A stretch of 64,000 bases of DNA, from NCBI RefSeq assembly GCF_016584665.1, contig NZ_BBJB01000048.1:1-64000 (forward strand), given 5' to 3'. The DNA is from Pseudanabaena sp. lw0831 (GTDB lineage: Bacteria > Cyanobacteriota > Cyanobacteriia > Pseudanabaenales > Pseudanabaenaceae). The position numbers were made by a program, and so were the translations under genes. The notes beneath the pieces are model-generated. The model made no database searches. It was not told the DNA's origin and saw only the letters and a list, made by a program, of their open reading frames with translations. Positions 1 through 64,000 of the stretch are shown piece by piece (positions within the stretch are counted from its first letter, which is position 1; the number at the start of each line of letters is the position of its first letter).

Positions 1-1100
1 GAATCTTTAACCGATGTAGATATTTCACAATCGCCTCAAGCTGATATGCCTAATGTTGTGCAAAGCGAGCGCAATATCCAGAGAGAATCTGACAACATTA
101 CACAATCTCCTCAAAGTGATATCCAGAGACCATCTGATATTTCAGTTGCAGACAATATTTCAGAAGGCGATCGCAATATTCAGCGCGAATCTTTAACCGA
201 TGTAGATATTACACAATCGACTGAAACTGATATACAGAGACAAGCTGATATTTCTAATTTTTCGCAAGGCGATCGCAATATTCAAAGCGAATCTTTAACC
301 GATGTAGAATCTCCTCAAGCTGATATTTCTAATGTTGTCCAAGGCGATCGCAATATTCAAAGCGAATCTTTAACCGATGTAGATATTTCACAATCGCCTC
401 AAGCTGATATACAGAGGCAAGCTGATATTCCTAATGTTGTGCAAGGTGATCGCAATATTCAAAGAGAAACTTTAACTGATCTAGAATCTCCTCAAACTGA
501 TATACAGAGACAAGCTGATATTTCTAATGTTTCGCAAGGCGATCGCAATATTCAAAGAGAAACTTTAACTGATCTAGAATCTCCTCAAATTGATATACAG
601 AGACAAGCTGATATTTCTAATGTTTCGCGGGGCGATCTCAATATTCAGCGCGAAATTTTAACTAATGTAGAATCTCCTCAAGCTGATATTTCTAATGTTT
701 CACAGGGCGATCTCAATATTCAGCGAGAATCTTTAACAGAGTTAGAATCTTCTCAAACTGATATACAGAGACAAGCTGATATTTCTAATGTTTCGCAAGG
801 CGATCGTAATGTTCAAAGAGAATCTTTAACAGAGTTAGAATCTCCTCAAGCTGATATTTCTAATGTTGTCCAAGGCGATCGCAATATCCAACGAGAATCT
901 GACAACATTACACAATCTTCTCAAAGTGAGATACAGAGACAATCTGACGTTTCGGTTGTTAGTGATATTTTGCAAGGCGATCTCACTCAACAAATTCAAA
1001 AGTTTTCTGATTTGCCTGTTTTGGATAGTGACACACAAATAGAAGCTGACAATATTACACAAGCTCCTCAAAGTGAGATACAGAGACAAATTGTAAATAG
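1..1100 (+). repeat. In-frame tandem coding repeats, two unit lengths
   Basis: Units of about 75 and 93-105 bp follow one another in frame. The long and short forms differ mainly by six codons (DIQRQA). Many units contain GGCGATCGCAAT, so a HIP1-type site is built into the peptide repeat (GDRN). Neighbouring units, such as those near 466-560 and 545-640, are nearly identical in DNA, which points to recent expansion by recombination. Confidence 0.85.
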
Positions 1101-1968
1101 TAATCTTTTACAAGGTGATACTTTAAATAATAGTGAGTTTGTAAATAGCGATCGCAGCCAATTGATTCAGAGAAAAGTTGATTCGAGCAATCATGAAAAT
1201 CCTGTAGGCAAAACTGAGAATCAAACAGTTATTCAAATGATGACAGATCCTAGTAATACCGCCGATCTAAAATTACCCAAAGTCATTGAAAATATTGCTC
1301 AGACAGAATACTTGGGCAATTTTTCGGCGCTGACACCACCGCAAACCGTACAGCGATCACAAGCTGATCGCCCTGAATCAATTACCAATTACCAATTACC
1401 AATTAATTTAGCCCAAACTGATCGCCCTAGCCAAAACGACTTATCCAATAACTTATCCAAAATAATTCAGCCCAAACAAGAACAAAATCCTGATAGCAAT
1501 CAAACTGATTCTTCAGGTTGGGCAAATATAGCGGAGTTACTGGCTAACTTGCCACCGCCTCCAAGTTCTAATAATTCATCTGCAAGTTCACTGAACAGCC
1601 AAAAAACTAGCGATCGCAGTTCTCTTGCAACTAAACCTGCAACCATTCAGCGATCGCCAGATCCCAACTATACAGATAACGCTAACGATCAAGACCTATA
1701 CATCACACCAAAAGGACTACAGAAAGGAAACCCAAACAAAATCACCAAAACTCAATCTAATACAGTTCAACGTGAACTCACCTATGACACATTCCCAGAA
1801 GCAACCGTCTCTGTTGAAACTCGACAAGATCAGCCAAATCAGGGCGCAGAAAACTTCGACAAAAATCTTGAAACCCTTGCTCAAGAAATATATATTTTGT
1901 TAAAGCAACGTTTAGAAATAGAAAAAGAACGACAAGGAGCTAGATATCAAGGAAGATTACCTTGGTAA
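1..1968 (+). CDS. CIS-cluster repeat protein with IQR-type repeats (5' partial)
   Basis: The reading frame is open from base 1, and the first bases already encode the same repeat as the rest, so the Met codon at 46 is internal and the true start lies upstream. The first ~370 residues are about a dozen tandem units of 25-35 residues built on GDRNIQRESLTD and DIQRQADISN. The middle is Ser/Asn/Gln-rich and looks disordered. The C-terminus (EIYILLKQRLEIEKERQGAR) is a charged helix ending in GRLPW, a tail I associate with proteins in cyanobacterial CIS clusters. There is no signal peptide, membrane segment or enzymatic motif. The next gene begins 58 bp downstream on the same strand and encodes a CIS part, so a role in that particle, perhaps as a linker, fibre or adaptor, is inferred only from position. 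I do not recognise a named family. Confidence 0.75.
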   Translation, partial: ESLTDVDISQSPQADMPNVVQSERNIQRESDNITQSPQSDIQRPSDISVADNISEGDRNIQRESLTDVDITQSTETDIQRQADISNFSQGDRNIQSESLTDVESPQADISNVVQGDRNIQSESLTDVDISQSPQADIQRQADIPNVVQGDRNIQRETLTDLESPQTDIQRQADISNVSQGDRNIQRETLTDLESPQIDIQRQADISNVSRGDLNIQREILTNVESPQADISNVSQGDLNIQRESLTELESSQTDIQRQADISNVSQGDRNVQRESLTELESPQADISNVVQGDRNIQRESDNITQSSQSEIQRQSDVSVVSDILQGDLTQQIQKFSDLPVLDSDTQIEADNITQAPQSEIQRQIVNSNLLQGDTLNNSEFVNSDRSQLIQRKVDSSNHENPVGKTENQTVIQMMTDPSNTADLKLPKVIENIAQTEYLGNFSALTPPQTVQRSQADRPESITNYQLPINLAQTDRPSQNDLSNNLSKIIQPKQEQNPDSNQTDSSGWANIAELLANLPPPPSSNNSSASSLNSQKTSDRSSLATKPATIQRSPDPNYTDNANDQDLYITPKGLQKGNPNKITKTQSNTVQRELTYDTFPEATVSVETRQDQPNQGAENFDKNLETLAQEIYILLKQRLEIEKERQGARYQGRLPW

Positions 1969-2026
1969 TTCAAAGCTTTAATCAAGCCTCTTGATACTTT
2001 TTTAGAAACTTTTAGGAAAACAGATT

Positions 2027-2464
2027 ATGACACTCGTTAAAGCAATGCTCACCACCACCGACGCAGGTGCAGTAGCCATCAATTTTCAATTTAACCCCGA
2101 CAGCCTGACGTTTGCGCGAACAGTTAATTGGACAGTAGAAGCAGGTGCATATACCACAGCAGGTTTCCCAAAAGTTTCTTACTCCAATCGAGGTGCGGAA
2201 ACTTTGAAATTATCAAATTTATGGTTTGATACTTACGAATACGCAACCAAGACAAGTGTTCTCACCCTAATTTCGCCGATCATTAAATCCACAGAAATTG
2301 CAGGAGCATTAAAACGACCACCCGTATATATATTTGCTTGGGGAGAAAATTATATGAAATGTGTTGTCACCAGTATTAGCTATGAGCTTACAATGTTTCT
2401 TGCCGATGGTACACCTGTCAGAGCAAAGGTAAGCATCGATCTTCAAGAAGTTGATGACATTTAG
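2027..2464 (+). CDS. CIS tube-initiator-like protein (Afp7/Pvc7 N-terminal type)
   Basis: This 145-residue protein has the opening typical of CIS tube/LysM proteins: a short beta-rich start, then FQFNPDSLTF, followed by SNRGAETLKLSNLWFDTYE, and a C-terminal half (MKCVVTSISYELTMFLADGT, RAKVSIDLQEV) matching the fold that joins inner tube to hub. Family members such as Afp7 usually carry a C-terminal LysM domain. This one stops before it, so it is a short version. It starts at an ATG 58 bp after the repeat-protein stop and is followed 56 bp later by the VgrG gene. Acting at the tube-baseplate junction follows from family knowledge. Confidence is good on family and moderate on the exact structural position. 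Confidence 0.8.
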   Translation: MTLVKAMLTTTDAGAVAINFQFNPDSLTFARTVNWTVEAGAYTTAGFPKVSYSNRGAETLKLSNLWFDTYEYATKTSVLTLISPIIKSTEIAGALKRPPVYIFAWGENYMKCVVTSISYELTMFLADGTPVRAKVSIDLQEVDDI

Positions 2465-2520
2465 TTAATGACATTTGAAATATTTCCAACGACATTTTTT
2501 ATTACTAACCAGAATTACCG

Positions 2521-4446
2521 ATGCCAGCAACATATAGATCCCAGTTTTCCCTTGCAATTGATGGAACTCCCGCTTCCGAAGATTTGATTGCCGATATTTT
2601 GCAAGTATCTGCTGAAGAAAGCCTGCATCAACTAGGCATGTTTACCCTGATCATTAGCAATAATTACTTCGCTGGTAACGCCGCTGCACCTTGGACGCAT
2701 ATGAGTAAATTTGCGATCGGGAAAAAAATCAAAATTGGATTTACCTCCAGTACCACAGAAGATCCCGATTTTGACGAAGCATCGAATGCATATGTCTTAG
2801 AAGGAGAAATTACCGCGATAGAAGCTGATTTTACTGAAGAATCCAAAGCTCCGATCACCATTCGTGGCTACGACATTTCTCATCGCTTACATAAAGGACG
2901 TTACAATCGTTCTTTTCAAAACGTGACAGATAGCGATCTAGTAACCCAAATAATTGGTGAAGCTGGTATTACGGCAGGGACTGTAACTGCGACTACTGTC
3001 GTCCATGAATATGTTTTTCAAGAAAACCAGACTAATATGGAGTTTTTGCAAGAACGGGCTGCTCGCAATGGCTTTGAGTTATATGTGCAAGATGGAAAGT
3101 TGAATTTTCGTAAATCCACAAAAGGGCTGGAATTATCGCTTAAGTGGTTAAAAGATCTTTATAGTTTTCGAGTTCGTGTTACTGGTTCCGAACAAGTTAG
3201 CTCTGTTGAAGTTAGAGGTTGGAACTATACGACCAAAACAGCCATTGTCTCTACAGCATCAACTGAAACAGCAATTACCACTAATGCTAGCGGCAAAGGT
3301 AGTGCATCTAGTACTAAATTTAGTGGTAGCCCCAAAATGATTGTTGTCGATCAGCCAGTTTTTAGCACTAGTGAAGCTGACAAGATCGCCCAATCTCTAT
3401 GTGATGAATTAGGTGGCGAATTTGTCAATGCTGACGCGAAAGGCACTGGTAACCCTCTGATCAGGGCAGGTAAGGTAGTAAATCTAACTGATATGGGTGA
3501 CTATAGCGGTAGTTATTATGTTACCGAAACGCATCACTTATTCCAGAATCAGAAATACACCACACATTTCAGCGTCCGAGGTCTACGCGGCGGAGATTTG
3601 TACTCCATGTTGTCATCAAAGACTCATCTGCAACCAGGGCAAACGATGTTGGTGGGGATAGTGAGTAATAACAGCGATCCCAAAAAATGGGGACGAGTCA
3701 GAGTCAAGTTTCCTACGCTCACAGAAGCGCATGAGAGCAATTGGGCTAGGGTCGTTGGTGTAGGTGCAGGTGCGAGTAGAGGCTTTGACTGTTTGCCGGA
3801 AGTCAATGATGAAGTTTTAGTCGCCTTTGAGCATGGTGATATCCATCGACCCTATGTGATTGGTGGTGTCTGGAATGGTACTGATGCTCCCCCAGCCTTG
3901 GTCACTGACAGCGTAGCCGAAGGTAAAGTACGCTTGCGTACGTTTAAAACTCGTGTTGGGCATCAATTACAATTTGTTGAAGAAGATAAAGGTACCAAAA
4001 AAGGTGTGTACCTAAACACAATCGGTGGTCATAATCTGCGATTAAATGACAGCGATCAGTTTGCTGAGCTAGAAACAACTGGTGGGCACAAATTTCGGGC
4101 TGATGATAGCAGTAAGGTAATTAGCCTAACTTCTACAGGAGATATTACAGTTAAAACTGGAACAAGTGGTACTACTAAAGATCTAACGATTGATGCGGCT
4201 AATATGACCTTAACGGCAACAACCAACATTACCCTTAAAGTGGGTAGTAGCAAAATAGTGCTTTCTGCCACTGGCATAGTGATTGAAGGAGTGCAAGTAC
4301 AGATAAAAGGTACGGGGTCAGCAAAAATGGAAGCGCCCGTGATCAATGTTGAGGCGACTGGGGCTAATACAATTAAAGGCGGGTTAGTTAATGTGGATGC
4401 AAGTGGGATAGCTGTTATTAAAGGTAGTTTAGTTAAGATTAATTAA
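2521..4446 (+). CDS. VgrG/phage late control D-type spike protein (Afp8-like)
   Basis: The 641-residue protein has the VgrG plan. The N-terminal ~360 residues are a gp27-like hub with an NMEFLQERAARNGFELYV motif near residues 178-195. A gp5-type OB fold follows at ~373-455 (MLVGIVSNNSDPKKWGRVRV, FEHGDIHRPYVIGGVWNG). The tail from ~490 is a beta-helix of short TGDITVKTG-like repeats that forms the needle. No catalytic extension follows the needle, so effector domains are not fused here. It assembles as a trimer at the particle tip and carries the PAAR-like protein encoded next. The protein is full length for the family. The gene is followed by a strong hairpin at 4454-4501. Confidence 0.92.
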   Translation: MPATYRSQFSLAIDGTPASEDLIADILQVSAEESLHQLGMFTLIISNNYFAGNAAAPWTHMSKFAIGKKIKIGFTSSTTEDPDFDEASNAYVLEGEITAIEADFTEESKAPITIRGYDISHRLHKGRYNRSFQNVTDSDLVTQIIGEAGITAGTVTATTVVHEYVFQENQTNMEFLQERAARNGFELYVQDGKLNFRKSTKGLELSLKWLKDLYSFRVRVTGSEQVSSVEVRGWNYTTKTAIVSTASTETAITTNASGKGSASSTKFSGSPKMIVVDQPVFSTSEADKIAQSLCDELGGEFVNADAKGTGNPLIRAGKVVNLTDMGDYSGSYYVTETHHLFQNQKYTTHFSVRGLRGGDLYSMLSSKTHLQPGQTMLVGIVSNNSDPKKWGRVRVKFPTLTEAHESNWARVVGVGAGASRGFDCLPEVNDEVLVAFEHGDIHRPYVIGGVWNGTDAPPALVTDSVAEGKVRLRTFKTRVGHQLQFVEEDKGTKKGVYLNTIGGHNLRLNDSDQFAELETTGGHKFRADDSSKVISLTSTGDITVKTGTSGTTKDLTIDAANMTLTATTNITLKVGSSKIVLSATGIVIEGVQVQIKGTGSAKMEAPVINVEATGANTIKGGLVNVDASGIAVIKGSLVKIN

Positions 4447-4453
4447 TTGCCCA

Positions 4454-4501
4454 CTGAATAATTGTGGTGAGTGGCAAAGCCGCTCATCACAATTATTCAA
4501 G
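4454..4501. terminator. Long hairpin between VgrG and PAAR genes
   Basis: Arms of about 20 bp pair around the loop AAA (TGGCAAAGCC at the apex). There is no clear T-tract. It lies inside the CIS operon, so it may reduce readthrough or act as an RNA processing site rather than fully stop transcription. Confidence 0.55.
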
Positions 4502-4559
4502 AATTAGAGTTTCCTCCATCGCAAGGCGCTGTAATATTAAAAATTAGAGGAGATAAGGT

Positions 4560-4952
4560 ATGGGACAACAAGTTGTTATGGGCGCAATGCTTCAATGTAG
4601 TTTTGGAGTTGCACCAAGTTCATTGATTGTGATTCCTAAAGGGATGCCTGTCATGACGGGAGGTCCTCTTGCCGCGTCAATTATGGATTTTGCGCCGATC
4701 GCAAATATCCCCCCATTTGGTATGTGTAGCTCACCTGCTAATCCGATGGTGATCGCCGCTACAGCAGCAGCTTTAGGAGTGCTTACCCCTATGCCTTGTA
4801 TCCCTGTAACCGTAGCGCCTTGGGTTCCAGGTTGTCCAACTGTGCTAATCAATAACTTTCCTGCTCTTAATAACTCTTCAAAATGTATGTGTGCTTGGGG
4901 TGGGGTGATTTCAATTAATTTTGCTGGACAAGTAACGGGACAAATTCCATGA
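4560..4952 (+). CDS. PAAR-like spike-tip protein (DUF4280 type)
   Basis: This 130-residue protein begins MGQQVVMGAMLQCSFG and is rich in Pro, Gly and Cys, with motifs such as MPVMTGGPLAASIMD, FGMCSSPANP and TPMPCIPVTVAPWVPG and a closing KCMCAWGGVISI. These are hallmarks of the DUF4280/PAAR-like tips of CIS particles, which cap the VgrG needle and usually bind a metal through His/Cys. The purine-rich run AGAGGAGATAAGG just upstream of the ATG is a good ribosome-binding site. Its stop overlaps the start of the gp25 gene by four bases (ATGA), so the two are probably translationally coupled. Confidence 0.88.
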   Translation: MGQQVVMGAMLQCSFGVAPSSLIVIPKGMPVMTGGPLAASIMDFAPIANIPPFGMCSSPANPMVIAATAAALGVLTPMPCIPVTVAPWVPGCPTVLINNFPALNNSSKCMCAWGGVISINFAGQVTGQIP

Positions 4953-5356
4953 GTAGTTTAGATCGCGATTATCTTGGTAGAGGGATTTCATTTCCCTTGC
5001 GGATTAATATTCAGGGTGAACTAAAAACTGATAGCGGCGATCGCAATTTAGAGGAGTCAATCTCCACGATTTTGAATACGAAATTGGGAGAGCGCGTATA
5101 TCGTCCAAATTTTGGTTGTCGCCTATCGGATCTCACTTTTGCGCCGATGAATCCACAGACGATTTTGCTAGCCAGAATTTATGTTGAGGAAGCATTAAAT
5201 AGGTGGGAGCCTCGAATCAAGGTTACGGGGGTCTATGCGGAGCCTGATCCGATTAAAGGACGGTTAGATCTCAAGATCCAGTATCAGATCAAGGAGAACA
5301 ATGATCGTCGCAACATGGTTTATCCGTTTTATTTACTGCCACCAGATAGTAATTAA
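4949..5356 (+). CDS. gp25/GPW-like baseplate wedge protein
   Basis: The 135-residue protein has the T4 gp25 fold signature: GRGISFPLRINIQGELKTDS, then a helix leading to ILNTKLGERVYRPNFGCRLS, and later the conserved FAPMN segment and ARIYVEEALNRWEPRIKV. gp25-type proteins sit in the inner baseplate and nucleate sheath polymerisation. The length is normal. Its ATG overlaps the PAAR stop codon. A palindromic repeat element lies directly after the stop codon and separates it from the baseplate J gene. Confidence 0.92.
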   Translation: MSSLDRDYLGRGISFPLRINIQGELKTDSGDRNLEESISTILNTKLGERVYRPNFGCRLSDLTFAPMNPQTILLARIYVEEALNRWEPRIKVTGVYAEPDPIKGRLDLKIQYQIKENNDRRNMVYPFYLLPPDSN

Positions 5357-5357
5357 T

Positions 5358-5424
5358 AAAACCAAAATCTGTACCGCCCGCTGCGCAGGCGGTACAGATT
5401 TTGGTTTTATGATTAGCTACTTAA
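5358..5424. repeat. Palindrome with shared TTAAGTAG-type end
   Basis: A 51-bp hairpin (arms AAAACCAAAATCTGTACCGCC, slightly imperfect at the apex) is followed by TGATTAGCTACTTAA. The reverse complement of that tail, TTAAGTAGCTAATCA, matches the ends of similar elements at 23916, 24022, 34112, 36038 and 44534. It interrupts the CIS operon between gp25 and baseplate J and may act as a partial terminator. Confidence 0.7.
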
Positions 5425-5515
5425 AATAATTTGATATTTCATAGCGAAGGGTAAAGATAGCTAGTAAAATTTGAATAATCGCCTAATCGCCAAATTCACC
5501 TAAGAGCACTGTGTA

Positions 5516-7729
5516 ATGACGAAAGAGTTTGATTTTCTTCCCAATTTGCCAAAATCTGATCTTGACGATCGCACCTTTGAAGAATTGGTGAATGAGTGTC
5601 TGCTCAGGATTCCACGCTACTGTCCAGAATGGACAAATTACAATCCTAGCGATCCAGGTGTAACTCTGATCGAGCTATTTGCATGGCTAACCGATCAGAT
5701 GTTGATGCGGTTTAACCAAGTGCCGCGCCGCAACTATGTTGCTTTTTTAGAATTACTTGGTATTCACTTACAGCCACCTGCCCCCGCCCAAACTGAAGTA
5801 ACTTTTTATCTGAGCGCTTCTTTACCTGAACCCTATACAATTCCTGCGGGGATTGAGGTCGCTACGCTGCGGACAGAAACTGAAGATGCAATCATATTCA
5901 GTACCGATCAGCCATTGGTGATTGGCAATCCAAGAATTTTGAACCTATTAGCTGCACCTAGATCCGAAGAGAATCCTGAATTCCTACGCGATCTGCTTTT
6001 AGATGTATGGACAGAGGATCGCGAGGAAGGGTGGTCAGGACAGGAAATAGCTCTGTTTAGCGATCCGCCACAACCGAATAATTGCTTTTATGTGGTCTTT
6101 GATGGAGAGCAACCGATTAATGGCAATGTGATAGCCCTGAAGTTCAAGGGAGAGTCAGCCACAACTACAGGGATTAGCCCCAATAACCCGCCTCGGTTTT
6201 GGGAAGCATGGAATGGCAATGCATGGCAACCTGTACTCCAAAAAGAAAGTGACGATCGCACGAGGGGATTTAGCTTTAGCGAATTAGCTGATGAAGGCAC
6301 AAATCCTTTGCAGGGAGCTGAGGTGATTTTTCATTTGCCACTGACTTGGGATGTGACCCAGTTTTCTACCTATCGGGGACGGTGGCTGCGCTGTAGCTAC
6401 GTCGAGCCAACCCCTAATCAAGCAGGTTATAGTCGAGCGCCACACATTATTGGCATGAGCGCAAGGGCGATCGGTGGGACGGTCAAAGCAACTCAATGTA
6501 ATGCAATAACGAATGAAGTGGTGGGTGAGAGTAATGGTAAATCAGGGCAAGTCTTTCAATTACTGCATCAGCCAGTATTACCGCGCAAATCTGATGAATA
6601 TTTGCTAGTCACCCCACCAGTAGGACTGCCGCAAATATGGCATGAAGTTGCCGATTTCTCAGAATCCACAGAAAGCGATCTGCACTACATTATTGATTCC
6701 ACTTCTGGAAACATTCAATTTGGTCCCTTTGTGCAAACGCCCAATTATCAGAGCCAACATACATTGCAGCGTCTACGCATTCAGGGCGAACCGATGCAAA
6801 GGGTTGTCGCCGATGAAACTAAAGCGATCGCGATGAATACAAAAACCAGTGGTACTCAATATGGAGCTGTGCCGCCTAGAGGTTCGATTATCCAAATGAT
6901 GAAATATCGCACGGGTGGTGGGTTTCGAGGCAATGTGCAACGCGGCAGTTTGCGAATATCTAAGAGTGCCATTCCCTATGTAGCAAGCTTAACCAACCAT
7001 ATTTCTGCGACTAATGGCGTGGATGCTGAGTCCCTTGATGATGTAGCAGTCCGCGTACCCAAGATGCTCCGAACTCGCGATCGCGCTATCACCCAGACGG
7101 ATTTTGAATATCTGACGCTGATCGCAGGTGATGGTGCTGTGGCTCGTGTGATCTGTGCGCCAGCTAAGAGTAAAGAAGATGCTGGAATTGTTAGATTACT
7201 GACTGTCCCAAGAGTCCGTACTGAAAGTATTGATTTAGGTCAAGGGATGACTCCAGATCAGTTCATCTTGAGCGCGCCATTATGCGATCGAGTATTAGCC
7301 TATCTCGATGAGCGGAAGATGCTAGGTGTACAAATTCAACTAGAGCAACCTGAATATGTGGGCGTATGTGTCCAAACTGAGATTGCCCTAGAATCTTCCT
7401 ACAGCAATCCAAAGGTACAACAAGATATTGTTCAACAACTCAAGGTGATGCTCTATCGCTTTCTTAATCCGATTACAGGTGGAGTTAGTGGTCAGGGTTG
7501 GGAATTTGGTCGTCCAGTTTATCCGTCTGATATTGTCAAACTATTACAAAATTTTCAAGGTGTGCGCTTTTTAGGTACAGTACAACTATTTGAGTTGCGC
7601 TACGCAAATGGCGAATGGATGAGGAGACTCGCGCCGCAACCGATGATTGATCCAGGTCCATTGGGCTTGATTTGTTCTTGGCGCAGTCCAAGGTTACGCT
7701 CTAGTCATGTGATTAATATTGTCAGTTAG
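5516..7729 (+). CDS. Putative baseplate assembly protein J (gp6-like, Afp11-type)
   Basis: The 737-residue protein opens with the signature of large baseplate J proteins of CIS: ELVNECLLRIPRYCPEWTNY, NPSDPGVTLIELFAWLTDQM and NQVPRRNYVAFLELLGI, followed by the LQPPAPAQTEVTFYL segment. A later region (RTRDRAITQTDFEYLTLIAG, residues ~520-540) is the conserved J core, and a C-terminal gp6-like part has QQLKVMLYRFLNPITGG and GWEFGRPVYPSDIVKLLQNF. It forms the baseplate wedge with gp25 and the tail protein I homologue encoded 23 bp downstream. The start ATG at 5516 fits the family N-terminus. It is full length. Confidence 0.92.
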   Translation: MTKEFDFLPNLPKSDLDDRTFEELVNECLLRIPRYCPEWTNYNPSDPGVTLIELFAWLTDQMLMRFNQVPRRNYVAFLELLGIHLQPPAPAQTEVTFYLSASLPEPYTIPAGIEVATLRTETEDAIIFSTDQPLVIGNPRILNLLAAPRSEENPEFLRDLLLDVWTEDREEGWSGQEIALFSDPPQPNNCFYVVFDGEQPINGNVIALKFKGESATTTGISPNNPPRFWEAWNGNAWQPVLQKESDDRTRGFSFSELADEGTNPLQGAEVIFHLPLTWDVTQFSTYRGRWLRCSYVEPTPNQAGYSRAPHIIGMSARAIGGTVKATQCNAITNEVVGESNGKSGQVFQLLHQPVLPRKSDEYLLVTPPVGLPQIWHEVADFSESTESDLHYIIDSTSGNIQFGPFVQTPNYQSQHTLQRLRIQGEPMQRVVADETKAIAMNTKTSGTQYGAVPPRGSIIQMMKYRTGGGFRGNVQRGSLRISKSAIPYVASLTNHISATNGVDAESLDDVAVRVPKMLRTRDRAITQTDFEYLTLIAGDGAVARVICAPAKSKEDAGIVRLLTVPRVRTESIDLGQGMTPDQFILSAPLCDRVLAYLDERKMLGVQIQLEQPEYVGVCVQTEIALESSYSNPKVQQDIVQQLKVMLYRFLNPITGGVSGQGWEFGRPVYPSDIVKLLQNFQGVRFLGTVQLFELRYANGEWMRRLAPQPMIDPGPLGLICSWRSPRLRSSHVINIVS

Positions 7730-7752
7730 ACAGCATCTAAACACCACCTCCT

Positions 7753-8841
7753 ATGACTCAAAAAAGTAAGCTCCAAGCACTAAGCATTCAACTAATTTCG
7801 ATGAAGTCTCCTGATGCTAATCAGGACACATTGGCGAGTGCTGATAATTTGGGTAGTTCACAGAGCAATTTGTTACAGTCGAATAGTGTTGACAATGGGA
7901 TTAATAATTGGCGATCGCAATCTAAGTGCAACCTGCTAGTTAATCCTAATGAGCCGAGCGAAATAGTAGTTAAGCTCAGAAACTCCAGTAATCGAACATT
8001 ACTGACTAACTTGCGCGTAGAAGGGAACTTCCCAACCCATTGGCTACAAATTGGTATGGAAGGCAATGAGTTGCCGCCCTATGCAGAGATGGAAGCAGTT
8101 CTCTATTTCCAAGTTCCTGTAGACTTTTTTGAGGATCAAGAAGCGATCGTCCATGGTCAGCCACTTACGATTAACTATCAGGGACAGTTACAGATTTATG
8201 GTGGTTATGCTAGTTCTAACTCAGATCCTGGATTTTCTCCGAGGTTAGAACTATTTGCGATTGAGACATTTCATCTTTATATCCGTCCGTCTAGTCTGTA
8301 TCTGGACTTCTTACCTGATACTTACCGCGAAGTTGACTTTGTCGGCAGGATGCTGAAAATCTTTGAAGAAACGCTCGAACCTGATGTCCAAATTTTGGAT
8401 ACACTCTGGGCTTATCTTGATCCGATGTTAGCTCCTGAAACTATGTTGCCGTTTCTTGCTCATTGGGTGGGCTGGGACACAGCACCGACTCTTGGGGTTG
8501 AGCGACAGCGCTATTTGATCAAGCAAGCAATGCAGATCTATCGTTGGCGGGGAACTCGGAGAGGACTACGCTTTTATATCCATTTATTTACTGGCTTGCC
8601 CCTTGATGAACATTTGACTGAAGCAGAAAAGCACATTAGCATTTTTGAAATTACAGGTAGAGGCTTTGTAATTGGTGAAGCCATTCTTGGTAACAATGCC
8701 TCGACGGGCGGTGGTAGACCTTTTCATTTTGTAGTGAGGATTCATAACAATTTGCAAAATAGCCTTGATTTACCTTTGATTCATAGGATTATCGAACGTG
8801 AGAAACCTGTTTTTTGTACTTACGATCTAGAGATTATTTAA
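7753..8841 (+). CDS. Phage tail protein I-like baseplate component with beta-sandwich N-domain
   Basis: The C-terminal half (from ~residue 175) carries the CIS tail-protein-I signature: SSLYLDFLPDTYREVDFVGR, MLKIFEETLEPDVQILDTLW, a PETMLPFLAHWVGWD helix and RWRGTRRGLRFYIHLFTGLP. Before it lies a Ser/Asn-rich start and a predicted beta-sandwich (residues ~55-160, NPNEPSEIVVKLRNSSNRTL) resembling the immunoglobulin-like modules of the WD40 membrane protein at 11891. The family completes the baseplate wedge with baseplate J. It follows the J gene by 23 bp and is probably co-translated in one operon. Confidence 0.87.
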   Translation: MTQKSKLQALSIQLISMKSPDANQDTLASADNLGSSQSNLLQSNSVDNGINNWRSQSKCNLLVNPNEPSEIVVKLRNSSNRTLLTNLRVEGNFPTHWLQIGMEGNELPPYAEMEAVLYFQVPVDFFEDQEAIVHGQPLTINYQGQLQIYGGYASSNSDPGFSPRLELFAIETFHLYIRPSSLYLDFLPDTYREVDFVGRMLKIFEETLEPDVQILDTLWAYLDPMLAPETMLPFLAHWVGWDTAPTLGVERQRYLIKQAMQIYRWRGTRRGLRFYIHLFTGLPLDEHLTEAEKHISIFEITGRGFVIGEAILGNNASTGGGRPFHFVVRIHNNLQNSLDLPLIHRIIEREKPVFCTYDLEII

Positions 8842-8937
8842 GCTTAAAAGCACTTAGCCGTTAGCTTTTAGCGGACAACCTTAGTTTATCCCTCAAAAGC
8901 CAAAAGCTAATTGCTAAAAACTTCACAAAAAAATTAT

Positions 8938-10410
8938 ATGAACGACTTCCCTTATCCCGAAATTCAGTCCTTTGAACGGCTACAGGTATCTGATGGCTTG
9001 ATGATTAATAGCGAACGATGGCGACTCGCTCACGAATATCACCAGCATCGCCAAAATGTACAGTATCAGTCCCTATTTTTGCCAGGAATTATCTGTGGTT
9101 TAGGAGTTGCCCCGATCGCAGCACCTGAGGATTTGCCAGCCAAGTTTCGCGATGGGCGATGGGTGCAGATCCAACCAGGGATGGCGATCGATCTGCAAGG
9201 TAATTTTATTATTGTGCCAACGCCTCTTGATTTTCGGATTTCCACGACTGCCTACAATAATGAAATTGAGACCATTTATCTAGTCCTTAGTTATGTTGAT
9301 CCCGCTAAACTCAAGCGAGCTAGTGCCAATGAAGTACTGGTAGAAACCTTTCGAGTAAATGAGAAGACTGACTTACCCCTTGATACAGATATTGAGATCT
9401 GTCGCCTTGCGATCGAGGAAGGACAATTAACAGTCCAAAAACCTGTGGATGTATTTTCACCTAGCCAATCTCAACTAGATATGCGCTTCCGATTGCAAGC
9501 CCGTATTCGTCCACAACACTCGATTCGGATCGCCTGTTTTTATAATCAGAAAAATCAAAATCAGAAAAATCAACAGATTACCATCCCAGAACATTTCCGT
9601 TCCCTTGGACAATCTCTACCAAGTCTTGCCCCTAGCCTGAGCCTAATCGAGCCAATTGGTAATCTCGATATTAATGCCGAACTAACGCTAAATCATCTTA
9701 GCGCTTACCATCTTGTTTATCTAACCCATGCTCAAGCCATATCTATAAATGAATCTACACAATTAGCTTTACGAGAATACACTGCGATCGGTGGCGTGAT
9801 TGTAATTGAGGCGGCGATTCGGAATAGTCAGCTAGCCAATCTATTGGAAATTCAGAATGAATTAGAAGCTGCTAAGAATAAATTGCGAAAAACCATGCAA
9901 ACTCAATTTGTTAATGGTCAGCCAAATGTAAATATGGTTGACCAATCTAGCCTTCAAGCAGAACTACAAGCTGAGTTAGATGCGATCGCGATCGAAGTAA
10001 GTTCCTCTACTGAAGATTTACTTAATTCCTTGCATAGTAGCATTCCCATGGAAATACCAATGCGATCTTTCTCTGATTTAGAGCATACGCATCCTCTCCG
10101 TAGCCAGCCATTTCTCTTTCCGAGCTTAGCAGCGATCGCAGAGCAACCAATTCAAATACTGACAAATGGCGGTGTAATTGTCGTATTAGGCGAACTATTA
10201 TCAATCTGGAGTGGTCAGTCAGAGCAATCTCTGACTAGGGAAATCATTCGGAATTGTCAAGAATTAGGTATTAATATTCTTAACTACGCTACTCAGCAAT
10301 ATGAGATGCATAAAGCAATGCTAGTAAATCCTCAACCCCAAAATCAACTTGATCCTCAATCTGCAACCGATCAGCGCCGTATCACTAATATGGTTGACAA
10401 AACCGCATAG
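8938..10410 (+). CDS. Unassigned CIS-cluster protein with DUF4159-like segment
   Basis: I prefer the ATG at 8938 to the upstream TTG at 8911, giving 490 residues starting MNDFPYPEIQSFERL. The N-terminal part (DGLMINSERWRLAHEYHQHR, then FLPGIICGLGVAPI) resembles a protein found in cyanobacterial CIS clusters. A segment near residues 255-300 (HLSAYHLVYLTHAQAISINE, then LREYTAIGGVIVIEAAI) resembles the DUF4159/glutamine-amidotransferase-like fold, but the catalytic triad is not evident. A predicted helical stretch follows (LLEIQNELEAAKNKLRKTMQ). No signal peptide or membrane helix is seen. Position between tail protein I and the Cache receptor suggests a baseplate accessory or assembly role. I cannot assign one. 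Confidence 0.65.
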   Translation: MNDFPYPEIQSFERLQVSDGLMINSERWRLAHEYHQHRQNVQYQSLFLPGIICGLGVAPIAAPEDLPAKFRDGRWVQIQPGMAIDLQGNFIIVPTPLDFRISTTAYNNEIETIYLVLSYVDPAKLKRASANEVLVETFRVNEKTDLPLDTDIEICRLAIEEGQLTVQKPVDVFSPSQSQLDMRFRLQARIRPQHSIRIACFYNQKNQNQKNQQITIPEHFRSLGQSLPSLAPSLSLIEPIGNLDINAELTLNHLSAYHLVYLTHAQAISINESTQLALREYTAIGGVIVIEAAIRNSQLANLLEIQNELEAAKNKLRKTMQTQFVNGQPNVNMVDQSSLQAELQAELDAIAIEVSSSTEDLLNSLHSSIPMEIPMRSFSDLEHTHPLRSQPFLFPSLAAIAEQPIQILTNGGVIVVLGELLSIWSGQSEQSLTREIIRNCQELGINILNYATQQYEMHKAMLVNPQPQNQLDPQSATDQRRITNMVDKTA

Positions 10411-10449
10411 AGCCGCTAAATATTCACAATTATCCAAGGTTATTTATCT

Positions 10450-11823
10450 ATGTCTTCGATTCGACAAGTTCTTCCTATTGTCCTTAGCATTCAAATTACT
10501 GTGGCAGTAGGTCTCACGGGCTGGATTTCATTTAATAGTAGTGAACGCGCTGTCCAAAAGCTAACCCGTCAACTTTGTGAGAATTTAAATTTTCGCGTTG
10601 AACAACAAATTACTTCCTATCTAGAAGAGTCGGTGCGAGTTAATCAAGCGATGACGATTGCCCTTAGCAACGGCAGTGTTAACCCGAACGATATTAGTCA
10701 AGTTCAGAAAGATATATTTAATAAATTAAGAGAACTGAATACGCAAAATATCTTGTTTTATGGCAATGAAAGTGGAACCATGGTTGGTATTGAACGCAAC
10801 GGTGACTCCAGCTTTTTATTGCGAATTCGGGAAGACAACGTCAGTCCTAATCGTCCGACTTATGAACTCAGTAATAACGGGGTACGAGGTAAACTAGTCA
10901 AAACCGAAATAAACTATGATCATCGAACCCGCCCTTGGTATGTTGCGGCTAAACAGTCTGGCAAGGCGATCTGGAGTTCGATTTTTGTGAGTACTACTGA
11001 CGGTGAATTAACTACCACCAAAGCTACCCCAATCTATAATCCTAGTGGCGGTCTTCAGGGTGTAGTGGGTATCAACGTCTCGTTGAAACAAATTAAGCAG
11101 TTTATGCTGCAAACCCGCCCTTCGGAGCAATGGCATGTTTTTTTAGCTGAGGGTGATGGCAGTCTGGTAGCAGCTACGACTGAAACGCCAATCTTTGAGA
11201 AAAATGGTGATATAACTAAGCGTTTTGAAGTTTCGCAAAGTAAAGATATCCGATTACAGGATGCTGGGCTTGCCATTCAAAAACAGTTTGGTGGATTCCA
11301 AAATCTTCAAGATTCTCAAGTAGTTGAGTTTGAGTTTAATGGCGAAAAATATATTGTTAGTACACATAAATTGAATAAAGATTTACAACTAGATTGGTCG
11401 GTCGGAATTATTGTGCCAAAGTCGATATTTATGCAAGAGATTGATGCCAATAACCGAGTCACCCTAGTTATTATTGTGATTATGCTAGGTGCTACTATTT
11501 TGATTGGTTTAGCAATTTCGTCATGGCTTTTACGTCCAATCAAAGATTTGATGAAGGCTGCCAAGGAAATTGAAGAAGAATCTTTTGATCCTGAGGAATT
11601 AACATCAGTTGCTCAGCGCAAAGATGAATTGGGTCAAATGGCGAGAGTGTTTCAAGAAATGGGAAGTACCATTGCTGAACGTCAAAATGGTATGAAGAGT
11701 CAACTTCGTCAACTTCGGGAAGAAAAGGATGAAGCCAAAAAGATGGCGATCGCTTCCCAAATGGGACAGGGGAATTCATTGCAATCAATTCTGAGTCGTT
11801 CGAGAGCTGCCCGTAATAAGTAG
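10450..11823 (+). CDS. Cache-HAMP membrane sensor without output domain
   Basis: The 457-residue protein has an N-terminal membrane helix (~7-27), an extracytoplasmic dCache sensor (~30-325) with YDHRTRPWYVAAKQSGKAIW and ATPIYNPSGGLQGVVGINVS, a second membrane helix (~338-360), a HAMP domain (~360-412) and a coiled coil (DEAKKMAIASQ) to the C-terminus. Chemoreceptors, histidine kinases and cyclases with this front end normally continue into a catalytic or MCP domain. None is present, and the stop follows the coiled coil. It lies 39 bp after a CIS gene and 67 bp before another, all on one strand. Cache domains bind small metabolites, so a sensing role at the membrane is plausible. Linking it to particle anchoring or firing is inference from the operon. 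Confidence 0.85.
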   Translation: MSSIRQVLPIVLSIQITVAVGLTGWISFNSSERAVQKLTRQLCENLNFRVEQQITSYLEESVRVNQAMTIALSNGSVNPNDISQVQKDIFNKLRELNTQNILFYGNESGTMVGIERNGDSSFLLRIREDNVSPNRPTYELSNNGVRGKLVKTEINYDHRTRPWYVAAKQSGKAIWSSIFVSTTDGELTTTKATPIYNPSGGLQGVVGINVSLKQIKQFMLQTRPSEQWHVFLAEGDGSLVAATTETPIFEKNGDITKRFEVSQSKDIRLQDAGLAIQKQFGGFQNLQDSQVVEFEFNGEKYIVSTHKLNKDLQLDWSVGIIVPKSIFMQEIDANNRVTLVIIVIMLGATILIGLAISSWLLRPIKDLMKAAKEIEEESFDPEELTSVAQRKDELGQMARVFQEMGSTIAERQNGMKSQLRQLREEKDEAKKMAIASQMGQGNSLQSILSRSRAARNK

Positions 11824-11890
11824 AATGTGAGGTGCTGGGCAACTCACATTCCAAGCAATACTAATAAGAGAAAACAAGGAAAACACGGCG

Positions 11891-14089
11891 ATGTCAGCAA
11901 ATCAAATTGGCTTAGAGATGCCTCAAAAAGAACTAAATTTTAAAATTGGTTCTAAAAAAAATTCTTTCCCAGTAGTTGTCATTAATGATAGTAATCAATT
12001 TGCCAGTTTTCAAATTGATATAGTTGCCGCAGGAGCAGATACTCAAGCTATTGACTATGAGTGGTTTACAGTTTCTCCTGATGTGAGTGTGAAGATTCCA
12101 CCAGGAGACTTGGTTGAATTTGTGGTTTCTATTATTGAAACTCCGATCCCCGGTTTCACTGGCATTATGAATATTACAGTAAAAGCCTTTTCGATTGAAC
12201 TGCGCGAAGAAAATCGAGCTGTAATGCGAATCATCTTGGAAGAAGGCGCAGGGCGATCGCACTTGGATTTAGATGCACCTTTTTACAAGATCCAAGCTAC
12301 TCCCCTTGAAGATATAGAAATTCCGATTTTGATTGGGAATCCTAGTAAACAGAATACTAATGTCACCTTAACCTGCCTTGATCTGCCTGAATCATGGATG
12401 CCCAAAGGAAGTATCCAGCAATTTCCACTAAAACCAGGCGCAAAATTTAAAACCACATTTTTATGTAGAGTTCCCTTTGATCGTGGCGCGATCTCCCAGC
12501 TTTATACCTTTACCGTAGCTGTTTCCCATACTAATGGCTCGTCTTCTGAATCACAATGTAGTTTAGAGGTATTGCCCAAAGGTTCTCTAGAATTTGTCTG
12601 TTCGCCCAAAAAACAAACTATTCCCGCCAATCGTTCTTGGAAATTGTGGTGGAAATTTTGGCAATCATCACCTGCTATATTTACTTTAATTGCTGATAAT
12701 GCTAGTAATCTGCCACAAAAAATTGATTTTGAAATCGAAAATGTTCAGACGAGTGATTATACAGATTTTTCCTTTGAGATTTCCCCTAATGAAGCCATAG
12801 TTGAACCATTCAGCAAGACAGAACTAAGCCTGCAAGTCAATAAATCTCGATCTTGGTTTATGAAAGTCCAGAAATTGATTTTATTTGCCAAAGCTAACTG
12901 GCAAGACCCTAGAGTTAATACAGTTGACGAAGTTCAAGCAATTGAAGTGGTTATTAAACCAGTAATTCCGACTATTTTGGCTGTGATCTTGATGGTGCTG
13001 ATGCTAATTCCTACTTGGTGGCTATCATGGCTCAATCCTAACAATCCATTCCCTCCTCATAAAAGTGCGGTTACTTCAGTACAGTTTGATGGCACTGGTA
13101 CATATGGAATTAGTAGTTCTAATGATCGGACAATGCGTAAATGGGATGTAGAAGGTTTTTATTTGCCATGGGTCAATCAAGATCTGGGAGCTATTGGCGA
13201 AGCCCAAAAAGCAATTCGAGTAGCTCGTTTCCGTCCAGTTAATAACGATCTTGTGGCGGCAGGATTGGAAAATGGTGAAATTCAAATTTGGGATGCTCAC
13301 AATATAGGTAAGAGTCCTTTAGCCACATTTAGCAATCAGTCAGACGATCGAGTTTTTGACTTAGCTTATACGCTTGATTCCCGAACACTTTTTAGCGGTC
13401 ATGGAAGTGGAGCCATCTTGCGCTGGGATCTCCAAAACTTGTTCACCAACCCACCAACTCAGCCTAGTCAAATCAAAAAATTTGATTTTGCGGTTACTTC
13501 GATCGCTTTAGTCGGTAAAGACGATAGTACATTGGCGATCGCAGGTCGCTATAACCAACTTGTACTATGGAATTGGGTTAAAGATACCGTAAAAGTAATT
13601 CCCTATCCTAAATTAGGTAAACAGGAAGAAAAGGGTGGACAGGATGATTATATTCAGAGCATTTCAGCTACCGATCGCAAAAGAAGTCTGCTCGCGACTG
13701 GAGATAATCAAGGTTATATTGCTATTTGGGATTTGAAGACTTGCTTACAAAGCGATCGCCCATGTGAAATGCTGGATGGATGGGAAAATGCTCATCATGG
13801 CAAGCCCGTGCGATCGGTAGCGTTTAGCGATGAAGGCTGCTACTTAGCGAGCGGTGGAGATGACAAGGAAGTCAAGCTATGGATGCTCACTGGTAATGGC
13901 AAGCGCGTCTCTAGTTTTATTAATGGTAAGACTATAGAGATTAGCCCGTCTAATGTTAATGCTGTTGATATTCATCTAACTGCCAAGGATGTTCTGACTA
14001 TAACTGGTACTGCGATCGGTCGCGTAGTTGGTCAACAGTCAGATCGGCTTTTTAATCTAGGCTGTGATACTAATAAAGCCCAAAACTAG
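11891..14089 (+). CDS. Membrane protein with beta-sandwich N-domain and C-terminal WD40 repeats
   Basis: The 732-residue protein has ~350 N-terminal residues of beta-sandwich modules (IPPGDLVEFVVSI, GAKFKTTFLCRVPFDRG), one strongly hydrophobic segment at ~353-375 (IPTILAVILMVLMLIPTWWL), then a WD40 propeller (~382-720) with VTSVQFDGTGTYGISSSNDR, LATGDNQGYIAIWDLK and VRSVAFSDEGCYLASGGDD. WD40 propellers are protein-binding platforms. No signal peptide is seen, so the single membrane helix probably separates the two parts. It is the last gene of the CIS operon. Cyanobacterial CIS can be attached to thylakoid membranes, and this protein is a candidate for such an anchor, which I infer and do not see directly. 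A bidirectional hairpin overlaps its stop codon. Confidence 0.85.
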   Translation: MSANQIGLEMPQKELNFKIGSKKNSFPVVVINDSNQFASFQIDIVAAGADTQAIDYEWFTVSPDVSVKIPPGDLVEFVVSIIETPIPGFTGIMNITVKAFSIELREENRAVMRIILEEGAGRSHLDLDAPFYKIQATPLEDIEIPILIGNPSKQNTNVTLTCLDLPESWMPKGSIQQFPLKPGAKFKTTFLCRVPFDRGAISQLYTFTVAVSHTNGSSSESQCSLEVLPKGSLEFVCSPKKQTIPANRSWKLWWKFWQSSPAIFTLIADNASNLPQKIDFEIENVQTSDYTDFSFEISPNEAIVEPFSKTELSLQVNKSRSWFMKVQKLILFAKANWQDPRVNTVDEVQAIEVVIKPVIPTILAVILMVLMLIPTWWLSWLNPNNPFPPHKSAVTSVQFDGTGTYGISSSNDRTMRKWDVEGFYLPWVNQDLGAIGEAQKAIRVARFRPVNNDLVAAGLENGEIQIWDAHNIGKSPLATFSNQSDDRVFDLAYTLDSRTLFSGHGSGAILRWDLQNLFTNPPTQPSQIKKFDFAVTSIALVGKDDSTLAIAGRYNQLVLWNWVKDTVKVIPYPKLGKQEEKGGQDDYIQSISATDRKRSLLATGDNQGYIAIWDLKTCLQSDRPCEMLDGWENAHHGKPVRSVAFSDEGCYLASGGDDKEVKLWMLTGNGKRVSSFINGKTIEISPSNVNAVDIHLTAKDVLTITGTAIGRVVGQQSDRLFNLGCDTNKAQN

Positions 14090-14117
14090 TGCTGCGGGCT
14101 GCTCGCCGCACTAGTTT
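14083..14117. terminator. Hairpin between convergent CIS and SWIM genes
   Basis: Arms AAACTAGTGC pair around a GC-rich apex. The hairpin includes the stop codon of the WD40 gene and abuts the 3' end of the minus-strand SWIM gene, so it can serve both directions. Confidence 0.6.
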
Positions 14118-14957
14118 CTATAACAGTGCTGCGTTTTTGTTTTTTACGCGATCGTAAAGTATTTCCATCGTTTCGATAAATGAACTGTCCTTTTGCCAGA
14201 AAGGAGGGTTATCGCCTTGTTTTTTGATGGCGATCGCAGACACACTTGCAGGAGTAGCAAAGGGAATCGACTGTGGCAATCGCTTTTGTCCTTGCCAAAA
14301 TTGTTTTAGGGTTGGGACTTCTTCGATAGCGATGTTTTGTGGTCTAGTGAAGTAAGAGGTTGCAGATTCTGGTTCAAGATTGCGATCGCCTAGTTCTGAA
14401 GCAAGAGCTTTACCGAGAGGCGATTTAGCTAACTCGGCTTGCAGTGCTTCCTTCGATATCCCACGCATCTCAAATAACAAAAACGGATCTTGATCCATCT
14501 CACCAGCCAGTCGGTAACATAGCCCAGCAATATGTTTACAAGGATTGGAATAGTCTGGACAGGAGCATTCTGTATGAAAATCTTTGCGACTATAGGGCAG
14601 TAGTTGTTTGCCCACAGCGGTAAAACTATCTTCAATATTTTCAGGAACTTCATTCAGCAATAATCTGGCGACCACGCTTGCCTTTGAGGACATATTGGCA
14701 ATGATTTTCGTCCAGTCTTTAGCGGCGATCGCAGTCATTTTAATTTCAGTCTCATACGTTGGTTCTTTATAGACTCCAAAATAAGGATTGACATTACCGC
14801 GAATCGTGGCTGTGGCAATTCCTTTGGTAATATCAAATAGGAGAATACGACTATCGCCAGAATAAGCGCGACCGCGCTGGAGTCTACCTGAATCGGTGAA
14901 AGATTCGAGGGCGCTAATAAATTTTTGCCCCCACCATGTCCGACTATGTTTTGCCAT
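14118..14957 (-). CDS. SWIM zinc-finger protein
   Basis: The 279-residue protein has a SWIM zinc-binding motif near residues 130-145 (HTECSCPDYSNPCKHIAGLC: CxC then CxH spacing). The N-terminus (TWWGQKFISALESFTDSGRL, then RGRAYS) is the conserved start of bacterial SWIM proteins. SWIM domains bind DNA or protein. In many cyanobacteria this gene family is found beside an SNF2-family helicase, and such a helicase occurs here at 20472-23858 on the same strand but ~5.5 kb away, with an accessory block in between. The start ATG at 14957 fits the family. Confidence 0.9.
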   Translation of the reverse strand: MAKHSRTWWGQKFISALESFTDSGRLQRGRAYSGDSRILLFDITKGIATATIRGNVNPYFGVYKEPTYETEIKMTAIAAKDWTKIIANMSSKASVVARLLLNEVPENIEDSFTAVGKQLLPYSRKDFHTECSCPDYSNPCKHIAGLCYRLAGEMDQDPFLLFEMRGISKEALQAELAKSPLGKALASELGDRNLEPESATSYFTRPQNIAIEEVPTLKQFWQGQKRLPQSIPFATPASVSAIAIKKQGDNPPFWQKDSSFIETMEILYDRVKNKNAALL

Positions 14958-14985
14958 TGTTTTACTTTTTGATGATTAATGTGAA

Positions 14986-15405
14986 TTATAGCTCTAGCCC
15001 TTGTTTGCGATATTTATCAATCAGTAAGTTTGTATATTCATTTTGTGGTTGCTGAGATGTTGAATTGCTCTTCTTCTTTGCGGCGACTAGTTCACGGATA
15101 CGAGGTGATTGTAGTCCTAGCACCATGTCGTTTTCGGGTATGCCTTTAGCAATGAGTTCTTGATCGACAAAAATTTCAGTAGAGTTATGTTGTAACCAAA
15201 CTTTGTTATCAATGATATCAATCTGCATGGGACAGCCGTAAATTCGCCGAGCGCCTTGCCAACCAACATGAACTAATAAGTAGCGATCGCGTTTTTCGTC
15301 AAATACTAATTCAGCAGTGACGTTTTCATTAGGTGATACACTTTCTTGGGCATATTCTTTCAGAAAGGTACGCACGATTTGGCGATAACGTTCTACTCGA
15401 TCCAT
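14986..15405 (-). CDS. XisI-like protein (orphan)
   Basis: The 139-residue protein matches the XisI family: MDRVERYRQIVRTFLKEYAQ, then DRYLLVHVGWQGARRIYGCP, DNKVWLQHNSTE and LIAKGIPENDMVLGLQSPRI. XisI was named as a controlling factor for excision of the Anabaena fdxN element, but most copies are not next to any excision element and their function is unknown. A partner xisH normally precedes it; none is here, so it is an orphan, unlike the pair at 55961-56712. The C-terminus has an extra ~28 residues (SNSTSQQPQNEY onward) beyond the family end. Confidence 0.88.
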   Translation of the reverse strand: MDRVERYRQIVRTFLKEYAQESVSPNENVTAELVFDEKRDRYLLVHVGWQGARRIYGCPMQIDIIDNKVWLQHNSTEIFVDQELIAKGIPENDMVLGLQSPRIRELVAAKKKSNSTSQQPQNEYTNLLIDKYRKQGLEL

Positions 15406-15473
15406 TGTTCTATTTCCTCTTTTTCTGTATTGTAAACAAGCAGCTTAACTTGAAAATTGTAATTATCTACTTG

Positions 15474-17132
15474 TTACCGTGGAAAATAAATCTCTGTAAG
15501 ACGACTAGTAAATAGATTTTGCCAGATTTTTTTTAAAGATTTAGAATCTTCTTGTTTAGAATCTTCTTGTAATGCTATTAATTTATCCTGAGAAATTGAA
15601 ACTGCAACTGTTTCTGTTAAGACTGTCGCAAATTTCCCATCTATTCTGTCAGTTCCAGCGACAATTCCAACTACTTGTTCAGAGCCAAAATGCCCTTCCA
15701 CAGAAATTTCTAGTTTATCAATTTTGCCTGTTATAGCAGCAAAAGTAGTAGAACAAGGCTTAATCTCAACTTTCCCATGAAAAATAATATATGTTTTTTT
15801 ATCCAAATCAAGCTGAGTGCCAGTATAGTATTTTTCGCACTCAAGCAGATGTCTTATACCATCAGCATTATTGAAGAATCTTTTGGAGTCAAGGATATTA
15901 TTAATGATCCTATTTTTAATTATTGAATATACTTCTGTGGTAAAGTTGCTTCCCTCTGGTGGTAAGAGTTTTCTAAATTGTTCGGTATTTATTTTCAGAC
16001 ACAAACCTTCGTCATGAGCTTTTAATGTTGCAGTCCTTTTAATTTCAGGTATCCAAAGACTAAACTCACCAATGATTTGCCCTTCTTCAATTCTGATTTT
16101 TTTACCTCCTTGAAGATGAACATAAATAGTTCCAGATACAGGAAAAAAACAACTATCGGAATCATCATTCTCTTCACAAATCACATCTCCAGCTTTAAAG
16201 AGCAATGGGGATGAAAACTTGAGTACATTTTTAAGTACTTCAGGAGACATCTTACTAAAGAGTCCATCAGAAGGGGCATTTTTGGGGCGATTTTTCCCAT
16301 ACTGGCTAACCCTGTTGCAGAGATCCTTAACAGGATCTTTCTGGCTATCTAAAAGGTAAGTCCCATCTTTATACCCGAAATCCAAAAGCAATTTACCTGC
16401 CGCGAGTGCAGCTATGAAATCATTAGATTTTATAGAATCCTGAATTAGAAAAGCGTATTCTTGGCTCATTTTTTTCCATAAGCCACCAATACATTGCCAT
16501 CTTAGAGCAGATGCATCATCTTTATTTAAACAAGTGTCTCCTCGATGAAGATTCGAGACTAAAATTTCTTGACCATGTTTCATAGTACGATAAAAAGAAT
16601 CTCCTACTATAAGCCCTCCATTTTCAGCTTCAGTATTCTTGATGCAGTTTTCAATATATTGATTTGATGCTAATAATTGAGATGGTGCAGAAATTGCTAG
16701 TATTCTCGAAGTTATATTAATTCCGTCTCCCCAAACGTTATCAATACCGCTAAAATCTTTATTCTTTTTAATTCGTCCAGAATGTAAGCCAAATCGGAGT
16801 TGAATCTTCATCCCATTTTTGGGATTTTTTTTTGCTTCTTCACAAATGAAAAAAGCAACTTCAAATGCTAAGCTACAATGGTGAGGCTTCTGGAATGTTA
16901 AATAGCCTCCATCACCAGCAGGACTCCACGTAATTTCGTGCCTAGGAATACGCTTAGAATCTAATGCCGCAACAATCCATTCATGAAGTTGGTCTATGAC
17001 TTGAATCATCTGATCGCTACTTTTAAGAGTCGAAAAAGCGACAATATCCATACCTAGTACCGCAAAAATACCTTCATCTTTATCATCATTATTTGTTTGT
17101 CCTTGTCCATTTCCATTTTTTTTGGTCGCCAT
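15474..17132 (-). CDS. Class III nucleotide cyclase fused to cyclic-nucleotide-binding domains
   Basis: The 552-residue soluble protein begins with a class III cyclase domain (~20-165). Metal-ligand aspartates are present (D29 in LGMDIVAFS, D74 in SPAGDGGY), as are the transition-state Asn and Arg (N139, R143 in GDGINITSR). The usual adenine-selecting Lys and Asp are replaced by S70 and N132, so the substrate may not be ATP. A cNMP-binding domain follows at ~300-400 (FKAGDVICEENDDSDSCFFP, GQIIGEFSLW, KRTATLKA), and a weaker second copy at ~435-540. The architecture suggests synthesis and sensing of a cyclic nucleotide in one chain. It lies 72 bp downstream of the caspase gene on the same strand and may share its transcript. 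Confidence 0.83.
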   Translation of the reverse strand: MATKKNGNGQGQTNNDDKDEGIFAVLGMDIVAFSTLKSSDQMIQVIDQLHEWIVAALDSKRIPRHEITWSPAGDGGYLTFQKPHHCSLAFEVAFFICEEAKKNPKNGMKIQLRFGLHSGRIKKNKDFSGIDNVWGDGINITSRILAISAPSQLLASNQYIENCIKNTEAENGGLIVGDSFYRTMKHGQEILVSNLHRGDTCLNKDDASALRWQCIGGLWKKMSQEYAFLIQDSIKSNDFIAALAAGKLLLDFGYKDGTYLLDSQKDPVKDLCNRVSQYGKNRPKNAPSDGLFSKMSPEVLKNVLKFSSPLLFKAGDVICEENDDSDSCFFPVSGTIYVHLQGGKKIRIEEGQIIGEFSLWIPEIKRTATLKAHDEGLCLKINTEQFRKLLPPEGSNFTTEVYSIIKNRIINNILDSKRFFNNADGIRHLLECEKYYTGTQLDLDKKTYIIFHGKVEIKPCSTTFAAITGKIDKLEISVEGHFGSEQVVGIVAGTDRIDGKFATVLTETVAVSISQDKLIALQEDSKQEDSKSLKKIWQNLFTSRLTEIYFPR

Positions 17133-17204
17133 TAGATAATTCCTAAATCTAGTCCCTTCAATTAACCATTTTAAAAGTTTTTATGTCATAAACAACATCA
17201 AAAA

Positions 17205-19145
17205 TTAACTTGTGTCCATAACCACTCTAAATCCTAAAGTATCATGTTTATTTTCCTGCTCGGCTTGTCTACGAGATGATGAGCGACAATTGTGTTTGTC
17301 ATCAAACCAAGACCCCCCACAAATAACTCGGTAACAACTTTCTCCAGTTAGATTTCTAAACTCTTGATTAACATTCCAAATATCTTTACACCATTCCCAT
17401 ACATTGCCGTGCATATCGAAGAGACCAAAAGCATTAGCTACACGATAACAACCAACTAGTGTAGTCTGCTCAGGAGAATTTTTCTTTTTATCTCTATAAT
17501 TAGCTATGTCAGGCGTAATAGTTTCTCCAAAATGATATGGCGTTTTTGTGCCAGCACGGCAGGCATATTCCCACTCAAATTCACTTGGTAGGCGGTATTT
17601 CTTGCCAGTCTTTTTAGAGATTCTTTCGCAAAACTCTTCTGCCTCTAACCAAGAGATTCTTTCTACAGGAAAACTTCCGCCTTTGAAACGGGCAGGTTCT
17701 AGTTCTAATTCATATTTGATTTTAGGTAATTTTGCTACAGATTTCCATTGAGATTGTGTTACTAGATACTTACTCATCCAAAAAGATGGAATCAGGGTAT
17801 TGTTTTGATGATATTTATTGCCTTGATTTTGCGATAAATCCCCCACATCGTGCGATGTAGAACGAATAAGCACCATATCTAAGTATGTTTTCTCATCTAA
17901 TTTCTCTCTATAATACTCAGCATATTTGCGTTGCTGACTAATCTTTAATCCCTTAAGATTAACTTCAATGACTTCATAACTAAAATTTTTAGTGGAGTAA
18001 ACATTGTTGGCAAAAAATTCACCATTATCTAAATGTACTTCATCTGGATTAGTAACTGTTTGATCGATAATAAACCCTTCTTTTAATTCTGCATAAGGAT
18101 AGGTAACTGCATCTTGAATATCAATAATATCCTCATCTCGTAAGCCCAATATTTCTTGCAAATCCTTAAGATCTCGGTTAGTTTTTTCTGGTAATGGGAA
18201 CTGTTGTTGAACGGCTCTTTTTAGAGCTTTCCGATAGCGTTCTAGGTTTCTTAGACGGTTGCGATCTGGCTCCAAGACTTCATTCTCTATGGAAATTGCT
18301 ATCTCATCAGTTAACCTCCATTGATCTCGCCTCAGCTTTAAAATCTCCTGCCCTACAATGGAAACATCCCCATTTTCAACATATTTTTCCACTAAAAGTC
18401 GATACTCAAGTTTCATGTCAACCCTTGCCCTAGACAAAAGAATCTTAATCCCCTGCCTAATCCCATAAATCTCTGGCTTCATCGCAGGCTTAGCCGACTG
18501 CACATGACGCTTAGCATACTCATGCAACTCATCCGCCGAGATCATCCCATCCCCATCAGATTCCGCCGCCCCCGACTCAATCCCCTGCACAATGTAATTT
18601 GTATAGAGCGACAGTTCCCCCTCCTTATCCTCATAGGATTTTTGCGTCGCAGTCGAAGAAGTCAACACCACACTCCCCTCCACCTCAAGCTGTGGCTTCA
18701 GATTGATATCCACACTCTTAGCCAGCCAACCCTCCGCAAACGCCCCACTATAGCAACAGTCCAAAATCAAAACCTGCTGACGTTGATAGTGATGGTCGCG
18801 CATGATGCCCTGAATAAAACTAGCGGGAACGGAATTCGCCTTAAAAGTATCCTTACTCGTGCGGCGCGTTGCTAGATATAGGCGATCGCTATCGTCAGTA
18901 ATCCCATGCCCTGAAAAATAGAGCAAACCCAAATCGCCCTTTTGACAGCTTTGAAATAACAAATCAATCGCCGTTTGCATTGCCTCCAAATCAGGATCTA
19001 TCAGCGTCTTGACATCATCAAAAGCACCAAGCTCAGGACTTTGCAACACGCGCAACATCGCCGCCACATCCTTTGGTGCAGCCGCAAGGGGTGGCAAACC
19101 CGCCTCATACTGACTTACGCCAATCAGTAGAGCCTTCTTAGCCAT
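17205..19145 (-). CDS. Caspase-like (metacaspase) protease with C-terminal FGE-sulfatase/C-lectin domain
   Basis: I start at the ATG at 19145 (MAKKALLIGVSQYEAGLPPL), which overlaps the upstream stop codon by eight bases; upstream Met codons would read into that gene. The 646-residue protein has a caspase-like domain (~1-240) with catalytic His80 (YFSGHG) and Cys131 (LILDCCYSG). A helical linker (~250-360) contains DLKDLQEILGLRDEDIIDIQ, a motif shared with the FGE protein at the window end. The C-terminal ~230 residues are a formylglycine-generating-enzyme-like C-lectin fold ([44 protein letters not shown]). The FGE part probably binds ligands or proteins rather than acting as an enzyme. This is a predicted regulated-death or defence protease, inferred from family and neighbours. 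Confidence 0.9.
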   Translation of the reverse strand: MAKKALLIGVSQYEAGLPPLAAAPKDVAAMLRVLQSPELGAFDDVKTLIDPDLEAMQTAIDLLFQSCQKGDLGLLYFSGHGITDDSDRLYLATRRTSKDTFKANSVPASFIQGIMRDHHYQRQQVLILDCCYSGAFAEGWLAKSVDINLKPQLEVEGSVVLTSSTATQKSYEDKEGELSLYTNYIVQGIESGAAESDGDGMISADELHEYAKRHVQSAKPAMKPEIYGIRQGIKILLSRARVDMKLEYRLLVEKYVENGDVSIVGQEILKLRRDQWRLTDEIAISIENEVLEPDRNRLRNLERYRKALKRAVQQQFPLPEKTNRDLKDLQEILGLRDEDIIDIQDAVTYPYAELKEGFIIDQTVTNPDEVHLDNGEFFANNVYSTKNFSYEVIEVNLKGLKISQQRKYAEYYREKLDEKTYLDMVLIRSTSHDVGDLSQNQGNKYHQNNTLIPSFWMSKYLVTQSQWKSVAKLPKIKYELELEPARFKGGSFPVERISWLEAEEFCERISKKTGKKYRLPSEFEWEYACRAGTKTPYHFGETITPDIANYRDKKKNSPEQTTLVGCYRVANAFGLFDMHGNVWEWCKDIWNVNQEFRNLTGESCYRVICGGSWFDDKHNCRSSSRRQAEQENKHDTLGFRVVMDTS

Positions 19146-19536
19146 TGGCAACATCTCCACGCAAAGCAGCTTGCAAATCAATAGCCGCTTGTTTGGCTTG
19201 GGCGATCGCCTTTTCGCCACTGCCTTTAATCGTCACTTCGCGATCGCCGATCTTCACATGGACTTCGATCGGCTTTTCCCCAAACTTCTCACCGACAAAA
19301 TTAAAAAAGCCAATTACTTTGTCGAACTTAATCTCAGCCGTCAATGCCCCAACCAGTTTATCGATACCACCTTTAGTGCCTACTTCAGAGCTTAGATCGT
19401 CAGTACGCTCTACAGTTTCAGCATCGCCTTGCTCCCGTAGCTGCTTCAGCAATTTCTTAGCAAACTCTTGTCGTTCATACTCATCCAAACTGAGATCATC
19501 TAGCGCAAAAGTAACCTCAACTAAAGACTCGCTCAC
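19138..19536 (-). CDS. Small EACC1-like effector-associated protein
   Basis: This 132-residue protein uses a GTG start. It has acidic helical N-terminal sequence (LDEYERQEFAKKLLKQLREQ), a GTKGGIDKLVGALTAEIKFD helix, and a beta-rich end (IEVHVKIGDREVTIKGSGEK) followed by a final helix. This plan resembles the effector-associated constant component EACC1, which sits directly before effectors such as caspases in predicted bacterial conflict systems. The resemblance is by pattern, not by a search. Its stop overlaps the caspase start (ATGGCTAA), so the two are almost certainly translationally coupled and function together. Confidence 0.7.
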   Translation of the reverse strand: MSESLVEVTFALDDLSLDEYERQEFAKKLLKQLREQGDAETVERTDDLSSEVGTKGGIDKLVGALTAEIKFDKVIGFFNFVGEKFGEKPIEVHVKIGDREVTIKGSGEKAIAQAKQAAIDLQAALRGDVANG

Positions 19537-19687
19537 GATAAAAGCTCCAAAGATAATTTGCTAAAAACAACTATAAGCTAAAATCTAATCCTAAAGGTTG
19601 ATAAAACTCAAAATTTGCTACTGAGGCAGCGATCGCAATGCCATCAAAAATTATCAATGGCTTCAAATTTCAGTTTTACTCAAGCGA

Positions 19688-20074
19688 TCAAAACTCAATC
19701 TCTTGTTCGAGAATATCTAAAAGCTCATGAATGTTTAACGAATTACCTGAAACAACATTTTCCTCGGACTCAACATGAATATGATGCGGAAAGTTAGGCA
19801 AATTGGGGAAATGCGGCACATTATCCCAACGTTTGCGTAAGATAGCGCGATCGCAGTCCATCCACTGATAGCGATATCTAGTCGTTGAAACAACATTCTC
19901 CGTAATTTTAAAATACTCAGCAATTTCCAAAAAATCATCATTACTGAGCGTAACCCTTGCTCGAAAATAACCGCGATCGCCAAAATCTAGTTCTTCAATA
20001 ATTGTAAAAGCAGCGATAGCATTGCTGGCAATCAGCCTAGATTTAATATTTTCAAGATATTGACTAGCTTCCAT
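19688..20074 (-). CDS. tumE: TumE-family toxin (DUF6516)
   Basis: I choose the ATG at 20074 (MEASQYLENIKSRLI), five bases after the antitoxin stop; the longer frame upstream overlaps the antitoxin. The ~128-residue protein has the TumE pattern: LDFGDRGYFRARVTLSNDDF, LEIAEYFK, then YRYQWMD, LRKRWDN and the PHHIHV motif near the C-terminus. TumE is the toxin of a type II toxin-antitoxin pair common in cyanobacteria. The HxH near the end is a likely functional motif. The symbol is given by family recognition. Confidence 0.82.
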   Translation of the reverse strand: MEASQYLENIKSRLIASNAIAAFTIIEELDFGDRGYFRARVTLSNDDFLEIAEYFKITENVVSTTRYRYQWMDCDRAILRKRWDNVPHFPNLPNFPHHIHVESEENVVSGNSLNIHELLDILEQEIEF

Positions 20075-20079
20075 AATGA

Positions 20080-20397
20080 TTATTGTCTTTTTGGCTGTAA
20101 CACCTGCAAACGCTCTTGAACAGATTGCCAAAGCTCATAAATAACACCCCATTCAAAATAATCCATCTCATCACCTAAACTACCCTCACTAAATCTTTGA
20201 TAGAAAATCTCTGAAGGTATTTGATATTGAAGTTCATAAGCCTGTAATTTTGATTGAAGTTCAGAAGCTTGCTTGAGAGTATTTGCTCTTTCTAGCTCGA
20301 TGATTTTGGTAAGAGCGCGATCAATTAAGCTACTACGATAGCCTTTTAAATAGAGAGAATCAAGAATTTGCAAGGGTTCAGAAATTTGGACAATCAT
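20080..20397 (-). CDS. tumA: TumA-family antitoxin
   Basis: This 105-residue helical protein (SSLIDRALTKIIELERANTL, ASELQSKLQAYELQYQIPSE, FYQRFSEGSLGDEMDYFEW) matches the TumA antitoxin pattern, in which an N-terminal hydrophobic helix is followed by a coiled coil and an acidic FxEWGxxYE-like segment (FEWGVIYEL). It directly precedes and is coupled with the TumE gene. Such antitoxins neutralise the partner toxin by direct binding and often repress their own operon. Confidence 0.8.
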   Translation of the reverse strand: MIVQISEPLQILDSLYLKGYRSSLIDRALTKIIELERANTLKQASELQSKLQAYELQYQIPSEIFYQRFSEGSLGDEMDYFEWGVIYELWQSVQERLQVLQPKRQ

Positions 20398-20471
20398 AAG
20401 TTCTATCTCGTGAATTGTTGGTTTAGTCGTGCAAGTCTGATTTATTTTCGCATAAAAACCTTTTTAATTCC

Positions 20472-23400
20472 TTAATCCATAATCGCACTCTTATTTAAAG
20501 CAATAAGCTGCTTGAACTTGTCGTTGTCTAGCTCCGTGAGCCAAGACTCATCGGCTCCGACGATCGCACCCGCGAGTTTCTTTTTGTCCTCAATCATTTG
20601 ATCGATACGCTCCTCTAGGGAACCGATGGTGATGAATTTATGGACAAAAACATTTTTCTTTTGACCGATCCGAAAGGCGCGATCGGTGGCTTGGTCTTCA
20701 ACGGCGGGATTCCACCAGCGATCGAAGTGGAAGACGTGATTTGCTTTAGTGAGGGTGATGCCGACACCGCCAGCCTTGAGCGAAAGAATAAATACCGAAG
20801 GCTCGGTTTCAGGATCTTGGAACTCGGTAATCATACGTTCGCGTTTATCGCGATTTGTGCCGCCGTGAATGTAGTAGGTGTTGTAATGCAGCTTTTGACG
20901 AACGTACTTTTCTAGAGCATCACCAATCTCGGTAAATTGTGTAAAGATTAACAGGCTTTCTCCTTCGGAAATTACTTCCTCCATCATCTCGGATAAACGG
21001 CTAAGCTTATGCGATCGCTCGGTTGTGAAGTCACAACCATCTTGTAAAAATTGACGCGGATGATTACAAATTTGCTTAAGTTTCAGCAATGTCGAAAGAA
21101 TTAAACCCTTACGTTGAATTCCTTCAACTTCATTGAGTTGTTTTTCCACATCCCTCACAACTACTTCATAAAGCGAGGCTTGTTCCTTGGTGAGGTTGGT
21201 ATAGAGCTTTTGTTCGATTTTATCGGGCAGGTCTTTAATGATCGATTGATCGGTTTTGATTCGCCTGAGAATAAATGGCTCGACCAGTTTCTTTAATACA
21301 CCTGCTTGAATTTGATCGTTATTTTTTTGAATTGGTGTTTCAAAAGATTTTTTAAACTGCGCTTCTTTACCCAAGTAGTTGGGATTTAGGAAGTTAAAAA
21401 TTGACCATAAATCTAACAGACGATTCTCAACGGGTGTACCTGTGAGGGCAAGGCGGTGCTTGGCTTCGAGTTTAAGGATTGCTTTGGTTTGAGCAGCTTT
21501 GGGATTTTTGATGTTTTGGGCTTCATCAATCACAATCCGATGCCAGTTTATGCCACTAAATAGAGCTTCATCTTTGCGAATAAGAGTGAAGGAAGTAATA
21601 ATCAAATCATGGGTTTGATAGACATCTTGAAAAGCAGAAGCATCTTGTAGGCGATCGCTACCGTGATGGACAATCGCTCGTAAGTGCGGCGCAAACTTCT
21701 CGATTTCCTTTTGCCAGTTACCGACAACGGAAGTGGGGGCAATCAGTAACGTGGGCGGGATCTCATTCACCGCTTCAAAGGCAGGAAGAGCTTTCTTGGA
21801 TTTCGCCGTTTTTGTTGATTTTTTGGCTTTAGTCGGCTCGGTATCTTCACCAATTGCGGCTCGCTCATTCACCAATCTGGCAATAATCTGAACAGTCTTA
21901 CCCAAACCCATGTCATCGGCTAGACAACCATTTAAGCCCAGACTTTCTAAATATTGCAACCATGCCACGCCGCGTTTTTGATATTCGCGCAGAGTTCCCT
22001 TTAGTTGAGGTGGATTCTCAATTGGTTCAAATTGTTGCTTATCCTGTAACTTTGATAGCATTTCTGCAAGGGTGCTGTTGCGATCGACTTCCCAATCAGG
22101 ATCGGTGGCAGTTAACTTCATCAGGTCAATCAGACTCATTGCCGATGTGCCTTGTCCCTGCTTTTGCCAGAAGGTGAGCATCTCCTGCATTTTGTCGAGA
22201 TCAAGTTCAATCCATTCGCCGCGAAATTTGACTAACGGTGTTTTCGCATTAACTAGCTGTTCCCATTCCTGAGTCGAGATGCTTTCATCACCGATCGCTA
22301 ATTCGTACTGATATTCCACAAGCTGATCGAAACCAAAGTAGCTCTTAGCTTGAGTTTTAGAACTTGCTGCACTTTTGCTAGAACCTTTCAGTTTTATTTT
22401 TGCCCTGCGTCGTCCCGCAGGAGTCCACAAAGCAGGGACAACCACTTTGTAGCCAGCATCTTCTAAAACCCAAGCTGATTCCTTCAGAAATTCAAAGGCT
22501 TGGTCAAGATCGAGACTTAACCCAATCGGGCGATCGGTTTCTAACCCTTGCCAAACTGGATTATAAATTCTGGCGGCATAGCCAAGATTTAATAAGAGAT
22601 TCTGCTCAAACTCTTTGCCAAATTGTTTTTCCATCGCTTTCTTTTTGGCTGCCGTCATTGTCCAATAATCGGCTAGTGGCAATTTCAGCGATGGATCTTG
22701 TTTAGGAGCAACTTGAAATAGCAGTTGCCAAGGTTCTTGCTCTTCTACAGGTGCTTGGAGTTGAAAACAAAGATAAAAAGCAGAATCCGATTGGGTGCGA
22801 ATAATTTTTTGTCGCCATGCTTGCCATTGTTGGTACTCTTCCAATGCTGCATCATTAGCAATCATTGGATCGCCAAAGCGATCATCAGAAAAATCCAAAC
22901 CTTTGTGCAGTAAAGAATCAAATACTTGCTTATCAAATTGGGCAGTGGATGGTGTGTGGGTAATAATATTATGCAGCAATGATTCTGAGAAATGCTGTAA
23001 CAAGGTGCGGCGATCGCTAAATAATAGTTGTCCCGCAGGTTCACTAAATCCTGAAACACAGGCTAGCGACATATACTCCACATACTGCTGTAACTCTTCT
23101 TCATATTTCTCAAAAACAATCTCCCAAGCTGGATAAATCTCAAATTTTGGCGCTTGATTGGTTTCTTTTTTAGGTTTCGCAGAAGTTTTTGCCGCAGTTT
23201 TTGCAGTGGTTTTCGTGGATTTTGTCGCTTTAACCTCAAGTTCTCGATATTTAAAGGCAGGAATATATTGATCCTTGAGAATAATTTGTTTAAAGGCTTG
23301 GGTGTAGTGATACCAAAACAGTAAATCTGAACCTAATTGCACCTCAGCAAGATTGTTAATCGCAATAAAATGTAAGTCATTCAGCAATTTGACAACGTTA

Positions 23401-23858
23401 ATTGCTCTGCGATAATTATTAAAACCATTGCTTTTGACAGGCGTAGTAACTTGATAACAGTCAATTTGCCAGTACTCTAGCTCAAAACTTTCAGGACTCT
23501 CAATTTCTAAATATCTTGCTGATTCTAGAGAGGGCAATGGCTGCTTCTCAATTGTGGGCAATAAAAAATATTTCGGGAAGACAATCTGCTCCTTGCTGGA
23601 TCTCTGATTAGCTGATTCCTGTAGAAGATCATCTTTAATGGCAAGATCGTTATAGAGAAATGACTTTAATTCTAGCTCAGCCATACTAGGAGGATGTTTT
23701 GTGGATAAATCCTCAGATGCTTTTGCGGCTTTGGACGATTTGCGTTTAGGTTTGGCGATCGCCTTTGCTTCGGTTGTCTCTACCCAAACATAAAAATTGC
23801 CAGTTTGGATAAAGTCACTGCTATGATCGGGAATCCAAGTACCATGCAGGATTTTCAT
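20472..23858 (-). CDS. SNF2-family DEAD/DEAH helicase
   Basis: The 1128-residue protein has a long N-terminal region typical of cyanobacterial/bacterial SNF2 proteins (HGTWIPDHSS at the start, a middle DUF3670-like region), Lys/Ala-rich disordered inserts, and a complete SNF2 motor at ~630-1110. Visible motifs are I (LADDMGLGKTVQIIARL), II (VIDEAQNIKN), III (LTGTPVENRLLDLWSIFNFL), V (SLKAGGVGITLTKANHV) and VI (QATDRAFRIGQKKNV). It is a double-stranded DNA translocase acting on protein-DNA complexes. A likely partner is the SWIM protein at 14118. The start ATG at 23858 matches family starts. It is full length. Confidence 0.93.
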   Translation of the reverse strand: MKILHGTWIPDHSSDFIQTGNFYVWVETTEAKAIAKPKRKSSKAAKASEDLSTKHPPSMAELELKSFLYNDLAIKDDLLQESANQRSSKEQIVFPKYFLLPTIEKQPLPSLESARYLEIESPESFELEYWQIDCYQVTTPVKSNGFNNYRRAINVVKLLNDLHFIAINNLAEVQLGSDLLFWYHYTQAFKQIILKDQYIPAFKYRELEVKATKSTKTTAKTAAKTSAKPKKETNQAPKFEIYPAWEIVFEKYEEELQQYVEYMSLACVSGFSEPAGQLLFSDRRTLLQHFSESLLHNIITHTPSTAQFDKQVFDSLLHKGLDFSDDRFGDPMIANDAALEEYQQWQAWRQKIIRTQSDSAFYLCFQLQAPVEEQEPWQLLFQVAPKQDPSLKLPLADYWTMTAAKKKAMEKQFGKEFEQNLLLNLGYAARIYNPVWQGLETDRPIGLSLDLDQAFEFLKESAWVLEDAGYKVVVPALWTPAGRRRAKIKLKGSSKSAASSKTQAKSYFGFDQLVEYQYELAIGDESISTQEWEQLVNAKTPLVKFRGEWIELDLDKMQEMLTFWQKQGQGTSAMSLIDLMKLTATDPDWEVDRNSTLAEMLSKLQDKQQFEPIENPPQLKGTLREYQKRGVAWLQYLESLGLNGCLADDMGLGKTVQIIARLVNERAAIGEDTEPTKAKKSTKTAKSKKALPAFEAVNEIPPTLLIAPTSVVGNWQKEIEKFAPHLRAIVHHGSDRLQDASAFQDVYQTHDLIITSFTLIRKDEALFSGINWHRIVIDEAQNIKNPKAAQTKAILKLEAKHRLALTGTPVENRLLDLWSIFNFLNPNYLGKEAQFKKSFETPIQKNNDQIQAGVLKKLVEPFILRRIKTDQSIIKDLPDKIEQKLYTNLTKEQASLYEVVVRDVEKQLNEVEGIQRKGLILSTLLKLKQICNHPRQFLQDGCDFTTERSHKLSRLSEMMEEVISEGESLLIFTQFTEIGDALEKYVRQKLHYNTYYIHGGTNRDKRERMITEFQDPETEPSVFILSLKAGGVGITLTKANHVFHFDRWWNPAVEDQATDRAFRIGQKKNVFVHKFITIGSLEERIDQMIEDKKKLAGAIVGADESWLTELDNDKFKQLIALNKSAIMD

Positions 23859-23915
23859 AAAATTTCTCGGTTCGGCTGATGCAAACTATCCAGTCAAATA
23901 TATACCGATATGAGA

Positions 23916-24022
23916 TTAAGTAGCTAGGTGCAATTAAATATAAAACCGCAAAACCTGTAGTGCACGCGCAGCGTGCGCTACAGGTTTTGACTTGGGGGTT
24001 TTAATTATGCCTATCTACTTAA
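23916..24022. repeat. Small element with matching inverted ends around a palindrome
   Basis: Left end TTAAGTAGCTAGGTGCAATT and right end (reverse complement) TTAAGTAGATAGGCATAATT bracket a hairpin whose arms carry AAAACCTGTAG and a GTGCACGCGCAGCGTGCGC apex. The pairing of ends and the reuse of the same ends elsewhere in the window suggest a non-autonomous mobile element. Confidence 0.75.
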
Positions 24023-24071
24023 ATAGTTTATGAGAGTGTGACCCTCTGGGTCATACTCTCATAAACTATTT
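24020..24071. terminator. Palindrome downstream of thioredoxin gene
   Basis: Arms AAATAGTTTATGAGAGT pair across a CCCTCTGGG apex. It lies just 3' of the minus-strand thioredoxin gene and probably ends its transcript. Confidence 0.6.
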
Positions 24072-24078
24072 AGGGATG

Positions 24079-24402
24079 TTATAGATATTTCTCAAGAGTT
24101 GTACTAAATTCTGCGTAGGTCTTGACTCCGATCATTGTTTCTACTAATTCTCCTGACTTAAAGAATAGAACCGCAGGAATACTCTTTAATCCAAATTCCT
24201 TGGCTAAGGGTTTATTCCCATCAATGTCTAATTTCATCACTGAAGCGCGATCGCTATAATTTTCCGCCAATTGATCGATAAATGGAGCAATTACCTTACA
24301 GGGACCACACCAAGTTGCGGTGCAGTCAACGACGAGTAAAGATGTCTGTTTGCGTAGGGTTTCAAATTCTGCTTGGTCTTGAATAAAAATTGCTGTACTC
24401 AT
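24079..24402 (-). CDS. Thioredoxin
   Basis: The 107-residue protein is a single thioredoxin fold with the WCGPC redox site at residues 31-35, the buried Asp26 in VVDCTATW, and the cis-Pro segment LKSIPAVLFFKSGE. It reduces protein disulfides in the cytoplasm using thioredoxin reductase. It differs from the canonical m-type in its start (MSTAIFIQDQAEFETLRKQT), so I do not assign a subtype. It appears to be a single-gene transcript. Confidence 0.95.
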   Translation of the reverse strand: MSTAIFIQDQAEFETLRKQTSLLVVDCTATWCGPCKVIAPFIDQLAENYSDRASVMKLDIDGNKPLAKEFGLKSIPAVLFFKSGELVETMIGVKTYAEFSTTLEKYL

Positions 24403-24853
24403 ATTTGTTTTTTTACTGTTTTTAAGTGGAAATTAAGTTTAATTTGAGTTCGATATAGCCATTAGCATTGTGCAAAGCGCGACACTAATGACTACAAATG
24501 ATTGCGATCGATCAGCGATCGCAATCATTTGTAGCTTTGAACTGACGTAAATTAGTCTGTAATTGATAGCAGGAATACTACACAAGTTCTAACAACCGTG
24601 ACATCATACACCGATATATTGCTATCGACAGCTTGATTAACATCAATCCCAAAGATGAAGGGTGACGCGGAGCGTCGCCCTTCATCTTTGGGGGGCTTTG
24701 CGAAAATGGAGATAACTATTTTAGGCTTAATTCCTGAATAGATAAGTTTTGTTCTGTAGTCAATCAATTCACGCATTAGCTCAAACATGATTCTGTAATC
24801 GTAGAGAAGTAGAAACTAATCGAAGACAAGATACTCCTTGGAGATTTCAGACT
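24403..24853. other. Intergenic region with two palindromes, no convincing gene
   Basis: The stretch holds a hairpin at 24492-24534 (arms CTACAAATGATTGCGATCG, with HIP1-type sequence) and one at 24648-24693 (arms CCAAAGATGAAGGG around an ACGCGGAGCGT apex). A minus-strand open frame of 78 codons at 24552-24788 runs through the second palindrome and resembles no known protein, so I do not call it. Confidence 0.6.
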
Positions 24854-25435
24854 ATGCAAAAACTTATCCTAAGCTTCCTTTTTACAGCGTTTTCGATCGC
24901 GATCGCCTCCACCACATCAGTCACATCAGTCAAGGCTCAAACTATGGGTGAGTACTTAGATGAGACAACTCCCCAAGTAGTCGAAAAGATTGCTGGCAAT
25001 ATTGTCACGTTCAAAAATGCTACGGGAGAATCACACAATTACTATGTTCCTAATTGGATGTTTGACAAATACAACCTCAAAGTAGGCACTTCAGCTAATC
25101 TCTACAATCGCAACGTGACTCAGGGAATCTATCGCGATCTGCATGTCAACAATCGCTATATAGACATAGTAAGTAAAGGGTTGCCTGAAAACATGGGTGC
25201 TTTTGCGCTTCATGATATTCGCAGACATTGTATAGTTTCTGAAGGTCTTGCTACTGAAGATTTATATTCAGGCAAAAGGGTTTGGTTTAAGACTGAGGGC
25301 TGCCCCTCAACCATTCCTATCGTAGGAGCGATGTCATTTTATCAATCCAAACCGATTGCATCTGTAGAAAAAAGCGATCGCGATGCAGCTTTACCTTCTA
25401 CAACACCAGAAGTTGACTCCAATCAAATTAGATAG
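24854..25435 (+). CDS. Secreted protein of unknown function
   Basis: This 193-residue protein begins with a clear signal peptide (MQKLILSFLFTAFSIAIAST) with a probable Ala-Gln cleavage near residue 29 (VKAQ|TMG). The mature part has a beta-rich core (VEKIAGNIVTFKNATGESHN, VPNWMFDKYNLKVGTSANLY) and two cysteines (RRHCIVSEG, TEGCPST) that could form a disulfide. It ends in a polar tail. The protein should be periplasmic or lumenal. I recognise no family. It stands alone between the thioredoxin gene and a strong hairpin. Confidence 0.75.
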   Translation: MQKLILSFLFTAFSIAIASTTSVTSVKAQTMGEYLDETTPQVVEKIAGNIVTFKNATGESHNYYVPNWMFDKYNLKVGTSANLYNRNVTQGIYRDLHVNNRYIDIVSKGLPENMGAFALHDIRRHCIVSEGLATEDLYSGKRVWFKTEGCPSTIPIVGAMSFYQSKPIASVEKSDRDAALPSTTPEVDSNQIR

Positions 25436-25465
25436 AAATCCTATAACTGTTACAGTTTAGGCAAA

Positions 25466-25524
25466 TTAAAACCCAAAAAGTAAATAGCGGCGCAAAGCGC
25501 CGCTATTTACTTTTTGGGTTTTAA
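25466..25524. terminator. Perfect 28-bp-arm hairpin, loop AAA
   Basis: A perfect inverted repeat (outer arms TTAAAACCC, apex GGCGCAAAGCGCC) lies between the convergent secreted-protein and usher genes. A second short hairpin (CCTCAAAATGG... CCATTTTGAGG) follows at 25527-25553. Probably a bidirectional terminator. Confidence 0.75.
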
Positions 25525-25580
25525 TCCCTCAAAATGGCAACGCCATTTTGAGGATTGGTACAAATAGAGAGGCAATAAGA

Positions 25581-28145
25581 TCATTGCGATCGCACTACGC
25601 CTAAGTCATAAAGTCCCGTCTTGCCTTCGGGTATATCTATTGAGAAAACTATAGGTGGATCGCTATACATTCGCAACTCGTAACGTCCGGGCTTAATACC
25701 TGTTAAAGCAAATTTTCCTGCTCTGTTGGTAAATAGTTGTAGAGGCGGCAAATCTGGATTAGACAAAGAAACGACTTCACCTGTTAGTAAAGATAGAGGT
25801 TCATCTTTAGCATTGCGTAATGTACCGCGTAAAAAGATAGTGGCATCAGTACCGATTCTGATCGCTGTGCCACTTTTATATGTTGGCAAAACAGTATAAC
25901 TGGTCGTACCTAAATCGTATCCCAGAGGCAAACTAGGTGCATCAATACGCAATTTAGAAACTTGATAAGCCGATAAGTCTGGCAGCACAGCCACTCCCGC
26001 CCAGTCAATTTGAGCAGCATAGCCACCAATGCCATTGGGATTAATCCCAATTACTCTGCCTTGTAATGTCGGGTGAGGCACTGCTAAAACAAAGCTGCCA
26101 TTTACAGGACGTGAGATGCCAAAGTACCCATCCGCAAATACCAGTGATGCGCCAAAGTCGAGTCGGGTTGTATTTGTAATCTGACCATTGCGGCTAAATA
26201 GTGCATCCTGCGAAAGTTCTAAATTGCCACGATAGCCGTTATAGGAAAGTCTACCCGTAAAGTCATCGGCAGTAGGAGACAGAGCTGTTGCTAGTGAAAC
26301 GTTAATTCCTTCTAAAGAATTAGGCGAACTGGCGCTCCAACTTGTCCGCAAAGTTTGGCTACTTTTACTGTTCAATTCAGCCGAAGTTTGGATAACTTGT
26401 CGCTGTTGAGGCAAAACCCAGACTAGGCTCACAAATGCTCGTTGCTCTTTTGGACTGACTCCATCTCCAGATTCACTAAGATTGATAGTCATTCCTAATC
26501 CATTATCAAAGGATTTACCTAGATTTAATCCTACTTGGTAGGAATTAGGGCGATCGCGACCAAATTGGTAGCGAAAATTTAGACCTCCAGTGACATCCCA
26601 AAATATTTTTTGTTGATAATAAGCAGTCAAGTCTAATACTGAAGGAGCACGAATAAAATTATTGATTCCATTGCTAGCTGCTAGAAAGTTCACTCCACGA
26701 TGTTCAACAGTAAAGCCAAAAGTCTGTTCTAAAGGATTACTTATGCCTGTTTTGAGGAAGTCATACCGCAATCGAGCTGCAAGCCCTGTCCCCAACTGAT
26801 TGTCGTTGCTTAAAGCGGTATCCCATGCAAAATTCCCTAATGTAGTTGCTAAAACTCCTTCAAACCCAACTAATTGTTGGTTACGATCCGCTTGTAGATA
26901 ACCGCCTATGGTCAAAACATTGCTAACTCCTAAACGATGCGATGCTACAAGAGTTGGGGCCGACAAGTCATAGTTTTGAGTACCATTTGTGACAAGACTA
27001 GGAAACCCAAAGCTATAGGCAAATTGTTGAATACCTTGTCCAAGGAGATTGGCAGCGATCGCATTGGCAAAATCTAGGCGTTGTATCCGTCCGACATCAT
27101 CTGTAATCACAAGCTGAACATCATTAATGCCCGAACCGAGGGACAGATTGCGAATATCTTGCTGACCTGCGGGTAATCGTAAGGTTTGAACTAGACGACT
27201 GTTGCTAAATACTTCCACCCTAGACGGATTTTCTAAAAAGAACTCGTACTGACTGACTGGGCGAGTGATTAGATAAGGCTGCAAACCATAATTGCGCGCA
27301 ACTGTGAATCCGAAAAGCGGTCTACTCGTCTGATAGCCCACCACTGGGACAGCAAGATCTCCTGCTACATAGCGCAAAGCGTTATCTAAATCATCGCGAA
27401 CAATCCGAAAATCTCCGCGAGTCCATTCTGGTTTTGCTCGTTCTATAAATGAGAAGTTTCCTTCTAAAACCCAATTATTTAGATTAATTGCCGTATCAAA
27501 GTTCAGGTTGAGTGGTCGCCGAAATGGTTCCGAACTAGTAAAATTTGACGAGACAAATTGTTCACCACCACGTATGGTCAAATAACCGCTAAATTGACTC
27601 GGTAAAATGACGTTGGCTAAGCTGAGATCTTGAGATTGTGGGTTATAAACATTAATCTTGCGCCGAGCAGCAGGTATTTGAATAAATAATTCCAGTCGCC
27701 GCTCGTCAAAAATTGCTTCTAGTCCATTTTGACGCAGCGTATCAATGGAGATAGTTCTCTCAGTATCAACAGAAGCTTGCAGTTTTTCGAGAATCTCAGG
27801 GCGGACAATTTCGGCAAGATTTGTCAAAAGGGGTGCAGACTGAATTTTGATGCCTGATGCGCTACTAGGCAAAAAGAGAACAAAAATCTGTCCTTTAGAT
27901 TGATTATCAATCGACCAAGGCACAATCAGTCGCTGTACTCCCTGAGTTATGCGCGATCGCTTAAATACTTGCTCAAACAGTGCATCTTCAGGTGGATCAG
28001 ATTCAATCTTGGGGGTAGCTTCAGTATTAGGTTTGACTGGGGTTGGAGGTGATTGCTTTACTGAATCTGTCTGAGCTAAAGCACTTGTTGGAGAGATTAA
28101 AACCAGACTGGCGATCGCGAAGAGAATATTTTTTGCAACGTTCAT
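25581..28145 (-). CDS. Outer-membrane usher of a chaperone-usher pilus
   Basis: The 854-residue protein has a signal peptide (ILFAIASLVLISPTSALAQ), an N-terminal domain that docks chaperone-subunit complexes (~50-190), a beta-barrel region with repeated barrel strands (~190-750), plug-like features (QYEFFLENPSRVEVFSNSRL, LPAGQQDIRNLSLGSGINDV) and a C-terminal carboxypeptidase-regulatory-like beta domain (GEVVSLSNPDLPPLQLFTNR, GKFALTGIKPGRYELRMYS). This is the archaic FimD/PapC-type plan. It threads pilin subunits across the outer membrane. Upstream on the same strand lie a PapD-like chaperone and two pilin-like subunits. A tip adhesin is not apparent in the window. Confidence 0.9.
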   Translation of the reverse strand: MNVAKNILFAIASLVLISPTSALAQTDSVKQSPPTPVKPNTEATPKIESDPPEDALFEQVFKRSRITQGVQRLIVPWSIDNQSKGQIFVLFLPSSASGIKIQSAPLLTNLAEIVRPEILEKLQASVDTERTISIDTLRQNGLEAIFDERRLELFIQIPAARRKINVYNPQSQDLSLANVILPSQFSGYLTIRGGEQFVSSNFTSSEPFRRPLNLNFDTAINLNNWVLEGNFSFIERAKPEWTRGDFRIVRDDLDNALRYVAGDLAVPVVGYQTSRPLFGFTVARNYGLQPYLITRPVSQYEFFLENPSRVEVFSNSRLVQTLRLPAGQQDIRNLSLGSGINDVQLVITDDVGRIQRLDFANAIAANLLGQGIQQFAYSFGFPSLVTNGTQNYDLSAPTLVASHRLGVSNVLTIGGYLQADRNQQLVGFEGVLATTLGNFAWDTALSNDNQLGTGLAARLRYDFLKTGISNPLEQTFGFTVEHRGVNFLAASNGINNFIRAPSVLDLTAYYQQKIFWDVTGGLNFRYQFGRDRPNSYQVGLNLGKSFDNGLGMTINLSESGDGVSPKEQRAFVSLVWVLPQQRQVIQTSAELNSKSSQTLRTSWSASSPNSLEGINVSLATALSPTADDFTGRLSYNGYRGNLELSQDALFSRNGQITNTTRLDFGASLVFADGYFGISRPVNGSFVLAVPHPTLQGRVIGINPNGIGGYAAQIDWAGVAVLPDLSAYQVSKLRIDAPSLPLGYDLGTTSYTVLPTYKSGTAIRIGTDATIFLRGTLRNAKDEPLSLLTGEVVSLSNPDLPPLQLFTNRAGKFALTGIKPGRYELRMYSDPPIVFSIDIPEGKTGLYDLGVVRSQ

Positions 28146-28265
28146 AAACTCTAACGCGATCTCTAAATCTCAAAAAATTTTATAGTGTTTTACAAGCTTA
28201 CCAAATTAATCATTATCATCAAAAAACACTTTCTAAGCCATCCTAGAAAGCTTTGCGCTCAAGGC

Positions 28266-28324
28266 CGAACCAATAATTTTTTAAAAGTGTTGCGAAGCAA
28301 CACTTTTAAAAAATTATTGGTTCG
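28266..28324. terminator. Perfect 28-bp-arm hairpin between chaperone and usher genes
   Basis: Arms begin CGAACCAATAATTTTT and meet at the apex TTGCGAAGCAA (loop GAA). It sits inside the pilus operon (234-bp gap), so it may reduce usher expression relative to pilins. Confidence 0.7.
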
Positions 28325-28379
28325 TTTGATTCACTCACACACAAACTCAAAAATCTACAAATGATTTAGGGCTGATTCA

Positions 28380-29132
28380 TTAAGGTGTGTAGTCAAATGT
28401 AGCGGTGACATTGCCCTGTGGTAAATCAGTTGGGTAGGGGAAAACAAAACGGCGTTTATTTTTTGCCAAAATCACTTTGGAACTAATTTCTTGAAGTTGA
28501 TCGGGTTTTAGGACAATGGTTTTACCGTCACTAGTAAGATTTAGGCTAAAGTTTTTAAGACTAGCTCGTGCTGATCCTTGATTCTCTAAAATCAAAGCGA
28601 TCGTTGGCTTACCCTTATCATTCTTTTGCACAATCACACTATCGACAACCACCTTAGACTGCACATCCGTAGGACGGACATACAGCGAACCCATATAAGT
28701 TAAAAGGAGGTCTACTTTACCTGTTGGGCGATTAGGTTTACCGATCTCAGGCTTTTTGAGATTGATCGGAACCTGTCTCGATACCAATCGATAGGCAATT
28801 TCTTGTTGAGGGTTTGGGTCTCCCAACCATGTCACCCGCACAGTTTGTCTTGTATTCGGTTTGAGAATTATTTGTGGCGGATAGATCAAAAAATCATCAT
28901 CTGCTGGCTCATAGCTTTCCTTGCCATCTAAGTCTATTGCCCGCTTGACTACTGACATCTCAACAGCCTCTGGCTCTGACTTATCACTTATTAGTTCATA
29001 GGACTGGGTTGCATTTGATCCTGAGGGTGTAAAAGTACGCGAAATCGGTTCAATTTTGAAAGCCCAACTAGGTTCGATATTTGCTAATAACAGAAAAAGT
29101 GCTAGCCCAAAACTGGAGAATGTGAATTTCAT
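28380..29132 (-). CDS. Periplasmic pilus chaperone (PapD-like)
   Basis: The 250-residue protein has a signal peptide (FSSFGLALFLLLANIEPSWA) and two immunoglobulin-like domains. Domain 1 includes the ISRTFTPSGSNATQSYEL start strand, then FLIYPPQIILKPNTRQTVRV and the RLVSRQVPINLKKPE segment, which match the conserved strands of PapD/CsuC chaperones. It delivers subunits to the usher by donor-strand complementation. The gene is 60 bp downstream of a pilin-like gene. The family is the archaic type, by overall look only. Confidence 0.88.
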   Translation of the reverse strand: MKFTFSSFGLALFLLLANIEPSWAFKIEPISRTFTPSGSNATQSYELISDKSEPEAVEMSVVKRAIDLDGKESYEPADDDFLIYPPQIILKPNTRQTVRVTWLGDPNPQQEIAYRLVSRQVPINLKKPEIGKPNRPTGKVDLLLTYMGSLYVRPTDVQSKVVVDSVIVQKNDKGKPTIALILENQGSARASLKNFSLNLTSDGKTIVLKPDQLQEISSKVILAKNKRRFVFPYPTDLPQGNVTATFDYTP

Positions 29133-29192
29133 TGTTTTAATTTCATAGAATACGAATAAAAACTATGGATGATTTTATGCAGTGTAAATAAT

Positions 29193-29669
29193 TTAAGGGT
29201 TGTCTGCGATCAAGATCGTAATATTGGCGATATATGTTCCTGGATCTTGCAAACTAGCAGAAGTATAGAGAATGTAGAGATCGCGGTTTTGGGAACCTGC
29301 TTGATTGGTTAGAAATGTATAGTTATTGCCAGAAGCAACCGTAAAATCACCAGAACTTGGTGGATTATCTCCAGATACTACTGTCATTACTTGGTAAGAA
29401 ATGGGAGTATTTTGACTTGCTTTTGTTAAGTTACCAGAACTAATAGTTATCGTAAAACCTTTGTTACTGTCTGTAACTAGTGTCAGGTTAGAAACTTTGA
29501 CAACTCGTGTTGTTGCGCTACCTTCACCATCAAGAGGTAGACTGCTAGCTGATGACATCACGTTTACCGAAACGGAAGATTCAGCAAAAGCTGGCTGTAT
29601 TCCCATCAAAGCTATACAGGTTAATAGTCCTATGCCCCAGAGTGCTGGCTTCATTTGCTTATTCTTCAT
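29193..29669 (-). CDS. Pilin-like subunit, spore-coat-U/CsuA-type
   Basis: The 158-residue precursor has a signal peptide ending near AFAES. The mature part is all beta strands with VSVNVMSSASSLPLDGEGSA and KVSNLTLVTDSNKGFTITIS, and a C-terminal strand (GTYIANITILIADNP) of the kind that takes part in donor-strand exchange. It shares the closing SLQDPGTY..I.LTI pattern with the next pilin upstream (ALQDPIAYSATVSLTV). It is likely a minor pilin or tip-side subunit. Confidence 0.75.
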   Translation of the reverse strand: MKNKQMKPALWGIGLLTCIALMGIQPAFAESSVSVNVMSSASSLPLDGEGSATTRVVKVSNLTLVTDSNKGFTITISSGNLTKASQNTPISYQVMTVVSGDNPPSSGDFTVASGNNYTFLTNQAGSQNRDLYILYTSASLQDPGTYIANITILIADNP

Positions 29670-29837
29670 GATTTAGCAATAAAATAACAATCTAAAGTAA
29701 GAAAGCAAAGTAAAGATTTGACGTATCTCCATTGAAAAATTAAAAGCATATGCAGATTTTATTTGTTTACCGCATATGCTCTTGATTTCTTCTTGTTAAC
29801 TTATTACTTTAGATTTGAAAGTTAACCACTGTCAGCA

Positions 29838-30347
29838 TTAGTCTGCGTTATCTGTCACGGTCAGGCTAACAGTTGCACTATAGGCTATAGGATCTTGAAG
29901 AGCCGCAGGAGTATACTCAACGAACAGGCTGTAAGGAGTTGAAACTGCTTGTGCTGCTGTGGGTGCTATAAGTGAGCCTGCAATTGTTGTGTAACCTGTA
30001 GTTGGAGTTGTGGGCGATGCACCAGCAAGGACTGCCACACCGACTGTGATAGGAGTTTTAGCGTTTAAGTTGGTAAAGGTGACTGCTGAATCTAGAGCTA
30101 GATTCAAACCTGTAGCGTTATTCGTCCCCATCGTAATATCACCAACCTTAACACGTTGGACACTAGGAGTTGTAAGGTTCATACCAGTATTAGCAGTTGG
30201 TGTTGCAACCATCTCGAGGGTGGTAGTAACTGTACCGCTTAAGGGAATAGAGCCAGTCGTACCTGCAAAAGCTGCGGATGCCGCAAAAGATGAAGCAATA
30301 ACAAGACCAGAAGCAACCAAAACGCGGCGAAGTGAAGTAGATAGCAT
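29838..30347 (-). CDS. Major pilin-like subunit of chaperone-usher pilus
   Basis: The 169-residue precursor has a strong signal peptide (LVIASSFAASAAFAG, cleavage near 28) and a mature beta-sandwich rich in Thr, Ala and Asn (GSIPLSGTVTTTLEMVATPT, VKVGDITMGTNNATGLNLAL). The C-terminal ALQDPIAYSATVSLTVTDN matches the downstream subunit, so these two probably arose by duplication. The low-complexity, Thr/Ala-rich composition and its place first in the operon suggest the main shaft subunit. The upstream 5' region to the LuxR gene is 369 bp and probably carries the operon promoter. Confidence 0.75.
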   Translation of the reverse strand: MLSTSLRRVLVASGLVIASSFAASAAFAGTTGSIPLSGTVTTTLEMVATPTANTGMNLTTPSVQRVKVGDITMGTNNATGLNLALDSAVTFTNLNAKTPITVGVAVLAGASPTTPTTGYTTIAGSLIAPTAAQAVSTPYSLFVEYTPAALQDPIAYSATVSLTVTDNAD

Positions 30348-30716
30348 GTATTTGTCCTCTTTTTTTCTATGTAAATGGATAGATTTGTCTATCCGTAAAT
30401 GAGTTCTGTCTAAATAATTTTGAGAATCGATACAGAGTTTTAGATTTTCTCTTCCCCAGTTGTATCTTTTTCTCCCCCGTTTTCCATGTATCTAATCTAT
30501 CGTCATTCCCACTTGATGTATATCAGGGAATACCCTGATATTTAATTTATACCAATTCCCGACAGTGTAACTACACTGTCAGGAATTAAAACCCAACCCC
30601 AGATTCAAAACCTATGCCGATCGCTGCGCGATCGACATAGGTTTTGAATCTGGGGCTTAATTACGCCGAGGCATTAATAACTCGTCCAAAAGATGAAAAA
30701 ACGTCACCTTTCAGAT
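30348..30716. other. Intergenic region upstream of pilin operon with two hairpins
   Basis: A purine-rich stretch (AAAAAAAGAGGACAAAT on the minus strand) lies just before the pilin ATG and serves as its ribosome-binding site. Hairpins at 30554-30587 (arms AATTCCCGACAGTGTA, imperfect) and 30597-30655 (arms start CCCCAGATTCAAAACCTATG) sit downstream of the LuxR gene and probably end its transcript. I see no further gene. Confidence 0.6.
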
Positions 30717-31205
30717 CTAATCGTCTAAACTAATCAGCCCCACCCGTAGAGCATAACGAATTAGTCCAGCCAGATCGTGAATATTTAGCCGCTGCATTAC
30801 CTGACCACGATGAGTCTCAACCGTTTTAACACTTATAAATAAAGATTTTGCAATTTCTTTGGTCGTCAATCCATTCGCGACTAAGCGCAAGACTTCACAT
30901 TGACGAGGAGTTAAGAGTTCATTATCAATAGAATTATGGGCTTCTTTTGTTTGTGGCTGTTTAGGTTGCTGCTGATCTTGTTGTTTTTCTTGTTGGTGAT
31001 TTAAATTGAGGCGATGATTTAGCCTGACGGCAATATCTTCCAAAAGCTTAGCTGCATCGCGACTAGTCCCAAGCTCATAAGCCAAATCATTTAAGGGTTT
31101 ACTTTGGTTGACTACTTGTAAAATTCGACGTTGACGACTTGTTAATCTTAGTTTCTCAGAATTATTTATTTCAGAAATTTGTTTTTCAGGCATAGATTGA
31201 TTCAT
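30717..31205 (-). CDS. LuxR-type regulator with two HTH copies, no receiver
   Basis: The 162-residue protein has a clear C-terminal LuxR/GerE helix-turn-helix (LTPRQCEVLRLVANGLTTKE, IAKSLFISVKTVETHRGQVM, QRLNIHDL). The N-terminal part (LTSRQRRILQVVNQSKPLND, LAYELGTSRDAAKLLEDIAV) aligns with the same fold and is a degenerate second copy. The copies are joined by a Gln-rich linker (HQQEKQQDQQQPKQPQTKEA). There is no receiver or sensor domain. It lies upstream of the pilus genes on the same strand and may control them; this is inferred. Confidence 0.85.
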   Translation of the reverse strand: MNQSMPEKQISEINNSEKLRLTSRQRRILQVVNQSKPLNDLAYELGTSRDAAKLLEDIAVRLNHRLNLNHQQEKQQDQQQPKQPQTKEAHNSIDNELLTPRQCEVLRLVANGLTTKEIAKSLFISVKTVETHRGQVMQRLNIHDLAGLIRYALRVGLISLDD

Positions 31206-31438
31206 GATTGCTTAGAGATAATCCTGATGTAAACCATAAAATCGCCTGAAATAATGTAGGTATTATAAGTCTGAATTGCGCTTGAAACAAGGAGATATTA
31301 AGGCGATCACTTATGTTTATTCCAGAAATTCAGATTGCCTTCATCTACCTTATAGCAATTCTCAAAATAGCAACGTCATTTTGGAAATTGGTATTAATAG
31401 CGCTATAAATCTTTGGAAGAGTTGAGACATCTATAAAT

Positions 31439-32923
31439 CTATAACCGATGGACTGAATTATCATAAATTACTTCATTTGCTGTTGCTGAGGCAAACAAAT
31501 CGACAACAGCGTAGGGATAGTCAACACCAAGACGAACATTAAAACGCTTCTGCTCAACCGCTAAAAGCTGCCATGGTTGATGGACTTTACTAGCCGGGAG
31601 ATCTGTAAGTTCTGGAAGCCAATGCTTGACATATTCCCCTTGAGAATCGTAATCCTGAGCTTGCTTATTGATATTAAAAAATCTGAACCCTCTAGCATCA
31701 TTCCCAATTCCTGCGGTATAGTTCCAATTGCCCCAATTACTACAAGGATCGTAATCAATTAGTAGAGATTCAAACCATTCAGCACCCATTCGCCAATCGA
31801 TACCAAGATTTTTGGTGAGAAAGCTTGCCACATTCTGACGACCACGATTGGACATAAAGCCTGTAGCTGCAAGTTCCCGCATATTTGCGTCAACTAAAGG
31901 GAACCCCGTATTTCCTGTTTGCCAAAGCTCAAAACGTTCCCAATCTTGTTCCCAAGGTATATCCGCACCACGTAAACCTGTGCGATAGAATAATTTATCA
32001 CCATGTTTCGCCGCCACAAAACGAAAATAGTCGCGCCACAGCAGTTCAAAAATTAGCCAGTACGTCGAGTCATTGGCTAGCCGATCGCATTCATATTTTT
32101 TTACTTGAGCATATATATAGCGTGGGCTAATACAACCTAATGCTAACCAAGGGGAGACCTTAGAAGAGTCATCAGCATGGAGCATTCCATTCCGAGTTTG
32201 CTTATAAACTTGTATGCGATCGCTATCCCAAAAGTAATGCTCTAATCTTTGTAGCGCTTTGGTTTCACCGCCTTGGAACTGTAATACAGCGCGATCGCAT
32301 AGTGCGGGTTCTTTAAGTCCGAGCCTTGCTAAGTTAGGGATTTCGCCGATATCAATACCTTCGGGTAAGGCAGGAAGGAGATCGGGTGTGGGGAAAACTT
32401 CACGAACTGTAAGATTGGCTTCAACTTGCTTGCGAAAGTGGGTGAAGAGTTCAGGAAGATTGGCGATCTCCTCAAAGGGCAAGTCATCAAGATGAATTAA
32501 CGTGCTTCCCCAAAAGCTCTTGAAACTAACATTCTGTTTTTTGAGAATAGAATCTAGCTTTTTTTCTAGGATTTTCTCCTCAGTGGTGACTTCTGCATGA
32601 TAGTAAATTGCACCAATTTCTAGTTGCTCAGCTAATTTAGGCAAAACTTGATCGGGATTGCCAACGCGAACAATCAAATCAGAATTAAGCGATCGCAAGC
32701 TTTCCCGCAAATTTGCGACACTCTCGATCAGAAATTTGGCGCGAAATGCTGCTGTTTTCTCAAAGCCAAAGTATGTCTTATCAAAATGGGCGCGATCAAA
32801 GCAATACACAGGAAATATCTGTGCGCCCGGCTGAGCCGCATCTTGAAACGCCCGATATAAGGTTTCGCAATCATGCGATCGCAAGTCATTACGGAACCAA
32901 ACTAAAATATTTTGATTATTCAT
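31439..32923 (-). CDS. DASH-type cryptochrome
   Basis: The 494-residue protein has the photolyase start NILVWFRNDLRSHDCETLYR with the RNDLR motif, an antenna-binding N-domain, and a C-terminal FAD domain. The WLIFELLWRDYFRFVAAKHG, MRELAATGFMSNRGRQNVAS and GNDARGFRFFN segments match the DASH subgroup. DASH proteins are blue-light flavoproteins that repair cyclobutane dimers, mainly in single-stranded DNA, and can have signalling roles. The end lacks an extended tail. The start ATG at 32923 is supported by the family N-terminus. Confidence 0.94.
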   Translation of the reverse strand: MNNQNILVWFRNDLRSHDCETLYRAFQDAAQPGAQIFPVYCFDRAHFDKTYFGFEKTAAFRAKFLIESVANLRESLRSLNSDLIVRVGNPDQVLPKLAEQLEIGAIYYHAEVTTEEKILEKKLDSILKKQNVSFKSFWGSTLIHLDDLPFEEIANLPELFTHFRKQVEANLTVREVFPTPDLLPALPEGIDIGEIPNLARLGLKEPALCDRAVLQFQGGETKALQRLEHYFWDSDRIQVYKQTRNGMLHADDSSKVSPWLALGCISPRYIYAQVKKYECDRLANDSTYWLIFELLWRDYFRFVAAKHGDKLFYRTGLRGADIPWEQDWERFELWQTGNTGFPLVDANMRELAATGFMSNRGRQNVASFLTKNLGIDWRMGAEWFESLLIDYDPCSNWGNWNYTAGIGNDARGFRFFNINKQAQDYDSQGEYVKHWLPELTDLPASKVHQPWQLLAVEQKRFNVRLGVDYPYAVVDLFASATANEVIYDNSVHRL

Positions 32924-32941
32924 ATCAAAATTCTATTTGAT

Positions 32942-32981
32942 TTTTGGGTAGGGGCAATTAATGAATTGCCCCTACCCAAAA
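32942..32981. repeat. Palindrome of the GGGGCAATTaatgAATTGCCCC type
   Basis: Arms TTTTGGGTAGGGGCAATT surround a 4-base centre. It lies in the short gap between the cryptochrome 5' end and the ABC permease 3' end. The core is shared with the palindrome at 48687-48740 (GAGGCAATTCATGAATTGCC), so this is a repeated unit rather than only a terminator. Confidence 0.65.
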
Positions 32982-32999
32982 TGGTTGAGATTTATTAGA

Positions 33000-33953
33000 T
33001 TAGCGTTCAACAATCTGGAACTGGCGATTTAGTAAATTCATACTTGCGGAAATGGTCAAACTCATGGCGAGATATACTCCCATGATAATCAGAATTACGT
33101 TTACAGGTCTTCCTGTTTGATTAATTGTCGTCGATGCAATGCGATAAATATCGGTATAACCGATCGCGATCGCCAGACTGGAATTTTTAGCAATGTTCAC
33201 ATATTGACTAGTCAGCGATGGAATGATAACTCGCAATGCTTGCGGCAAAACAATTTTTTGCATCGTTTGGAAGTTACTTAATCCCAAAGCTTTCGCAGCT
33301 TCCGTTTGACCTCTAGGAACTGAGAGAATCCCACCACGCACAATTTCAGCAATGAAGGCACTGGAAAACATAGTTAAGCCTAAGACTAGAGCGCAAAATT
33401 CCGAACTCAAAGTCATTTTTAAAGCGGCAATCGTGATGCCATCTTTAGCAAGGGTGGCAAATCCCAACGATATGCGATCGCTAGCGGATGGAAGCGCCAA
33501 AAAGATAGCTGAGTACCAGAAAAATAGTTGTAATAGTAGTGGTGTATTACGGAGGATTTCCACATAAACCCGTGCAAGTTGCTTGACTAGCCAATTATTT
33601 GATAATCGCGAAACTCCAACTGTTACACCGACAACTGTGGCGGAAATAATGCTAACTGCGATCGCCTTCAGAGAATTCAGCAATCCGACCTGCAAAGCAA
33701 CGGTGTAACTATCCGAAGCCTTGTAAGGAAAGGGCGAATCGGCAATATCAAAAGAAGCAGGATCGCCGAGAAAGTCAAAACTAATCGCTAGCCCTGAATT
33801 TCGCATATTTCGAGCGAGGGTATTCCATGCCAAAATGCTGCAAGTAATCACGATCGCTAAAAAAATTAATTGGGCGATCGTGCGCCAATTCCAGAAATTT
33901 GTCTTTAAATTATTTTGCCAACTTGTCGCGAACTTCTTATTACTTGCAGACAT
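33000..33953 (-). CDS. Amino-acid ABC transporter permease (orphan)
   Basis: I choose the ATG at 33953, preceded by GGAG, over the TTG at 33971, giving 317 residues. The protein is a polar-amino-acid permease of the HisMQ/GlnP family. It has an N-terminal membrane helix, a periplasmic loop, several more helices, and the EAA-type coupling motif (GGILSVPRGQTEAAKALGLS). The GLAISFDFLGDPASFDIADS segment is typical of BztB/AapQ-like permeases, which normally work with a second permease, an ATPase and a binding protein. None of those is in the window, so it is an isolated subunit gene here. Confidence 0.88.
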   Translation of the reverse strand: MSASNKKFATSWQNNLKTNFWNWRTIAQLIFLAIVITCSILAWNTLARNMRNSGLAISFDFLGDPASFDIADSPFPYKASDSYTVALQVGLLNSLKAIAVSIISATVVGVTVGVSRLSNNWLVKQLARVYVEILRNTPLLLQLFFWYSAIFLALPSASDRISLGFATLAKDGITIAALKMTLSSEFCALVLGLTMFSSAFIAEIVRGGILSVPRGQTEAAKALGLSNFQTMQKIVLPQALRVIIPSLTSQYVNIAKNSSLAIAIGYTDIYRIASTTINQTGRPVNVILIIMGVYLAMSLTISASMNLLNRQFQIVER

Positions 33954-34002
33954 TGCTCGAATCGCTCCCAATATGGTCTGAAATTAAGTTTAGTATAGTT
34001 GC

Positions 34003-34112
34003 AGTAAGTAACTCAGTATAATTGAAAAAACAGAGCCAAAACCTGTACCGCCAGCTGCGCGGGCAGTACAGGTTTTTTGGGTTTTGTATTTAATTTTGCT
34101 TAGCTACTTGTA
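34003..34112. repeat. Palindromic element with TTAAGTAG-type right end
   Basis: A hairpin (arms CCAAAACCTGTAC around GCTGCGCGGG) is followed by TTTTGCTTAGCTACTTG, whose reverse complement CAAGTAGCTAAGCAAAA matches the ends at 23916 and 24022. The left end (AGTAAGTAACTCAG) is degenerate. It sits upstream of the phosphoesterase gene. Confidence 0.6.
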
Positions 34113-34133
34113 TCCCCGCATCAATTTATAATT

Positions 34134-35039
34134 ATGTCCAAATCATCGGTCAAAATAGCTGTAGTTGGAGATGTTCATGATTTGTGGCAGCCCGTTGAAG
34201 ATCGCTTAGCTCTTCAGTCTTTGGGAGTTGATTTAGTTCTATTTGTTGGTGACTTTGGCAATGAGTCAGTAGAAGTTGTAAGGGCGATCGCCAGTCTCGA
34301 TATGCCGAAAGCGGTTATTTTAGGTAATCATGACGCTTGGTACAGTACTTTAGATGATGGCAAAAAATCCAATAAAAACGAATGCCCCTACGATCGCATT
34401 AAGGAAGATCGGGTGCAGCAGCAATTAGATATTTTAGGAGAGATGCATGTTGGCTACAGTTGGCTAGACTTTCCTGAATTAGAGCTCTCAGTGGTCGGCG
34501 CACGTCCATTTAGTTGGGGAAGCTCTAAATGGAAAAAAGAAGCTTTTTATCGCGATCGCTACAATATTAAAAATTTTGTGGAATCAACTCAACGCATTAC
34601 CGAATCTGTTGCCAAAGCTGCCTATGAAAACATAATCTTTTTAGGTCATAATGGTCCCTGTGGACTAGGTAGTGAGGAGCATTCAATTTGTGGCAAAGAT
34701 TGGAAAGTTGGCGGCGGTGACTATGGCGATCCCGATTTTGCAGAAGCGCTTTCTCAATCCTATCAAATGCAAAAAATAGTTCCCTTAGCTACATTTGGGC
34801 ATATGCATCACCATTTGCGGCTCAATCCTCATCGTACTCGTGAAGCGATCGCGACTAACGACATGGGGACGATTTTTCTGAATGCTGCCTGTGCTCCGAG
34901 AATCGTCAAAAATAATGACGGAGAATACCGTAACTTCTCCATTGTCAGCTTAGAATCTGGACGGATTTCCCAAATATCCCTCGTATGGCTAAATTCTCAC
35001 TATCAAATAGTTAGTGAGAATACTCTATACCGTTTGTAA
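34134..35039 (+). CDS. Calcineurin-like metallophosphoesterase (TIGR04168-type)
   Basis: The 301-residue protein has the metallophosphoesterase metal motifs in order: GDVHDLW (residues ~11-17), LFVGDFGNE, VILGNHDAW, FLGHNGPCG and TFGHMHHHLR. The cyanobacterial/plant TIGR04168 family has this exact layout with a conserved GDYGDPDF segment. Members act on unknown phosphoesters. Its last 15 bases overlap the 3' end of the convergent DnaJ gene. Start by ATG. Functional substrate is not known. Confidence 0.9.
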   Translation: MSKSSVKIAVVGDVHDLWQPVEDRLALQSLGVDLVLFVGDFGNESVEVVRAIASLDMPKAVILGNHDAWYSTLDDGKKSNKNECPYDRIKEDRVQQQLDILGEMHVGYSWLDFPELELSVVGARPFSWGSSKWKKEAFYRDRYNIKNFVESTQRITESVAKAAYENIIFLGHNGPCGLGSEEHSICGKDWKVGGGDYGDPDFAEALSQSYQMQKIVPLATFGHMHHHLRLNPHRTREAIATNDMGTIFLNAACAPRIVKNNDGEYRNFSIVSLESGRISQISLVWLNSHYQIVSENTLYRL

Positions 35040-35738
35040 ATTTTCCATTGCCATTTGGGCGCAATAACGCATTTCGTCAGCTCTGCGCCAAAGTTCTTGT
35101 CCAGTATGCAAATGGCGATCGTCAAAATTTAGAGTAAAGTAATTTAATTCTTCAATCCCATCACTGATCGCATTGAGACAGTGATAAAGATAGCTAGCAA
35201 TCCCTGCGGCAGAGGCTGGATTGGGAAACGCACGGAAGAAAATCTGCGCCTTGGCATAGGAACCACGACATTCATCAATATAGTCCTCAAAATCTTCCAT
35301 CAGTCCATCATCGTAGGGATCGGCAGAGAGATCGTCGATCTTCTCGTCTAGACTATCGAGAATTACTTCGAGCATTTCCGAGATCGGTTCGTAAACTTGT
35401 TTAAACCAGCGATCAAGTTTCTGATCTTCATTGAGATGGGTTTCTCGATTAGAAGGCGATCGCTTGAATCCCTTATGAGATGATGCTCCATTAGGAGTAT
35501 GTTTAATGCCAAGACTGCGATCGTAGTGGGCGCGAGATTGGGGATTACTAAGAACCTCGTAAGCGAGGTTGATGGAGGCAATATCATCGTGATTATCGAG
35601 ATGATGATTGCAGTCAGGATGAAATTCTTTTACTAGACCACGATAGGCAGTTTTGACCTCGGCATGAGCAGCGGTGTAGCTAATTCTCAGAGTCTTGTAG
35701 TGATTTGCTTGTTGGATGCGATCGCTTGTCCTAGCCAT
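35025..35738 (-). CDS. DnaJ-domain protein
   Basis: The 237-residue protein starts with a J domain (~12-77: HYKTLRISYTAAHAEVKTAY, RGLVKEFHPDCNHH, INLAYEVLSNPQSRAHYDRS) with the intact HPD motif, so it can stimulate DnaK ATPase. The rest is acidic and helical (DEKIDDLSADPYDDGLMEDF) and lacks the Gly/Phe and zinc-finger regions of full DnaJ, a cyanobacterial type III J-protein plan. It is convergent with, and overlaps, the phosphoesterase. Confidence 0.92.
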   Translation of the reverse strand: MARTSDRIQQANHYKTLRISYTAAHAEVKTAYRGLVKEFHPDCNHHLDNHDDIASINLAYEVLSNPQSRAHYDRSLGIKHTPNGASSHKGFKRSPSNRETHLNEDQKLDRWFKQVYEPISEMLEVILDSLDEKIDDLSADPYDDGLMEDFEDYIDECRGSYAKAQIFFRAFPNPASAAGIASYLYHCLNAISDGIEELNYFTLNFDDRHLHTGQELWRRADEMRYCAQMAMENLQTV

Positions 35739-36195
35739 GTCCTTGTGATTAATCTACGTTTGCGGTAATTTTTTATGTTTTTCATGCTGAATTTTTCGGG
35801 ATTTCGAGATTCTCGAAACATTATTTTTAAGCAGAGCAAAACTTTTCTATTAAGCATTTTGTAGGGATATTCAGTCAGCGTCAACCGCTTGACAAATAAA
35901 AAAATAGAGTCTGCAATTATTGCCGATTCTGTTTTTGAGATATTTTATAGCTATAGCTAGATAAGTCAGACCAAAAACAAAAACGAAAAGATGGTTACAG
36001 CGCGAAGCGCTGTAACCATCTTTTCGTTTTTATGTCTTAAGTAGATGTACATAATTTACAAACCCAAACCCTTAAAGTTGCGCCCCGCAGGGGCGCAACT
36101 TTAAGGGTTTGGGTAATTTATTTTGCACAAGTACATAACTAGAGTGACTAAAAATTGGTTTCATAATTAGAATTGTTGGATATTTAAGATAAATG
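35739..36195. repeat. Two adjacent palindromic elements in a gene-free stretch
   Basis: Hairpin one, 35979-36031, has 25-bp perfect arms with the apex AGCGCGAAGCGCT. Hairpin two, 36062-36114, has 25-bp perfect arms with the apex CGCCCCGCAGGGGCG. Hairpin two lies between the ends TAAGTAGATGTACATAATTT (36039) and GCACAAGTACATAAC (36125-36139, inverted), so it is a bracketed element. No gene is visible in this region. Confidence 0.75.
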
Positions 36196-36225
36196 TTGCT
36201 AAAGCGATCGTATGTCTGTTATGAT
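36196..36225 (+). promoter_or_regulatory. Predicted sigma-70-type promoter for tRNA-Thr
   Basis: TTGCTA at 36196-36201 and TATGAT at 36220-36225 are 18 bp apart. Transcription would begin about 10 bases before the mature tRNA 5' end. This is a consensus match only. Confidence 0.5.
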
Positions 36226-36242
36226 TCCATAGCATTAAATTT

Positions 36243-36315
36243 GCTGGTGTAGCTCAGTTGGTAGAGCAGCTGATTTGTAATCAGCAGGTCACGAGTTCGA
36301 GTCTGGTCACCAGCT
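36243..36315 (+). tRNA. tRNA-Thr (anticodon TGT)
   Basis: The 73-nt cloverleaf has a fully paired acceptor stem (GCTGGTG with CACCAGC), D stem GCTC/GAGC, anticodon stem GCTGA/TCAGC, and loop TTTGTAA with TGT at 36276-36278. The T stem ACGAG/CTGGT holds one G-G mismatch (36293 and 36305). CCA is not encoded, as in many cyanobacterial tRNAs. A perfect hairpin follows 12 bases later. Confidence 0.95.
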
Positions 36316-36327
36316 TAATCAACTTAA

Positions 36328-36378
36328 TAACAACAAAGTAAAAGACAGTGCTTAGCACTGTCTTTTACTTTGTTGTTA
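36328..36378 (+). terminator. Perfect 25-bp-arm hairpin after tRNA-Thr
   Basis: Arms start TAACAACAAAGTAAAAGAC and meet at AGTGCTTAGCACT. It follows the tRNA directly and should end its transcript. Confidence 0.75.
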
Positions 36379-36465
36379 GGCAAAGATACCGCGAGCTTTG
36401 TCAAAATAATATTTGCGATCATCTAGCCCGTTATAGCCGCCGTTCTCAGGTAAGGTCACTCGCAT
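36376..36465 (-). other. Possible tiny ORF or gene-end remnant
   Basis: A 29-codon frame (MRVTLPENGGYNGLDDRKYY then FDKARGIFA) reads to a stop inside the tRNA hairpin. It extends upstream for about eight more sense codons (ending SYECH) before a stop. The composition looks protein-like, so it may be the remnant 3' end of a gene. I do not recognise the protein. It is weak evidence. Confidence 0.25.
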
Positions 36466-36565
36466 ATGGCATTCATAGCTTAGAAATCTCTAGTTTCTGA
36501 GTATTGAGACCTATAATAAATGGCTATTTGTTAATTTACAGAAGTATTGATTCAGGAATTTTGTA

Positions 36566-37723
36566 GTGGTTACTCGGCAAAAAATCGGGGTGATTGGCGG
36601 CGGACAACTTGCGTGGATGATGGCGATCGCAGCCAAGCTTATTGGCCTTGAGTTAGCTGTGCAAGCCGCAAGTCCCGATGACACAGCCGTAAATATTGCC
36701 GATCGCGTAATTTATGGAGAAGTTGCTGATGCTAGCGCAACAGCCAAGCTTGCTGAAAATTGCCAAGTAATTACCTTTGAGAATGAATTTGTCGATCTCG
36801 TTGCGCTTCAAGAGCTAGTTGATCGGGCTGGCGATCGCGGCTTGTTGTTTTTGCCAAAACTAGAAACTTTGGCGATCTCCGTCGATAAGCTAAATCAACG
36901 CCAACATTTTCGCGATCATCAGATTCCCACACCCGAATTTTATAGTGTCGATACAGAATTAGAGCTTTTAGCATCTGCCGATCATCTCGGCTATCCCTTA
37001 GTTCTCAAAGCACGACGACATGGCTATGACGGCAAAGGAACTTGGGTTATTGCCAATGAAATAGAACTGCGATCGGCTTGGGAAAGTATGCATAAAGCTC
37101 CTGCGATCGCAGAAGCTTTCATTCCCTTTGAGCGCGAACTTGCCATCATTGTTGCGCGATCGGAATCAGGTGAGATCGTAATTTATCCCGTTGTCGAAAC
37201 CTTGCAAACTAATCAAGTTTGCCACCGCACGATCTCACCTGCTCGTGTCGATCCCAAAGTTAGCGAAAAAGTGGAAATCATTGCTAAGCAAATTGTGACC
37301 ACCCTTGATGCGATCGGTGTATTTGGGATCGAATTCTTTTTGACCACCAAGGGAGAAGTCAGCGTTAACGAAATTGCGCCACGCACGCACAATTCAGGAC
37401 ATTACACGATCGAAGGCTGTCAAACTTCGCAATTTGAGCAGTTACTTCGCGTCGTTAGTGGCAAGCCTTTAGGTAAAGTGTCGATGGTTGCACCTGTGGC
37501 GGTAATGGTCAATTTGCTAGGTTTTGAGAATGTCTCTGGTGTAGACGCTGATTATTTAGAAAAACGCGCTGAGATCGCCAGTTTTCCGAACACGTATATT
37601 CATTGGTATAACAAAAAGATATCCTCTGTTGGGCGAAAACTGGGGCATGTGACAATCTTGGCGGAAACCCACGATATTGCTATAGATATCAGCGATCGCA
37701 TCGAAAGTATTTGGTATAAGTGA
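36566..37723 (+). CDS. purK: N5-carboxyaminoimidazole ribonucleotide synthase
   Basis: The 385-residue protein, starting with GTG, is the ATP-grasp enzyme PurK: GVIGGGQLAWMMAIAAKLIG at the N-terminus, LKARRHGYDGKGTW in the ATP loop, IPFERELAIIVARS, VETLQTNQVCHRTISPARVD, and the metal-binding IEFFLTTKGEVSVNEIAPRT HNSGH segment. It converts AIR, bicarbonate and ATP to N5-CAIR in de novo purine synthesis. purE is not in the window. A short hairpin overlaps its stop codon. Confidence 0.95.
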   Translation: MVTRQKIGVIGGGQLAWMMAIAAKLIGLELAVQAASPDDTAVNIADRVIYGEVADASATAKLAENCQVITFENEFVDLVALQELVDRAGDRGLLFLPKLETLAISVDKLNQRQHFRDHQIPTPEFYSVDTELELLASADHLGYPLVLKARRHGYDGKGTWVIANEIELRSAWESMHKAPAIAEAFIPFERELAIIVARSESGEIVIYPVVETLQTNQVCHRTISPARVDPKVSEKVEIIAKQIVTTLDAIGVFGIEFFLTTKGEVSVNEIAPRTHNSGHYTIEGCQTSQFEQLLRVVSGKPLGKVSMVAPVAVMVNLLGFENVSGVDADYLEKRAEIASFPNTYIHWYNKKISSVGRKLGHVTILAETHDIAIDISDRIESIWYK

Positions 37724-37756
37724 GGTTGTGCCCCGCAGGGGCACAACCTCACTTAT
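37716..37756 (+). terminator. Perfect hairpin overlapping the purK stop codon
   Basis: Arms of 19 bp (ATAAGTGAGGTTGTGCCCC) meet at loop GCA. The purK TGA lies inside the left arm. Confidence 0.7.
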
Positions 37757-37794
37757 TTGGGTACTTGATTTGGTGAATCAAGCCAAAATGCTTA

Positions 37795-37940
37795 TATAGA
37801 AAGCGTTTCAAATAAGCGCTTTAGCTGATGAAAACCCTTTTCGCTTCGTGGGAAGTTATATATGCGTCTCAATTGTTTCATTGAACAAGAGTCAGCGGGA
37901 AATGGATTTACTGACGTTGCCATTTACCCGCTTTTTTTTG
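37795..37940 (+). ncRNA. Candidate structured small RNA downstream of purK
   Basis: This ~145-base region has no ORF. It holds nested pairings: GCTTATATA with TATATATGC, AAGCG with CGCTT, CTC-TTGTT with AACAA-GAG. It ends with a textbook intrinsic terminator, stem GCGGG/CCCGC plus AATGG/CCATT, followed by eight Ts at 37932-37939. It is unlike the other hairpins here, which lack T-tracts. A small transcript is likely. In several cyanobacteria the 6S RNA gene is near purK, as I recall; I could not confirm the 6S consensus here. Confidence 0.4.
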
Positions 37941-37950
37941 CGTAATTTCG

Positions 37951-37983
37951 TATAAAAGGTGGTGCTTTGCACCACCTTTTATA
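37951..37983 (-). terminator. Hairpin at the lipA 3' end
   Basis: Arms of 15 bp (TATAAAAGGTGGTGC) meet at loop TTT and include the lipA stop codon. Confidence 0.65.
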
Positions 37984-38839
37984 CAGTTTGGCTGGCATGA
38001 TAGGAACTTCGCACCAAAGCCCCCGATCTCACATGGGCAAAACCAATTTGCTTTGCGATCGCCCCTAGCTCGTCAAACTCTTCAGGAGTCCAATATTTCT
38101 GTACGGGCAAATGTTCAAGGGAAGGACGTAAATATTGCCCAATTGTCAGGGAACTGCAACCGATCTTATGCAAATCTTGCATGGTCTCTGTTAGCTCCTC
38201 TAAGGTCTCACCATGCCCCACCATCAGCCCTGACTTGGTAATAATGCGCGGATCGATCTCCTTCACCATTGCCAAAACCGACAGCGATCGCTCGTACTTT
38301 GCGCCACGCCGCACTTTACCCTGCAAACGTCGTACTGTCTCAATATTATGGTTATAGCAAATAGGCTCAGCCAAAGCTACCGTCTCAATGCAAAGGCGAT
38401 CGCCCCGAAAGTCAGGAGTTAGTACTTCGATTTTGACATTTGGGCGCGATCTCCTAATCTCCTGCATCGTATCTACAAAACAGCTAGCCCCCTGATCTGC
38501 TAAATCATCCCTTGCTACCGAAGTCAGCACCACATAATCTAAGCCCAATAAATTTACTGCCTCGGCAACTTTTTTCGCCTCATCAGGATCGAGTGGCAAC
38601 GGCTGATGTCCCTTATCAACTTGGCAAAACCCACAAGCCCGAGTGCAAATTGGCCCCATCAACAAAAAAGTTGCCGTCTTTTGGGCATAGCATTCCGCTC
38701 GATTCGGACAGCGCCCCTCTTCACAAATAGTATGAATCCCTCGCTGCTTAATAATTTGCTGAACTTCAGAAATTTCACTAGCTTTGCCGATTTGTGGTCG
38801 CAACCAACTGGGTAAACGTAACTCTTCTTTGGCGGGCAT
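37979..38839 (-). CDS. lipA: Lipoyl synthase
   Basis: The 286-residue radical-SAM protein has the two iron-sulfur cluster sets of Lip[21 protein letters not shown] (auxiliary cluster cysteines) and [13 protein letters not shown] (CxxxCxxC, radical SAM). Other family segments are [40 protein letters not shown] and [20 protein letters not shown], ending with RSSYHA. It inserts sulfur at C6 and C8 of octanoyl groups on 2-oxoacid dehydrogenase subunits and related carriers. Cyanobacteria often have two copies, so the paralogue number is not fixed. Start ATG at 38839. Confidence 0.95.
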
Positions 38840-39147
38840 ATCGTTATATAAAAAATAGGAGAGGCACTTCGTGCCTCTCCTATTAAAACCTATTTAAAAC
38901 TTATAAATTTAGAGGCAACGCTTTGTCCCACCTGTAATTTATCGGTTTGTCAGAAAAAGTCTCATAAAACCTGATTAAAACCCTTTACAGATGTAACCCT
39001 ATTGACTAGCATATTGCACTGACACATTTTAATCGCCATCATGATGCATGGAACACAAGTAAAAAACAAGAGAGAATAGGGCGCGTCGCGCCCTATTCTC
39101 TCTTGTTTTTTACTTAACAAGCAACAGTAAAGAATTTTGGAGGGGTA
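38840..39147. other. Gap with two palindromes
   Basis: Contains the 31-bp hairpin 38854-38884 (arms AATAGGAGAGGCAC, apex CTTCG-like loop), upstream of lipA on its 5' side, and a perfect 28-bp-arm hairpin 39057-39115 (apex GGCGCGTCGCGCC). No ORF of note is seen between them. Confidence 0.6.
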
Positions 39148-40467
39148 GTGTTTGATCTATTAACCAATATTCTGATTTGGATTATTGCAATCCCAATTTT
39201 TGTAATTCTGTTTAGGGCTATTCCCAAGGACTGGTTTCGTCTTTTTGGATTAGTAATATTTACAGCGTTAATTGCGATCATTTTTGCTAACTTCAGATTT
39301 GTGGAAGAGCCGATCCCCAAAACTGTTGTTGAATTTCTCACGTTTCCATTTACGCTAGTTGGGTTTTTGCTGCTATTGCTATTTTTTAACTACTGGCTGA
39401 GACTCAAAAATCTCAACATTAAAAGTGGGGAAAAGGTCGACAATAAAGGTGCTTCAGAGAAAGTTGCCACAGTTAGAAAGGAAATATTAATAGTTTTACT
39501 GATCTTTGCGATCGCCACTAACAACGCCACCTCAGAACTATTTACCTGTTACTTAGAACAGCAAGGATCAAATGCGATCGAGCAATCTTATCGCCGCCCA
39601 GTCCGCGATTTGACCGAAAAAGAATTATTAGATTTTAAGCGCGGAGTTTACGATCTCATTGTCGTCCTTGCCGAAAATCCTCCCTATGAGCCACGCCTCC
39701 AAGAAGCAATCAGATTATGGAACGAGGCTGAAATCTCAAAAAAACCATACATCATCTTAAGTGGGGGTAGACGAACATCTTACCCCTCGACAAAAGGATA
39801 TGCCTGTCTTACCGCACCAGAATCTCCGCCAACGCGCACCAAAGAAAATGTTAGAGATGCGATCGCCAGTCGAGCTGGAATACCCGATGGAGGATTGCGA
39901 TATGACCCGCGCTATGAGGGCTACTTTACCAATCGAGCCGTTCCCAGCGACGGTATTCCTCTAGTTGACCTAACTGAAGCCGATCAAATGTGTGGTGCTT
40001 TGACTAGTTTCCCAAATATCTCTTCAATTCGTTCTTTTGTAATTATTGAGCCATCTGGCATGACGGTAAGAAGTAGTGGCGATGAAATTAGCAAGCTGAT
40101 CAAATCCCTAGAAAAAAACAAGCTAATTGCTGAAGATCCCCGCAACAGTAGAAGGATCTTGCTGATCACTTCTCCCATCGAGGCAACTCGTGCTTTTTTG
40201 TCTTTTAGAAACCAAGATCTTAATGCTTCGCTGACAACTGCTAGCTATCCCTCTGATAGCCACAGTAACCTTGGTGAGCAATGTCCTTGGCCAATTGGTA
40301 AGCAGTTCAGACTCAAGCCACAATATTTTCTTTTTAACGCTGAAGCTTTTGTAAAATCTGAACGAGTATGGACAGAGATTAAAGAATTAGTATTTTACAC
40401 CCTTAGATTTTGGTTGCGTCCCCCGTTAACAGATGACCGTCCTTACTATCCAAAGCAGCAAGTCTAA
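39148..40467 (+). CDS. Membrane protein with DUF218/YdcF-like domain
   Basis: This 439-residue protein starts with GTG, preceded by a strong GGAGG ribosome-binding site. It has two or three N-terminal membrane helices (~5-75) and another near 110-130. The remainder resembles the DUF218 (YdcF/SanA/ElyC) fold: LIVVLAENPPYEPRLQEAIR, YIILSGGRRTSYPS, TKENVRDAIASRAGIPDGGL and ILLITSPIEATRAFLSFRNQ. Some conserved residues of the family differ, so the match is partial. DUF218 proteins act in cell envelope processes. Function here is not clear. Confidence 0.75.
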   Translation: MFDLLTNILIWIIAIPIFVILFRAIPKDWFRLFGLVIFTALIAIIFANFRFVEEPIPKTVVEFLTFPFTLVGFLLLLLFFNYWLRLKNLNIKSGEKVDNKGASEKVATVRKEILIVLLIFAIATNNATSELFTCYLEQQGSNAIEQSYRRPVRDLTEKELLDFKRGVYDLIVVLAENPPYEPRLQEAIRLWNEAEISKKPYIILSGGRRTSYPSTKGYACLTAPESPPTRTKENVRDAIASRAGIPDGGLRYDPRYEGYFTNRAVPSDGIPLVDLTEADQMCGALTSFPNISSIRSFVIIEPSGMTVRSSGDEISKLIKSLEKNKLIAEDPRNSRRILLITSPIEATRAFLSFRNQDLNASLTTASYPSDSHSNLGEQCPWPIGKQFRLKPQYFLFNAEAFVKSERVWTEIKELVFYTLRFWLRPPLTDDRPYYPKQQV

Positions 40468-40471
40468 ATAA

Positions 40472-40557
40472 AACCCAAAAAAGAGCTGCGGCGCTTTGCG
40501 CCGCAACTCTCTTTTGGGTTAAATAAAAAAGCCTCGCTTAGCGAGGCTTTTTTATTT
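40472..40557. terminator. Two tandem hairpins between convergent genes
   Basis: First, 40472-40520 (arms AACCCAAAA..., apex GGCGCTTTGCGCC). Second, 40521-40557, has perfect arms AAATAAAAAAGCCTCGC with loop TTA. The second has T-rich and A-rich ends on both strands and is a good bidirectional intrinsic terminator. Confidence 0.8.
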
Positions 40558-40558
40558 G

Positions 40559-41077
40559 TTACTTAGCTGCGCCCTGAGCTTCTAGAAGCTGTTTTAAGCG
40601 CTCAAGATCAGATGCCCAACGCGGGTCAGGTTGGTGAGCTTCAGAGGAGCCACTGGAACTAGATACACTTCCAGTAGTTTTCTTATTGTTATTGCTACGC
40701 TTTTTGCGTTTTGCTGCGGCTTTAACTGGCGCTGCAACGTTACTGGTTACAGGAGATTCACTCTCTGACTGGGGAGCGTCATCAGTAGAACCATCTTCCA
40801 AATCAGAACCATCTTCGGCTTTACCTTTTGTACGAGGCAAAGCTTTTTCTAGCTTTAATACAGCACCATTAAAATCATAACCATTGAATTTTTCAATGAC
40901 TACGTCAGCAACTTCATCAGAGCCGACGGTCACAAAACCAAAACCACGGCATTTGCCTGTTTTGCGATCAGTTATAACTTTCAATGATACTGAATCACCT
41001 GATTCATTGAAAATTTTTTCTAGAGCTTGGCGATCTAATTCTGCTGGCAAATTGCCAACATAAAGGCGAATGGACAT
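40559..41077 (-). CDS. RNA-binding RRM protein (cyanobacterial Rbp type)
   Basis: The 172-residue protein has an N-terminal RRM (~1-80) with RNP2 (RLYVGNL) and RNP1 (CRGFGFVTV), and a variable tail: acidic (EDGSDLEDGSTDDAPQSESE), then Lys/Arg/Asn-rich, then a Ser run, closing with DPRWASDLERLKQLLEAQGA, an amphipathic helix. Cyanobacterial Rbp proteins with RRMs bind mRNA and some are cold-induced. The tail is longer than in the shortest Rbp proteins. The 5' leader is long. Confidence 0.92.
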   Translation of the reverse strand: MSIRLYVGNLPAELDRQALEKIFNESGDSVSLKVITDRKTGKCRGFGFVTVGSDEVADVVIEKFNGYDFNGAVLKLEKALPRTKGKAEDGSDLEDGSTDDAPQSESESPVTSNVAAPVKAAAKRKKRSNNNKKTTGSVSSSSGSSEAHQPDPRWASDLERLKQLLEAQGAAK

Positions 41078-41569
41078 GATAATAGAAAACCTCTACGCTA
41101 TAAAATCTTCAGCAGGTGACTAGAGCAGCCGCTACAAAAAACTTGTTTAAAAAACTTGTTTGCTACTTGTTAGCTTAAATTGGAGCTATTGATTACGTGC
41201 TACCTGCGATTAATCAACTTGATACGACACTCTTGTGACATGTAACAACATAACATACAAAACGCTTGTCTTAAAAATAAAATGTAATGAAAGTATCAAA
41301 ATCCGATCGATGTCAAAAAAACAAATGTATAGCGATCGATTAGCTTGGTCATCAACAAAACCAATTTTGGTTTTGTAATTTAGAACTTAGGGCACAATTA
41401 GAAACAAGAGAGAGCTGCGGCGCTTAGCGCCGCAGCTCTCTCTTGTTTCTTTTGAAGATTAGACAGCTATGATTTAAATATTAAGTTTTGATGTTTTTTA
41501 TGGTTAATTACTTGACGAATAAAGTTTAACTGTGTAGTATCCATCTCCATAAATTTACATGGGATTTAC
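41078..41569. other. Long RRM-gene leader and a palindrome
   Basis: The sequence upstream of the RRM gene is AT-rich and without ORFs, fitting a long 5' leader of the kind seen in cold-regulated Rbp genes (inferred). The hairpin 41400-41450 has perfect 24-bp arms (AGAAACAAGAGAGAGCTGCG start) and the apex GCGCTTAGCGC. Confidence 0.5.
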
Positions 41570-41728
41570 ATGGAATTTTTTGGGATTTTTATTCTTGGTT
41601 ACTGTTTATGGATTGGTCAGGCACTTAATGATGCCCAAAAGAAGCAAGAACAGGATGTGGAAAAGCGGATCAAAGAAAAGCTGAAAAACGATCAATACAT
41701 AAATGTGCGAATTATTGAGAAACTCTAG
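41570..41728 (+). CDS. Small 52-residue membrane protein
   Basis: This ATG frame encodes MEFFGIFILGYCLWIGQALN followed by a charged helix (DAQKKQEQDVEKRIKEKLKN) and VRIIEKL. A hydrophobic N-terminus and Lys/Glu-rich amphipathic tail form a plausible single-pass membrane peptide. Codon use and composition look coding. It is too short to assign and has no clear Shine-Dalgarno. Confidence 0.45.
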   Translation: MEFFGIFILGYCLWIGQALNDAQKKQEQDVEKRIKEKLKNDQYINVRIIEKL

Positions 41729-41785
41729 GCTTATAGATTTTGCCCCACCCGTAGGATGCGTTAGGCTATAGCTATAACACATCCT

Positions 41786-41828
41786 AATAATTAGTGGTGA
41801 GCCGCAAAGCGGCTCACCACTAATTATT
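41786..41828 (+). terminator. Perfect 20-bp-arm hairpin, loop AAA
   Basis: Arms AATAATTAGTGGTGAGCCGC meet at AAA. It follows the small membrane ORF and precedes the rhomboid gene. Confidence 0.7.
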
Positions 41829-41902
41829 TACTAAAGACGTTAGGTAAGATTATTTATAGTCTAGTCTGTTAGAGATGCAATCACTTTCGTGGGGTAAAAA
41901 TC

Positions 41903-42523
41903 GTGAAGCAAAATCTGCAAGCCATTAGTGGAGAGCTAAAAACTCAAGTTAAAATCTTGGCGGGTTTGGTAGCAACTTTTTGGATTATCGTCATCTTAAA
42001 TGAAGTACTTCTTGAGAATATCTTAGTAATTTCCACTGGTTGCGGCTTGCGTCGGGGGCTTAACGCTCTAGGCATTGTGCCACATAGCTTTATTGGTTTG
42101 CGAGGCATTTTGTTTGCTCCATTTCTGCATGGAGGCTTCTATCACGTTTTGGCAAATACCGTCCCGTTTGTTGTTTTGGGATGGTTTGTGATGTTGCGAA
42201 ACATGAAAGATTTTTATTTTGTGTCGGTAATGTCCGCACTGGTGGGTGGTTTAGGAACTTGGTTAGTTGGGAGACCTTGTTCTGTCCATGTTGGCGCGAG
42301 TGGCGTGATTTTTGGCTATTTTGGCTATTTACTATTTCGTGGATATTTTGAAAAAAGCTTCGTGGCGATCGCTATTTCAATTGCGATCGCGATTGGTTAT
42401 GGAGGAATGATTTGGGGTGTATTACCTACCAGATCTTATATTTCATGGGAGGGGCATTTATTTGGTTTTATTGGGGGCGTTATTGCGGCAAAACTATTGT
42501 CGCCAAGCAAAACTGCCCAATAA
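41903..42523 (+). CDS. Rhomboid-family intramembrane serine protease
   Basis: The 206-residue protein, starting with GTG, has six hydrophobic helices. The catalytic Ser133 lies in GASGVIFGY, the His185 in EGHLFGFIGG, and the conserved HGGFYHVLAN motif near residues 76-85 precedes them. These match active rhomboids, which cut single-pass membrane proteins. The N-terminus lacks a large extra domain. Substrate is unknown. Confidence 0.93.
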   Translation: MKQNLQAISGELKTQVKILAGLVATFWIIVILNEVLLENILVISTGCGLRRGLNALGIVPHSFIGLRGILFAPFLHGGFYHVLANTVPFVVLGWFVMLRNMKDFYFVSVMSALVGGLGTWLVGRPCSVHVGASGVIFGYFGYLLFRGYFEKSFVAIAISIAIAIGYGGMIWGVLPTRSYISWEGHLFGFIGGVIAAKLLSPSKTAQ

Positions 42524-42559
42524 AAAAGAGTCGGCGTTTTACGCCGACTCTTTTTTATT
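42519..42559. terminator. Bidirectional terminator between rhomboid and response regulator genes
   Basis: Arms AATAAAAAAGAGTCGGCG pair with their complement and give T-runs on both sides. It lies between two convergent genes. Confidence 0.85.
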
Positions 42560-42563
42560 CAAA

Positions 42564-42941
42564 CTAAGCAACGCTTCTGATTGCTTCTAGCAAACTACGA
42601 GTACATGCTCCTTTGTCACAAAAAGCGTCAATGTTTGCGCCATTGGATAAAGCTCGATCTTTTCCACCATCGGCGGCTGAGTAAGCAACAATCTTAATAT
42701 GAGGGTATTCAGTTTTGATGGCGTTGGATGCTGTCCATCCATCCATCACTGGCATATGCAAATCCATGACTACAACATCTGGTTCTCGTTTATGCACTTT
42801 GGCGATCGCTTCTTTGCCATTAGTTGCAACTTCTACATCGCCAATGCAGGATTGCATTGAAAGTGCGAGCTGTAAAGTGCATCGGGTTAGTTCGTGGTCA
42901 TCCACCACCAAAACGCGCAAGGTTTTTGTAGAAGCTGTCAT
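42564..42941 (-). CDS. Single-domain response regulator
   Basis: The 125-residue protein is a lone receiver domain with acidic pocket residues D14-D15 (VVDDHE), phosphoacceptor D60 (VVVMDLHMPVMDGW), the Ser/Thr switch region (IVAYSAAD) and a conserved Lys near the end (CDKGA). There is no output domain, so it acts by protein contact or in a phosphorelay. No kinase is close by. It is oriented opposite to the rhomboid gene. Confidence 0.93.
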   Translation of the reverse strand: MTASTKTLRVLVVDDHELTRCTLQLALSMQSCIGDVEVATNGKEAIAKVHKREPDVVVMDLHMPVMDGWTASNAIKTEYPHIKIVAYSAADGGKDRALSNGANIDAFCDKGACTRSLLEAIRSVA

Positions 42942-43119
42942 GGTAGGTTCGGTAAGAAGGGCTTGACAATAACTCTGTTATGTAATTTAAGATACTTCTT
43001 TTTTTTATTTAAATCTTCTATCGCAGGGACTAAACATCAAAGCCCAAAAGCATAGGAGGTGAGAATCTTAGCCAATTCTTTTGTTTTTTTAGCAATTGGA
43101 ATCCTATTTATGTGTTAGC

Positions 43120-43159
43120 GGGTAAAAAAAAGTATGCCATCGGCATACTTTTTTTACCC
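43120..43159 (-). terminator. Terminator downstream of sqdB
   Basis: Arms GGGTAAAAAAAAGTATGCC pair around a 4-base centre; A- and T-runs sit within the stem. It ends the minus-strand sqdB transcript. Confidence 0.75.
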
Positions 43160-43180
43160 ACTATACCCACTAACAGATGC

Positions 43181-44344
<1,164 letters not shown>

Positions 44345-44431
44345 TTACAAAAAATTTGAGTTACAGTTTCCAAATTAACCCTATCAGGATTTATCTCGTT
44401 TGTGATGTACAAGACTGAAATTTTTTAAGTT

Positions 44432-44534
44432 GTAAGTACTTTTCCAAAATAAATTACCCAAATTTGTAAGGTTGCGTCACTGCGGGGCGCAACCTTACAA
44501 ATTTGGGTTTGTAATTAATTATGCTCATCTACCT
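44432..44534. repeat. Bracketed palindromic element
   Basis: Left end TAAGTACTTTTCCAAAATAA and right end (reverse complement) TAAGGTAGATGAGCATAATT flank a hairpin 44456-44509 (arms ACCCAAATTTGTAAGGTTGC). The right end matches the end at 36039, and the layout matches 23916-24022. Confidence 0.75.
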
Positions 44535-44571
44535 TATGTGTCGAGAAATACATGGAATGTTTGGTTTGTAT

Positions 44572-44702
44572 CAGCAATTTTCATTATGGAACCGATTTTG
44601 GTATTTCCAGCGCCAAAGGTGCTGGAAATACCAAAATCGGTTTTTTGAAAGCTCGCCGTAGGCAGACTTTCAAAAAACCGATTTTTATAATGAGAATTGC
44701 TG
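44572..44702. mobile_element. 131-bp MITE with CAGCAATT... ends and 9-bp target duplication
   Basis: The ends CAGCAATTTTCATTAT and (inverted) CAGCAATTCTCATTAT bracket an interior of two hairpins. Flanks are GGTTTGTAT (44563-44571) and GGTTTATAT (44703-44711), an 8-of-9 target-site duplication. No ORF is inside. A second copy with the same ends is at 62742. A short hairpin follows at 44706-44747. Confidence 0.85.
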
Positions 44703-44878
44703 GGTTTATATAGATTACTCTCGACTTTTCGAGAGTAATCTATATAATGTATGTTTGGTACAATCACGCAATTTAGCCGATCGCAGCTTTAAGTCGGCAA
44801 GTGTAATGTATTGAAATTAAGATAGCCAAGAGTAGTTATAAAGCTATTCACTAGTTAGCCTAGGACGATTAGTCAAGT

Positions 44879-45943
44879 ATGCTTTCGATTGCCGAACTTG
44901 CCCATAAACGAGATCCAAAGGCGATCGCCGAAATTATTCGTCAGGAGTTACAGCCCCTTGACATCGAGCAGCTTTATGTTGCCGTAGATATTGTCGATAG
45001 TAGTTTAGAGCTACAAATTCGGACAGATTCTGCCATTGACAAAGAAAAACTGCTGACATTAGTACATAGCAAACTTCAAAATTTGCATATAGAATCATTA
45101 GCTAAATTTAGGATTCACTGTTGGCGCAATGATGAAGAAACGCACAAACAGCGCCTGCTATGGACGGAGCAATTTATGCTAGATCTTCCAAAATCATCAC
45201 TGACTCCATTTCCAGACATAGATCCAGATGTGAATAGTAAGCGACCAGAAACGCGATCGCCAGAGCCGCAACTTTCTAAGCATTCTGTCTTACAGAATGC
45301 GATCAAGAAAATTGCCCCAACAAATTCTCAAGCTCAAAAACATCTTCTAGCTGCTGATTTAGATCAGCAAGCTCTTGCGAATGGCTTAACAATTAAATCA
45401 ACTGATCTTGCCAAAGCTAATAGATCGCAGCTTCAGTCATCTGATAGTAATTATTGGCAGTTGTTGTTTGTAGGATTATCGATTGTCGCACTAGGATTGG
45501 GAATTGGTGCATCAGTCAGAGCAATTACATCAAAAACCGCTATTGAGTCAAGTTCTTCCTCATCATTAGCAACCCCATCAGTTGAGAATCAAGAAACAAA
45601 AAATACAACAACTACAACAAAAAGCACTCCTAGTCAGACTATCCAACCATCTGCCGCAACTACTCAAACTACACCTAAAGCTAATCCTTCTTCAGTTGCC
45701 CCGATCGCGAATCCAAATGAACAGGAACAAGTTATAACCTTGGAAAAGTTTAATCGCATTCAAAAAGGAATGACTATTGAGCAGGTGGAAAAAGTTTTTG
45801 GTACATCTGGCAAAGTTATTGCTGAGAATAATTCAAGCAACAGCATCGGACAGGTTTATTCTTGGAAAAATCCTCAGGGTAGTAATGCGATCATTGAGTT
45901 TAAAGATGGTCAAGTTGTGGCTAAAGCTCAAGCAGGTTTATAA
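44879..45943 (+). CDS. Membrane protein with SmpA/DUF3862-like C-terminus
   Basis: The 354-residue protein has an N-terminal conserved module (~1-110: SIAELAHKRDPKAIAEIIRQ, HCWRNDEETHKQRLLWTEQF), a polar linker, one membrane helix (~200-220), a long Ser/Thr/Pro-rich disordered segment, and a C-terminal domain (~290-350: ITLEKFNRIQKGMTIEQVEK, VFGTSGKVIAENN) with the KGMTxxQVxxxFG pattern of SmpA/BamE/DUF3862 folds. Those domains bind proteins at membranes. I cannot name the protein. Confidence 0.75.
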   Translation: MLSIAELAHKRDPKAIAEIIRQELQPLDIEQLYVAVDIVDSSLELQIRTDSAIDKEKLLTLVHSKLQNLHIESLAKFRIHCWRNDEETHKQRLLWTEQFMLDLPKSSLTPFPDIDPDVNSKRPETRSPEPQLSKHSVLQNAIKKIAPTNSQAQKHLLAADLDQQALANGLTIKSTDLAKANRSQLQSSDSNYWQLLFVGLSIVALGLGIGASVRAITSKTAIESSSSSSLATPSVENQETKNTTTTTKSTPSQTIQPSAATTQTTPKANPSSVAPIANPNEQEQVITLEKFNRIQKGMTIEQVEKVFGTSGKVIAENNSSNSIGQVYSWKNPQGSNAIIEFKDGQVVAKAQAGL

Positions 45944-45980
45944 AAAAGAGAGAGGGCGCAAAGCGCCCTCTCTCTTTTTT
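45942..45980 (+). terminator. Terminator after the SmpA-like gene
   Basis: Perfect 18-bp arms (AAAAAAGAGAGAGGGCGC), loop AAA, ending in six Ts. It includes the gene's stop region. Confidence 0.85.
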
Positions 45981-46078
45981 GTTGCTATTGCTATAAAATT
46001 ACATATTGGGTAGCTAACTAATTTCTTGATTCAGACAGCTAGAAAAACCCAGTAAAAGCCTCGTGGGAGAAAAATTTT

Positions 46079-46720
46079 TTGGGTATCGATTTACGCAGCT
46101 ATGTCTACTTAGACAATCTTCAAAAACAACATGCTGCTTACTTAGGAACGATCGCACAAGGATTTTTACCCTTACCAGGTGACACCTCCCTCTGGATCGA
46201 AATTTCCCCAGGTGTTGAAATTAACCGCATTACTGACGTTGCTCTAAAATCAACTTCAGTACGTCCAGGTGTGCAAATTGTTGAGCGTTTGTATGGACTA
46301 CTAGAAATTCATTCGGCAAGTCAAGGGGAAACCCAAGCCGCAGGTCGGGCTATTTTAGAGATGCTGGGCGTGACCGAAGAAGATCGGATTAAGCCAAGAT
46401 TGTTATCTAGTCAAATTATTCGCAATATTGACGCACATCAAACCCAGTTAATTAATCGCTTTCGGCGAGGGCAGATGTTGCTGTCTGGGCAAACCCTGTA
46501 CATCATGGAAGTGGAACCCGCTGCCTATGCGGCTCTTGCGGCTAATGAAGCTGAAAAAGCTGCCTCGATTAATATTCTGGAAATTGTCGCCGTAGGTAGC
46601 TTTGGGCGTTTATATCTCGGTGGCGAAGAGCGAGATATTATGGCAGCTTCGGAGGCGGTGTTGAATACGATTAACAATGTTAAAGGTCGTGATGTGTACG
46701 GTATCCATCTCAAAGAGTAA
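46079..46720 (+). CDS. Protein with two BMC-type microcompartment domains
   Basis: The 213-residue protein starts at a TTG (TTGGGTATCGAT), with GGGAG 8-12 bases upstream as a ribosome-binding site; no closer ATG exists. Two domains of BMC shell-protein type can be seen: ~50-95 ([40 protein letters not shown]) and ~160-205 ([40 protein letters not shown]). Tandem BMC proteins form pseudohexamers. This one is distinct from CcmK/CcmO in sequence and lies far from any carboxysome gene in this window. Function is not known. Confidence 0.75.
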
Positions 46721-46739
46721 TCAAAATTTGCGAAGAATA

Positions 46740-46794
46740 AACCCAAACCCGTAAGGTTGCTCCCCTGCGGGGAGCAACCTTACGGGTTTGGGTT
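46740..46794. terminator. Perfect 26-bp-arm hairpin between convergent genes
   Basis: Arms AACCCAAACCCGTAAGGTTG... with loop TGC. It lies between the BMC-domain gene and the zinc-ribbon gene and overlaps the latter's stop codon. Confidence 0.75.
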
Positions 46795-47083
46795 AGAGAT
46801 CATCTTCCCAGCCACAGCAATTACAGCGCCATTGTTCAGGTGGAATCCGCATTCGGGAAAAGGCTGTGCGGCATTCTGGACATTTACCTGTAAAGATGGG
46901 ATGCCAGCCACATTCTGTTTCCATGGCGGGATCATAACTATGGGGATCGTCAGGTTCCCACAATTCCGCTGAGACAAAATCTGAGCAATGTCCCCACTCT
47001 GGCCCGTAAGGATGTACTGCACAGACCAAAAGTTGGCTGTGAGAGTAAAAATTACAGCGATCGCACAGAGATATTTTTGCCAT
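46793..47083 (-). CDS. Small cysteine-rich zinc-binding-type protein
   Basis: The 96-residue protein has paired cysteines: SLCDRCNF at the N-terminus, then GKCPECRTAF and WRCNCCGWEDD near the C-terminus. These are consistent with zinc ribbons. The middle is rich in Trp/Pro/His (CAVHPYGPEWGHCSDFV). It is conserved-looking and compact, but I do not know its function. The longer upstream ORF on the same strand in another frame is a shadow. Confidence 0.7.
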   Translation of the reverse strand: MAKISLCDRCNFYSHSQLLVCAVHPYGPEWGHCSDFVSAELWEPDDPHSYDPAMETECGWHPIFTGKCPECRTAFSRMRIPPEQWRCNCCGWEDDL

Positions 47084-47279
47084 AGATGTATTTTATCGCT
47101 TTCGCCAGTCTTGTTAGCATATACAGCAATTTGCTTTCAAATCCGCCACAATAAAACCCATTGCGGGGCTACGCCCTGCGACCCTTTTTGTGGTGGGTTT
47201 GATCGATAACTGCTGTAAAACCCAAAAAGCTTGAGGCGGCGCTTCGCGCAGTCTCAAGCTTTTTGGGTTTTGATTTGGG
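47084..47279. other. Intergenic region with two hairpins
   Basis: A hairpin of the AAAACCCA family lies at about 47144-47200 (imperfect), and another at 47217-47271 (arms AAAACCCAAAAAGCTTGAG, loop imperfect). They separate the zinc-ribbon gene and the DUF3084 gene on the minus strand. No gene is seen. Confidence 0.5.
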
Positions 47280-48644
47280 TTAACTAAATCGAGCAATTTC
47301 AATACCATTTTGACGAATTACTAGCTCTAAAATCAGTGAGCTAGCAGGGAAAATAGCTTCCTTAGCTACAGCCCTAATTTCGTAGGGAGACTTAAGTTCG
47401 CTCACTACTTTAAAAAGCTCGGTCAATGCGTCAGGAGGAAAATTGCCGACTTTGCCTGTAAGTGGATTAGCTAGGACTCCCTCACGACGAGCGCGAAAAC
47501 TAACTAACAAAAATAGTTGCTCAATTCTCGACGCAAGAGCCTGTGGCGATAGGTCAGTGGTAAATTGTAAGGAGGCAATTTCAGCACCTGCGGCAAATAT
47601 TTGGCGGTTTAGGGTCACATCAGCAGCGATCGCAACTCTGGTCTCGCGTTTTAGAAAATTACCAGCAGAAAGAATCCGAATCACATAGCTTTTTCCGTCT
47701 TTGATCCGATTGAGCAGTCCTTCGATCTGCGCCTCTGTAATTTTAATGACTGGTTCTTGGGGAGCTTGATCGGGGAGGAAATCTAATAGTTCTCGGGCAT
47801 TCCGCTCGGCTTGGAGTAGTAGTTGGGTACTGGCTTGACGTAACTCAGCTTGGCTAAGATTTGGACGCACAACCCCTATCGATAAAATTTGATCGGCAAA
47901 AATAGCGACGTTACCCTTACGTAAGGCTTCAAGACTAATCAGCAATTGCTCACGGGCGGATTCTAGAGAGGCAACTTCTGAGCCAAGAGCTACCCGTTGT
48001 TTTTCGATTTCCACTAAGCGCTGTTCTGATTCATCGACTCTTTGTTTGAGCGTTTCGCGATCCCGAGAAATACTGGCTAGCTCTGTGGAAATTCGCTCTT
48101 TTTCATCCCGAAGCTGCTTACTTTCGGCTTGGAGATTTTCTTGCTCGGCACTCAAACTCTTGATGCGATCGCGCAGGTCGGCTTCCTGCTGCGAGGCTTT
48201 TTGCAATTGCTCGTCAGCTTTTTCAAATTTGCTTTCCACTGACTGTAACAAAGCCTGCGTCTCTGACTGTTTCCGCAGAGCTTGGACTAACGACTTGTTA
48301 ATTTCCCCTAACCGTTGTTGCGCTTTTTCCTGTTCAGTTTTCGCGGCATTTAGCTCAGTTTCGATTTTTTGCTTTTGTTCTTGGCTACTAGATAGCTCCG
48401 AGCGAATACTCTCAAGGCGAAACAATCCATCCCTGAGCTGTCCGTTTAGTAGCAATAAAATTCCTAAGGTTGAGGCAGAGATCATTCCGCCTGTGGCGAT
48501 CGTGACGACTGTGGCGGTGTCACGCGGTCTCAATTTGAATATACTAAGCCGCGCTTTTCCAACCTTAGTGCCAATGCGATCGCCTAAAGTTGCGATCATG
48601 CCTCCTAAGATCAAAATCGCTAAAATCAGCGTATATCCAGCCAT
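47280..48644 (-). CDS. DUF3084 coiled-coil membrane protein
   Basis: The 454-residue protein has two N-terminal membrane segments (~1-20 and ~45-70, VVTIATGGMISASTLGILLL), then ~170 residues of coiled coil (ELSSSQEQKQKIETELNAAK and following), and a conserved globular end (~260-450) with FADQILSIGVVRPNLSQAEL and YVIRILSAGNFLKRE. This matches the cyanobacterial DUF3084 family, which is membrane associated. Its function is not established. It is divergent from MoxR across a palindrome-containing gap. Confidence 0.92.
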   Translation of the reverse strand: MAGYTLILAILILGGMIATLGDRIGTKVGKARLSIFKLRPRDTATVVTIATGGMISASTLGILLLLNGQLRDGLFRLESIRSELSSSQEQKQKIETELNAAKTEQEKAQQRLGEINKSLVQALRKQSETQALLQSVESKFEKADEQLQKASQQEADLRDRIKSLSAEQENLQAESKQLRDEKERISTELASISRDRETLKQRVDESEQRLVEIEKQRVALGSEVASLESAREQLLISLEALRKGNVAIFADQILSIGVVRPNLSQAELRQASTQLLLQAERNARELLDFLPDQAPQEPVIKITEAQIEGLLNRIKDGKSYVIRILSAGNFLKRETRVAIAADVTLNRQIFAAGAEIASLQFTTDLSPQALASRIEQLFLLVSFRARREGVLANPLTGKVGNFPPDALTELFKVVSELKSPYEIRAVAKEAIFPASSLILELVIRQNGIEIARFS

Positions 48645-48686
48645 GTAACTCCTAAGTCCTCACACTGTTGATTTTAGCAGATCCAC

Positions 48687-48740
48687 GCCCACGAAAGCAG
48701 TAGAGGCAATTCATGAATTGCCTCTACTGCTTTCGTGGGC
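48687..48740. repeat. 54-bp perfect palindrome in a divergent promoter gap
   Basis: Each arm is 27 bp; the centre is GGCAATTCATGAATTGCC. It lies between divergent DUF3084 and MoxR genes, so it cannot be an ordinary terminator for either. The central motif is like the one at 32942-32981, so it is a repeated unit. Confidence 0.75.
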
Positions 48741-48799
48741 AAGCGAGCCGCAATAGGCTAGTATGACAAGTATTGCAAAATTCGATCTTCACAAGCTTG

Positions 48800-49747
48800 A
48801 TGGGGAACATGGAAAAGCAACTCAAAGTACAACAATTAGTTGACAATCTGGCGAAGGCGATCGTTGGCAAAGATGAAGCCATTCAACTGGTCTTGGTGGC
48901 ACTATTTTCTGGCGGTCATGCCTTACTAGAAGATGTGCCTGGGGTCGGCAAGACTTTACTCGCCAAATCACTGGCTGCTTCTATATCTGGAAAATTTCAG
49001 CGTGTGCAATGTACTCCCGATCTATTGCCCACTGACATTACGGGGACAAATATCTGGAATCCCCAAAAAGGTGAGTTTCAGTTTTTGCCAGGACCAGTAT
49101 TTGCAAATGTTTTGCTGGCTGATGAAATCAATCGGGCGACCCCACGCACCCAGTCAGCATTGTTAGAGGTAATGGAAGAGAGTCAAGTCACCGTTGATGG
49201 TATATCACGTAAAGTTCCCTCACCATTTTTTGCGATCGCCACTCAAAACCCCATCGAATATCAAGGCACTTTCCCATTGCCAGAGGCACAACTTGATCGC
49301 TTTGCCCTGTCCTTTAGTATTGGCTATCCCAATGAAGCGGAAGAGCTAGAAATGCTGAAAAGGATGCAAATTGGGAAAATTGGTTCAGCTCAATTAGAAG
49401 CATGTATCACCCCTGAAGAAGTACTAGAGATTCGTCAACTCTGCACTCAAGTCCCTGTTAGTGATGCGACTAGCCAGTACATTGTGAATATTGTCCGTGC
49501 TACTCGTAATGATGAAGAAATTACCCTTGGCGTGAGTCCTAGAGGTACAACAGCGTTGTTGCGATCGGCTCAGAGTTATGCCTTTATTCGACAAATGCTC
49601 GATCTCGATCGCAAGTCTGATTATGTCCTACCTGATGATGTGAAGTTTCTTGCCCCCTATGTTTTAGGTCATCGAATTATGGCAGCAGGAAGGCGATCTC
49701 CGAAGAAGATCGTTCAGCGATTACTAGATGTTGTACCTGTTCCTTAA
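48800..49747 (+). CDS. MoxR-family AAA+ ATPase
   Basis: I start at ATG 48800 (MGNMEKQLKVQQ); 48809 is an alternative and a TTG at 48773 is less likely. The ~315-residue protein has Walker A (EDVPGVGKTLLAKSLAA), Walker B (VLLADEINRATPRTQSALLE), a sensor 1 (FFAIATQNPIEYQGTFPLPE) and LDRFALSFSIGYP. This is MoxR, a chaperone-type ATPase that usually acts with a von Willebrand A-domain protein. No such partner is nearby. Full length. Confidence 0.94.
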   Translation: MGNMEKQLKVQQLVDNLAKAIVGKDEAIQLVLVALFSGGHALLEDVPGVGKTLLAKSLAASISGKFQRVQCTPDLLPTDITGTNIWNPQKGEFQFLPGPVFANVLLADEINRATPRTQSALLEVMEESQVTVDGISRKVPSPFFAIATQNPIEYQGTFPLPEAQLDRFALSFSIGYPNEAEELEMLKRMQIGKIGSAQLEACITPEEVLEIRQLCTQVPVSDATSQYIVNIVRATRNDEEITLGVSPRGTTALLRSAQSYAFIRQMLDLDRKSDYVLPDDVKFLAPYVLGHRIMAAGRRSPKKIVQRLLDVVPVP

Positions 49748-49760
49748 TTTATGACTTGAG

Positions 49761-49811
49761 ATTTGGAAGCGATCGCATTTCCCTAAATCTACAGTGCGAT
49801 CGCTTCCAAAT
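49761..49811. terminator. Hairpin between MoxR and Uma2 genes with HIP1 in the arms
   Basis: Arms ATTTGGAAGCGATCGCA and TGCGATCGCTTCCAAAT are 17 bp with a 17-base loop. It lies between two convergent genes. Confidence 0.6.
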
Positions 49812-49852
49812 CATTTCCATATAAATCACTTTTATTTATTACCTCTAGATCA

Positions 49853-50425
49853 CTACTTAAAAGACACTCGCTTGTACAGATCCATTAGACTAATTTCAAA
49901 ATTCACTGACTCTAGTTTTAGAACTGCATCTTCACCTACATAGTCAGCTAAGATCCATTTACCATCAGTCTGTTTTGCATATTGTTCCACTCCATAGCTA
50001 GTTTGCTCGACTAAGATATATTCTTTGAAACTAGGAATAGAGCGATAAAGCTTAAATTTATTTTCACGATCATATTCACCGGTTGAATTAGAGAGAACTT
50101 CTACAATTAAGCAGGGATTAGTAATCCCAGTCTGTTTCTCATCAGTAAAAATTGGCTGTCCCTCAACCACTATCACGTCAGGATAAGCGTAACGCTTCTG
50201 ATCTGGCATCCATAGACGCATATCACTCATAAAGACAGCGTTATCTAAATCTTCTAGTGCTAACAAAATTCGAGCCAAAAATTTAGCAGTCAAAATATTA
50301 TGAGTTGCCGTTGCTCCTTCCATAGGCATGATATCTCCGTTGACAAATTCACTTTTAAACTCGGCTTTTTCTTCTAGTTCGAGATATTCATCTACGGTGA
50401 AGCGCTTAGTTGTTGCAAGTACCAT
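49853..50425 (-). CDS. Uma2-family protein (DUF820, PD-(D/E)XK fold)
   Basis: The 190-residue protein has the Uma2 pattern: FTVDEYLELEEKAEFKSEFV, NGDIMPMEGATATHN, the PDVIVVEG segment near residue 78, CLIVEVLSNSTGEYDRENKF and YRSIPSFKEYILVEQ. The folds are those of restriction-type endonucleases, with the PD and ExL-type positions in place. These genes are very abundant in cyanobacteria and may be mobile; the function is unproven. Confidence 0.93.
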   Translation of the reverse strand: MVLATTKRFTVDEYLELEEKAEFKSEFVNGDIMPMEGATATHNILTAKFLARILLALEDLDNAVFMSDMRLWMPDQKRYAYPDVIVVEGQPIFTDEKQTGITNPCLIVEVLSNSTGEYDRENKFKLYRSIPSFKEYILVEQTSYGVEQYAKQTDGKWILADYVGEDAVLKLESVNFEISLMDLYKRVSFK

Positions 50426-50505
50426 GAGTTATTAGCCTCCCAACTTTGATTTAATTATATCCAAAGGTTGACGCTTTGCTCTGACCTTCACAGTTAGAGC
50501 CAGAT

Positions 50506-50542
50506 AAAATATTGCGGTGGGCTTCTCTCGCCGCAATATTTT
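50506..50542. terminator. Short hairpin upstream of the Uma2 gene
   Basis: Arms AAAATATTGCGG pair across a CTCTCG-containing loop. It lies between divergent Uma2 and cyclase-NACHT genes. Confidence 0.45.
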
Positions 50543-50647
50543 TGGATTTTATATTGTGATACGGATCGCATTTTTAAGTGATATATCTCATCGTGTAACG
50601 ACAAGGAAGATATGATACTTTGAAATAAGTACAAATCACCAAGTGCT

Positions 50648-52900
50648 ATGGATATCCCCCTTTCCCAGACAAGAGGACAGCAAACACTAGCGGCGATCGC
50701 CTTTAGCGACATTGTTGGATTTAGCGCTCGAATGGGAAAGGACGAAATACATACGCTAAGTTTAGTGGAACGTGACTTTCAGTTTATGACTGAACTATGT
50801 CAAAAGTTTACTGGCAGGGTGCTAAAAACTACAGGTGACGGTTTACTAATGTATTTTGTTAGTGCTGTCCAAGCCGTTGATTGTACTCGCGAGATGCAAA
50901 CTGAGTTTGCGAAGTCTGCGAATATTTTGCCTAAAAATGATGTCCTCGCACATCGGATTGGGATTCATTTGGGTGATGTCTTCTTTAATGAAACCGATGT
51001 AATGGGTAATGGAGTAAACATCGCGGCGCGGCTTCAGGCAAAAGCTGAGGTTGGCGGTATTTGTATTTCTCAAACTGTCTATGATGTTGTTAAAAATCGC
51101 CTAGAGCTAGATGTTACTTATCTTGGTGAATTAGAACTAAAAAATATTCAAGAACCAATTCCCGCTTATAACGTTTTAATTCCTTTTTTAGATCCTTCTT
51201 TGCATAGCGATCGCCAAGATATAGCTGCTAAATCGCCCAAATCATCTCGACAAATAACTCAACAAGGCTATCGCGATCGCCAAATCATGCTGAATAAAAT
51301 ACGAAACTTTTGGGTTGAGGGTGTTTTAGAGACATCGATTCATGATAAGGCGCTGATCGAATTGGGTTTGCAAATAAGATTAGATGCGATCGCGCATCCG
51401 TGGCATATAGAATGGGCGACCTCTGATGAAGCGAGGAAGCCTTTGCCAACAGGTACAAAAGCAATTAATCAATTTGATCGCCTTGGCACTGGTCGAACCC
51501 TCTTGATTTTGGGCGATCCAGGGGCGGGTAAAACGACAACGCTATTGGAACTGACGCGAGAATTGATTGTCCGAGCAGAGCGAGATAGTGAATTACCGAT
51601 GCCAATTGTGTTTAACCTTTCGTCATGGCAAGACAAGCAGAGCTTAGCTGACTGGATGGTATTGGAACTGAACACAAAGTACCAAGTTCCGAAAAAGATT
51701 GGGAAATCATGGGTGAGCGAACAGCAGTTACTGGCGATGTTGGATGGTTTGGATGAGGTGAGTAGCGATCGCCGCAATGCTTGTGTGGAGGCAATCAATC
51801 GCTTTCATGGTGAATATGGACAGACGGAAATCGTGGTATGCAGTCGGATGAAGGACTATGAGGCTTTGGCTCAGCGATTGCAGTTTCAGGGTGCGATTTT
51901 CATTCAGCCCTTAGAGGAATCGCAGGTATTTGAATATTTCGATCGCCTTGGTGCTGAGTTGGAGGGTGTGCGGGAAATGCTGACTACGGATGCGAAGTTA
52001 TTGGAGTTGGCGAAGACTCCTTTGATGGCGAATATTATGGCGATCGCATATCGCGGTATGTCGGTGACAGATTTGATCAAGATGAGTCTATCGGAAAACC
52101 ATGTGCAGCATTTGTTTGATACTTATATCGACCGTATGCTAAGGCGAAGACCTGACAAGAGTTATGCGCCAAGTAAGGTGAAGCGGTGGTTGGGGTTTCT
52201 GGCTAGGCAGTTAAAGAATGAGTCGCAAACTGTTTTTTTGATTGAGAGAATCCAGCCGAGTTGGTTAACTGGAAATGCCAGAGCAATTTATGCCACTTTA
52301 ACAGCGATTATTCTAGCTCCGATTATTTCCCTGATCGTTTTGCCTAGTTCTATCGGAATATTGATTCAACTAACAACGTCAAATACTCTAGCTGAAGCAG
52401 ATAAATATTTTAGGAGCTTTGGGGGTGAACTTCCCGCATTTGCTGCGACGTTTATACTTACAGATAAAGAACGATTATATTTAGGAGTCCTTTGTGGTTC
52501 TCTTCTAATTGGATTTGTTGTTGCGATATTGTGGGGACTTACCATTAGATTCAACAACAAAAAAATTAGTAAAATCGACATTCTTATCCGTTCGATAGCT
52601 TGTTCATTCATAGTTTGTGGGCTAGGAATCGCTCATATAATAAGCAGTCCACTCTGGATATTTTTATTTTTTTTGTTGGGCTTTCTAAGTAGTTTCATGA
52701 TTTTCGACATACTAGAAAGACCAATTAAACCAACTGAAACTTTAAAATGGTCTTGGAAATCTTTTAAAGAAAATTTAACTATTGGGCGATCCATTGGGCT
52801 GATATTTGGATTGATTGCAGGATTACTTATAACATTGATTGATATTTCGGTGTTTATAAGTTTATTTACTTTGTTGTCTCCAATGGACACTATTAAATAG
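50648..52900 (+). CDS. Class III nucleotide cyclase fused to NACHT NTPase and membrane helices
   Basis: The 750-residue protein has a cyclase domain (~12-180) with all key residues: metal Asp21 (FSDIVGFSARM) and Asp64 (KTTGDGLLMYF), substrate-selecting Lys60 and Asp117, Asn124 and Arg128 (NGVNIAARLQ). It should be an active adenylate-type cyclase. A NACHT module follows at ~270-500: Walker A GDPGAGKTTTLLELT (289-), Walker B LLAMLDGLDEVSS, then sensor-type VVCSRMKDYEAL and a LAKTPLMANIMAIAYRG motif. A linker then leads to ~4-6 hydrophobic helices (~565-745). NACHT switches usually detect a trigger; coupling this to cAMP-type production is unusual. The protein looks truncated at the C-terminus, as the next ORF carries the rest. 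Confidence 0.88.
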   Translation: MDIPLSQTRGQQTLAAIAFSDIVGFSARMGKDEIHTLSLVERDFQFMTELCQKFTGRVLKTTGDGLLMYFVSAVQAVDCTREMQTEFAKSANILPKNDVLAHRIGIHLGDVFFNETDVMGNGVNIAARLQAKAEVGGICISQTVYDVVKNRLELDVTYLGELELKNIQEPIPAYNVLIPFLDPSLHSDRQDIAAKSPKSSRQITQQGYRDRQIMLNKIRNFWVEGVLETSIHDKALIELGLQIRLDAIAHPWHIEWATSDEARKPLPTGTKAINQFDRLGTGRTLLILGDPGAGKTTTLLELTRELIVRAERDSELPMPIVFNLSSWQDKQSLADWMVLELNTKYQVPKKIGKSWVSEQQLLAMLDGLDEVSSDRRNACVEAINRFHGEYGQTEIVVCSRMKDYEALAQRLQFQGAIFIQPLEESQVFEYFDRLGAELEGVREMLTTDAKLLELAKTPLMANIMAIAYRGMSVTDLIKMSLSENHVQHLFDTYIDRMLRRRPDKSYAPSKVKRWLGFLARQLKNESQTVFLIERIQPSWLTGNARAIYATLTAIILAPIISLIVLPSSIGILIQLTTSNTLAEADKYFRSFGGELPAFAATFILTDKERLYLGVLCGSLLIGFVVAILWGLTIRFNNKKISKIDILIRSIACSFIVCGLGIAHIISSPLWIFLFFLLGFLSSFMIFDILERPIKPTETLKWSWKSFKENLTIGRSIGLIFGLIAGLLITLIDISVFISLFTLLSPMDTIK

Positions 52901-52965
52901 CCTCAATTGTTTGATTTTAAAGTTTCTATCGTTTTTCATAATTAAACTCTCTGACTTATATAAGT

Positions 52966-53718
52966 ATGACTTTATTCCATATCATCTCCTTACTATTCTT
53001 AATGCTAATTAATTTATTAATCTGCGGACTTATTGGTCAGCTAATTGGATCTTTAATTAGCGGATTACTTGCTGGACTTGCTGGAACAGAGATCGAGCGA
53101 AGTACATTTCCAAATCAGGGTATAAGGCAGTCAATTTCTAACGGTATAATATTGGCGGTTATTGGTTCAGTTTTACTTTCATCTATATTTTCTCTATTTG
53201 GTTTGCCAAACCTAATAGGAATGGGTTTGGGACTACTGCTTGGTTTATTTGCATTAGAAGCAGCCTTAAAACATTTAGTTCTGAGGGTAGTCCTTTTTAT
53301 TGGCAGATGGAGTCCTTGGAACTATGCTGATTTTTTAAACTATTCTGTAAATAGTGTTCTTCTTCAAAGAATTGGTGGTGGATACATCTTTGTCCATAGG
53401 AGTTTGTTAGAGCATTTTGCGTCTCTTCCTATTGGTTATAGTATTAATCATCAACATCAATCGAGCGAACCTACATTCAAAAAAGGAAAGCGGTTAATAT
53501 CAACTGTTCTTATTTCGATCAGTTTAGCAATCGCTTGGAACGGATGGCAATCTTGGTTTGGCAGTAACGGCACTCCTACTGAATGTACGATCAGCACTAT
53601 ATCTGAGACAAGAAAAGGTGTTGTTCGGACTGCTACCTTTACACCTAATACTGATTGTGAAGCCATGCGTAAACTGGTGGAAGAAGGGAAACCATTACCA
53701 ACTATATCTCAACCCTAA
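52966..53718 (+). CDS. C-terminal half of NACHT membrane protein (split from preceding ORF)
   Basis: This 250-residue frame begins with membrane helices (ISLLFLMLINLLICGLIGQL) and contains segments normally found in one chain with NACHT: GTEIERSTFPNQGIRQSISN, then SPWNYADFLNYSVNSVLLQR, IGGGYIFVHRSLLEHFASLP. These end typical cyanobacterial NACHT-membrane proteins. It sits 66 bp after the upstream stop, in another frame, with TAA codons between, so a single frameshift does not restore the reading. It ends with another helix and a polar tail (GTPTECTISTISETRKGVVR). It could be a separate subunit or the remnant of a broken gene. Confidence 0.75.
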   Translation: MTLFHIISLLFLMLINLLICGLIGQLIGSLISGLLAGLAGTEIERSTFPNQGIRQSISNGIILAVIGSVLLSSIFSLFGLPNLIGMGLGLLLGLFALEAALKHLVLRVVLFIGRWSPWNYADFLNYSVNSVLLQRIGGGYIFVHRSLLEHFASLPIGYSINHQHQSSEPTFKKGKRLISTVLISISLAIAWNGWQSWFGSNGTPTECTISTISETRKGVVRTATFTPNTDCEAMRKLVEEGKPLPTISQP

Positions 53719-53809
53719 ATCTTGTTCCTGATTGGTTCTAGAGACATACCGCTGTTCACAAATTTGAATTTATAAGTTAAAACTTTGATTGAATGAAGTC
53801 AAGAAACAT

Positions 53810-55126
53810 ATGCTTAATAAACTCGCCAATATTGATAGTCTTTCTCCTAAACTACATAAAGACCAAAGAAACAGATTTCGCTTTATCTTACATTGGTTTA
53901 ATATTATCAGTATCAGCTTTTTGGTGATCTGGGTTGTTATTGGTAACTTTGCTGCATACCAACTTGAGCAGCCAGTCTTGATCGCAAGAAGCGATCTAGT
54001 TCGTCAATTCCCTCAAAGTGCAACTAATGATTCTCAATTGAGGCGGAAAGAAATACAGGAAAAATTTAATACAATTATGAGTATGTCGGACGATATCCGC
54101 AGTGATTTGTCGAAATATGTCGAAGACTCTAATATTACACCTTCTAATTCTTTACAAAACTATCTTGCAACCAAGTCAGAAAACTTAGCAGTGCTTCGTA
54201 GCTACGTACTGCAAAGTGATATTCCTATTCAAGAGATATTTGATTTGGATATACTCATAAATAAGGGGACATTCGACAGTTTACCAAGAAGTTTTCTTGG
54301 AGAATTCACTTGGCAACGCATATTAATCGCTGATGCAGTTAACAATTATCGCCTCGGAAAGATGCAAATCGCATTTGATTCCCTAGAAGTTGCTTGGAGG
54401 CTTAATCAAGCTAATAGAAATCAGCCTATTCTTCTAAGTCAACTTGTTGCTAATATTTGTGATAGCATACAAATTCAAGGGCTACGCAAGATAGCTATTG
54501 TTCCTCCAATTTGGCAAAAAAGATTAGTCTCTTTTGAGACGAGTAAGTCAATGCTTCGGTCTGCTCTAAAGTTTGAAACTTTTGCGCTTTATGGACTTAT
54601 CAGAAACTTTCCATTAAGAAAAGGTGGTTCCGAGAAAGATGGAAAATCTATGTCTCTCTTTAACCGCTTTTTACATCCTTTTGTTCAGCCATATTATACA
54701 CTTTCTGCTGTAGATACATGGCAAGTAGCAATGCGAGATCTTGATCTGGGATTTAATCAAGATCCTTGTATGCCAATTTCTTATGAGGATATGCCTAAAC
54801 TTTCTTCATGGAATATCCTAGGTCTTGTCGGATCATCCTCCTCTAACTTCCAAGTATACAAATTAACTAAGCGGCAAATTGATATGGAATTAATGCAAAA
54901 GATTCTAAAATTACGCGAAGTTGCATCTCAAACTGGTAAATTCCCCCAGACCATAGCAGGAATAGATTCTTCTGTAATTTGCAAAAATCTTCGCTATGTT
55001 TACCAGCCTTCCGCCGATGGTGAGTCAATGACAATTTCTCTAAGCAATCAAAATCGACCAGAATGGCTGGCTGAACGTGAAGGTGATATACCTCTCAGCT
55101 ACACTACCAAATTAAGAAAGCTATAG
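53810..55126 (+). CDS. Membrane-anchored protein of unknown function
   Basis: I choose ATG 53810 over TTG 53789; the protein is ~438 residues. It has one N-terminal membrane helix (~25-50, LHWFNIISISFLVIWVVIGN), a large polar domain with helices (DDIRSDLSKYVEDSNITPSN, NYRLGKMQIAFDSLEVAWRL, QLVANICDSIQIQGLRKI), and a C-terminal region (LREVASQTGKFPQTIAGIDS, YQPSADGESMTISLSNQNRP). The last part recalls a pilin-type or general secretion-type beta element, but I cannot name it. It directly follows the NACHT ORFs on the same strand and may be transcribed with them. Confidence 0.65.
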   Translation: MLNKLANIDSLSPKLHKDQRNRFRFILHWFNIISISFLVIWVVIGNFAAYQLEQPVLIARSDLVRQFPQSATNDSQLRRKEIQEKFNTIMSMSDDIRSDLSKYVEDSNITPSNSLQNYLATKSENLAVLRSYVLQSDIPIQEIFDLDILINKGTFDSLPRSFLGEFTWQRILIADAVNNYRLGKMQIAFDSLEVAWRLNQANRNQPILLSQLVANICDSIQIQGLRKIAIVPPIWQKRLVSFETSKSMLRSALKFETFALYGLIRNFPLRKGGSEKDGKSMSLFNRFLHPFVQPYYTLSAVDTWQVAMRDLDLGFNQDPCMPISYEDMPKLSSWNILGLVGSSSSNFQVYKLTKRQIDMELMQKILKLREVASQTGKFPQTIAGIDSSVICKNLRYVYQPSADGESMTISLSNQNRPEWLAEREGDIPLSYTTKLRKL

Positions 55127-55416
55127 TTTTTCTTGTCAAATGAAAAACCCTCTTCGCTTTCATCGACAAATTATCCCTGCGTTGTGAGGTTTGGGCAAAG
55201 CATTCCCAAACTTAGGGGATCTGAAAATCATAGATTCTAGTGAGAATGCTTAGCCCCTTCAGCTTTTTGGACTTAGTAGATGACATCTCTACATATTAGC
55301 AAGTTACAATTCATCACAACATTAGAAAATGCGATCTCATTCACAGCAACTTTAGCCAAATTACAGTTAAGTTATACTGATTATAAATTTCAAAGTTTTA
55401 TTAGGACGAAAAAAAG

Positions 55417-55671
55417 ATGCAAATCGCCTTAAAACCAGAACAGGAAAACTTTATCCGTAAAAAGCTCAAAGATGGAAAATATCAAAATGTTGATAATCTA
55501 TTAAACTTTGCATTTCAACTTGTAGAAGAATACGAAATTAAACAGCAAAAACTGATCGAACTACAGAAAAAGATTGCCGAAGGAACAGAACAAATTAGGC
55601 GATGCGATGCTGTTGATGGCGAATTGGTATTTCAGCAGTTTCAAGACAAACTGGCGCAGATCGCGATCTGA
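55417..55671 (+). CDS. ParD-like type II antitoxin (orphan)
   Basis: The 84-residue protein has the start of ribbon-helix-helix ParD-type antitoxins (MQIALKPEQENFIRKKLKDG, KYQNVDNLLNFAFQLVEEYE), followed by a helical tail. A ParE-like toxin normally follows, but the next bases hold only a fragment of tex and then xisH. It may be an orphan antitoxin or part of an eroded cassette. Confidence 0.75.
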   Translation: MQIALKPEQENFIRKKLKDGKYQNVDNLLNFAFQLVEEYEIKQQKLIELQKKIAEGTEQIRRCDAVDGELVFQQFQDKLAQIAI

Positions 55672-55734
55672 AAACTATATTTGAAGACTTTGCGGATGAA
55701 TAGATTAATTGACAATAGCTAACAGAATCTTAAT

Positions 55735-55858
55735 GCGATAATCGCATCGATAAACTGATCCGTTTTAGAGATTCATTTACTTCCAAAACACGCACCTTCA
55801 CCACCTGACCAACCTTAACGATTTGCTTCGGATCGCTGACAAAGCGATTATTAGCTAA
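55735..55858 (-). pseudogene. Second copy of the tex 3' end
   Basis: These ~124 bases match the 3' end of tex at about 56722-56845 at roughly 90%, and the frame stays open (RFVSDPKQIVKVGQVVKVRV, then LEVNESLKRISLSMR). The differences I can see within the matching coding part are synonymous. The fragment lacks the rest of the gene. It flanks the xisH-xisI cassette on the side opposite tex. Confidence 0.85.
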
Positions 55859-55960
55859 AGTTTTGTTTTAACTAACCGTCAAGTTTTGTAGAGCGATCGC
55901 CATTTAATGAGACTGTTGAGAGCGATACAATGACATCAACGCAATCTCAGCGTAATCTTT

Positions 55961-56389
55961 ATGCCAGCTAAAGACATCTATCACGATAACGTTTGTAACG
56001 CCCTCATCAAAGACGGTTGGACGATCACAGATGATCCCCTTGTTCTTAGCATAGGAACACGTTCTGTATATATTGACTTGGGCGCAGAAAAACTAATCGC
56101 CGCCGAACGAGACAATCAAAAAATTGCCGTTGAAATCAAAAGTTTTCTGAGTTCTTCTCCCATCCGCGATCTGGAAAATGCTTGGGGACAATTCTTTTTA
56201 TATGCCAGAGCGCTCAAAAAAAGAGAGCCAGATCGATGTTTGTACTTGGCGATTCGTCTCAGTACTTTTGAGACAATATTTCAAGAAGAGGCTGGACAGC
56301 TTATATTAGAAGAACCTGATTTTCGTCTTATTGTTTTTGACCCAGATCATGAGGACATAATTCAATGGCAACCACAGATAACACCCTAG
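55961..56389 (+). CDS. xisH: XisH-family protein
   Basis: The 142-residue protein matches XisH: MPAKDIYHDNVCNALIKDGW, LVLSIGTRSVYIDLGAEKLI, AAERDNQKIAVEIKSFLSSS, PIRDLENAWGQFFLYARAL. Acidic and Lys residues in IDLGAEKLI and VEIKSF fit a PD-(D/E)XK nuclease-like fold. The name comes from the Anabaena fdxN element, where it is needed for excision; most copies in cyanobacteria are elsewhere and unexplained. It overlaps the xisI start by 25 bases. Confidence 0.93.
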   Translation: MPAKDIYHDNVCNALIKDGWTITDDPLVLSIGTRSVYIDLGAEKLIAAERDNQKIAVEIKSFLSSSPIRDLENAWGQFFLYARALKKREPDRCLYLAIRLSTFETIFQEEAGQLILEEPDFRLIVFDPDHEDIIQWQPQITP

Positions 56390-56712
56390 ACTCATGGCGC
56401 AAGACACTAGAAACTTTGCTCCAATACTATGCCGATCTTCCCTATCGCTATGGAGACGTGAGTGCTTACGTTGTCGTTAGCCGCGATCGCAACCACTTCA
56501 TGCTGATGCGCGAGGGATGGGAAAACAGTCGGCGAGTACATGGATGTGTTGTTCATGCCGAAATTCGTAACGACAAAATTTGGATTCACTATGATGGTAT
56601 TGAAGATGGGATTACGGAAGAACTGGTTGCAACAGGAGTTCCCAAGGATCATATTGTCTTAGCTTTTCATCCGCCTCAAGTGAGAGAGCATACTGGATAT
56701 GCTTTGGCATAA
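56365..56712 (+). CDS. xisI: XisI-family protein
   Basis: The 115-residue protein matches XisI: WRKTLETLLQYYADLPYRYG, NHFMLMREGWENSRRVHGCV, NDKIWIHYDGIEDGITEELV, and ATGVPKDHIVLAFHPPQVRE. Its ATG lies inside the end of xisH, so the two are translationally coupled. The stop is just 9 bases before the tex stop on the other strand. The 115-residue length is typical; compare the longer orphan at 14986. Confidence 0.93.
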   Translation: MATTDNTLDSWRKTLETLLQYYADLPYRYGDVSAYVVVSRDRNHFMLMREGWENSRRVHGCVVHAEIRNDKIWIHYDGIEDGITEELVATGVPKDHIVLAFHPPQVREHTGYALA

Positions 56713-56721
56713 GCTCTGATG

Positions 56722-58878
56722 CTAAGATCGCATTGATAAACTGATCCGTTTTAGAGATTCATTTACTTCCAAAACGCGCACCTTTACCACCTGACCGACT
56801 TTGACGATCTGCTTTGGATCGCTGACAAAGCGATCGGCTAATTGCGAAATATGGATTAATCCATCTTGATGTACACCGATATCCACAAATGCGCCAAAGT
56901 TAGCGACATTGGTAATAATCCCTTCTATCTCCATGCCGATTTGCAGATCAGAGATTTTCTGAATTGCATCACTGAAGGTCGCATATTTGAACTCCGCACG
57001 CGGGTCACGTCCTGCTTTCTCTAGCTCTCGTAAAATATCGCGCAGGGTTGGCTCACCGATCGCAGCGGTTACATATTGCTTCAGGTTAACTGTTTTCAGC
57101 TTGTCCGCTGCTTGCGAGATTTCTGATAGTGGTACATTCAGGTCACGCGCGATCGCAATCACCACACTATAACTTTCAGGATGCACAGCCGTGTTGTCTA
57201 AAGGATTAGCACCACCCCGAATCCGCAAAAATCCTGCTGCTTGTTCAAAGGCTTTTGCGCCGAGCTTTGGGACTTTAAGCAAATGACGGCGATCGCAAAA
57301 TGCACCATTTTGATTGCGATAGGTAATGATGTTATTGGCAACGGTGGCGCTGAGTCCAGACACAAAAGTGAGTAGTTCTTTAGAGGCTGTGTTCAGGTCT
57401 ACACCGACGAAGTTAACGCAGCTTTCTACGGTTTCATCGAGCTTCTTTTTTAATAATTTCTGATCGACATCATGCTGATATTGTCCAACTCCGATTGACT
57501 TGGGATCGATTTTTACTAGCTCCGCAAGAGGATCTTGCAAGCGTCTGCCGATGCTGACAGCGCCGCGTACCGTTAAGTCGAGATCGGGAAACTCTGCGAT
57601 CGCAACAGGACTAGCGGAATAAATTGAAGCCCCCGACTCGTTAACCATTACTTTGATTGGTGGGTTTTTTAATCCCTGAATTGATTCCATTACAAAGGCA
57701 TCGGTTTCTCTTCCTGCTGTACCATTGCCGATCGCAATTAATTGAATCTGATACTTCTCAATCAAAGTTCTCAATGTACGGGCTGCTTGTTCTATTTGAG
57801 CTAGCGCTTGATGAGGAAAGATAGTTTGATATTCCAAAAACTTGCCTGTCTCACTAATTACGGCAGTTTTACAACCTGTACGAAATCCGGGATCGATCGC
57901 AAGGGTTGGTTTCATCCCTGCGGGAGCTGCTAGCAACAGGTCGCGCAGGTTAGTTTCAAAGGTTTTGATCGACTCCCCATCTGCCCAAGCTTTCTTCTCC
58001 GTGATGACCGATGCGATCGCTGAAGCTTTGATCAAGCGGTTAAAGGCATCCTTGAGCATATCCTGATAAAACTGCTTTACGACTGGAGTCTTCGCCCGAA
58101 TTTGTTGCGCCTCTAAGTAACTCAGCACATGCTCTTCGTCAAAATCTAGATTGAGGGCAAGGATTTCTTCAGTTTCGCCGCGCAACAAAGCAAGAAGATT
58201 ATGGGGGGCGATCGCCTTGACTTTTGCTTGATAGTCGCGGTACATCTCAAATTTGGTTGTGCCGACTGCGTGGGTTGCCTTGATCTGCGAAACGAAGAAA
58301 CCTGACTGCATCAAGCATTCTCTAATGTAGGCTCGATATTCTGCGCTGTCAGCGATTTCTTCAGCAAGAATGTCTGATGCACCTTTGAGGGCTTCTTCGA
58401 CAGTTTTCACTTGCTCTGACAAATATTTAGTGGCTTCTTGTGATAACGACGCAGTATTAATGTTCGGACGGTTGAAGGCTTTGATGGCTTCCGCAAGTGG
58501 TTCAAGTCCTTTTTCTCTTGCGATCGCAGCTCTAGTTCTGCGCTTAGGACGATAGGGCAGATATAGATCTTCGAGTTCTGTCTTTTGGATGCTTGCCTCG
58601 ATTTTGGCTTTCAGCGCATCGGTTAGCTTGCCTTGGTCAGCGATCGCTTGGAGAATTACGGCTTTGCGATCGCGTAGTTCGGTGAGATAGGCATAACGAT
58701 CTTGGAGATCTCTTAATTGGATCTCATTCATTTCGCCAGTACGCTCTTTACGATAACGGGCGACAAAGGGGATAGTTGCGCCTTCAGCAAATAGTTCTAG
58801 AGCATTTTTGATTTGTTCGGCGCGAAGAGAAAGTTCTTGGGCTATGAGTTGGATGATCAGCTGTTCAGGGTTCTGCAT
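56722..58878 (-). CDS. tex: Tex-type transcription accessory protein (S1 RNA-binding)
   Basis: The 718-residue protein has the complete Tex plan: an N-terminal helix-turn-helix region (LIIQLIAQELSLRAEQIKNA), YqgF-like fold (TLAIDPGFRTGCKTAVISET), HhH modules (CVNFVGVDLNTASKELLTFV, LKVPKLGAKAFEQAAGFLRI), and a C-terminal S1 domain (~635-718: GMEIEGIITNVANFGAFVDI). It binds RNA and affects transcription. It is full length, with its stop close to the xisI stop on the other strand. Part of its 3' end is duplicated at 55735-55858. Confidence 0.95.
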   Translation of the reverse strand: MQNPEQLIIQLIAQELSLRAEQIKNALELFAEGATIPFVARYRKERTGEMNEIQLRDLQDRYAYLTELRDRKAVILQAIADQGKLTDALKAKIEASIQKTELEDLYLPYRPKRRTRAAIAREKGLEPLAEAIKAFNRPNINTASLSQEATKYLSEQVKTVEEALKGASDILAEEIADSAEYRAYIRECLMQSGFFVSQIKATHAVGTTKFEMYRDYQAKVKAIAPHNLLALLRGETEEILALNLDFDEEHVLSYLEAQQIRAKTPVVKQFYQDMLKDAFNRLIKASAIASVITEKKAWADGESIKTFETNLRDLLLAAPAGMKPTLAIDPGFRTGCKTAVISETGKFLEYQTIFPHQALAQIEQAARTLRTLIEKYQIQLIAIGNGTAGRETDAFVMESIQGLKNPPIKVMVNESGASIYSASPVAIAEFPDLDLTVRGAVSIGRRLQDPLAELVKIDPKSIGVGQYQHDVDQKLLKKKLDETVESCVNFVGVDLNTASKELLTFVSGLSATVANNIITYRNQNGAFCDRRHLLKVPKLGAKAFEQAAGFLRIRGGANPLDNTAVHPESYSVVIAIARDLNVPLSEISQAADKLKTVNLKQYVTAAIGEPTLRDILRELEKAGRDPRAEFKYATFSDAIQKISDLQIGMEIEGIITNVANFGAFVDIGVHQDGLIHISQLADRFVSDPKQIVKVGQVVKVRVLEVNESLKRISLSMRS

Positions 58879-59027
58879 TTATCTAAGCAACTCCATAGTC
58901 TGGATATGGACGTTTATGACGTTTTATAAGGAGGTAGCAATCCTAGCACAATGTCTTGTCTTGGTACTCTCATCACAATTAATTCTTCCATATAGTAGAT
59001 GTAAACCCAAGAGAGAGTTACGGCTTA
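58879..59027. other. Upstream region of tex
   Basis: This short stretch holds the tex 5' side and half of an AAACCCAAGAGAGAG-type palindrome arm. The second arm is missing because a MITE follows. No gene is visible. Confidence 0.4.
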
Positions 59028-59404
59028 GAGCGTGTTTGAGAAGTTTTTTACCCCCCTTAATCCTACCGTGTACACACAAGTCGGACTTACCCCCTTTTGT
59101 TCCCCCTTGATTTCATACACAAACTGAGATGTGTGTACACCGTAGCTTGCAAAGGGGGAGAATTCAAGTTTCCCCGCTTTGCAAGGGCGTTCATATACTT
59201 GGCACACTAAAGCGCTAAGCCCTCACCCCTAGCCCCTCTCCCGCAGAAGAGGGGAACAAGAAATCTAATATTTCTCCCCTTCTCCTGCGGGAGAAGGGGT
59301 TGGGGGATGAGGGGTGCGTCAAGTATATTAATGCCTTTGCAAGGGGGATTAAGGGGGGTAAAAGCAGAAATTTATACTAGCTAGGAGACTTCTCAAACAC
59401 GCTC
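59028..59404. mobile_element. 377-bp MITE, ends GAGCGTGTTTGAGAAGT, TTA duplication
   Basis: The ends GAGCGTGTTTGAGAAGT (59028-) and its inverted copy (ACTTCTCAAACACGCTC, ending at 59404) have ACCCCCCTTAATCC just inside each. TTA occurs at 59025-59027 and 59405-59407. These ends are typical of the IS5/ISL2-type group in cyanobacteria, as I recall. No transposase frame is inside; a hairpin of the CCCCTCTCC type sits in the interior. It is a non-autonomous element. Confidence 0.85.
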
Positions 59405-59458
59405 TTACCAGCCGCTATATAATCCTTGGCATAATTATTGTTGCGATCTTAAAAAAGT

Positions 59459-61654
59459 ATGCGTGTATCTCCCGCGTCCTCTCTTTTAGCTAACATATCT
59501 GCTGGCATAACGACAGGATTAGTAAACCTTATTTATAGTATTTCGTTCGCGGCATTAATTTTTTCTGGAGATCTCGCACGCTTTTTTCCTCAAGGCTTAG
59601 GTATTAGCTTAATTGGAGCGACCATAACCGCAATTATTGTGGCTTGGCGTAGTTCTTTCCCTTTTGCTTTGGCTGGTCCCGATCCCAACTCTGCCGTCAT
59701 TTTAGCGTTGGTGGCAGCGGAGATTACCACCTCTCTTCACAAGACTAATACTGAAGCATCTTTATATCCAACGGTTTGGGCTACGATTATTTTTAGTACG
59801 CTGACAACTGGTTTATTTTTATTTATTTTAGGCTGGTTTCAATTAGGCAGGTGGGTAAGATTCATTCCCTATCCAGTGATCGGCGGCTTTCTCGCTGGCG
59901 CTGGTTGGTTAATTGCCTGTAGTTCTTTCAAGGTAATGACTGGCTTTTCACTGGGGCTGGAAACCCTGCCTAAGTTTATGCAATCAGAAACTCTATTTCA
60001 GTGGTTGCTGGGACTACTATTTACGGTAGTTCTCTTATTTATGTGCGATCGCTATAAGCACTTTTTGGCTTTGCCTAGCCTATTACTGGTGGGAATTATT
60101 TGTTTTGATGGAATTTGGGGGCTGACTCATTCATTTTCTTTTCAGCTTAACTCTCAAGACTATTTTTTTAAGCCTTTTCCAAAGGAGCAAATTTGGCAGA
60201 CATGGCAATGGTCTACTTTTACCCATATTAATTGGTCAATCTTCATCCAGCAAAGTAGCACTATAGTCGCGATGACGGTTATTGTGATGATCTCGATCCT
60301 TTTGAATGCTACAGGCATAGAACTAGCTACTTCTAGAAGTATCGATTTAAATCGTGAGCTTCGCGCAAATGGGCTCGCTAATTTGATTAATGGGTTTTGT
60401 GGTGGTGGCGTGAGCTATCTTTCCATTCACCGTACTCTTCTAAATCAGCAAGCAGGCGCGACTAGTCCTTTTGCGGCAATTATCGCGGGTGGATTTTGTG
60501 GTGGAACGTTGATTTTTGGTTCTTCTTTTTTAGCATATTTGCCCAAAACGATTTTGGGCGGATTACTCTTATACCTTGGTTTACGGTTGTTGATTCGTTG
60601 GGTCTATCATGCATGGTTCCAATTTCCAGTAGTAGATTATTTTCTCATTATTATAATTTTAATAATTATTGCGATTTGGGGATTTTTGCAAGGTGTTGGC
60701 GCAGGGATTTTAATTGCTTGCTTTTTCTTTATTTTTAATTACGGTCGTATTTCGGGAATCAAATATACGTTATCGGGGGCAACATATCGCAGTAATGTGC
60801 AGCGCTCTTTCCCGCAACGCATGTGTTTGCATGATGAAGCTGGCTGTATCTATATCCTTGTCCTACATGGCTTTATCTTTTTTGGCACGGCAAATGATTT
60901 GCTTGACGAAATTAGCGATCGCCTCAACAATCCTGATTTACCTCAGTTGCAATTTGTTGTTTTTGATTTCCGCTTAGTCAATGGCATAGACTCTTCGGCA
61001 GTTCTGAGTTTTATGAAGCTAAAACAGTTGGCAACCAATCTACACCTGAATTTAGTATTTACCCAACTTCAACCACAGATTGCAGAACAACTAGAGCAAG
61101 GAGGATTAATTATACAAGGGTCAAATATCTGCCATAAGTTTAACGACTTAGATCGGGGAATTGAATGGTGTGAAAATCGTGTTTTGGAAAACAAACACAT
61201 GTACGACAATGAATCTATTCCTTTTCAAGAACAACTTCAAGAATTTATCCCTAATGATGAATCAGTTAACAAGCTAATGGGTTATCTCGAAATGTTGGAG
61301 ATTCCTGAAGGAAAGTTTCTATTCCGTCAAGGTGATGTATCGAATGGGCTGTATTTTTTAGATTCAGGTCAAGTCAGTGTGGTTCTTGAACTATCTGATG
61401 ACCAAACAAAACGGCTACGGACTTACAATCATGGGACGATCTTAGGAGAGATGGGCTTATATACTAATGCCTCTCGTTCTGCTTCTGTTATCGCTGATCG
61501 CCTTAGCCATCTCTATTATCTTTCGACCCAAGCCTTTGAAAAAATCGAAATTGAAGATCCTCAATTAGCAGCCTCAGTTCATAAGTTTATTGTGAGCTTG
61601 TTAGTAGAACGTTTGAAACGCTGTGAGAAAGAATTGAAAGATCTGCTTCAATAA
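59459..61654 (+). CDS. SulP-family anion transporter with STAS and cyclic-nucleotide-binding domains
   Basis: The 731-residue protein has about 12 membrane helices (~1-430) with SulP motifs (ALAGPDPNSAVILALVAAEI, FLAGAGWLIACSSFKV, ATSRSIDLNRELRANGLANL). A STAS domain follows (~460-570: LPQLQFVVFDFRLVNGIDSS) and then a cNMP-binding domain (~600-725) with GKFLFRQGDVSNGLYFLDSG and ILGEMGLYTNASRSASVIA. SulP proteins move sulfate, bicarbonate or similar anions; the substrate is not determined. The CNB domain, with canonical GEMGL and RSASV motifs, would permit control by cAMP or cGMP. Confidence 0.93.
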   Translation: MRVSPASSLLANISAGITTGLVNLIYSISFAALIFSGDLARFFPQGLGISLIGATITAIIVAWRSSFPFALAGPDPNSAVILALVAAEITTSLHKTNTEASLYPTVWATIIFSTLTTGLFLFILGWFQLGRWVRFIPYPVIGGFLAGAGWLIACSSFKVMTGFSLGLETLPKFMQSETLFQWLLGLLFTVVLLFMCDRYKHFLALPSLLLVGIICFDGIWGLTHSFSFQLNSQDYFFKPFPKEQIWQTWQWSTFTHINWSIFIQQSSTIVAMTVIVMISILLNATGIELATSRSIDLNRELRANGLANLINGFCGGGVSYLSIHRTLLNQQAGATSPFAAIIAGGFCGGTLIFGSSFLAYLPKTILGGLLLYLGLRLLIRWVYHAWFQFPVVDYFLIIIILIIIAIWGFLQGVGAGILIACFFFIFNYGRISGIKYTLSGATYRSNVQRSFPQRMCLHDEAGCIYILVLHGFIFFGTANDLLDEISDRLNNPDLPQLQFVVFDFRLVNGIDSSAVLSFMKLKQLATNLHLNLVFTQLQPQIAEQLEQGGLIIQGSNICHKFNDLDRGIEWCENRVLENKHMYDNESIPFQEQLQEFIPNDESVNKLMGYLEMLEIPEGKFLFRQGDVSNGLYFLDSGQVSVVLELSDDQTKRLRTYNHGTILGEMGLYTNASRSASVIADRLSHLYYLSTQAFEKIEIEDPQLAASVHKFIVSLLVERLKRCEKELKDLLQ

Positions 61655-61668
61655 GAAAAAGTATTATA

Positions 61669-61696
61669 GGGCAACCACGGAGGGACTACCCCTACC
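61669..61696. repeat. REP-like sequence downstream of RAYT
   Basis: GGGCAACCACGG...CCCCTACC is a diverged copy of the REP units at 62381-62675, on the other side of the transposase gene. Confidence 0.6.
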
Positions 61697-61754
61697 AGAA
61701 CAATTCAGATTTTTTGGGGCTGTGTATCCTTGCCAGCCTTAGATTTAGGCTGTA

Positions 61755-62300
61755 TCAGGGATTTTCTTTTGCGTAAGGTGAGTTATCTAAAATCGAATGG
61801 GGATGTAAGGTGTCTAATTCCCATGATAAAGGATTATTCTCAATATACTGCCGTAGGTAATCACAAGATTTTTCGGAACGAATAATACGTTCGTGATAGC
61901 CTCTCTGCCATAGCCTACCTACAAATGCTTGCCATTTCCCCTGATTAACTCCGTGACGATATTTTGCTGTCGTATAGGATTTGAAGCGATGAATGATCTT
62001 GCCTAATGTCATTGATGATTCTTTTGATTGTGATTTTAAAACAACAATGCCGTGAATATGATTAGGCATCAGGACAAAGGCATCCAACTCTATATTCAAA
62101 TAATATAAAGGGATTTGATTCCAAACTGTTTGTACCATTTCTCCTGCTGGTGTGGGTTTCATGATGCCATTTCCTATTTCTCCTAGCAATGTTTTCCGTT
62201 GATTAATGCAAATAGTAACAAAATATGCACCTGCCTTTGAATAGTCATATCCTTTGAGTCGAATGGAACGGCGATGATGGATGTCAGGATTGTAGGGCAT
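61755..62300 (-). CDS. REP-associated tyrosine transposase (RAYT, Y1/IS200-like)
   Basis: I choose ATG 62300 (MPYNPDIHHRRSIRLKGYDY), 181 residues; the upstream extension reads into REP sequence. The HUH motif is in FVLMPNHIHGIVVL and a catalytic-type Tyr is in LWQRGYHERIIRSEKSCDYL. The YFVTICINQRK segment and the PLSWELD end are typical of RAYT proteins. Such proteins are single-copy domesticated transposases that cut and move REP sequences. REP copies flank it on both sides. Confidence 0.9.
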   Translation of the reverse strand: MPYNPDIHHRRSIRLKGYDYSKAGAYFVTICINQRKTLLGEIGNGIMKPTPAGEMVQTVWNQIPLYYLNIELDAFVLMPNHIHGIVVLKSQSKESSMTLGKIIHRFKSYTTAKYRHGVNQGKWQAFVGRLWQRGYHERIIRSEKSCDYLRQYIENNPLSWELDTLHPHSILDNSPYAKENP

Positions 62301-62380
62301 ATTACATTTTTTGGAATCCAGGATGTAAATTGTCCCACAATGAACAAACAAGGGCAATGCCCATACACCCATTAAATCCT

Positions 62381-62675
62381 GTAGGGGCGATGCCCCCGTG
62401 CTCGCCCTTCTCGTGGTGTGTGGACAATTCTCAAATACGGAATATTTTTTTATATTTTTGGGAATATCTCAATATTGAAATTCTCTACGATCGGCGAAGA
62501 ATGGCGAGCACGGGGGCATCGCCCCTAAATCTATTAAAACAATTCTCAATTGAATTTTCTGCGATCTGCGAAGAGGGCGAGCACGGGGGCATCGCCCCTA
62601 CATCTATTAAAATAATTCTCAATTAAATTTTCTGCGATCTGCGGAGAAGGGCAACCACGGGGGGATTGCCCCTAC
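62381..62675. repeat. REP array (one forward, three reverse units)
   Basis: A forward unit at 62381-62411 (GTAGGGGCGATGCCCCCGTG) and reverse units at 62504-62526, 62575-62600 and 62649-62675 share GGGGCGATGCCCC-type stems. The last three sit in a direct repeat of ~73 bp (unit joints at 62463, 62541 and 62614, spacing 78 then 73). The last is divergent (GGGCAACCACGG). This is the typical neighbourhood of a RAYT gene. Confidence 0.85.
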
Positions 62676-62741
62676 GTCTATTTTGAACAAACAAATAAAC
62701 AGATGGAACTATCAATCGCAATTACCATGTAGGGGCGATGC

Positions 62742-62863
62742 CAGCAATTCTCATTATGGAACGAGTCTACTGGCTTTCAGCGATTTACAGGTTTGTTAAT
62801 AATTGTTAAAGCCTCTTTGTATAAGGGTTTCAAAGACCTCATTTTTCATAATGAGAATTGCTG
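62742..62863. mobile_element. 122-bp MITE inserted into a REP unit, 9-bp target duplication
   Basis: The ends CAGCAATTCTCATTAT and the inverted copy at 62848-62863 match the element at 44572. Flanks are GGGCGATGC at 62733-62741 and again at 62864-62872 (9 of 9). Removing the element restores a REP sequence (TAGGGGCGATGCCCACGTGC). The interior differs from the first copy and has no ORF. Confidence 0.9.
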
Positions 62864-62982
62864 GGGCGATGCCCACGTGCTCGCCCTCTGACGCTAAAGA
62901 GCATATAATGAATAGGGAAAAGAAAAAAGGGAAAGAGTGTAAAGAATTAAGTCCTCACGCCCAAAAACAAGAAGAGTGAAAA

Positions 62983-64000
62983 TCAAACTACAACTCGAAA
63001 ACCAACATTGTCGTTGCGTATGCCTGCATTGTTCCTATTGCGATACGCTGAACGACAACCGAAATCGCTGTTGCTCCAAGAGCCACCACGAAGGGAGCGT
63101 AAATTTTGTTCGCCACCATATAGCCTAGCTCTTTCATCAGTTGGCGCACCATAGTAATTGTCATGCCAGATATCTTCGCACCACTCCCAGACATTGCCAT
63201 GCATATCATACAATCCCCAAGAATTTGCTAACTTCTCCCCAACTGGATGAGTTTTACTTTGCGAGTTCTCCCCATACCATGCATAGTTCTCTAATTGATT
63301 AACATCAACATCGAAATCATCACCGAAATCAATATAGTAGAAATAATCAATATCGAAATCATTACCGAAATAATATTTTCCAGTACTTCCCGCCCGACAA
63401 GCATATTCCCATTGTGCTTCGCTAGGCAGTTTTACAGTTTTTTTAACCATTCCTGATAGCTTCTTACAGAAAGCTACTGCATCATCCCAAGATACCTGCT
63501 CAACAGGAAGATTGTCACCTTTGTAGTTCGATGGATTATTTCCCATAACTGACTGATATTGCTTTTGGGTAATCGGATATTTACCGATTTTAAATGCCTT
63601 CAAATTAACTCTGTGAGTTGGTTTTTCATCCTCAAAGTCATCACTTCCCATTGAGAAACTCCCCTCAGGAATATCCACTAATTCTAATTTCACGCCATTC
63701 GGCAAATCCAAAACTAGACCATTAGATTCTTTTTTTGGTTTCTCAAACTCTTTAGACAGCACGAATACTGGACTGGCAGACACTATCAATCCATATTTGT
63801 CATCTATATCCGCAACATCATTGATCATACTTTCTAGCTCTTCAAACCAATCGCAACTTGTCAAATCATATTTGCGATCAATATCCGAAACATCCTCATC
63901 ACGCAATCGCAAATGATCTTTCTGATAATCACGCAAATCTTTTAACTCTTGAGTCGTTGGTGGATTCCGTTCCTCCAACATCTCCTTTAGCAATTCCTCA
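62983..64000 (-). CDS. FGE-sulfatase/C-lectin-domain protein (5' partial)
   Basis: The frame remains open to the window edge, so the start lies beyond 64000; a TTG at 63993 is not the true start ([12 protein letters not shown] is readable before it). The visible N-terminal part has [20 protein letters not shown], matching the motif in the caspase-FGE protein's linker. Residues after ~95 form a formylglycine-generating-type domain ([91 protein letters not shown]). An Asp/Tyr-rich insertion is near 63300-63370. The upstream part may be an effector, such as a caspase, outside this window. Confidence 0.85.

Follow-up and report, generated by a model that had tools for sequence, protein, structure and literature searches.

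Soluble actinobacterial regulators of the Rv0386 type place a class III nucleotidyl cyclase ahead of a STAND-type NTPase and end in a DNA-binding HTH. NACHT proteins with N-terminal effectors are likewise known (PMC12169576), and in the bacterial examples described in the available parts of two reports the effector coupled to the switch is a nuclease, a phosphatase or of unknown type (PMC13092281, PMC12169576). In the bNACHT antiphage proteins, as the accessible text presents them, a central NACHT switch is joined to an N-terminal effector, for example a nuclease, and a C-terminal sensor is expected (PMC12169576). In DS-8 of DefensePredictor, NACHT is joined to a metallophosphatase that has been proposed to act on a cyclic nucleotide by degrading it, and both parts are needed for phage defence (PMC13092281, in the portion available). 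Cyclases in NTPase-switched conflict systems have also been described, the available text naming them as exchangeable domains of the VMAP ternary systems, iSTAND2 and system 4 (PMC7159879, PMC8195603).

The locus presented here, from Pseudanabaena sp. lw0831, resembles each of these in part. Its first gene, ORF1, has the central NACHT switch and N-terminal effector of bNACHT proteins; the effector, however, is a cyclase, a membrane region stands where a C-terminal sensor is expected, the C-terminal part lies on a separate ORF2, and neither ORF has an NCH-type Pfam match. With DS-8, compared by description only, ORF1 shares the joining of NACHT to a cyclic-nucleotide-linked enzyme, here a cyclase rather than a phosphatase. 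Unlike the VMAP ternary systems, iSTAND2 and system 4, it carries cyclase and NACHT in one chain with a membrane region, and unlike Rv0386-type regulators, whose order of cyclase and NTPase it shares, it carries hydrophobic segments, and no HTH was matched in it. The cyclase is of the same broad kind as that of Pycsar (PADLOC PycC match, E 1e-9), but it has adenine-type residues and is fused to NACHT, and no cNMP-binding effector neighbours it. ORF1 to ORF3 were considered as a Pycsar system and rejected: ORF2 has no Pfam match to E 0.01, ORF3 none up to E 10, neither matches PADLOC, and no cyclic-nucleotide-activated effector is adjacent. A literature search, mainly of open-access texts, found no description of a cyclase-NACHT-membrane protein, of a kinase-cyclase-NACHT fusion, of the ORF1/ORF2 split or of ORF3.

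The cyclase-NACHT gene and its surroundings

The window is the whole stretch analysed, 64,000 nucleotides at positions 1 to 64,000 of contig NZ_BBJB01000048.1 (assembly GCF_016584665.1), forward strand. The features discussed are as follows.

50648..52900, + strand: ORF1, 750 aa, cyclase, NACHT and membrane region part 1
50690..51145, + strand: class III nucleotidyl cyclase domain, ORF1 residues 15-166, Pfam PF00211
51494..51946, + strand: NACHT NTPase domain, ORF1 residues 283-433, Pfam PF05729
52286..52858, + strand: membrane region part 1, five hydrophobic segments (Kyte-Doolittle cut-off), ORF1 residues 547-737
52966..53718, + strand: ORF2, 250 aa, membrane region continued (three hydrophobic segments), the GGGYIFVHRSLLEHFA motif and a short two-cysteine tail
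53374..53421, + strand: GGGYIFVHRSLLEHFA motif, holding HRSLLEHFA; near the C-terminus in unsplit relatives
53789..55126, + strand: ORF3, 445 aa, TTG start at 53789, one N-terminal membrane helix and the C327/C398 pair
49853-50425, - strand: Uma2 family gene immediately before ORF1 (PADLOC PDC-S03, E 1.9e-25), absent from the other two ORF1-ORF3 blocks
15474-17132, - strand: second cyclase gene, a marginal PF00211 match followed by a cNMP_binding domain
17205-19220, - strand: caspase (Peptidase_C14)-FGE-sulfatase fusion, adjoining the second cyclase gene on the same strand

ORF1 runs from ATG at 50648 to TAG at 52898-52900, giving 750 aa, and the coordinates and frame of the earlier note are exact. 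The cyclase claimed there matches Guanylate_cyc (PF00211) at E 7.8e-15, with 55.4 bits against a curated cut-off of 21.9, and the six residues it named (D21, K60, D64, D117, N124 and R128, together DKDDNR) are all intact at their stated positions. In class III cyclases these positions comprise two metal-binding Asp, a substrate Lys/Asp pair and a transition-state Asn/Arg pair; K60 and D117 we take to be the adenine-reading pair, a fit to an adenine-specific cyclase. Among solved sequences the domain is closest to 3mr7 (E 4.8e-27), followed by the Ma1120 and lipJ cyclases. The NACHT assignment also holds, with PF05729 at E 7.8e-9 and 36 bits (cut-off 26.7) and the motifs LLILGDPGAGKTTT, LAMLDGLDEV and VVCSR; Walker A (GDPGAGKT) and Walker B (LDGLDE) are both present, placing the domain in the NACHT clade of STAND NTPases.

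The membrane domain attributed to ORF1 is borne out by the five hydrophobic segments, although the receptor does not end there and continues onto ORF2 (52966-53718). C-terminal superstructure repeats such as LRR, WD or TPR are usual in NACHT STAND NTPases, if not obligatory; no family of these types was matched in ORF1 or ORF2 (Pfam, E 0.01), and hydrophobic segments stand in their place. Beyond the cyclase and NACHT, only NTPase relatives match ORF1 to ORF3 at the same threshold. AlphaFold models had a mean pLDDT of 35.5 for ORF1 (4 sequences) and 42.5 for ORF3 (3 sequences) and were set aside.

The earlier note had also placed the cyclase at 15474 in a similar setting. A cyclase match is there, though marginal (23.7 bits against 21.9, E 4e-5), but the gene has no NACHT match in Pfam and a cNMP_binding domain instead, and the aligned catalytic residues read DSDNNR against DKDDNR in ORF1, with S for K60 and N for D117. 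Its product may use another nucleotide, as substrate or as ligand. Where PADLOC matches Pycsar parts in this gene, it does so in the cNMP-binding region. The setting beside the caspase-FGE-sulfatase gene is a different one, and the parallel to ORF1 is loose and a poor one. Elsewhere in the window, 55961-56712 (+) matches XisH (Pfam) and overlaps a short ORF at 56365-56712, presumably XisI, and a similar ORF lies at 14986-15405.

Recurrence of the fusion, its chassis and a linked gene

The survey of cyclase-NACHT architectures that had been proposed drew on 388 class genomes, queried with the 942-aa protein of G014:C16 at no more than two scored candidates per genome, and on an overlapping set of 97 relatives, queried with ORF1; it covers the matches listed, and its counts are lower bounds. 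Cyclase and NACHT are joined in at least eight proteins from seven genomes (G000, G010, G014, G005, G314, G368 and G377), two of them in G014 and one in each of the others; the G005 gene is spread over two contigs that overlap by 50 residues at 98%. The architecture occurs in 4 of the 26 genus genomes. G314 encodes a single cyclase-NACHT-membrane protein of 823 aa, and two genomes from other families carry kinase-cyclase-NACHT-membrane fusions, one of 1186 aa in G368 (L074:595-4152; Pkinase E 1.1e-32) and one of 1080 aa in G377 (L075:1489-4728; E 1.6e-32). Hydropathy gives five to eight membrane segments among the seven unsplit proteins scanned. The cyclase-NACHT label requires four changes on the cyclase tree, at least two of them forced by starred branches, and four on the NACHT tree, at least one of them forced; the fusion may have arisen once or more often. 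Segments of ORF1 are matched by 521 plasmid records, none of them reaching 80% coverage, and in an empty-site comparison the flanking genes were far apart or on other contigs in the relatives listed.

The wider setting of the NACHT-membrane part was examined in 39 aligned proteins from the loci at hand, chosen by similarity rather than at random and including every cyclase form apart from near-identical orthologues and the G005 gene broken across contigs. At E 1e-5 in Pfam, 38 carry NACHT (the remaining one, L076, has a weaker match, E 4.4e-5), 14 Pkinase, two of these being the kinase-cyclase forms, 5 Guanylate_cyc, 3 CHAT, 1 TIR and 1 a Tll0287-like domain, and the effector is N-terminal in the cases placed. 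On these alignments the NACHT-membrane part serves in cyanobacteria as a chassis with swapped effectors, and the proposal that the cyclase occupies the effector slot of a NACHT protein is well supported, given that Pkinase, CHAT and TIR swap there N-terminally. Neither a dead cyclase nor a dead NACHT, the conditions under which the earlier note would give up its sensor that makes a cyclic nucleotide when triggered, is apparent at the sequence level: DKDDNR is intact in all eight cyclase-NACHT proteins found, and Walker A and B patterns are present in 39 of 39 chassis proteins. One chassis protein (L080:748-3450, G199) has its Tll0287-like domain, with CxxCH, after an HRMLLEHFA motif and a hydrophobic stretch, and could be an NLR-like receptor to which a haem-based sensor has been added.

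The cyclase module of ORF1 has counterparts of 50-65% identity in other contexts as well: before a kinase (L033, L059, L062, L067), before TIR and AAA_35 (L058) or AAA_35 (L066), with WD40 (L063, L065), behind CHAT (L061) and in an NB-ARC protein (L052). Of 17 cyclases compared from other contexts, 16 have all six catalytic residues intact, L067 having T at N124. The L052 protein (L052:3049-5298, G000:C29) is a second STAND-cyclase of the same genome as ORF1, with a cyclase module of 54% identity likewise on a STAND NTPase; it differs in that the NTPase best matches NB-ARC rather than NACHT and the cyclase follows about 110 residues.

ORF1, ORF2 and ORF3 are the only ORFs common to positions 44001-60000 of the window and the loci L046 (P. 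frigida ULC066bin1) and L047 (Pseudanabaena sp. ULC068bin1), and this block has different flanks in each of the three genomes. In ORF3, whose true start may be the ATG at 53810, positive residues precede the N-terminal membrane helix (hydropathy) and the C327/C398 pair is nearly invariant in the family alignment, features that would fit a periplasmic domain with a disulfide. The family is sparse, at 24 places in 22 of the 388 genomes. All 24 neighbourhoods were inspected, some ending at contig ends, and a NACHT gene lies directly upstream on the same strand at six: the window, L046 and L047; G257, where a TIR-NACHT-membrane chassis gene is about 35 bases away; G368:C18, where a kinase-cyclase-NACHT gene is under 10 bases away; and G168, where another NACHT type (with NCH2) is about 500 bases away. 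The remaining 18 have no NACHT neighbour by BLAST, and a divergent one could be missed because only some neighbours were run against Pfam. No ORF3 relative accompanies the unsplit genes of G014:C16, G005, G314:C52 and G377:C47; ORF3 is not obligatory.

An N interrupts the G368 copy of ORF3, which has 216 bases at 99.5% identity in common with the place in G368:C45, and the assembly may have broken a single gene into these two. Counting both places as one, and the three Pseudanabaena sites as one, leaves 21 loci with four hits, for which the chance of at least four is 4.7e-7 or 5.2e-5 if NACHT neighbours are assumed, as a rough guess, at 0.3% or 1% of loci; without the distant G168 case, at least three hits have a chance of 0.0012 at the assumed 1%. 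A tree built from 22 of the 24 places puts all six NACHT-adjacent copies in one weakly supported group of 10 (89/79). In G168 (L135:1748-9314) the ORF3 relative has the NACHT-NCH2 gene on one side and, on the other, a HEAT-repeat protein that weakly matches nSTAND1; a HEAT protein is also found 3' of the ORF3 relative in G146 (L142).

Proposed mechanism and purpose of the response

ORF1 and ORF2 together probably form a membrane-anchored STAND (NLR-like) receptor with adenylate cyclase output, in which clustering would pair the cyclases and yield cAMP; the probability of this reading is put at roughly 0.58. An envelope signal would be met by the membrane region and the C-terminal tail, possibly with ORF3 as a periplasm-facing partner, and nucleotide exchange in the NACHT domain would then lead to clustering of the receptor. 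A class III cyclase needs to dimerise to be active, two catalytic domains being required to form its active sites, and clustering would therefore switch on cAMP synthesis in the cytosol, the product being read by cNMP-binding proteins. Proximity activation of this kind is the simplest reading; it suits the kinase and TIR members of the chassis too, the CHAT members less clearly. In favour of the receptor as a whole are the domain matches over their curated cut-offs, the conserved DKDDNR, the swapped effectors, the purifying selection, the linkage to ORF3 and the 13 cNMP_binding places of the genome. Against it count the numbers of membrane segments, which differ from homologue to homologue, the places where ORF3 or NACHT occurs without the other, and the distance of the nearest cNMP-binding genes. 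We infer the trigger, the topology, the assembly of ORF1 with ORF2, the clustering, the cAMP product, the role of ORF3 and the purpose of the response alike, and for the NACHT step the available text of one report states that the module enables oligomerisation and signal transduction (PMC12169576).

The orientation of the receptor is suggested by its relatives. A hydrophobic stretch and two-cysteine tail occupy the position of the L080 Tll0287-like domain in all five close relatives. Covalent haem is attached to CxxCH outside the cytosol. Because the CxxCH domain sits at this position, and the two-cysteine tail recurs there, the C-terminus of the receptor may well face outward, with ORF3 as a possible outside partner.

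As to what such a receptor is for, the flanks decide for neither defence nor ordinary signalling. An ordinary regulatory adenylate cyclase, whose STAND module would sense a cue such as light, nutrients or envelope state and whose cAMP would influence motility or metabolism by way of CRP-like regulators and play no part in defence, is given a little less than an even chance. The genome itself has 13 cNMP_binding places over the cut-off that could read such a signal, PADLOC gives no convincing known defence system for ORF1 to ORF3, and ten proteins from the flanks of the window, L046 and L047 gave only scattered or weak matches; TPR models match the gene before ORF1 in L047. Patchy occurrence in the genus and the swapping of TIR, CHAT and kinase effectors are, however, more typical of conflict systems, the adjoining Uma2 gene matches the phage-defence-candidate model PDC-S03, and in L046 a type IV restriction model hits an ORF some 3.3 kb beyond ORF3 (E 8.7e-10).

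Some of the same observations bear on phage defence, in which infection or envelope damage would raise a cyclic nucleotide and lead to dormancy or death in a Pycsar- or bNACHT-like manner; this is a serious possibility, with the odds leaning against it. Its layout of N-terminal effector and NACHT is that of antiphage bNACHT proteins in the available text (PMC12169576), and cNMP cyclases are listed among the signal-generating domains of conflict systems in the accessible part of another source (PMC7159879). The patchy distribution, the three different flanks of the ORF1-ORF3 block and the Uma2/PDC-S03 gene adjoining ORF1 point the same way. Yet Uma2 is not part of the shared block, and Uma2 genes are common in cyanobacteria. 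No gene with a cNMP_binding domain that could serve as effector adjoins ORF1 to ORF3, the nearest on the contig being at 61298 (about 7.6 kb) and 15963 (about 35 kb), while the PADLOC PycC matches fall on the cyclase core at E 1e-9 at best, and no relative was confirmed in one viral_contigs scan, in which 119 stretches matched the pattern.

Whatever the purpose, a product other than cAMP (cGMP, cCMP or cUMP) is improbable: class III cyclases vary in substrate, and the best PADLOC names for ORF1 are Pycsar cyclases, but K60 and D117 are retained in all eight cyclase-NACHT proteins found.

The split between ORF1 and ORF2 and its possible wider meaning

In unsplit relatives a single ORF runs on through the hydrophobic segments to a conserved GGGYIFxHRLLLEHFA-type motif, and ORF2, which starts 65 bases past the ORF1 stop in a different frame, is homologous to their C-terminal part. 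The 942-aa unsplit protein of G014:C16 (L049/L069) aligns with ORF1 residues 2-560 at 69% and with ORF2 residues 37-248 at 40%. The identical split is found in three genomes at 84-92% identity with both ORFs intact, L047 being 92% (ORF1) and 88% (ORF2) and L046 86% (both) identical to the window. By the Nei-Gojobori method over the three genome pairs, dN/dS comes to 0.078-0.092 in the cyclase, 0.075-0.085 in the NACHT part, 0.31-0.41 in the ORF1 membrane part and 0.28-0.34 in ORF2, values that indicate purifying selection on both ORFs, kept as proteins. Since the split is common to three genomes and both ORFs are under such selection, it is neither plain decay nor a slip in one assembly. That it marks a pseudogene with ORF2 as a relic is very improbable, for although unsplit homologues exist and the frame of ORF2 is closed upstream of its start, both ORFs are intact in all three genomes and dN/dS is well under 1 in each.

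A single frameshift joining ORF1 and ORF2 is not possible as the sequence reads, because the ORF1 frame stops at 52898 and that of ORF2 is interrupted by stop codons at 52894, 52912, 52918 and 52939. Between about 52860 and 53009 the third frame is free of stops, and two shifts through it could in principle bridge the ORFs, a route that carries little weight.

In its widest form the proposal is tentative and, taken whole, rather unlikely: cyanobacteria may possess modular, envelope-facing NLR-like receptors in which a transmembrane NACHT chassis carries swappable outputs (kinase, cyclase, both, TIR or CHAT), and in one Pseudanabaena lineage the receptor may be made as two polypeptides, have ORF3 as a dedicated periplasmic partner and answer an external signal with a cAMP pulse through the clustering of cyclases. 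A membrane chassis bearing a second-messenger enzyme would tie NLR-like switching to cyclic-nucleotide and envelope signals. Close homologues that share the chassis but differ in output, be it kinase, cyclase, TIR or CHAT, would offer a route to what the switch senses, independent of the output, and the cyclase version has a product that is easily measured. The conserved split and the linkage to ORF3 point to specific partners.
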